Part shown: piece by piece, positions 1 through 21,122 of the stretch | Layout: each line of letters opens with the position of its first letter | How positions within the stretch are numbered: position 1 is the stretch's first letter | Virus record (IMG/VR): IMGVR_UViG_3300042371_000100 | Location: 1-21,122 of that record | Source: a virus | Length of the DNA: 21,122 nucleotides | Direction: 5' to 3' (one strand) | Made by a program: the position numbers and the translations under genes | The notes under the pieces: model-generated | Told to the model about the DNA's origin: nothing | Seen by the model: only the letters and a program-made list of their open reading frames with translations | The model's database searches: none

Positions 1-72
1 GGCAATAGATTCGGGTGTATGCCCGTTAAAGATCATCGCAGCCGCGACTTGTTCCTTTAACGAGCCGATTAG
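1..72 (-). CDS. T extension of tail assembly chaperone GT (partial, -1 frame)
   Basis: This is the -1 reading frame entered from the slippery heptamer at 72-78. After slippage the codons from position 72 leftward read Leu-Ile-Gly-Ser-Leu-Lys-Glu-Gln-Val-Ala-Ala-Ala and stay open to the window edge, while the zero frame stops at once (TAA at 69-71). In lambda-like siphophages the GT fusion made by this shift binds the tape measure protein, while G coats it, and both are lost from the mature tail. Only about 24 codons of T are present, so the fold cannot be judged. The call rests on the heptamer, its position and the open frame. The next gene leftward would be expected to be the tape measure. 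Confidence 0.7.
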
Positions 73-536
73 TTTCCCCGTATCTCCCGGTAAATGGGGC
101 TGATTACCTCAGCAATTTTTTCAATCAATTCACGTTGCACACTCAAAGGCCATTCTTGTTCAATCTCAGCGTATGTAATGTCGTCCAAATTGTTGACGGG
201 ATTTTCTGCTTGAAGCAGACGCACCATCTCTGTGATACGGGCTTCCATCATTGCTTTGTTTGTCGCTGCCTCACGCATTGAACGACCAGAAACCACCACA
301 TCGTTTTCTGTAAAAACCAATTCTGAGTTTTCAACAGATTTAAATTCATTTAATGATTTTGTCAATTCAGTATAAATGTTATCTACCGTTGTGCTATCCG
401 GTTTCATTATTCGTGCGTGTATTGCATCGCTTTCAGATACAAGTGGAACACGAACTTTGAAAGTATGGCCTCCAAGGTCAAATTGTTTAATTCGTAATTG
501 TGCGCCAGTTCCTAATGCGCTTGATAGTCTTGTCAT
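69..536 (-). CDS. Tail assembly chaperone (lambda G-like)
   Basis: 155 residues, the usual size for a G-type chaperone, which wraps the tape measure protein during tail assembly and is not part of the virion. The C-terminal half carries the pattern I associate with this family: a 'VVSGRSMREAATNK' stretch (about residues 82-95), then 'DITYAEIEQEWPLSVQ', ending in 'VISPIYREIRGN'. The last codons CGG GGA AAC TAA form a textbook -1 slippery site, which is the strongest support for the call. The ATG at 536 overlaps the stop of the gp10-like gene (ATGA, 533-536), so translation is probably coupled. Lying at the downstream end of the visible tail genes, it fits the usual position just before the tape measure. 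Confidence 0.82.
   Translation of the reverse strand: MTRLSSALGTGAQLRIKQFDLGGHTFKVRVPLVSESDAIHARIMKPDSTTVDNIYTELTKSLNEFKSVENSELVFTENDVVVSGRSMREAATNKAMMEARITEMVRLLQAENPVNNLDDITYAEIEQEWPLSVQRELIEKIAEVISPIYREIRGN
72..78 (-). promoter_or_regulatory. Programmed -1 ribosomal frameshift site (GGGAAAC)
   Basis: Read on the minus strand, the heptamer G GGA AAC sits exactly in the X XXY YYZ phase of the G gene and is followed directly by TAA. GGGAAAC differs only in its last base from the lambda G-GT site GGGAAAG. The -1 frame stays open to the window edge. No obvious stem-loop was identified in the roughly 70 bases downstream; tail chaperone sites often work without one. Confidence 0.8.
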
Positions 537-1006
537 GTTTTTACCTTGTTGTATTGATCTATTCTTCTTGCAAGTATTTTGGCAAGAATGTTTACTGTGT
601 TTTGCGATTCTGATTCTAACGCAACGCGCAAATATGGCTGGGCTGGATTTCTAGCCGTGCCAAACTCTTGCGCTATTGCTCTGGCATCACTAGCAATTCC
701 CATTTTTGCTAACTTTTTGCCCGGTGCTGTAGTCACTAACGATATAACGGTGTCAGTGCTAACAATGTATTTTGATCGCTTGTCTTTGCGATTAGGACGG
801 CGTGCCTCTACTTGCAAACTCCGCTTGAGGCCACCAGTGTCAACGGGTGCATTTGCTCTTGCTTTTGCCAGCACAGGTTTCATTGCTTCCCGTACCGCTG
901 GAACTAATATTTTGCTGGTGGCTTTTTTGTCGCCAATTTCGTTAGCCAACTCTTCAAAAGCAGCATGAACATTGCCGATTCCTTCAAGTTTAAAGCTGAC
1001 GCTCAT
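533..1006 (-). CDS. HK97 gp10-like head-tail/tail completion protein
   Basis: 157 residues with the layout of the HK97 gp10 family: an N-terminal 'FKLEGIGNVHAAFEEL' helix-start motif, a central 'PVDTGGLKRSL' (about residues 54-64) and a C-terminal 'AQEFGTARNPAQPYLRVALE' stretch. The family is annotated as a head-tail connector or tail completion protein acting at the junction between capsid and tail tube. The ATG at 1006 lies two bases past the TGA of the upstream 73-codon gene, and its own stop overlaps the G start. It is placed after the major tail protein rather than between head closure and tail terminator, which is less usual (see findings). Confidence 0.85.
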   Translation of the reverse strand: MSVSFKLEGIGNVHAAFEELANEIGDKKATSKILVPAVREAMKPVLAKARANAPVDTGGLKRSLQVEARRPNRKDKRSKYIVSTDTVISLVTTAPGKKLAKMGIASDARAIAQEFGTARNPAQPYLRVALESESQNTVNILAKILARRIDQYNKVKT

Positions 1007-1007
1007 G

Positions 1008-1229
1008 TCATCCTCGAATGATATCTTTGTACATTAAATTGTTAAGTTCTACGACAAATTTCACGATCTGATCTGGCGTCATTGTGTTGGCATGGTTGGC
1101 AGCAATTTGATGCACCAGCTGGATGCCCGTCATCTTTTGTTGGGTAAACCCAAACCAATCTTTTCTAGACTCGGCTTGAGTTACCAAAAAGTTCAGCAGA
1201 TCATTCGTGTTCTGTATCTTGTCGGACAT
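1008..1229 (-). CDS. Small tail-region protein, function unknown
   Basis: 73 residues, mostly helical in appearance, with the ends 'MSDKIQNTNDLLNFL' and 'MYKDIIRG'. I do not recognise the family. The ATG follows a run of seven A residues and overlaps the previous gene by 29 bases, with only a weak GGA ahead of it. The stop is two bases from the gp10-like start. Position between the tail tube and gp10-like genes suggests a role in tail assembly. A +1 (or -2) shift at the A run would fuse it to the preceding 63-codon gene, but nothing shows that this occurs. Confidence 0.6.
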   Translation of the reverse strand: MSDKIQNTNDLLNFLVTQAESRKDWFGFTQQKMTGIQLVHQIAANHANTMTPDQIVKFVVELNNLMYKDIIRG

Positions 1230-1392
1230 TTTTTTCCAAAAGTTTTAAGCAGACATATTCCGCTGAATCTGTGTCTGCCTTTGCCAGCGCCTCGGCTATT
1301 TCCGGTGCGCTGACTACCTGCTGCCGTGCAAGTGCAGCCAAGTCGCCGTAACTGGCGGTCATTTCTGCCAGCACCGCATCTATTGCTGTCAT
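1201..1392 (-). CDS. Small tail-region protein, function unknown
   Basis: 63 residues, Ala/Glu rich and probably all helical ('LAEMTASYGDLAALARQQV', 'IAEALAKADTDSAEYVCLKLLEK'). Its ATG overlaps the stop of the major tail protein (ATGA, 1389-1392), which suggests coupled translation and supports the gene being real. It overlaps the following 73-codon gene by 29 bases. No family is recognised. By position it could be an accessory tail assembly factor, but the classical chaperone pair is the G/GT gene at 69-536, so this one is left unassigned. Confidence 0.65.
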   Translation of the reverse strand: MTAIDAVLAEMTASYGDLAALARQQVVSAPEIAEALAKADTDSAEYVCLKLLEKNVRQDTEHE

Positions 1393-1883
1393 ACTGTATT
1401 GCTCCAGCCGTACTGGTTGCCACGGGGATGGATGGTGAAATTTACTTTGGCTTCGGCCCCTGGTGCGGAATCAATTGTCCACTGACTAACCCTGCCGTTA
1501 AAAGAGTAATAGATGGTATTGGTTCCATCAGTTGCGGCAATCACGTAGGTGCGATCAATAGTCCCGTTGTAGGCATCTGCACGCAAGAGCAGCAACACGG
1601 TATCGCTTGGATTCCAAGCTGCTGTGATTGACATACTGGTAGGCGCTGATTGCACCGGGATTTTGTCGGATTGACGGGAGCCAGCAACCATAAAAGAGGC
1701 TACGGCATCGTCTTGCCCAAATGCCGGGATTGCTTCAACGGGCACTAAATTGCCGCTAACTGCCAATGGTGAAATGCTGCCCAAAACGCTCAAGTTCGCT
1801 GTAGTAATAGGCGTAGGCGTTGCGCTGGGTTGTGCGTACATTGTGGCCGAAAAGCCGGGTAATACTTTTGTCGGGAGAGCCAT
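1389..1883 (-). CDS. Major tail (tube) protein
   Basis: 164 residues, rich in Ser/Thr/Ala and beta-type sequence, with few charged residues. Segments such as 'ITAAWNPSDTVLLLLRADAY' followed by 'RTYVIAATDGTNTIYYSFNG' resemble siphophage tail tube proteins, which polymerise as hexameric rings to form the tube. The ATG at 1883 has a good AAAGGA ribosome site about seven bases upstream. It sits directly after the tail terminator gene in the standard place for this protein, with a 42-base gap that shows no hairpin. The assignment combines position and composition; no catalytic motif exists to confirm it. Confidence 0.72.
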   Translation of the reverse strand: MALPTKVLPGFSATMYAQPSATPTPITTANLSVLGSISPLAVSGNLVPVEAIPAFGQDDAVASFMVAGSRQSDKIPVQSAPTSMSITAAWNPSDTVLLLLRADAYNGTIDRTYVIAATDGTNTIYYSFNGRVSQWTIDSAPGAEAKVNFTIHPRGNQYGWSNTV

Positions 1884-1925
1884 GATAAGTTCCTTTGTTG
1901 AGAGGGTAAAAAATTTATTGTCTTA

Positions 1926-2345
1926 TCAGGTTGGTATATCTAATGTGCAGTCTAAAATTACTTGTCCGAGTTTCTCATCATTGTTGTATGTGTTGTAAAG
2001 CCATTGCACATCGGCTTTGCTAATCTGTATGCCGTAAGTCGCACCGCCAAACAATCCAGAGTAGCCGTGGAGCGATTGTAATATCTGATTGCTAATTGTG
2101 AAACCGTCTTCAATAACTTGCGTAAAAATGCTGATTTGAAATACTGGCGTATCAATTCCTTTAACGGATTGGTAAATGCCGGTGTAGACCGGCTGGTGAA
2201 TGTTTCGCAACATCCAAGTTACAAATTTTGGTTCGGTAGCAAAGTTGCGGTTAAAAGTAGCATACACCGGGACGGGCGTGACAATGGTTGTCAATGCCGC
2301 TTGGATGGCCCTAGCATACGTAACGGGGTTTTGCTGGGCTGTCAT
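1926..2345 (-). CDS. Tail terminator / tail completion protein (DUF3168-like)
   Basis: 139 residues. The N-terminus ('YARAIQAALTTIVTPVPVY') and the middle ('PVFQISIFTQVIEDGFTISNQILQSLHGYSG', given here in outline) match what is expected of the small tail terminator family (lambda gpU / DUF3168 type). This protein caps the completed tail tube and forms the tail side of the head-tail joint. The ATG overlaps the stop of the head-closure gene (ATGA, 2342-2345). It is followed by the tail tube gene, the normal order. Family assignment is from size, order and general pattern. Confidence 0.65.
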   Translation of the reverse strand: MTAQQNPVTYARAIQAALTTIVTPVPVYATFNRNFATEPKFVTWMLRNIHQPVYTGIYQSVKGIDTPVFQISIFTQVIEDGFTISNQILQSLHGYSGLFGGATYGIQISKADVQWLYNTYNNDEKLGQVILDCTLDIPT

Positions 2346-2686
2346 GTTGCAGTTACCGGGTCATTGCGGTAAGCCATAATCAACACGCTCATACGGTCGT
2401 CTGTTTCTTGCACATCGTTAATGCGCCAATCTTGCGTTCGGTATGTAATTGAAAACAAATGCTGCGAGTTAGCAATTGTCCGCATATTTGGTGTGTAGTT
2501 CAACCGAAACCGCACTAGGTTGTCGTACAGCCGATATTTTTCCGAGATTTTCAGATTGTTGCCTACAGCCGACACTGTGGCTCGGGTGTCAAACCATTTT
2601 GTCGTGGTTGTGGTTTGCTCACCAAAAGCCGTTAAGCTGAAGGTTAGATTATTGATTGCAATGTTTTCAAAACGTGCAATCGCCAT
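2342..2686 (-). CDS. Head closure / head-tail joining protein
   Basis: 114 residues from the ATG at 2686, or 115 from a GTG at 2689 that would overlap the upstream stop. Beta-rich, with 'ISEKYRLYDNLVRFRLNYTPN' (about 48-68) and 'YRTQDWRINDVQETDDRMSVLIM', typical of the small barrel adaptor that closes the connector after packaging (HK97 gp7 / SPP1 gp16 type). It lies between the gp6-like connector and the tail terminator, as in other HK97-type phages. TGATG coupling with the connector stop explains the weak ribosome site. Confidence 0.68.
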   Translation of the reverse strand: MAIARFENIAINNLTFSLTAFGEQTTTTTKWFDTRATVSAVGNNLKISEKYRLYDNLVRFRLNYTPNMRTIANSQHLFSITYRTQDWRINDVQETDDRMSVLIMAYRNDPVTAT

Positions 2687-3345
2687 CACATAACCAATTC
2701 TTTATACGGGCGCAAAAGTGTATCTACGCCAAACGGGATATTTTTGAGTGATGCCTCGGTGCTGTTGCTGCGCTGGTTGTACAGGTGCGTGAGCAGCAGC
2801 AGACCAGCCTGTTTGATGGCTGGATACGTTTGTAGCGGGTTAGGTGCGGTGGTGTACTGCACAACAATCGGGTTTGCCATATCGCTGGTAATTGTGGGCA
2901 GGCTAGTCAAGATAACCCGGTTGCCGCTGGCATCGTAGTAGTAGGTTGATGCCGTCAATAGCGTAAGAGTAGGCGGTGCGCTGTTGTTGTAGTAGCCAAC
3001 CGAGTTGATTGTTAGCCCTGCTTGTGTAGGATATTGATTTTGGCTGACTGCTGGCAAATCTAGCGCCATCGGTGCTGTGATAGTTCCTTGTGCGCCGTAC
3101 CAAACCCGATACGTTAAGGAAAATATTGACATTCCCAGATAGTCTTCAATCGCAAACCTAGTTGCCAGTTCTAGGCTGTTTAGATAGGTGTCTTGGCTTT
3201 CGTCATCATACAAATTTAGCTGCTGGGTAATTTCATCCAGCGTTAGCCAAGGCGTAACCACATCCCGGTTTAACTGCTCAACTTTTGCATAATTAAACGG
3301 GTTGCGGGTTGCCCCACCTTGTGCGCCAAGGATTTCGCTGGACAT
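2686..3345 (-). CDS. Head-tail connector protein (HK97 gp6-like)
   Basis: 219 residues, which is long for the gp6 family (often 100-200). The N-terminal half has the helical core 'PWLTLDEITQQLNLYDDESQ' (32-51) and 'ATRFAIEDYLGMSIF' (62-76). A beta-rich insert follows, then a C-terminal helix 'AIKQAGLLLLTHLYNQRS'. This pattern is that of the adaptor ring that docks under the portal. The ATG has a GGAG site eight bases upstream inside the end of the preceding capsid gene, two bases before this gene. Confidence 0.82.
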   Translation of the reverse strand: MSSEILGAQGGATRNPFNYAKVEQLNRDVVTPWLTLDEITQQLNLYDDESQDTYLNSLELATRFAIEDYLGMSIFSLTYRVWYGAQGTITAPMALDLPAVSQNQYPTQAGLTINSVGYYNNSAPPTLTLLTASTYYYDASGNRVILTSLPTITSDMANPIVVQYTTAPNPLQTYPAIKQAGLLLLTHLYNQRSNSTEASLKNIPFGVDTLLRPYKELVM

Positions 3346-3347
3346 TT

Positions 3348-4379
3348 TTAGACTCCAACCAAGCGCACGCCTGCAAACGGGTCACGCACAGTAGACACCA
3401 TTCGGCGCTCGGCGTACAAAGTGATAAAGCCTGGTGCGCTTTGCTCCATCGCTTGCACAGTCATCTCTTCTACGTCTGCAATGGTTACAAACCGAGGCCA
3501 GTTCGCAAGGTACATTGTAAATTTTCCTGCCGCAACGGTTTCCATGTTTGGGTTTGCGATTACAGGCCAACCAAAAATATTGGCTACGGCACCGCCATCA
3601 TCGTCACCAGTTTCTGCCAACAATCGGCTGGCGTTACCGCTGCTTGCTGCTTTAAGCTGACGCAAATCATGAATTGTGTCTGGGTGCATCATCCATGCAG
3701 TACCCGGCAGATTCCAATATTGTGCCGGTAAACTTTTTGCCAGATTGACTAAATCATCGTATACAAATGCTGCGCCGTTTTGCGATACCGTCAATATTGT
3801 GTGGATGCCGTCCGTAATGGCGGTCCCAGATGAACCGTAAGCTGCTGAGCCGCTTGCATAATAATTTAGCCCACGTAGGCCATTGGTGCTGCCTGTGCTT
3901 GTCGTGCTAGAGCCGGTTTGATCGTTGTTCAAGATCATGCTTGCACCTTCCAACTGTGCAAATTCCAGCATCATGTCTTCAACAAGCGTTTCATTTAAAT
4001 AGTTAATGTCCGACATTACCGCTGTTCGCACGGGCAAGCTGGCGCTGACTACTCGGGTCGGCAATTGCCAAATGCTAGTGGCAATATTAGGTGAACCAGT
4101 GTTTGGAGTTGCAGCGTAGAGCCAAGGGTTAGTAGAGTTTGCAGCGTTACCTGTCTTGGCAACAAATTGCACGCTAGAGCCAGCCGCAGGAATTACCCTA
4201 GACAATTCTCGGATTGGATTTGCAAATCGCAGTGCAGCAAAGGCATTATCAAAGAAAGTGCGCCCACCAATCCCGTTTCCAGAACCAGTGAAGGCAGATG
4301 CTTCGGTCAAATCAATTTTGACTGCATGGCCTTCGTGCAGCGTTTGCTTGATGCCCGACAAAATGCGTGCTGTAGTCAT
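3348..4379 (-). CDS. Second HK97-fold major capsid protein paralogue, no delta domain
   Basis: 343 residues, clearly homologous along its length to the capsid protein at 4442-5782. Matched blocks include 'EASAFTGSGNGIGGRT' (26-41; EASALTGGGNGIGGRT in the other), 'FANPIRELSR', 'LVEDMMLEFAQLEGASMI', 'NGLRGLNYY', 'PGFITLYAERRMVSTVRDP'. It lacks the roughly 80-residue N-terminal coiled-coil delta region of the first copy, so it would not need proteolytic maturation in the same way. An intrinsic terminator lies just upstream (4397-4431), which should reduce its expression. It could be a minor shell subunit, for example a vertex pentamer protein as T4 gp24 is to gp23, or an alternative capsid subunit. 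Too conserved at family motifs to look like decay. Confidence 0.88.
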   Translation of the reverse strand: MTTARILSGIKQTLHEGHAVKIDLTEASAFTGSGNGIGGRTFFDNAFAALRFANPIRELSRVIPAAGSSVQFVAKTGNAANSTNPWLYAATPNTGSPNIATSIWQLPTRVVSASLPVRTAVMSDINYLNETLVEDMMLEFAQLEGASMILNNDQTGSSTTSTGSTNGLRGLNYYASGSAAYGSSGTAITDGIHTILTVSQNGAAFVYDDLVNLAKSLPAQYWNLPGTAWMMHPDTIHDLRQLKAASSGNASRLLAETGDDDGGAVANIFGWPVIANPNMETVAAGKFTMYLANWPRFVTIADVEEMTVQAMEQSAPGFITLYAERRMVSTVRDPFAGVRLVGV

Positions 4380-4396
4380 TTGATTTTCCCGAATGT

Positions 4397-4431
4397 AAAA
4401 AAAAGGCAGGGGAAGTCCAACCTCCCCCTGC
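4397..4431 (-). terminator. Intrinsic terminator between the two capsid genes
   Basis: On the minus strand a GCAGGGG / CCCCTGC seven-base-pair stem, extended by two further pairs around one mismatch, has a six-base loop. Eight T residues follow immediately (plus-strand A run 4397-4404). It begins about 11 bases after the stop of the first capsid gene and ends before the second capsid start at 4379. This is a standard rho-independent structure. It should partly stop late transcription and raise the first capsid protein over everything downstream. Confidence 0.85.
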
Positions 4432-4441
4432 TAATGGCAAC

Positions 4442-5782
4442 TTAGGTTGATGTGCCGGTCGAGCGATAACGAATAATGGCGTTCGGGTCACGGATGCTGG
4501 TTGCCAGCCGTTTTTCGCCATAAAAAGTAATCGATCCTGGGGTTGTCTGGTCGTAGCGGCGCATGACCATATCCATGCGGTCAATGATGCTGTGACCAAG
4601 CTGCCAATCGCCAAAGTACATCGGATAAAGCGATGTGGTGCCTGCGCTGCCAGTCGTTGCCTGAGTTGGGTTGTCAAGATACTTGTTAATCACAACGTCA
4701 AAACCCAGCAGTTGACCAATAATGCCGTTTGCATTGAGCGATTCCATGCTGTTAAAGATTGGACGCCCGTTAGTATCTTGCAGGCCACGAATAGCTTGCA
4801 GCAACACCGGGTTAATCATAAAACAGGCTGAAGTCGTGTAGTACTGTTGCGGCAGGGCATACACCAAATTGATAACGTCTTTGTAGGCGATATTATTTGC
4901 TGCAACCGTGTTGGCGTTAGTTGTGATTTGATCGTAGGTTGCAATGCTATGCAGGCCGGTAGCACTTCCCGTACCGCTGGTGCCGTATGCCGCTGCGCTA
5001 GTAGTGCCGCCGGTATAAGTGGCATTTTGTCCGGGATACTGATCTAGACCACGCAAACCAGATGTGCCGCCGTAGGTATTTGGCGAGTTAGTCTGGTCGC
5101 TGTTTTGAATCATTGACAGTGCTTCGGCTTGTGCAAACTCCATCAGCATATCGTCAACAATGGTGCCTTCCAGCCCGTCAATGTCGTCCAATGCGGCAGT
5201 GCGTACAGGGAATTGGACGTTCAAATCTTGCAGCACCAATTGCCAAATGTTCATGTCCTGCGTAGTTGCAGAACCATTGTTTTGGACCGTGTAGCCCCAA
5301 GTTGCGCCAGCGTTGCCGGTTTTGCTGCGGAATTGGTAGCTAGAGCCATCAGTAACCACAGTGCGGCTTAGTCCGCGCATAGGGTTTGCCAGTCGCATTG
5401 CAGCAAACACAGGGTCGTAGCCCGTGCGTCCACCGATGCCATTGCCGCCCCCAGTAAGCGCAGAGGCTTCATTCATGTAGGCAAGATATTGGCTTTCGTC
5501 AGCAAAAATCTTTAGTGGTTTTTCCACACGATTGTTGGCAGAATAAAATGATTTCAGTTGTTCACGGACTGATCGATTAACGTCACCGCGAGTTGTTTTG
5601 GCAATGCGGATAACGGCAGGCATTTGCAACGTGCTGATTTTTGCCTCAAGCGCCGAGATTTTCTCGGTCATCTCATTTTTGGCGCTTTCAATTGCAGCAG
5701 TAGCTGCGCTGGTAACTTCGGCAATCTTGGCGGCGTTGGCGGCTTCAATAGCGTCGAGTTTTTCAATAATGACTTGGGACAT
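4442..5782 (-). CDS. Major capsid protein (HK97 family) with N-terminal delta domain
   Basis: 446 residues. Residues 1 to about 55 form an Ala/Glu/Lys-rich coiled coil, the usual delta (internal scaffold) domain, followed by a basic linker. The HK97 fold proper begins near 'EASALTGGGNGIGGRT' (105-120). Later blocks include 'LANPMRGLSR', 'DDMLMEFAQAEALSMIQNSD', and the C-terminal 'PGSITFYGEKRLATSIRDP'. The delta domain would be removed by the adjacent protease once the procapsid closes. The ATG has an AAAGG site and overlaps the protease gene by 20 bases. A terminator follows directly, which fits a protein needed in hundreds of copies. It is paralogous to the next gene. Confidence 0.93.
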   Translation of the reverse strand: MSQVIIEKLDAIEAANAAKIAEVTSAATAAIESAKNEMTEKISALEAKISTLQMPAVIRIAKTTRGDVNRSVREQLKSFYSANNRVEKPLKIFADESQYLAYMNEASALTGGGNGIGGRTGYDPVFAAMRLANPMRGLSRTVVTDGSSYQFRSKTGNAGATWGYTVQNNGSATTQDMNIWQLVLQDLNVQFPVRTAALDDIDGLEGTIVDDMLMEFAQAEALSMIQNSDQTNSPNTYGGTSGLRGLDQYPGQNATYTGGTTSAAAYGTSGTGSATGLHSIATYDQITTNANTVAANNIAYKDVINLVYALPQQYYTTSACFMINPVLLQAIRGLQDTNGRPIFNSMESLNANGIIGQLLGFDVVINKYLDNPTQATTGSAGTTSLYPMYFGDWQLGHSIIDRMDMVMRRYDQTTPGSITFYGEKRLATSIRDPNAIIRYRSTGTST

Positions 5783-6548
5783 GATAAACCTTTAAGCGGG
5801 TGTCAAGAAGTTTTAGAAATTCGCGCTGCTCTAAAGCTGCAAGAATCTCCACTGTGGTTGCCTCCGCATCGGAATCGCTCCGGTTTGGTGCAGTTTCATT
5901 AGGGATTTGGACAACATCACGCTGTTCCAGCACCTTTTTGAAAGTCGATGCAGCGGCAACCGCATCACTCTTGGACAGTCCAGCATCACGCAGGCTTTGT
6001 TCCAAAATCTTTAAATTAGCAGACCCATCGGGCCTGAAGTATTCCAGCTTGCTGACGCAGGCTTCGGGGTTATTTGGGTACATAACCACAGACACTTCCC
6101 GCAAGCCGCCTTTGGTAATCTGGAAATATCCTTCGTCAGATTGGTCTGGTTCGCCGTCAGCGTTGACCATCTGGTAAGTTTCTGCATACGCTCCGACAGA
6201 AACCCCGCCAAACATAGCTGGTGATTCTTTCATTACGTTGTAAAGGTCGCTGCCTTGGGTGGTGTTCATAAACAGCCTGCCGTTGGCAGTCATGCCTGTA
6301 TCGTCAAACTCAAAGTGCATCCATTCGCCGACAGGAATTGCATCTGCGCTGTGATTAACAAACATGGGTAAGGGCCTGCCCATTGCCTCAAATTGCTTGG
6401 CCCAGTCTGCAAAGCCTTCAGCTTGATAGTTAAACCTGCGCCCGTCTGCGCCTTCTCGCGGCCCCCAGCTTGTAACCCGTGCCTCAATTGTGCCGGGTTG
6501 CTGATTTAGATTTAGTTTTGCTTCGCAGACGATTAACAGATCGTTCAT
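5763..6548 (-). CDS. Prohead maturation protease (HK97 gp4-like, S78 family)
   Basis: 261 residues. The herpesvirus-assemblin-like catalytic set is visible: His66 in 'PMFVNHSADAIPVGEW', Ser117 in 'FGGVSVGAYA' and Glu151 in 'GGLREVSVVMYP', spaced as in HK97 protease. It cleaves the capsid delta domains, and then itself, inside the procapsid. The C-terminal region, about residues 175-261, contains the segment 'LRDAGLSKSDAVAAASTFKK' and a Glu-rich helix; it probably targets the enzyme into the prohead. The ATG has a GAGG site. The gene lies between portal and capsid, as is standard. Confidence 0.92.
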   Translation of the reverse strand: MNDLLIVCEAKLNLNQQPGTIEARVTSWGPREGADGRRFNYQAEGFADWAKQFEAMGRPLPMFVNHSADAIPVGEWMHFEFDDTGMTANGRLFMNTTQGSDLYNVMKESPAMFGGVSVGAYAETYQMVNADGEPDQSDEGYFQITKGGLREVSVVMYPNNPEACVSKLEYFRPDGSANLKILEQSLRDAGLSKSDAVAAASTFKKVLEQRDVVQIPNETAPNRSDSDAEATTVEILAALEQREFLKLLDTRLKVYHVPSHY

Positions 6549-6666
6549 GGATTACCTCGGTTGTTTTGGTTTTATCCATATCGTGTATTGTCTGCGGCTT
6601 CTGCGGCTTTTTTTGCTTGAACTTTGCAAGCAGCATTGCCAGTTCGTACGGGGTCTTATTTGCCAA
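6484..6666 (-). CDS. Possible small ORF between portal and protease
   Basis: A 60-codon frame that could start at a TTG overlapping the end of the portal gene (the portal stop is at 6656) and runs 65 bases into the protease gene. The product would be Lys/Thr-rich and basic ('LLAKFKQKKPQKPQTIHD'), with no recognised family. It is offered because the 107-base gap between portal and protease is otherwise empty in a tightly packed genome. The TTG start and lack of a clear ribosome site make it doubtful. Confidence 0.25.
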   Translation of the reverse strand: MANKTPYELAMLLAKFKQKKPQKPQTIHDMDKTKTTEVIHERSVNRLRSKTKSKSATRHN

Positions 6667-8044
6667 GATTCATTTTCCGAGTCTGGTTGCCACCACCGCC
6701 GCCAGTATCCTGTGGACTGCTGCCGGGAATTGTATCACCAGGCTTTCCTGCTTTCAATTCGTCTGCACCGTCAATGTTTTTCATTCCAAGATATTCCCGT
6801 GCCTCATTTGCCGTCATTATGCCTGCATTTACCCCAGCCACCGAAAAATTCATTTGATCAACTGGTGAACCACGCAAAAATGCCCTTGTGTCAAATTCTA
6901 CACATAAATTAGGATATCCGACAAGCAGGTGCTGTTTTAGCTTTTGCTGGACATTGACGATTAGCGGGTACATACTGGATTTATAAAACTCATCCAGCAT
7001 TGTTTGGGTGTTGTTGTATTTTTGGTCGGCAATGCCAATCATTGCAGGCGGAACGCCAAACAAACCGCAGATGCGTTTCATAGTCTGTTCTTTTAACTTG
7101 GCGCAATCCGTGTCTTGCAGCGTCAGCATATCCAGCGGCTGGTATTTCATGCCCTGATCTAGCAACATTCCCTGCCCTGGCTTGCTGGGGTCTGCGTTGC
7201 GACTGCCTGTCATTGATGACCATGCTTCTTTGAGCCGTGCCGCAATTTCCTTGTACTTGCCGTCAGGAATGACGTTCTCGGTGACAAACATCCCGCTAGG
7301 CTTGGCGCCGTTTTGCATGACGTAGTTGGCGTACAAATCAATATCTTGATCTAGGCCAATCAATTCTGCCGCCAAAATGCCCTTATTAAAACCGCCATTT
7401 CCTTGCCAAGCGGCATCTACCAAATGCATGACTTGATGTGCAGCAAGCGGTTCGTCACGGTTAAATCCATAGGCCGGGGTACTGAGTCTGTAACTAGGGT
7501 ATCTGGTTACATTGACGGTTGTACTAATTAACGTGCTGTCAAAAACGTACATTTCCAGCGGCGTTTGGGTGCTGCTTTCTTGGTCTTTGCGCCACCAAAG
7601 GATGTACACCTCGCCGCTGAGTTCATGCCACATGATGTACTGATAAAAGAATTCATAGGCACTTTGAAAGTTGTTGGGATTGTTTAGCAGGTAGGCCACT
7701 TGTTTGGCTTTGGCTTTGTCTCTGGCGCTAACCTCTGGACTTTTAACGGCATCGTGATAACCACCATCATCCATATCGCACATAATGCGGATTGGCAGTT
7801 GCGCCATTGCCCTGGCTTTTGCTCCCACGCAGGCCATAATTGTGGAATTACGGCTCATCATGCTCATGTCTACCGGCCTGCCAGCGTCTGTGCTGCTGCC
7901 CGTTGTGACGTAAAGAATCTGACTGTTTGCGCTGTTGTATTTGTTGCTGCTGCCCCACAATACATTGTTACCAAGGGCAGTCTGCCCAAACATTGAATTA
8001 GATTCTTTGCTTGTTTTTTGTTTGAAAATGTCAAATAAAGCCAT
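6656..8044 (-). CDS. Portal protein (HK97 family)
   Basis: 462 residues, the normal size for an HK97-type portal, the dodecameric ring at one capsid vertex through which DNA enters and leaves. Recognisable segments are 'NSTIMACVGAKARAMAQLPI' near the N-terminus, 'HELSGEVYILWWRKD', 'RICGLFGVPPAMIGIADQKY' and 'IMTANEAREYLGMKNIDGAD' in the C-terminal part, the last very typical of PF04860-type portals. The Gly-rich tail 'GGGGGNQTRKMNLGK' is unstructured. The ATG has an AAAGGGAAATC leader. It follows terL by nine bases. Confidence 0.95.
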   Translation of the reverse strand: MALFDIFKQKTSKESNSMFGQTALGNNVLWGSSNKYNSANSQILYVTTGSSTDAGRPVDMSMMSRNSTIMACVGAKARAMAQLPIRIMCDMDDGGYHDAVKSPEVSARDKAKAKQVAYLLNNPNNFQSAYEFFYQYIMWHELSGEVYILWWRKDQESSTQTPLEMYVFDSTLISTTVNVTRYPSYRLSTPAYGFNRDEPLAAHQVMHLVDAAWQGNGGFNKGILAAELIGLDQDIDLYANYVMQNGAKPSGMFVTENVIPDGKYKEIAARLKEAWSSMTGSRNADPSKPGQGMLLDQGMKYQPLDMLTLQDTDCAKLKEQTMKRICGLFGVPPAMIGIADQKYNNTQTMLDEFYKSSMYPLIVNVQQKLKQHLLVGYPNLCVEFDTRAFLRGSPVDQMNFSVAGVNAGIMTANEAREYLGMKNIDGADELKAGKPGDTIPGSSPQDTGGGGGNQTRKMNLGK

Positions 8045-8053
8045 GATTTCCCT

Positions 8054-9715
8054 TTAAAAAGTTCTGAAACCAAAACCTGATTGTACGGGATTATCTAAAT
8101 TGCAATGCATACTGATAATGAGGGATATGATGCCGTCCACCTTGGCAGACTTGTCCGCTTCGTTTTTCCGCACTTTAACGTTGCCGTTCACATCTTCATA
8201 GACTTCGCAGTTCCCAAGCTGCCAGCCAACAAACGGGTTTCCATCGTGCTTGATACTGTATTGCATTAGCAATCGTTCTACGTGCTTGCTTGGGTTGCTT
8301 AATACTGCCATGCCCTGGCCCACTTTTTTTAACGGCAGGCCAGCATCATTAAGCCGAGCCACCAGGCTGGCGGCGTTGTAGGCGTCAAAGCCAATTTCTT
8401 TGACTTCGTACTTTTCGCACTGCTTAAGAATGTACTCGCTGATTTCCCGATCATCCATGACATTGCCCTGGGTGACGTGCAAAATGCCTGATGCACGGGC
8501 CACCGCAAAAATGTCGCCGTAATGTTTAGGTATTAAATCGTATCCGTCTTGTGGCAAAAAGAATTTAAATTCTGCTTCGTAATCGTCATCAGCAAATCGC
8601 TTTAACGTGCAGACTGCATTTAAATCTCGGGTTGCCGCCAAGTCAAAACCCATAAATACGGATTCTGGCTCTCTTTTTTTACCCAGCTTGCAACGGTCAT
8701 CATCCCAATATGCCCGGTCAATCCATGCTGAATTTGCGCTGACATACAAGTTTAGTGTTTTGCAAAGGAACTCATTTAATGCGGCAGGCTTGTGTTTAGC
8801 TTCTTCGGCACGTTGGGCAATTGCATCTTCAAAAACGCTTATTTTATGCATTGGGTTAGCTTTGGCCCATGTTGTAGGGTCACGCCAATCATCACCGGGA
8901 TCAAGGCTATATAGCAAACCAAACCAATGCGGGTTATCGGTAGCTTCCCCTGTTAGCATGGTTTGAAGCATGGTCATGTCTTCATAAAACTTGGTTTCCT
9001 TGGTAAAACTGGCGGTGGTGATGTAGACGCGCAAAGGGTTTTGACGGGCAACCATGCCCGAATGCAGCACTTCAATAGAGTTGCGGTCTACGATCTGGGC
9101 GGCTTCATCAATAATGGCGCAAGAAGGATTTAAACCGTCGCCCGTCTTTTTGGCATCGCGGCTCAATGCTTTAAACATAGACTGAGCATCACCGGCTTTC
9201 ATAATTTGATGACGCCCAGCGTTATAAAGTGCCGCAATGTCAGGCGGCATAGCATCAATAAAGCCGGTAGCAGCGGTAAAAACAATTCCCGCTTGATCGC
9301 GTGTTGTTGCTAATGAGTACACCTCTGCCCCAGCTTCTCCAAAACCTAATTCGTACAGGGCAATTGCTGCCGTCAAAGTTGATTTACCTGCTTTTCGAGG
9401 AATGTAAATAATTACATCCGTCACCATTCGTTTAGTTAAATCACGTTTGCTGCGAAACCCGTAAACCGCGCAAATGATAAAAACCTGAAACGGTTCAAGG
9501 ATTAACGGTTTGCCAGCGTCTGGCCCTTTGGTGTGCTTAAGAGTCCCAATAAACTTTAAAACGTGCTGGGCATACTTTGCGTGAAATTCATACGCCCATG
9601 CTTGATCTTCTAATTGATTTAAAAATCGTTGGCAGGCAAGCCGAACATTTCGACAAACTAGAATTTCGCCACGCACTACTTGCACGGCGTAAAAAATTCC
9701 GTCTTCGTAATTCAT
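8054..9715 (-). CDS. terL: Terminase large subunit (HK97/Terminase_1 type)
   Basis: 553 residues. The N-terminal ATPase has a P-loop 'IPRKAGKST' (105-113) and a Walker B 'CAIIDEAA' (199-206). The C-terminal RNase H-like nuclease has acidic residues at Asp358 ('MGFDLAATRD'), Asp444 ('IGFDAYNA') and Asp528 ('KVDGIISLI'). It cuts concatemeric DNA and drives it through the portal. The ATG overlaps the terS stop (ATGA, 9712-9715). Its sequence type is that of phages making cohesive ends, which points to a cos-like packaging mode but does not prove it. Confidence 0.95.
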   Translation of the reverse strand: MNYEDGIFYAVQVVRGEILVCRNVRLACQRFLNQLEDQAWAYEFHAKYAQHVLKFIGTLKHTKGPDAGKPLILEPFQVFIICAVYGFRSKRDLTKRMVTDVIIYIPRKAGKSTLTAAIALYELGFGEAGAEVYSLATTRDQAGIVFTAATGFIDAMPPDIAALYNAGRHQIMKAGDAQSMFKALSRDAKKTGDGLNPSCAIIDEAAQIVDRNSIEVLHSGMVARQNPLRVYITTASFTKETKFYEDMTMLQTMLTGEATDNPHWFGLLYSLDPGDDWRDPTTWAKANPMHKISVFEDAIAQRAEEAKHKPAALNEFLCKTLNLYVSANSAWIDRAYWDDDRCKLGKKREPESVFMGFDLAATRDLNAVCTLKRFADDDYEAEFKFFLPQDGYDLIPKHYGDIFAVARASGILHVTQGNVMDDREISEYILKQCEKYEVKEIGFDAYNAASLVARLNDAGLPLKKVGQGMAVLSNPSKHVERLLMQYSIKHDGNPFVGWQLGNCEVYEDVNGNVKVRKNEADKSAKVDGIISLIISMHCNLDNPVQSGFGFRTF

Positions 9716-10170
9716 GGCCCAGCCAGCAGATCAGCGTATTTGCCGCCTTCAACTTTGTTTGTTGCCAATCGGCTTTTAGGGGTTAACCCTAATTCGTTCA
9801 TTAAAACAATTGCACGGGCAAGCGCCTTGTCACCCACGGTAATGTAAGGATTAGGGCCAGTATTAACGCCGCCATTAAAGGTGACCACAATCCCGCCTTC
9901 TCTGATGCCTTGGCAACACTGGACGTAAATATCCAATTGCATAGCAAGCGCCGCCAAAATGTGCTTGTCTTGATTGGAACCGATGCCGTAAGTTTCCCAT
10001 AAGAATTCGCTGGTTTCTTGAATAAAAGCATCTCGATCCCATTGGCTTGGGTCATCAATCCATTCAGCTTTGGGAACTCGTTGGCGTATTTTTTCCGGCA
10101 AAGGCTTGGCTTTATGTTCGGCTTTGGTTCCATGCACGATGTGCAATTCGGCTGGCAGTCGATTAGTCAT
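9712..10170 (-). CDS. terS: Terminase small subunit (P27-like)
   Basis: 152 residues. It has the P27-family outline: an N-terminal 'LPAELHIVHGTKAEHKAKPLP' type segment, a helical middle ('DKHILAALAMQLDIYVQCCQ'), 'GPNPYITVGDKALARAI' and the C-terminal 'NELGLTPKSRLATNK' (about 126-140), which is the hallmark of the family. It recognises the packaging site and loads TerL. The ATG lies next to an A/T-rich leader, and the 170-base non-coding stretch immediately upstream holds repeats that may be its target. Confidence 0.88.
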   Translation of the reverse strand: MTNRLPAELHIVHGTKAEHKAKPLPEKIRQRVPKAEWIDDPSQWDRDAFIQETSEFLWETYGIGSNQDKHILAALAMQLDIYVQCCQGIREGGIVVTFNGGVNTGPNPYITVGDKALARAIVLMNELGLTPKSRLATNKVEGGKYADLLAGP

Positions 10171-10341
10171 TTTTTTAATATTTTTTGAAATTGCTTAAGT
10201 GTTGTTTTTTAACCACCCCCAATCTTAACCCATTTTGTGGGTAATTGGGTTCGCGCTTGCTTTCCAGCAAACCTAAAATATTTAAGTTTCTAGCCTTTTT
10301 TGGCCTGATTTTGTCAATTTTTGTCAATTTTTGTCAATTTG
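10171..10341. other. Non-coding region upstream of terS; candidate packaging (cos/pac) site
   Basis: The largest gene-free stretch in the leftward cluster. It holds three perfect 10-bp direct repeats (10311-10340), a hairpin TTGCT-TTCC-AGCAA (10257-10270), a hairpin ACCCA-TTTTG-TGGGT (10228-10242) with an alternative partner TGGGTT at 10246-10251, and A/T-rich sequence next to the terS start. HK97-type phages with an HNH gene next to terS commonly have cos here. The nick positions cannot be seen from one sequence. Confidence 0.5.
10311..10340. repeat. Three tandem 10-bp repeats TTGTCAATTT
   Basis: Three exact head-to-tail copies, followed by a partial fourth (GTCA) that is part of the HNH stop region. 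The 10-base period places each copy on the same face of the helix, as expected for a protein-binding array such as terminase small subunit or IHF-type sites. On the minus strand each copy includes TTGACA, but no well-spaced -10 box follows. Confidence 0.85.
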
Positions 10342-10776
10342 TCAGCCTGTGCGCCCATTCTGGTGCATTGCGAAGCTGTAGTCGTCCTGGGTGTATGCCT
10401 TCTCGCCTTCCATTGTCCAATGTAGGTAATTACCCTTGCGCTCTTGGCCTGTCTTGTGACTGTGATCGGCATGACAAAGGGATTGGAAGATGTTATGCAG
10501 GAAGGCGTGCTGGCCTATATGCCGCCAAGGGAATACGTGATCTACGTGCTGTGCTGCCTCAATACGCCCTCTAGATAGGCAGGCTTGGCATAAGGGCTGT
10601 ATGGATAGCTGGCGGCGTCTGATGCTGCGCCACGCTGGTGTTTGGTATACGCTGTCAGTCTGTCTAGCGTCTAGGTTGTCTTTGCCGCCGTGCTTAGTGC
10701 AAAAGCTGTTTAGCTTGCTTCTTGGTTCCTTGCAGCCTAGTTCACCGCATTTAAGGTTGCTTGGGTATGTCGGCAC
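10342..10776 (-). CDS. HNH endonuclease (packaging-associated)
   Basis: 144 residues. It starts with a Cys/His cluster (Cys10, Cys15, Cys26, His29) and carries a Cys63-x2-Cys66 knuckle, 'HVDHVFPWR' (77-85), Asn95 and 'SLCHADHSHKT' (99-109), the metal-binding HNH core. In HK97 the equivalent gp74 next to terS helps TerL cut at cos. The only in-frame start giving the full domain is a GTG at 10776 with no ribosome site. That GTG lies inside the short ParB-like remnant, so translation may be coupled to it. The stop abuts the tandem 10-bp repeats. Confidence 0.88.
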   Translation of the reverse strand: MPTYPSNLKCGELGCKEPRSKLNSFCTKHGGKDNLDARQTDSVYQTPAWRSIRRRQLSIQPLCQACLSRGRIEAAQHVDHVFPWRHIGQHAFLHNIFQSLCHADHSHKTGQERKGNYLHWTMEGEKAYTQDDYSFAMHQNGRTG

Positions 10777-10843
10777 TGTGTGTGCAACTGTTGCGTGCGT
10801 AAAGTATTAAATCCTCTGTCGCTTTGTACTGTATTTCAATCAT
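10751..10843 (-). pseudogene. N-terminal remnant of a ParB-domain protein
   Basis: An ATG-started 30-codon frame reads 'MIEIQYKATEDLILYARNS' and then 'CTHSADIPKQP' before TAA. The 'I.Y.A..DLI.YARNS.THS' pattern is the N-terminal signature of phage ParB-domain proteins, often fused to DNA methyltransferases of several hundred residues. Here it ends within 25 codons because the HNH sequence begins. The ATG overlaps the DUF1364 stop by eight bases, as a live gene would. I read it as the stump of a deleted gene, possibly now serving as a leader for the HNH gene, whose GTG start lies inside it. Confidence 0.7.
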
Positions 10844-11114
10844 TTAACGCCTTTATTGTCTTTTCGTGGGCTGCTTGCCACATGGTTTGTCGTTCCTGTT
10901 TGCTTAACTTTGTGCCTTGATCAATCTCATAATGGCACGTTTGGCATAGTGCCGCCACTAGGTTGTCGTCTGCTTTTATTCCCCGGCCTTTGCCTCCGCC
11001 CCAATTTGTATGTGCTGCCTGCACCATTTCTCCACTTCCACAATGCTGACAGTTTAGCAAAGCAACCTTTTTTAGCAAGGCTTTATCTCTGACATATTGG
11101 TGTTTAAGAAACAT
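10836..11114 (-). CDS. DUF1364 / YbcO-like metal-binding protein
   Basis: 92 residues from the ATG at 11114, chosen because it has an AAAGG site six to seven bases upstream and overlaps the ninB stop by 11 bases; longer frames would run back inside ninB. Zinc-site residues are Cys22-x2-Cys25, His35 in 'VQAAHTNWGGGKGRG' and Cys57-x2-Cys60-His61 with Asp65 ('CQTCHYEID'). This is the pattern of the YbcO/DUF1364 family, an HNH-like nuclease fold found next to NinB in lambdoid phages. It probably acts in recombination or DNA processing. Confidence 0.82.
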   Translation of the reverse strand: MFLKHQYVRDKALLKKVALLNCQHCGSGEMVQAAHTNWGGGKGRGIKADDNLVAALCQTCHYEIDQGTKLSKQERQTMWQAAHEKTIKALND

Positions 11115-11511
11115 CAATGCCTTTGTTTGCTGCCCAAGCGTACAGGAATTCAATAAACTCGCTGCTCTCGCCCGTAGTGAATTTGTGGCTTTGCAGGCCA
11201 AGCTGGACAATGCGTTCATTATCTAAACTCGGGCAAACTTTGCCGATCTTCCTGTCCGTGTCATGCGCCCATTGGTCAACCAACAATCTTTTCCAATCAT
11301 CTGGCGTCCAAGTGCTTCCAGCTGCCGCCATTGCCGTGCTGATTTTGCCAATCAAGCTGTGAAACATGGCATTTTGCTCAGTGCTTCGGCGGCTTTGTTT
11401 GATTTCAATCGTCATTCTGTGTCCAGCCATCAGCATAGATTTCAGCGTAGGCCAAATCACAGTCATCATTTCCCGATGGGCCTGCACAGGTTCCCATACT
11501 GCAATTTTCAT
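11104..11511 (-). CDS. ninB: NinB recombination protein
   Basis: 135 residues, close to lambda NinB (Orf), which helps RecA/SSB-dependent or annealing-based recombination. Visible landmarks are 'GHRMTIEIKQSRRSTEQNAM' (30-49), followed by 'MFHSLIGKIS' and 'TPDDWKRLLVDQW' (about 69-81). This gives the N-terminal strand plus 'R(S)TEQN' helix that defines PF05772. The ATG overlaps the stop of the VRR-NUC gene (ATGA). Its neighbours are other DNA-processing genes, matching the nin-like block of lambdoid genomes. Confidence 0.85.
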   Translation of the reverse strand: MKIAVWEPVQAHREMMTVIWPTLKSMLMAGHRMTIEIKQSRRSTEQNAMFHSLIGKISTAMAAAGSTWTPDDWKRLLVDQWAHDTDRKIGKVCPSLDNERIVQLGLQSHKFTTGESSEFIEFLYAWAANKGIDVS

Positions 11512-11774
11512 TTCAAAACTCCAATCATGCGTAAAGCGGCCTCAGAGCCATCAATTCTCGCCAAGGTACTACCGGACCAATTCTTGAAAAAATCGTCTTG
11601 TAGGGCCGTTAAACGCTTTCTAGGGCCATCTTTGACCTCAACCAGAAACGTGTGTCCTTTGTAGCCGACCAAAAGGTCAACAGGTAGGCCAATGATCCAC
11701 ACAAAAGCGCCAGCTGCCCGTAGTGCTGAAACGATCTCTTGCTGGTTTTTGTCAACTCGTGCTGCGTGTCTCAT
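11508..11774 (-). CDS. VRR-NUC-type PD-(D/E)XK nuclease
   Basis: 88 residues, a compact single-domain nuclease. The catalytic pattern is Asp33 in 'GLPVDLLVGYKG', Glu46-Val-Lys48 in 'FLVEVKDG' and Gln59 in 'LTALQDDFF'. Similar small proteins in phages are annotated as VRR-NUC or endonuclease/resolvase-like and probably resolve branched replication or packaging intermediates. Both ends show ATGA overlaps, with the gene before (11771-11774) and with ninB after (11508-11511). Activity is inferred from motif only. Confidence 0.85.
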   Translation of the reverse strand: MRHAARVDKNQQEIVSALRAAGAFVWIIGLPVDLLVGYKGHTFLVEVKDGPRKRLTALQDDFFKNWSGSTLARIDGSEAALRMIGVLK

Positions 11775-11983
11775 TTCAGCGACTTAATTCGTTCGATGAT
11801 CATTGATCGCAATCCCGGAAAATCTTGTTCCAATTCCCGAAAGCGTTGAAGTAGGTACTCGCGGCGTCCATCCTTTAGGGCTTGATCCCCACCAGCCAAG
11901 GCCATTTCCGCATATGTCTGGATCAATGTCTCCAGTGAGTTCCAGGGCTGCGGTAATGTCGGCTTCGGTGTGGGTGTGACCAT
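11771..11983 (-). CDS. Small helical protein overlapping the previous gene in another frame
   Basis: 70 residues from an ATG at 11983, or shorter from an internal TTG or ATG. The C-terminal two thirds look like a real helical protein ('GGDQALKDGRREYLLQRF', then 'DFPGLRSMIIERIKSLK'). Its TGA overlaps the ATG of the VRR-NUC gene, which supports translation in this frame. No convincing ribosome site precedes the ATG. It overlaps the 12026-11784 frame for about 200 bases, lying one base downstream of it in phase, so it could also be the second half of that gene reached by +1 frameshifting or split by a mutation. Confidence 0.5.
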   Translation of the reverse strand: MVTPTPKPTLPQPWNSLETLIQTYAEMALAGGDQALKDGRREYLLQRFRELEQDFPGLRSMIIERIKSLK

Positions 11984-12026
11984 TGCGGGTTTCGTCTAGC
12001 AGCTTATGAGCCTGAAAATAATTCAT
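11784..12026 (-). CDS. Small protein of unknown function (possible 5' part of a frameshifted gene)
   Basis: 80 residues from the ATG at 12026, preceded by AAGGA about nine bases away and by the TGA of the upstream gene. The first 35 residues ('MNYFQAHKLLDETRNGHTHT', then 'ADITAALELTGDI') look like a genuine small phage protein. The rest ('GNGLGWWGSSPKGWTPRV') has the flavour of an out-of-frame reading of the overlapping gene. I suspect that either this gene really ends earlier through a frame change or that two genes overlap heavily. Confidence 0.5.
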   Translation of the reverse strand: MNYFQAHKLLDETRNGHTHTEADITAALELTGDIDPDICGNGLGWWGSSPKGWTPRVPTSTLSGIGTRFSGIAINDHRTN

Positions 12027-12028
12027 AG

Positions 12029-12280
12029 TCACCAATCCTTCTGTTGGTCAGGTTGTTTGTACCAATCAGCAACAGGCTTACTCAGCGGCTGGCGATCTGC
12101 CCACTGCTTGTAGCTCATCGTGCTTTCGTTCTTTGGCTTTGCACCCCACTGGTGATGGCTGCACTTAGGTGACGATCCTTCCATGCGTACAGACCACAAG
12201 TTAAAACAGCCGTTCACACTGCACAGCAGATCTGATTTGCCTTCAGGTACTTCGTCTTTTCTAAAATTAGTTAGTGCCAT
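12029..12280 (-). CDS. Small Cys/His (putative zinc-binding) protein
   Basis: 83 residues. Start ATG at 12280 chosen for its strong GGAAGGA leader; the frame extends nine codons further upstream without a better start. A probable metal site is formed by Cys20, Cys25, Cys40, His42 and His43 ('LLCSVNGCFNLWSV', 'PKCSHHQWG'). The C-terminal half is polar with Trp residues. Such proteins often follow the replication gene in related phages, but the function is not known. It overlaps the DUF1376 gene by 14 bases. Confidence 0.72.
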   Translation of the reverse strand: MALTNFRKDEVPEGKSDLLCSVNGCFNLWSVRMEGSSPKCSHHQWGAKPKNESTMSYKQWADRQPLSKPVADWYKQPDQQKDW

Positions 12281-13037
12281 GATATTTTCCTTCCACGATT
12301 TTTGCAAAGTTGCTAGGTTTGAGAATCCATTCCAAATCGGCGGTAAACGCTCGCCCGTCTTTGCTGTTCACCTTTCCGACCAGGAATCTAGATTTTTGAA
12401 TGTGACCAAAGAAATCATTGAACCAATCCAGCACTGCGCTTGCGCTGATCGGTTTGTCCTTGCCAAGTTCAGCCGCTACTTCCCTCCACCGTTGCCGTAA
12501 GTAGCCTTGCCTGGCAGCGTTCCAGACTTCCACCCGGCGTAGTGTTGGCAGCTGCTGGTGATACAAATCTATGACTGCTTGATGCTGACAGTCTGGCAAC
12601 ACAGGGCCACCGTCAGGTAGACATATATTGGTATCTATTGTGTTTTGTGTAATGGGTAATGGGTTCTGGGTAATGGGTAATGTGTTATGTGTAGCATTGC
12701 CTTCGGATTGCGTCCGCAATGCGTTCGCATCCCAACGGACTTTTGCACTCTGAGAAGCCTTCTGACTTTTCTCGCCAGCCTTGGCAATTTCACGTTGTAC
12801 ACGGTCTGAAACCCAACCTGAATCAGTGCGAATGAAGAACTCTTGCAATACGATGGCAATGCTTTCGCAATGCGTTCGCATACGAATATTCCGAGCCACT
12901 TCGTTGACTTCTAGCGGAATCGGTTTTTCGTGAAGGTAGATCCAGTCCAGCAATCGCCGGTAAGCTAGATCTTCAAGTTCTGACAGGTGTGCAGTGTGTG
13001 ACTGATAGTCACCAATGTTGAACTGGTAGTAGTGCAT
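12267..13037 (-). CDS. DUF1376 (YdaU-like) replication protein
   Basis: 256 residues from the ATG at 13037, which has AAGG seven bases upstream; the open frame extends 32 codons further but without the domain. The N-terminal DUF1376 domain is clear ('MHYYQFNIGDYQSHTAHLSE' and 'LEDLAYRRLLDWIYLHEKPI'). The middle is a low-complexity linker with a repeated 'LPITQN', and the C-terminus has a second helical domain. In the Rac prophage YdaU follows YdaS/YdaT; here a YdaS-like gene also precedes it. The linker DNA carries 7-bp tandem repeats, reminiscent of the origin inside lambda O. I infer a replication-initiation role. Confidence 0.8.
   Translation of the reverse strand: MHYYQFNIGDYQSHTAHLSELEDLAYRRLLDWIYLHEKPIPLEVNEVARNIRMRTHCESIAIVLQEFFIRTDSGWVSDRVQREIAKAGEKSQKASQSAKVRWDANALRTQSEGNATHNTLPITQNPLPITQNTIDTNICLPDGGPVLPDCQHQAVIDLYHQQLPTLRRVEVWNAARQGYLRQRWREVAAELGKDKPISASAVLDWFNDFFGHIQKSRFLVGKVNSKDGRAFTADLEWILKPSNFAKIVEGKYHGTN
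12634..12689. repeat. Array of 7-bp tandem repeats (candidate origin iterons)
   Basis: Eight consecutive 7-base units, each ending in TG, can be read on the plus strand: TCTATTG, TGTTTTG, TGTAATG, GGTAATG, GGTTCTG, GGTAATG, GGTAATG, TGTTATG. Four are GGTAATG or one base away from it. The array encodes the 'LPITQN' linker repeat of the DUF1376 protein. Its place in the middle of an initiator-like gene parallels lambda ori within O. Confidence 0.7.
12715..12730. repeat. 16-bp repeat with inner palindrome, copy 1
   Basis: The 16-mer CGCAATGCGTTCGCAT occurs here and again at 12866-12881. Its last 12 bases form an inverted repeat, ATGCG-TT-CGCAT. It lies 25 bases from the 7-bp array. Another inverted pair, GGATTGCG/CGCAATCC-like, overlaps it. 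Confidence 0.8.
12866..12881. repeat. 16-bp repeat with inner palindrome, copy 2
   Basis: Exact second copy of CGCAATGCGTTCGCAT, 151 bases from copy 1 and in a different reading phase of the same gene, so it is not explained by a repeated peptide. Just before it, GCAATGC is repeated directly. Confidence 0.8.
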
Positions 13038-13139
13038 TTTTGACCTTACTTCGTTGGTCTGCTTCACTGAGAAAGAACATCGGCAGGAGGGTGAAGAATC
13101 CTCTTTTCGTCCGCTAAGACTAGCCGTGCCCAAATTTTA

Positions 13140-13298
13140 CTATGCAAACCACCCTGGACGCAACAGTTTCAGCTGCCAGATGCGCTTCTCAGGGATGACC
13201 TTCCAGTGACTGATCGCGGCCTTGGTCACACCCAACAGCTTTGCAAGTGCAGTCTTGCTGCCAGCTCTCGCAATGATGGTGTCTAGGTCAGGTTGCAT
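13140..13298 (-). CDS. YdaS/Cro-like helix-turn-helix regulator
   Basis: 52 residues. The helix-turn-helix is obvious: 'SKTALAKLLGVTKAAISHWK' spans about residues 14-33, and the C-terminus 'IPEKRIWQLKLL' is the usual Cro/YdaS ending. It probably binds operators in the adjacent divergent region and sets the balance of leftward and rightward transcription. The ATG at 13298 has no ribosome site and lies six bases from a TACAAT box, so the message may be leaderless. A GTG at 13325 would add nine residues but also lacks a good site. No CI-type repressor is visible in the window. Confidence 0.82.
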   Translation of the reverse strand: MQPDLDTIIARAGSKTALAKLLGVTKAAISHWKVIPEKRIWQLKLLRPGWFA

Positions 13299-13304
13299 CG
13301 CAGC

Positions 13305-13332
13305 ATTGTATAGCAGGCTTAACACATGAACA
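13305..13332 (-). promoter_or_regulatory. Putative leftward promoter for the YdaS-like gene
   Basis: On the minus strand TACAAT (13305-13310) matches the -10 consensus at five of six positions. The -35 at a 16-base spacing is TGTTCA, a poor match (three of six), so an activator may be needed. Only six bases separate the -10 box from the ATG, so transcription would start at about the A of the start codon. Confidence 0.45.
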
Positions 13333-13341
13333 TAGGGAAAG

Positions 13342-13399
13342 TACCTAGAAAAAAAGATAAAAATAGTTGAAAAAGGCTTTACAGCAGTTTAGCTAGGTA
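13342..13399. promoter_or_regulatory. Inverted repeat TACCTAG...CTAGGTA, candidate operator half-sites
   Basis: TACCTAG at 13342-13348 and its exact inverse CTAGGTA at 13393-13399 flank the A/T-rich centre of the divergent region. The second arm abuts the rightward -10 box. They are candidate regulator-binding sites. Seven bases could match by chance, so this is tentative. Confidence 0.4.
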
Positions 13400-13405
13400 T
13401 ACAAT
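13378..13405 (+). promoter_or_regulatory. Putative rightward early promoter
   Basis: TTTACA (13378-13383; five of six to the -35 consensus) and TACAAT (13400-13405; five of six to the -10 consensus) are 16 bases apart. The start would fall near 13412, giving a leader of about 38 bases before the first early gene at 13450. This is the only good promoter seen ahead of the early operon. Confidence 0.65.
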
Positions 13406-13449
13406 AGCGTCAATCCTCAACAAAACGTAGAGGTCTTTTAGGAAGCATC

Positions 13450-13632
13450 ATGATCAAAGCAAACATGACATACGAAGAATTCGTGACCGCCTACACAGCA
13501 GCCTTCAACCTCGCCATGACCTACAAGCCAGCCGAATGCGGCTTTGCGGTGTACGCAGAAAAGATGGCCGACCTCTCCGACGCTTACCCCGAGTTTGCAG
13601 ACCGCGCCGAAAACGAAACCATCTCCGCATAA
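13450..13632 (+). CDS. First early protein, function unknown
   Basis: 60 residues, probably all helical and acidic ('MTYEEFVTAYTAAFNLAM', 'AEKMADLSDAYPEFADRA'). The ATG has an AGGA site seven bases upstream. It is the first gene after the early promoter and is closely followed by a UUCG hairpin. No family recognised. Its position and small acidic nature fit an early host-takeover or regulatory protein, but that is only a guess. Confidence 0.7.
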   Translation: MIKANMTYEEFVTAYTAAFNLAMTYKPAECGFAVYAEKMADLSDAYPEFADRAENETISA

Positions 13633-13641
13633 ACCACAACG

Positions 13642-13653
13642 GGGCTTCGGCCC
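13642..13653 (+). other. Intergenic hairpin with UUCG tetraloop
   Basis: GGGC-TTCG-GCCC is a perfect four-pair stem with the very stable UUCG loop, in the 34-base gap between the first and second early genes. No T run follows, so it is not a standard terminator. It may stabilise the upstream message or pause RNA polymerase. Confidence 0.6.
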
Positions 13654-13666
13654 TTGAAAGAACACC

Positions 13667-13996
13667 ATGAAAACTCCCATCTGGACAACTGGCTACAAGC
13701 CAACCAAAGACGACTTAAAGGGTCTGTACAACCATAGTTTCGAGACTGCTGGCGGTCTGGTTCTGGATTGCTATCTGGCTTTTGAAGCTGAAGAACGTGC
13801 CACATACGATCACCCTGGCAGTGCAGCCGCCATCGAACTTATCTGGGCATTGGTTGAAGGCGTTGATATCAGCGAGGTCATTGGCGATCTGGCGGCAACC
13901 ATTGAGGAAGAAGCCTTGGAAGACATGGAATCCAAAGCAGAAGATGACCAGTACGACCGTGGACAGGAACGCTACGAAGATAGGAACGCAAAATGA
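13667..13996 (+). CDS. Early protein, function unknown
   Basis: 109 residues, very acidic, with the last 30 residues almost all charged ('EEEALEDMESKAEDDQYDRG'). The middle ('SAAAIELIWALVEGVDISEV') looks like a compact helical domain. It begins 'MKTPIWTTGYKPTKDDLK'. I do not recognise the family. The ATG is 14 bases after the UUCG hairpin, with a modest GAAAG site; the stop overlaps the next start (ATGA, 13993-13996). Confidence 0.72.
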   Translation: MKTPIWTTGYKPTKDDLKGLYNHSFETAGGLVLDCYLAFEAEERATYDHPGSAAAIELIWALVEGVDISEVIGDLAATIEEEALEDMESKAEDDQYDRGQERYEDRNAK

Positions 13997-14262
13997 ATCA
14001 TGCAATCAATTGGACGCTGGCTGTAGCGGTGGCGGCGGTGCTGTCCACGGCATACCTGCTGGACGGCCCTAGTGATCACCAGGCTGCGATGGATGCTGCA
14101 ACTGATGCTAAAGCTACTCAGCGCGAACAAGCGGCTCTGGCGAGGTTTGAGAAGGCTGCACAGGCAATGTGTGGCGATAACGCAGGGTGGACGCAGCTGG
14201 AAAACGGCAGTGTCCAATGTTTTACAAAACGGGGTTACAAAACCCAGAAAGTGCAATTGTGA
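13993..14262 (+). CDS. Small membrane-anchored or secreted protein with paired cysteines
   Basis: 89 residues. An N-terminal hydrophobic segment (about 7-23, 'WTLAVAVAAVLSTAYLL') is followed by an Ala/Glu/Arg helix and a small C-terminal domain with Cys60 and Cys76 ('MCGDNAGWTQLENGSVQC', 'FTKRGYKT'). The two cysteines could form a disulfide outside the cytoplasm. Proteins of this pattern recur in Burkholderiales phages without known function. Translation is coupled at both ends, ATGA before and GTGA after. Confidence 0.75.
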   Translation: MNHAINWTLAVAVAAVLSTAYLLDGPSDHQAAMDAATDAKATQREQAALARFEKAAQAMCGDNAGWTQLENGSVQCFTKRGYKTQKVQL

Positions 14263-14453
14263 GTATCGATCAGATTCTGGCAGGGGTGACAGATGTTGCC
14301 AACAGAGCATATGAGGGTTCACCGCCCGAGGACAGGCTAGCGTTTGAGGTTGGGATGCTTCATTCCAAGCTGCGCGAGATGTCGTACCTGCTGGCTAACG
14401 CCAATAAGCACATTAAAGAGTTGGAAATTGAGTTGGCTTACGAAAGGAAATGA
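14259..14453 (+). CDS. Small coiled protein, function unknown
   Basis: 64 residues. I chose the GTG at 14259 because it overlaps the upstream TGA (GTGA), matching the coupling style of this operon; the same frame runs further upstream only inside the preceding gene. The product has helical segments 'AFEVGMLHSKLREMSYLL' and 'NKHIKELEIELAYERK', the latter likely a coiled coil. No family recognised. Confidence 0.6.
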   Translation: MSIDQILAGVTDVANRAYEGSPPEDRLAFEVGMLHSKLREMSYLLANANKHIKELEIELAYERK

Positions 14454-14454
14454 A

Positions 14455-14643
14455 ATGACAACCATCACGTTTCACCGAATCACAACGCTCGAATTGACCG
14501 AGACAAATGCACTGACCACCAGCTCAGGAAGTTTGTTCTGGAGGCGCAAGCTGATTGTCACTGATGAAAAAGGCAACAAGACAGAAATTAACCTGTTTTC
14601 TGAAAACAAAGAACCATTGGAAATCAAGGAGATAACACTATGA
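14455..14643 (+). CDS. Small beta-rich protein, function unknown
   Basis: 62 residues from the ATG at 14455, preceded by an AAAGGAAA site. The sequence alternates polar and hydrophobic residues ('TITFHRITTLELTETNAL', 'LIVTDEKGNKTEINLFSEN'), suggesting a small beta sandwich or barrel. It immediately precedes the recombination genes and overlaps the ERF start by four bases (ATGA), so it is translated with them. Confidence 0.65.
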   Translation: MTTITFHRITTLELTETNALTTSSGSLFWRRKLIVTDEKGNKTEINLFSENKEPLEIKEITL

Positions 14644-15197
14644 AACAAATAGCTAGCGCACTGGTGAAAGCACAGAAAGCCTTTGGGCCAGCCTTAAAAA
14701 CCTCTACAAACCCGCATTTTAAAAGCCGCTACGCTGACCTTGCCGCTTGCGTTGAAGCTGTCATAGGCGGTTTAAACGATAACGGCATAGCCTTGATCCA
14801 GCGCAACAGCTTGGACGATAACGGAGTGACCGTGGAAACCGTGTTTGTGCATGAATCTGGGGAAATGCTGGAATGCGGCAAGCTGCACGTACCTGCTGCT
14901 AAACACGATCCCCAAGGCTACGGTTCCGCTCTGACGTATGCCAGACGGTACAGCCTGATGGCGGCTTGTGGGATTGCACCCGAGGACGATGACGGCAACG
15001 CTGGCAGCAAGCCAGTACCAAAAGCAAATGAAGCAACAGAAGCAACAATCAAAGCAATACTGGCAGACATTGAATCCTGCACAACTCACGATCAACTAAA
15101 GGAAGCATTTTTTACGGGAATTAAAACAGTGGGTGATAACAAAAAAGCCCGCGATCAAATTACTGAAGCTAAAGACGAAAAGAAAGCAACACTATGA
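14640..15197 (+). CDS. erf: ERF-family single-strand annealing recombinase
   Basis: 185 residues, similar to P22 Erf. Family landmarks are 'IASALVKAQKAFGPALK' (4-20), 'HFKSRYADLAACVEAV' (26-41), 'VFVHESGEMLE' (68-78) and the diagnostic 'DPQGYGSALTYARRYSLMAA' (90-109), followed by acidic 'PEDDDGN'. The protein anneals complementary single strands during phage recombination and genome circularisation. A strong AAGGAG site precedes the ATG. It overlaps the exonuclease gene by four bases, forming a Red/Erf-like pair. Confidence 0.93.
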   Translation: MKQIASALVKAQKAFGPALKTSTNPHFKSRYADLAACVEAVIGGLNDNGIALIQRNSLDDNGVTVETVFVHESGEMLECGKLHVPAAKHDPQGYGSALTYARRYSLMAACGIAPEDDDGNAGSKPVPKANEATEATIKAILADIESCTTHDQLKEAFFTGIKTVGDNKKARDQITEAKDEKKATL

Positions 15198-15823
15198 GCA
15201 TCTTGTTTAGAGCCAGCGCCTTGTCAGCAATCATGACCGATGGAAAAGGCAAAGATGAATTGTCTGTTGGTGCTAAAACCTACGTCACTAAGTTGGCAAA
15301 GGAATTTGTCTATGGCTACGACGAACGCATCAGCAGCAAGTACATGGACAAAGGCATCCAAGTTGAAGATGAATCCATTGACCTTTACAACGCTGTGCAT
15401 TTATCCAGTTATGCAAAAAACACTGAACGCCGCAAAAACGAATGGATTACTGGAGAGGCTGACATTGTGGCGGATGACAGGATTATTGACATCAAAAGCA
15501 GCTGGTGTCTGACCACTTTTCCAGTGCTTGCGGAACAAGGTGAAGACAAAGGCTATGAATGGCAGCTAAGAGCATATATGTGGCTATGGGATAAACCACG
15601 CGCAGACATTGCTTATTGTTTAGTAAGCACTCCCGAAGCATTGATTGGTTGGGAAAACAAACAGCTTCACAAAGTTGACCACATTAATCGCGAGTTGCGT
15701 GTAACTGTTGTGCCATACGTCCGCGACACGGTAATGGAAGACAAGATTAAAGTTAAGGTAGAAGCGGCACGGGTTTTTTATGATCAAGTGCTTAAAGAAA
15801 TCAGCGAACAACACATTTATTAA
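15194..15823 (+). CDS. PD-(D/E)XK exonuclease, partner of ERF
   Basis: 209 residues, in the size range of lambda exonuclease. Catalytic landmarks are Glu58/Glu60 in 'MDKGIQVEDESIDLY', 'TGEADIVADDRIIDIKSSW' with Asp99-Ile-Lys101 (86-104) and the following Gln124 helix 'YEWQLRAYMWLWD'. It should resect double-stranded ends 5' to 3' to expose single strands for the ERF protein. Coupling by ATGA with erf supports the partnership. The family is lambda-exo/YqaJ-like by motif; the exact subgroup cannot be set by eye. Confidence 0.85.
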   Translation: MSILFRASALSAIMTDGKGKDELSVGAKTYVTKLAKEFVYGYDERISSKYMDKGIQVEDESIDLYNAVHLSSYAKNTERRKNEWITGEADIVADDRIIDIKSSWCLTTFPVLAEQGEDKGYEWQLRAYMWLWDKPRADIAYCLVSTPEALIGWENKQLHKVDHINRELRVTVVPYVRDTVMEDKIKVKVEAARVFYDQVLKEISEQHIY

Positions 15824-15835
15824 CTAAGGAAAAAA

Positions 15836-16078
15836 ATGGCAATCTCAAAAGAAATTAGCTGCGTAGTCGGCACATACACCAATGCTCAAGGCGAAAAGAA
15901 AAACCGTTATCAACGCATTGGCAGCATTATCCAAACCCAGAGAGGCGAGATGTTAAAGCTGGACGTTATCCCACTAAAAGAAGGTGGCTGGGATGGCTGG
16001 GCATATTTAAATGACCCAAAACCAAAAGAACAATATCAAGGTTTGCCAAAAGACAACGATGAAGACATACCTTTTTGA
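15836..16078 (+). CDS. Small putative single-strand DNA-binding protein with SSB-type tail
   Basis: 80 residues, with an AAGGA site seven bases before the ATG. The body is beta-rich with basic and aromatic residues ('GEKKNRYQRIGSIIQTQRG', 'GGWDGWAYLNDPKPKEQYQG'). The last residues are 'DNDEDIPF', nearly identical to the acidic tip (DDDIPF) by which bacterial SSB recruits RecO, exonuclease I, PriA and others. Its place directly after exonuclease and annealing protein matches the position of phage SSB genes. It is much shorter than standard SSB, so the OB fold is inferred, not shown. Confidence 0.7.
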   Translation: MAISKEISCVVGTYTNAQGEKKNRYQRIGSIIQTQRGEMLKLDVIPLKEGGWDGWAYLNDPKPKEQYQGLPKDNDEDIPF

Positions 16079-16089
16079 AAGAAAACAAA

Positions 16090-16353
16090 ATGAGCATATT
16101 AGAAGAAATCCGGGTCAACCGAGCGCCTACACACATCGTGCGTTCTGCCGGTCTTGAGTTGCAAAAGAAGACCAAGGTAATCATGGGCGAGTATGTCGAG
16201 CGGGAGAAGCAACCCGGTGAAGTTAAACAGGCTGAGAACGACTTGTGGCAGCGACCAGTGTACCGCTCCGGTGATGGGGACAGTATGCGGCAAGTTCCAC
16301 GGGCAGGTAGCTTGGATGCGTTCAGCTTGCCTAGCAGGGGGAATCGGACATGA
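16090..16353 (+). CDS. Hypothetical protein
   Basis: 87 residues from the ATG at 16090; a TTG at 16075 that overlaps the previous stop would add five. It is basic and polar ('SILEEIRVNRAPTHIVRS', 'VIMGEYVEREKQPGEVKQ') with an apparently disordered C-terminus. No family recognised and no strong ribosome site. The stop overlaps the next ATG (16350-16353). Confidence 0.55.
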   Translation: MSILEEIRVNRAPTHIVRSAGLELQKKTKVIMGEYVEREKQPGEVKQAENDLWQRPVYRSGDGDSMRQVPRAGSLDAFSLPSRGNRT

Positions 16354-16580
16354 CAACACAACCGGAAGCCTTGCGGCTGGCTGACAAGATGAGCAGCTAC
16401 AAATTGTGTAGCGGATACGCATGGCATTGTCACAAAGCCGCCGCTGAACTGCGCCGACTCCATGCAGTGAATCAGGAACTGCTGGCGGCGTTGAAAGAAA
16501 TGCTTGACGGTGAAAATAAATCATTCCGAGAGTTGTGCGAACAAGCCCGTGCAGCAATAGCCAAAGGAGAACTGAAATGA
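16350..16580 (+). CDS. Small coiled-coil early protein ('TQPEALRLAD' type)
   Basis: 76 residues. The opening 'MTTQPEALRLADKMSS' and the helix 'AAAELRRLHAVNQELLAALK' are typical of a small protein common in phages of Burkholderiales and related bacteria, often described only as hypothetical. It is mostly one long coiled coil. ATGA overlaps join it to both neighbours. Confidence 0.72.
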   Translation: MTTQPEALRLADKMSSYKLCSGYAWHCHKAAAELRRLHAVNQELLAALKEMLDGENKSFRELCEQARAAIAKGELK

Positions 16581-16696
16581 AAGACGACGATGTTGAAGAT
16601 TTGTTTGCCTACGGCTGGATTGACACCGCCGTTGCCATTGTCCTCGCGCTGCTTGCGTTGGTGGCACTGTTTTTTATGGCGGGGTATTTGACATGA
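16577..16696 (+). CDS. 39-residue single-pass membrane protein
   Basis: A very short gene with an acidic N-terminus ('MKDDDVEDLFAYGW') and one strong transmembrane helix (about 15-38, 'IVLALLALVALFFMAGYL'). It fits exactly between its neighbours with four-base ATGA overlaps at both ends (16577-16580 and 16693-16696), good evidence that it is translated. The function is unknown; as an early membrane peptide it could affect the host envelope or superinfection. Confidence 0.68.
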   Translation: MKDDDVEDLFAYGWIDTAVAIVLALLALVALFFMAGYLT

Positions 16697-17019
16697 GCCG
16701 CCTGTTATTTGCTGCCGCCCGTGGGGCGAGGATTGAAGCGGAATGGAAAGGAGTATGGAGCGGCGTTGGTGGTATCCATTTTATTCCAAAGTTCAACTAC
16801 CGCATCCACCCGGCAGACGAGCACTTGCAGTACGGCCCCATCAGCACGGCGTTGCGAAAGATGGTTGAAGACCCCAAGTACAACTCAAGCTGGGAACATT
16901 TCCTTGCAAACAGTGCCGCGAATGAGTTTACAGAGTATTTTGATTCCCGTCGGGGTGAGCCTGATTACCCGCTGTTTTATTTATTTTTGGCCGAGTTCTT
17001 GGCCGATTCTGGCTTATAG
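16693..17019 (+). CDS. Conserved phage protein of unknown function
   Basis: 108 residues. The N-terminus 'MSRLLFAAARGARIEAEW' and the middle 'RIHPADEHLQYGPISTALRK' belong to a type of early protein seen repeatedly in betaproteobacterial phages, ending here in 'FLAEFLADSGL'. It contains conserved Trp, His and aromatic residues but no catalytic signature that I recognise. Confidence 0.72.
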   Translation: MSRLLFAAARGARIEAEWKGVWSGVGGIHFIPKFNYRIHPADEHLQYGPISTALRKMVEDPKYNSSWEHFLANSAANEFTEYFDSRRGEPDYPLFYLFLAEFLADSGL

Positions 17020-17027
17020 GAGATGTG

Positions 17028-17399
17028 ATGACAGGATTTGATTCAAAGCGCCAGATGGCGCAGGACAAACTGCAAGATGACGCCGACACGCTGTCGATTG
17101 TGTACCAGCGAGGTTTTGCCGACGGCAAGAAAGCAGCACAGCCAGAGCAGGAGCAGGAGCCGGTGGCGTGGATGAAGGAAGATTGGACTGGTGGGCACCT
17201 TAACTACGAATGTGTGTATGAGAGAGCTTTTGCCGCTTTTCCCGTTTACAAGCACCCACCAGCAGCACAGCGCAAGCCGCTGACGGAAGAAATGCGAAAG
17301 CAGATGCTAGAGGCCAGCGACAACTACGAAATGCGTGGAGCATTTGCAAATGGCTGGCTGAGTGCCGAAGCCGCCCACAACATAAAGCAGCAACCATGA
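17028..17399 (+). CDS. Early protein with 'EPVAW' module
   Basis: 123 residues from the ATG at 17028, with AGGAG just upstream; a GTG one codon earlier is possible. Order: N-terminal helix ('RQMAQDKLQDDADTLSIVYQ'), Gln/Glu-rich linker, the 'EPVAWM' module, 'FPVYKHPPAAQRKPLTEEM', and a C-terminal helix ending 'AEAAHNIKQQP'. The EPVAW...PP..QR..LTEE arrangement is a modular unit found in many small phage proteins of unknown role. The following gene carries a diverged copy. ATGA coupling downstream. Confidence 0.72.
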   Translation: MTGFDSKRQMAQDKLQDDADTLSIVYQRGFADGKKAAQPEQEQEPVAWMKEDWTGGHLNYECVYERAFAAFPVYKHPPAAQRKPLTEEMRKQMLEASDNYEMRGAFANGWLSAEAAHNIKQQP

Positions 17400-17803
17400 C
17401 TAACCAACTGAGACAAGCCGCGCAGCAGGGGCTGGAGGCGTTGGAAGATGAGCGTTATGTGACCAAGTACACGCACATCGTAGAAGCCATCACCGCCCTA
17501 CGCAAAGCACTGGAGCAGCCAGAGCAGGGGCCGGTGGCGTGGGCGGTGCAAGGCTGTTCAAAAATGTGGCGTGATGAGTTTGCGGAGATTGACGCAAAAG
17601 CAGAGGCAAAACGCATCGGGGGTACTTGCGTTGCGTATGCGCTCTACACCACCCCACCCCAGCGCCAATGGGTAGGGCTGACGGATGAGGAAATGAGTGA
17701 CACAGTAGCTGACATAAAAGTTGATTTCGGCGACTTGTTGTGGAAAGTGGTGTGTCTCACAAAACTTATTGAAGCCAAACTGAAGGAGCGCAATGGATAC
17801 TGA
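17396..17803 (+). CDS. Early protein with second 'PVAW' module
   Basis: 135 residues. The N-terminal helix 'TNQLRQAAQQGLEALEDE' is of the kind found with these modules, followed by 'ALEQPEQGPVAWAVQGCSK', 'ALYTTPPQRQWVGLTDEEMS' and a helical C-terminus. It shares the PEQ.PVAW and PP.QR..LT(D/E)EEM arrangement with the preceding gene, and the DNA around the PVAW start is nearly identical (17139-17171 and 17517-17541). The function is unknown. Confidence 0.72.
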   Translation: MTNQLRQAAQQGLEALEDERYVTKYTHIVEAITALRKALEQPEQGPVAWAVQGCSKMWRDEFAEIDAKAEAKRIGGTCVAYALYTTPPQRQWVGLTDEEMSDTVADIKVDFGDLLWKVVCLTKLIEAKLKERNGY

Positions 17804-18035
17804 AGACGAAGAGTTTGAGCGTTTCAAGCATGAAAAAAAATTTAAACTAGACAGTACATTTACCGCTGTTGTGTCAGACAATTATTATTGGATACCAATT
17901 GATAACAATACCCCGCAGGGTGTCAAGGTGCTGTTACTTGGTAGATCAGGAGTGGCTGCACTTGGACAATATATTTACCGCACGGGTGAAACACAATTTT
18001 GGACGCATTGGGCACCACTCCCACGAAAGCAATAA
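17793..18035 (+). CDS. Hypothetical protein
   Basis: 80 residues with an AAGGAG site ahead of the ATG; the start overlaps the previous gene by 11 bases. Acidic N-terminus ('MDTEDEEFERFKHEKKF') then a beta-rich part ('NYYWIPIDNNTPQGVKVLLL', 'GETQFWTHWAPLPRK'). The second part resembles the small 'W.P....P..G..VLL' domain found in phage proteins of the EPVAW group, of unknown role. Confidence 0.7.
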   Translation: MDTEDEEFERFKHEKKFKLDSTFTAVVSDNYYWIPIDNNTPQGVKVLLLGRSGVAALGQYIYRTGETQFWTHWAPLPRKQ

Positions 18036-18274
18036 TGACTGTATCGCAACATCCTAAAATTCGTAAACTGCTACACCATTTCAATGATGGCTTGACAACA
18101 AAAGAAATTGCAAATGAATTATCAATGGACAATGAAAATATTAGGAAATCATTAAAAGAAATGCCCGACACTTACATTGACCGTTGGACAAAAGGACAGC
18201 AAAAAAAACCTGCTCAAGCTGTTTGGTGCGCAGTTATACCGCCTGAAGATTGCCCTAGACCTGAAAATAAATAA
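18035..18274 (+). CDS. Small helix-turn-helix protein
   Basis: 79 residues from the ATG at 18035, whose A is the last base of the previous stop (TAATG). The middle reads as a DNA-binding helix-turn-helix of the LuxR/sigma-70 region 4 style: 'FNDGLTTKEIANELSMDNEN' followed by 'IRKSLKEMPDTY'. The tail 'KKPAQAVWCAVIPPEDCPRP' is probably flexible. It could be a late-acting regulator at the end of the early operon. A/T-rich codons differ from the GC-richer genes just upstream. Confidence 0.65.
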   Translation: MTVSQHPKIRKLLHHFNDGLTTKEIANELSMDNENIRKSLKEMPDTYIDRWTKGQQKKPAQAVWCAVIPPEDCPRPENK

Positions 18275-18453
18275 TGGATGATTTACCAAACTTTGCTGCT
18301 TGGGAAAGATTAACGTTAGACAAATTTGCTTTGGACGCTTATTTGCGATTACAAATTCAACAAGAAGCACTTGAGCAATTGCGTGGTGATTTGCGGGACA
18401 CCATGAATCTACTCAGGACAAAAACAGTAAACGCTCATCTTGACGACGCTTGA
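18274..18453 (+). CDS. Small helical protein at the end of the early operon
   Basis: 59 residues: begins 'MDDLPNFAAWERLTLDKF' and continues with a long helix ('DAYLRLQIQQEALEQLRGDL'). The ATG overlaps the previous TAA (TAATG), the same coupling as the gene before. Its last 41 bases overlap the 3' end of the lysozyme gene on the opposite strand. The family is not recognised; similar 'WERLTLDKFA' proteins are seen as short phage hypotheticals. Coupling and plausible sequence favour it being real. Confidence 0.6.
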   Translation: MDDLPNFAAWERLTLDKFALDAYLRLQIQQEALEQLRGDLRDTMNLLRTKTVNAHLDDA

Positions 18454-18889
18454 CTAGACCCGGCAGAATTTTTCCACCGCCCCGTGTAAACTTTAAAAAC
18501 TCATTTGCAGCTTCTTCAATTTCTCCGCGCAAAACCTTTTGACGGAGGGTTGATCGCTGTACGCCGCCCAGACCGAGATTAAAAGCAAAGCTGACAAGAG
18601 CGTCGTTTTGACCTTGGGTAAGACCCACAGAAAAAAGTTTGGCAACCCCAACTTCAAATCGCTGGAGATCAGCACCAAGGATTCCATCTACTTCTGCCTT
18701 TGAAAATACGCGGTTATCTTCCTCTTTAAGCGGGTAAGCGTCTCTTTGATCCAGAGGTAAACGACCTTGATCGGGGTATAAAACATGGCCTACTCCTACA
18801 GTCCAAAGACGCGCTGGGCAGCGGTACGGTTTAAATCGCACCCCCTCGTGGTGCTTGATCATCTCTTTGCATCGCGCAGAGACTTTCAT
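18413..18889 (-). CDS. Endolysin, GH24 lysozyme (muramidase)
   Basis: 158 residues, standard T4/P21-type phage lysozyme that cleaves the MurNAc-GlcNAc bond. Catalytic Glu15 is in 'MIKHHEGVRFKPY'; 'RCPARLWTVGVGHV' supplies Cys23 and Thr29, so this is the E-C-T variant in which Cys replaces the T4 Asp. The C-terminus 'LPGLVKRRQDERLLFL' is diagnostic. There is no signal peptide or SAR segment, so release needs the holin. The ATG overlaps the holin stop (ATGA). It is the last gene of the leftward lysis block and runs into the convergent early gene. Confidence 0.94.
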   Translation of the reverse strand: MKVSARCKEMIKHHEGVRFKPYRCPARLWTVGVGHVLYPDQGRLPLDQRDAYPLKEEDNRVFSKAEVDGILGADLQRFEVGVAKLFSVGLTQGQNDALVSFAFNLGLGGVQRSTLRQKVLRGEIEEAANEFLKFTRGGGKILPGLVKRRQDERLLFLS

Positions 18890-19371
18890 TTCTTGCTAAA
18901 CGCTTGGCTTCCAAACCAGAAACTAATGACACTTGCCCAAATGATCTGAGTTTCGTCATCCCAAATATTGTCTAGCATAATCTGGAAATCTACACCGTGC
19001 TTCCAAGCGTAAACAAACCCAGCAACGTCAACAAACACCAACAGGAGGAACAGGCCATAAGTGATAAGGGGCCGAACACCAGCACGGAGATTGATCATCC
19101 ACTGGCTAGCACCCTGCCCAATGGCTATGTCGTGGGCGTACAGTGCGCTGCGCTCTGCTGATGCTGCCTCAATCATTTGGCCTTCTACTCTGATCTCTTC
19201 TACCCGCTGTTGAGCCTCAAAACCCGCTTTACGGAGTTCCAACTCACGCTCAGTCTGGAGTCGCGCCATTGCCATCTCATGGCTCTTGTCGGCACGGTCT
19301 TGGAAAAACCCAAGCAGCTTGGGTAAACCGCCAGCAAGAAAGCTGACTAGTGTAGTAAACAGAGTAATCAT
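18886..19371 (-). CDS. Putative holin (three-TM, GTA holin-like)
   Basis: 161 residues. N-terminal hydrophobic segment (about 3-22), a long charged coiled coil (28-75), then 'RAGVRPLITYGLFLLLVFVD' beginning a transmembrane helix (about 102-122) and a last one, 'TQIIWASVISFWFGSQAF' (about 141-158). This arrangement, with VRP before TM2 and SFWFGS at the end, is that of the three-TM holin family named after gene transfer agents. It would open the inner membrane for the lysozyme encoded next. A strong AAGGG site precedes the ATG. Confidence 0.82.
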   Translation of the reverse strand: MITLFTTLVSFLAGGLPKLLGFFQDRADKSHEMAMARLQTERELELRKAGFEAQQRVEEIRVEGQMIEAASAERSALYAHDIAIGQGASQWMINLRAGVRPLITYGLFLLLVFVDVAGFVYAWKHGVDFQIMLDNIWDDETQIIWASVISFWFGSQAFSKK

Positions 19372-19373
19372 AA

Positions 19374-19829
19374 TCAGCCCTTTAAGTCAAAACTCAAATT
19401 AGCATGGCGGGGGTACTGAACCACACGCTCACCCTCCGGGCATTTGTACTTGATCGTTGCCAGCAGTGTGGCTGTGCCGGGTGCAATCTTTTCTTTTTGC
19501 ACCATCGTAAGCTGGTATGTAAACGTGTCAATCTGTGGACCCGCTGGGCCGCTGAACTTGCTTGCGGTGGTCGTTGCCTCATGCACCATACCTGCGGCGT
19601 CACGGATGCTGGGGGTAAAACTCTCTACTGAGCAGTCATCCCGCTTTTTGATCCGGGCCACTGTCACATTGATAGGTTGCCCCGCCGCTGCCACAATTTT
19701 AAAATGCTCTGGTGACCACTCAAGGATAGCTCGGTCAAACCAGCCGAACTTGTCTGCCAACGTGTACCCGCCGCCAATAGCTGCAATGCTGGCTGCAACT
19801 GCTCCAATAGCTTTAGTTACGTCAATCAT
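19374..19829 (-). CDS. Membrane-anchored protein in the lysis cassette, unknown function
   Basis: 151 residues from the ATG at 19829, chosen for the ATGA overlap with the preceding stop and the AGGCGG leader; a GTG six codons upstream is the alternative. One N-terminal membrane helix ('AIGAVAASIAAIGGGYTLAD', about 7-26), then a beta-rich domain with two cysteines in 'KKRDDCSVESF' and 'IKYKCPEGERVV', probably periplasmic. It might be a spanin-like or envelope-acting factor, but it lacks a lipobox and I do not recognise the family. Confidence 0.7.
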   Translation of the reverse strand: MIDVTKAIGAVAASIAAIGGGYTLADKFGWFDRAILEWSPEHFKIVAAAGQPINVTVARIKKRDDCSVESFTPSIRDAAGMVHEATTTASKFSGPAGPQIDTFTYQLTMVQKEKIAPGTATLLATIKYKCPEGERVVQYPRHANLSFDLKG

Positions 19830-19978
19830 TTGTCCCGCCTGTTCCACATCTCAAACAGCGTTTTGATCTTGTCCTCCAGAACAGCTACCCGCAGGTCCAA
19901 CTTTGCCAAGACAATGATCAAGGTGATCAGCGCCAGCAGGATCGGCCATGCTTTGGACAGGACTTCAAATAAATCCAC
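19826..19978 (-). CDS. 50-residue single-pass membrane protein (holin accessory candidate)
   Basis: A short gene starting at GTG, two bases after the TGA of the previous gene, and ending with a TGA that overlaps the next ATG. One N-terminal transmembrane helix ('AWPILLALITLIIVLAKL', about 10-27), then an amphipathic helix ('LRVAVLEDKIKTLFEMWNRR'). Tight packing between neighbours and the clean membrane-plus-coil layout support it. It may be a holin partner or antiholin; this is inference from place and topology. Confidence 0.68.
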   Translation of the reverse strand: MDLFEVLSKAWPILLALITLIIVLAKLDLRVAVLEDKIKTLFEMWNRRDK

Positions 19979-19979
19979 T

Positions 19980-20150
19980 TCATCGCCCAAAGGTCAGAGA
20001 TGCGTAAACGATGGCTGACATGGAGACGATCAAGACACCCGTGGTCTTCATAATCACGCCCTCAAGCCGTTTAAGCCGCGCATTGATCTGTGCATATCGT
20101 TCTGCACACACTGCCTCGTGGCTCGTCAATCGGATGTCAATATCGCTCAT
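19980..20150 (-). CDS. 56-residue XhlA-like membrane protein
   Basis: A short gene with an N-terminal amphipathic coiled coil ('IDIRLTSHEAVCAERYAQIN', 'ARLKRLEGVIM') and a C-terminal transmembrane helix ('TGVLIVSMSAIVYASL'). This is the topology of the XhlA/hemolysin-like phage proteins that work with holins. The ATG overlaps the kinase stop (ATGA, 20147-20150). It is the first of four membrane proteins in a row leading to the lysozyme. Confidence 0.7.
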   Translation of the reverse strand: MSDIDIRLTSHEAVCAERYAQINARLKRLEGVIMKTTGVLIVSMSAIVYASLTFGR

Positions 20151-20989
20151 ACGCCCATCTTCTTTCTGATTTCAGTTGCGGAGATAGCGTGAGTGGCAGC
20201 GTCAAACACTTCCTGCTCAATCTTGTAGCCAACATCCCTGCCGTAGGTGATGTTCACCACATTTGGCACAAGCTGTATCTCGTACTGCCCTTGGTACAGG
20301 GGGTCTAGATCACGCTTGATTAGGTCTTTCACCTGCTCTGCGGCAAAGGGGTTGGAGCCGTTCCAGCCTTGGCAATCCCTGATCTGGATGATCACTTGGC
20401 CTGTTTTGGCAATCGCCCGGTCAAACAACGCCCTGTGCCCCGGATGCCACGGTTGCCAGCGGCCTAGCATCTGCACGGTTTCCTTCTTCCAGTCAAACAC
20501 CGGGCGACGGCGGCTGTCTAGGATATGCTGCCCAATAAACTCAGCCCACTTTTCTGCGTTCTGCTCAGTGACACGGAAGTCATATTCCTTCGGAGGAATG
20601 AATGCTTTGTTGGTATCGTCAAAGCGCCCTTGGTCAATGGTGTCTACCCAGATCGTCCAGTCTGCCTTGAAGTTGTTCCGCATCTCCACCAAGGGTGCTA
20701 CAAAGTCGCAGATCACAAAGTCGCCAGTGGACTTGAAGGCAAACTCAGCCATACGCAAGGACTGACGGATGCGGCCCTCTTTGCTGAAGTCCCAATCATT
20801 GAACCGCTTGCGGATGTCGTCAGCGTTGAACCAATCAACACTGCATTTGTAGGACGTAGGAACGTGTTCAGATGCCCGGTAAGCAGGCATATGCTTTACA
20901 TCCGAGTTGCACTCAAGGTACTTCTTCAGTGCGGTAGCAAGCATCGTTTTGCCGCTACCCGGCAGACCCATGATCAGGATTTTTTTCAT
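20147..20989 (-). CDS. Bifunctional P-loop kinase / nucleotidyltransferase fusion
   Basis: 280 residues in two domains. Residues 1-165: P-loop 'GLPGSGKT' (8-15) and 'FNADDIRKRFNDWDFS' (54-69), like APS kinase and related small-molecule kinases. Residues 172-280: 'GRWQPWHPGH' (176-185) with the HxGH motif and 'ISATEIR' (269-275), the two signatures of NMN adenylyltransferase/cytidylyltransferases. 'GR(F/W)QP.H.GH' is closest to NMN adenylyltransferase, so a plausible role is NAD salvage (nicotinamide riboside to NMN to NAD), as in NadR but with the domains in opposite order. APS kinase or CDP/ADP-compound synthesis cannot be excluded. The ATG overlaps the previous TAA. Confidence 0.8.
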   Translation of the reverse strand: MKKILIMGLPGSGKTMLATALKKYLECNSDVKHMPAYRASEHVPTSYKCSVDWFNADDIRKRFNDWDFSKEGRIRQSLRMAEFAFKSTGDFVICDFVAPLVEMRNNFKADWTIWVDTIDQGRFDDTNKAFIPPKEYDFRVTEQNAEKWAEFIGQHILDSRRRPVFDWKKETVQMLGRWQPWHPGHRALFDRAIAKTGQVIIQIRDCQGWNGSNPFAAEQVKDLIKRDLDPLYQGQYEIQLVPNVVNITYGRDVGYKIEQEVFDAATHAISATEIRKKMGV

Positions 20990-21122
20990 TACATCAGCGC
21001 GTCAAGTTCGTCGTGCGTTGTAGCGGCCTCAATGGCAGCAACCTTGGGTGCAATGGCAGCTTGTGCAGCGGCAACGGCAGCAGGGTCGTACTTGGACGGG
21101 TCACGCATCTGTTCTTGGACAA
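20989..21122 (-). CDS. C-terminal end of an unidentified gene (partial)
   Basis: 43 codons before TAA (20989-20991). The sequence is Ala-rich ('YDPAAVAAAQAAIAPKVAAI') and ends 'THDELDALM', a likely helical tail. The stop overlaps the kinase ATG (TAATG). The family cannot be set from this fragment. On a circular map it would belong to the tail-tip/fibre end of the late genes. Confidence 0.7.
   Translation of the reverse strand, partial: VQEQMRDPSKYDPAAVAAAQAAIAPKVAAIEAATTHDELDALM

Follow-up and report, generated by a model that had tools for sequence, protein, structure and literature searches.

Two adjacent genes for HK97-type capsid proteins, named M1 and M2, were identified in a viral DNA of 21,122 nucleotides (IMG/VR record IMGVR_UViG_3300042371_000100), referred to here as the window. 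M1 is expected to be the true major capsid protein. For M2, the reading that we favour with moderate confidence is that of a processed, minor HK97-fold subunit of the shell, most likely the penton, which would work like gp24 of phage T4. The tandem pair is a property of a widespread group of small freshwater phages and is not peculiar to the window. Both genes belong to a head module on the minus strand, which also encodes the small and large terminase subunits, a portal protein, an S78 protease and a gp6-like connector. The features of this module are the following:

2686..3345, minus strand: head-tail connector (gp6-like); PF05135, E 7.9e-7; conserved downstream of M2
3348..4379, minus strand: M2, HK97-fold capsid paralogue of 343 aa without the delta coiled coil; PF05065, E 5.1e-22; 38% identical to M1; Foldseek match to 6tb9
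4302..4379, minus strand: N-terminal segment of M2, residues 1-26, with a predicted helix at 2-16 and ending at the putative cleavage site L-T-E26↓A-S-A; L/V/I-x-E↓A/S conserved
4397..4431, minus strand: hairpin and T run resembling an intrinsic terminator, between M1 and M2; 10 bp stem at 4431-4406, eight T at 4404-4397, -20.7 kcal/mol
4442..5782, minus strand: M1, HK97-fold major capsid protein of 446 aa; PF05065, E 1.6e-31; phrog_10 (major head protein), E 9e-31; RcGTA capsid profile, E 2.7e-9
5468..5470, minus strand: Glu105 of M1, putative cleavage site M-N-E↓A-S-A; hydrophobic-x-E↓A/S conserved, cleavage predicted
5471..5782, minus strand: delta/scaffold segment of M1, residues 1-104; AlphaFold2 coiled-coil helix at 2-50; absent in M2
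5763..6548, minus strand: prohead protease (Peptidase_S78) of 261 aa; PF04586, E 7.5e-9; conserved upstream of M1
6656..8044, minus strand: portal protein; PF04860, E 7.7e-60
8054..9715, minus strand: terminase large subunit; PF20441/PF03354; phrog_9, E 4e-132
9712..10170, minus strand: terminase small subunit; phrog_83, E 2.4e-16

Elsewhere in the window, two neighbouring small nuclease-like genes (10342-11219, minus strand; HNH, E 4.9e-6; weak YbcO-like match, E 4e-4) adjoin NinB at 11104-11511. Among the genes of the opposite strand (13450-18274, plus strand) is one for an ERF-type recombinase (14640-15197), and the ORF behind it, of 209 aa, has no Pfam match. A protein of 280 aa encoded at 20147-20989 (minus strand) has a P-loop kinase part at its N-terminus (APS_kinase, E 1.6e-7; phrog_10255 kinase, E 5e-44) and a weak cytidylyltransferase-like match at its C-terminus, and is possibly a bifunctional nucleotide or cofactor enzyme.

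The relationship between M1 and M2 was established by direct alignment. Residues 24-339 of M2 (316 residues) were aligned by BLASTP with residues 103-438 of M1, giving 131 identities over 346 positions (38%, E 3e-59), and profile-profile comparison with hhalign returned a probability of 100% (E 1.7e-80). Both proteins matched PF05065 (Phage_capsid) far above the curated cut-off of 24.2 bits, M1 with 110 and M2 with 79 bits, and 34 of 39 relatives of M2 matched the same family at E ≤ 0.001. As M1 also outscored M2 against PHROG (108.5 vs 69.7 bits) and RcGTA (39.8 vs 31.6 bits), it is considered as the more canonical copy and M2 as the derived one. The AlphaFold2 model of M2 is of low confidence (pLDDT 54.6); it displays A-domain-like elements and, where the spine helix would be expected, a long helix, and its top Foldseek matches were HK97-fold capsids, the best one being the RcGTA capsid 6tb9 (E 1.1e-12). 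The full-length model of M1 was poor (pLDDT 45.9) and uninformative as fold evidence in Foldseek, so that the assignment of M1 rests on sequence profiles. Altogether, these data bear out the preliminary description of this DNA, in which two tandem HK97-type capsid paralogues had been proposed, including the fold of the second protein as far as a low-confidence model can tell.

The distribution of the pair was then considered. Among 50,697 phage records, a match was obtained only in Methylophilaceae phage P19250A (KX815270), an isolated phage of the LD28 clade with a genome of about 38.7 kb. It carries both genes in the same order, 58% (M1) and 56% (M2) identical to those of the window, and annotated as GTA capsid and 'hypothetical', respectively. 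No discussion of the capsid pair was found in the consulted papers that mention P19250A, nor a description of this pair in any of the papers searched. Matches were obtained in hundreds of IMG/VR contigs, and the pair is also present on five MAG contigs of the genome collection. M1 and M2 were adjacent in 323 loci; as different queries retrieved some of the contigs repeatedly, distinct junction sequences were counted as well, giving 240. The full order protease-M1-M2-connector was present in 110 of the first 150 loci. Other phages with the pair, for which a search had been proposed in the preliminary description, are numerous and include an isolate. All loci were found with M1 or M2 as queries, so a more distant single-copy relative could be missed. 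No match was obtained in plasmids, and no tandem pair was seen among 49 PF05065 matches in a control of 200 bacterial genomes, a quick look which understates such pairs since it also missed M2 in one genome (G002). Venkman (MT375522, L151) has been presented in the literature as possibly a marine variant of P19250A, but tblastn with M1 and M2 gave no match there, and the order of its annotated genes corresponds to another capsid module, in which scaffolding has a gene of its own.

Loci with a single gene were cut by contig ends, with the sole exception of L270, a contig from a Polymorphobacter MAG. Positions 1-753 of this contig encode a C-terminal fragment of M1. Behind it lie a phrog_26742 gene and genes of bacteria, with no adjoining M2. 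Another M1 fragment is located on a different contig of the same MAG, which has a patchwork look. L270 may represent a prophage in decay, a relative with one capsid gene or an assembly error.

The two paralogues differ at their N-termini. Ahead of the shared motif EASAxTGxGNGIGGRT there are 104 residues in M1 (before EASALTGGGNGIGGRT) and 25 in M2 (before EASAFTGSGNGIGGRT), a difference of 79. The part found only in M1 is predicted by AlphaFold2 to form a long helix (residues 2-50, pLDDT about 70-78). The initial claim that M2 lacks about 80 N-terminal residues therefore held with respect to the length and to the absent delta coiled coil, but this absence is not the whole difference, as M2 displays a conserved N-terminal segment of its own of about 25 residues, with a predicted helix at residues 2-16. 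Homology of this helix to the N-terminus of M1 was not supported, the similarity not being above that of shuffled sequences.

At the shared motif, Glu is followed by Ala or Ser in 196 of 204 sequences of M1 and in 202 of 204 of M2, and in all of these but one a hydrophobic residue is located two positions ahead of the Glu. The Glu is also present in the few exceptions that were displayed. The distance of the motif from the start ranges from 97 to 113 residues in M1 and from 23 to 42 in M2, and the M2 of P19250A, which has an insertion of about ten residues ahead of the motif, still keeps V-N-E↓A. From this pattern we infer that one S78 protease trims both paralogues after hydrophobic-x-Glu, taking about 105 residues off M1 and about 26 off M2. 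In HK97, the best-known S78-type case, cleavage does not follow a Glu motif, and the conserved site may therefore alternatively be a structural motif of the N-arm. The prohead protease of T4 cleaves after Glu, gp23 losing 65 residues and gp24 losing 10 (PMC5694885; PMC9958956), and the proteases of phiKZ, 201phi2-1 and SPN3US do so as well (PMC5694885). Short leaders of this kind are capsid-targeting sequences in T4 (PMC5694885). In the preliminary description, a delta-less subunit was supposed to enter only a shell nucleated by the first copy; since M2 has its own putative propeptide, it may carry its own targeting signal.

The junction between the two genes gave indications on their dosage. 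In the 62-base gap, a 10-bp hairpin (4431-4406) is followed by CTTTTTTTT. A terminator-like hairpin with a T-rich tail was detected in the gap of 72 out of 75 representatives (median -18 kcal/mol), while 0.067 terminator-like sites per gap were expected from the neighbouring sequence; the three remaining representatives have the hairpin with no proper T tail. The longest helix reached at least 7 pairs in 71 of 71 gaps, and as these display 63 different 5' stem arms, the structure of the junction is conserved while its sequence varies. Taken alone, the hairpin of the window (-20.7 kcal/mol) does not fold unusually well for a sequence of this composition (z -1.9), so that the evidence lies in the conservation across loci. 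In addition, the ribosome-binding site of M1 is stronger than that of M2 (-5.4 vs -3.3 kcal/mol, p 1e-4). From the terminator-like hairpin and the stronger ribosome-binding site together, M1 should be made in excess of M2. Hairpins can also stabilise transcripts, and the one found here could represent an mRNA-stabilising 3' end, with both genes being expressed about equally; this explanation of the dosage signals is unlikely, as the U-rich tract directly 3' of the stem in 72 of the 75 representatives is the signature of intrinsic termination.

A predicted excess of M1 also bears on the proposal of mixed capsomers, in which M2 would be a co-major subunit without a fixed position at the vertex, as in the two-component Family 2B encapsulins. 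M2 has retained the N-arm, the P-domain spine and the E-loop and could therefore fit any position of the lattice. However, its hairpin and weaker ribosome-binding site place M2 in a low-expression class together with the connector and tail genes, and it is devoid of the delta domain which M1 probably uses as scaffold. Mixed capsomers are thus rather improbable.

The paralogues were further compared by region, with borders that we assigned from the HK97 topology and the low-confidence model of M2. Identity was highest in the N-arm (59%), followed by the spine helix and the first helix of the P-domain with 49% each, and lowest in the A-domain (24-33%), with 24% in its axial loop. The diverged A-domain and the neighbouring connector genes would suit an HK97-fold protein located outside the regular lattice, at the portal vertex or in the neck, or an assembly factor which does not stay in the virion. 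Such a role is quite doubtful, since the presumed shell-contact elements, N-arm and spine helix, are the best kept, as expected of a lattice subunit. After normalisation for divergence within each family, the overall ratio was 1.86, compared with 1.92 in the axial loop and 2.1-2.2 in both the E-loop and the P-strands; no concentration of divergence at the capsomer axis was seen and no region was singled out, hence a vertex role is not proven by sequence alone. Of the minor vertex subunit proposed in the preliminary description, the minor role is indirectly backed by the terminator-like hairpin and the weaker ribosome-binding site of M2, while the vertex is not singled out by regional divergence.

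Both copies have been maintained for a long time. In a FastTree phylogeny of 152 sequences, M1 and M2 were resolved as two clades of 76 sequences each, with one fully supported branch between them. This clean split indicates that the duplication took place before any of the sampled members diverged from one another, and no sign of later exchange between M1 and M2 copies was seen in this tree. Median dN/dS values of about 0.12 (M1) and 0.08 (M2), obtained from 150 phylogenetically non-independent pairs, indicate that both genes are under purifying selection. The distance matrices of M1 and M2 were only moderately correlated (r 0.45), therefore co-divergence was dropped as an argument. The duplication and specialisation suggested at the outset are well supported by the single ancient split, the near-universal retention in tandem and the purifying selection on both copies. 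An accessory alternative capsid protein, acting in a head-size switch or as a decoy against host defence with no essential structural place, is very improbable, given that M2 is kept in every informative locus but one fragmentary MAG contig and is under strong purifying selection, unlike a dispensable accessory gene.

Taken together, the minor-subunit role of M2 is probable from these features, and its placement at the vertices is what we infer from the low dosage expected for it, the conservation of its lattice elements, the near-universal presence and the T4 precedent. In the proposed scheme, M1 would be made in large amounts, form the hexamers and use its delta segment as a built-in scaffold. 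M2 is an ancient tandem duplicate of M1 that has kept the HK97-type core and the N-arm, with the delta coiled coil being absent. The hairpin after M1 would lower transcription of M2, and the weaker ribosome-binding site would presumably limit its translation. M2 would then enter the same prohead as minor subunit, most likely in the 11 non-portal pentamers. A T=7 head would in this case contain about 55 copies of M2 and about 360 of M1. Finally, the single S78 protease would trim both proteins, removing the 105-residue delta segment from M1 and the 26-residue leader from M2, as T4 does with gp23 and gp24. In the complete scenario, a large lineage of freshwater siphophages of about 40 kb would have independently derived a specialised penton protein from the gene of its major capsid protein; a terminator between the two genes would set the dose of this protein, and a short cleavable leader would direct it to the prohead. 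We consider the chances of this scenario as evenly balanced.

The rarity of two-protein shells has been explained by genome economy in phages of about 40 kb (2026 review, PMC13185644), and here hundreds of contigs keep a capsid pair in a group whose isolate has 38.7 kb. If the complete scenario is true, T4 would no longer be the only virus splitting hexamer and pentamer roles between HK97-fold proteins, and the idea that small phages cannot afford such a division would be overturned. Phage P19250A and its host IMCC19250 make the question of M2 directly testable.

Among known systems, T4 offers the closest functional parallel, with gp24 as minor vertex paralogue of the major capsid protein gp23 (PMC9958956; PMC5694885), and has been described as the single virus with two HK97-fold proteins for hexamers and pentamers (PMC12407261). 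In both cases there are two HK97-fold paralogues per phage, a single prohead protease and a minor copy with a much shorter N-terminal propeptide (putative here), and the Glu motif is of the same kind as the cleavage sites of T4. In contrast, T4, a myophage of far larger size, has a prolate head and relies on a separate core scaffold, whereas the phage here has about 38.7 kb (P19250A) and uses an S78 protease, and its M1 carries the delta domain itself. Identity between the paralogues is also higher, 38% for M1/M2 and about 17-20% for gp23/gp24, so that the pair may illustrate an earlier stage in the division of hexamer and pentamer roles by a capsid gene.

With HK97 gp5 and PF05065 phages, the present phage shares the order of protease, delta-domain capsid and connector, a T=7-sized genome and the family match itself; in HK97-type phages of about 40 kb, one capsid protein builds both hexamers and pentamers (PMC13185644), whereas two capsid genes are present here. 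By fold as well as by sequence profile, the closest solved structure is the capsid Rcc01687 of the Rhodobacter capsulatus gene transfer agent (RcGTA). A single capsid protein is reported for RcGTA, which is not known to have a second HK97-fold paralogue. The Family 2B encapsulin of Streptomyces lydicus has a shell of two distinct HK97-fold proteins in seemingly random hetero-pentamers (PMC12407261), but it is a bacterial nanocompartment without protease, portal or DNA packaging, and such an identity was ruled out by the terminase, portal, protease and connector genes of the window. JBD30 and Adjutor were discarded as precedents because their 'two major capsid proteins' are two copies of one protein, and SU10 because it is built from a single major capsid protein. 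By analogy, the M1/M2 pair appears to work most like gp23/gp24 of T4 but belongs to an HK97/RcGTA-type module.
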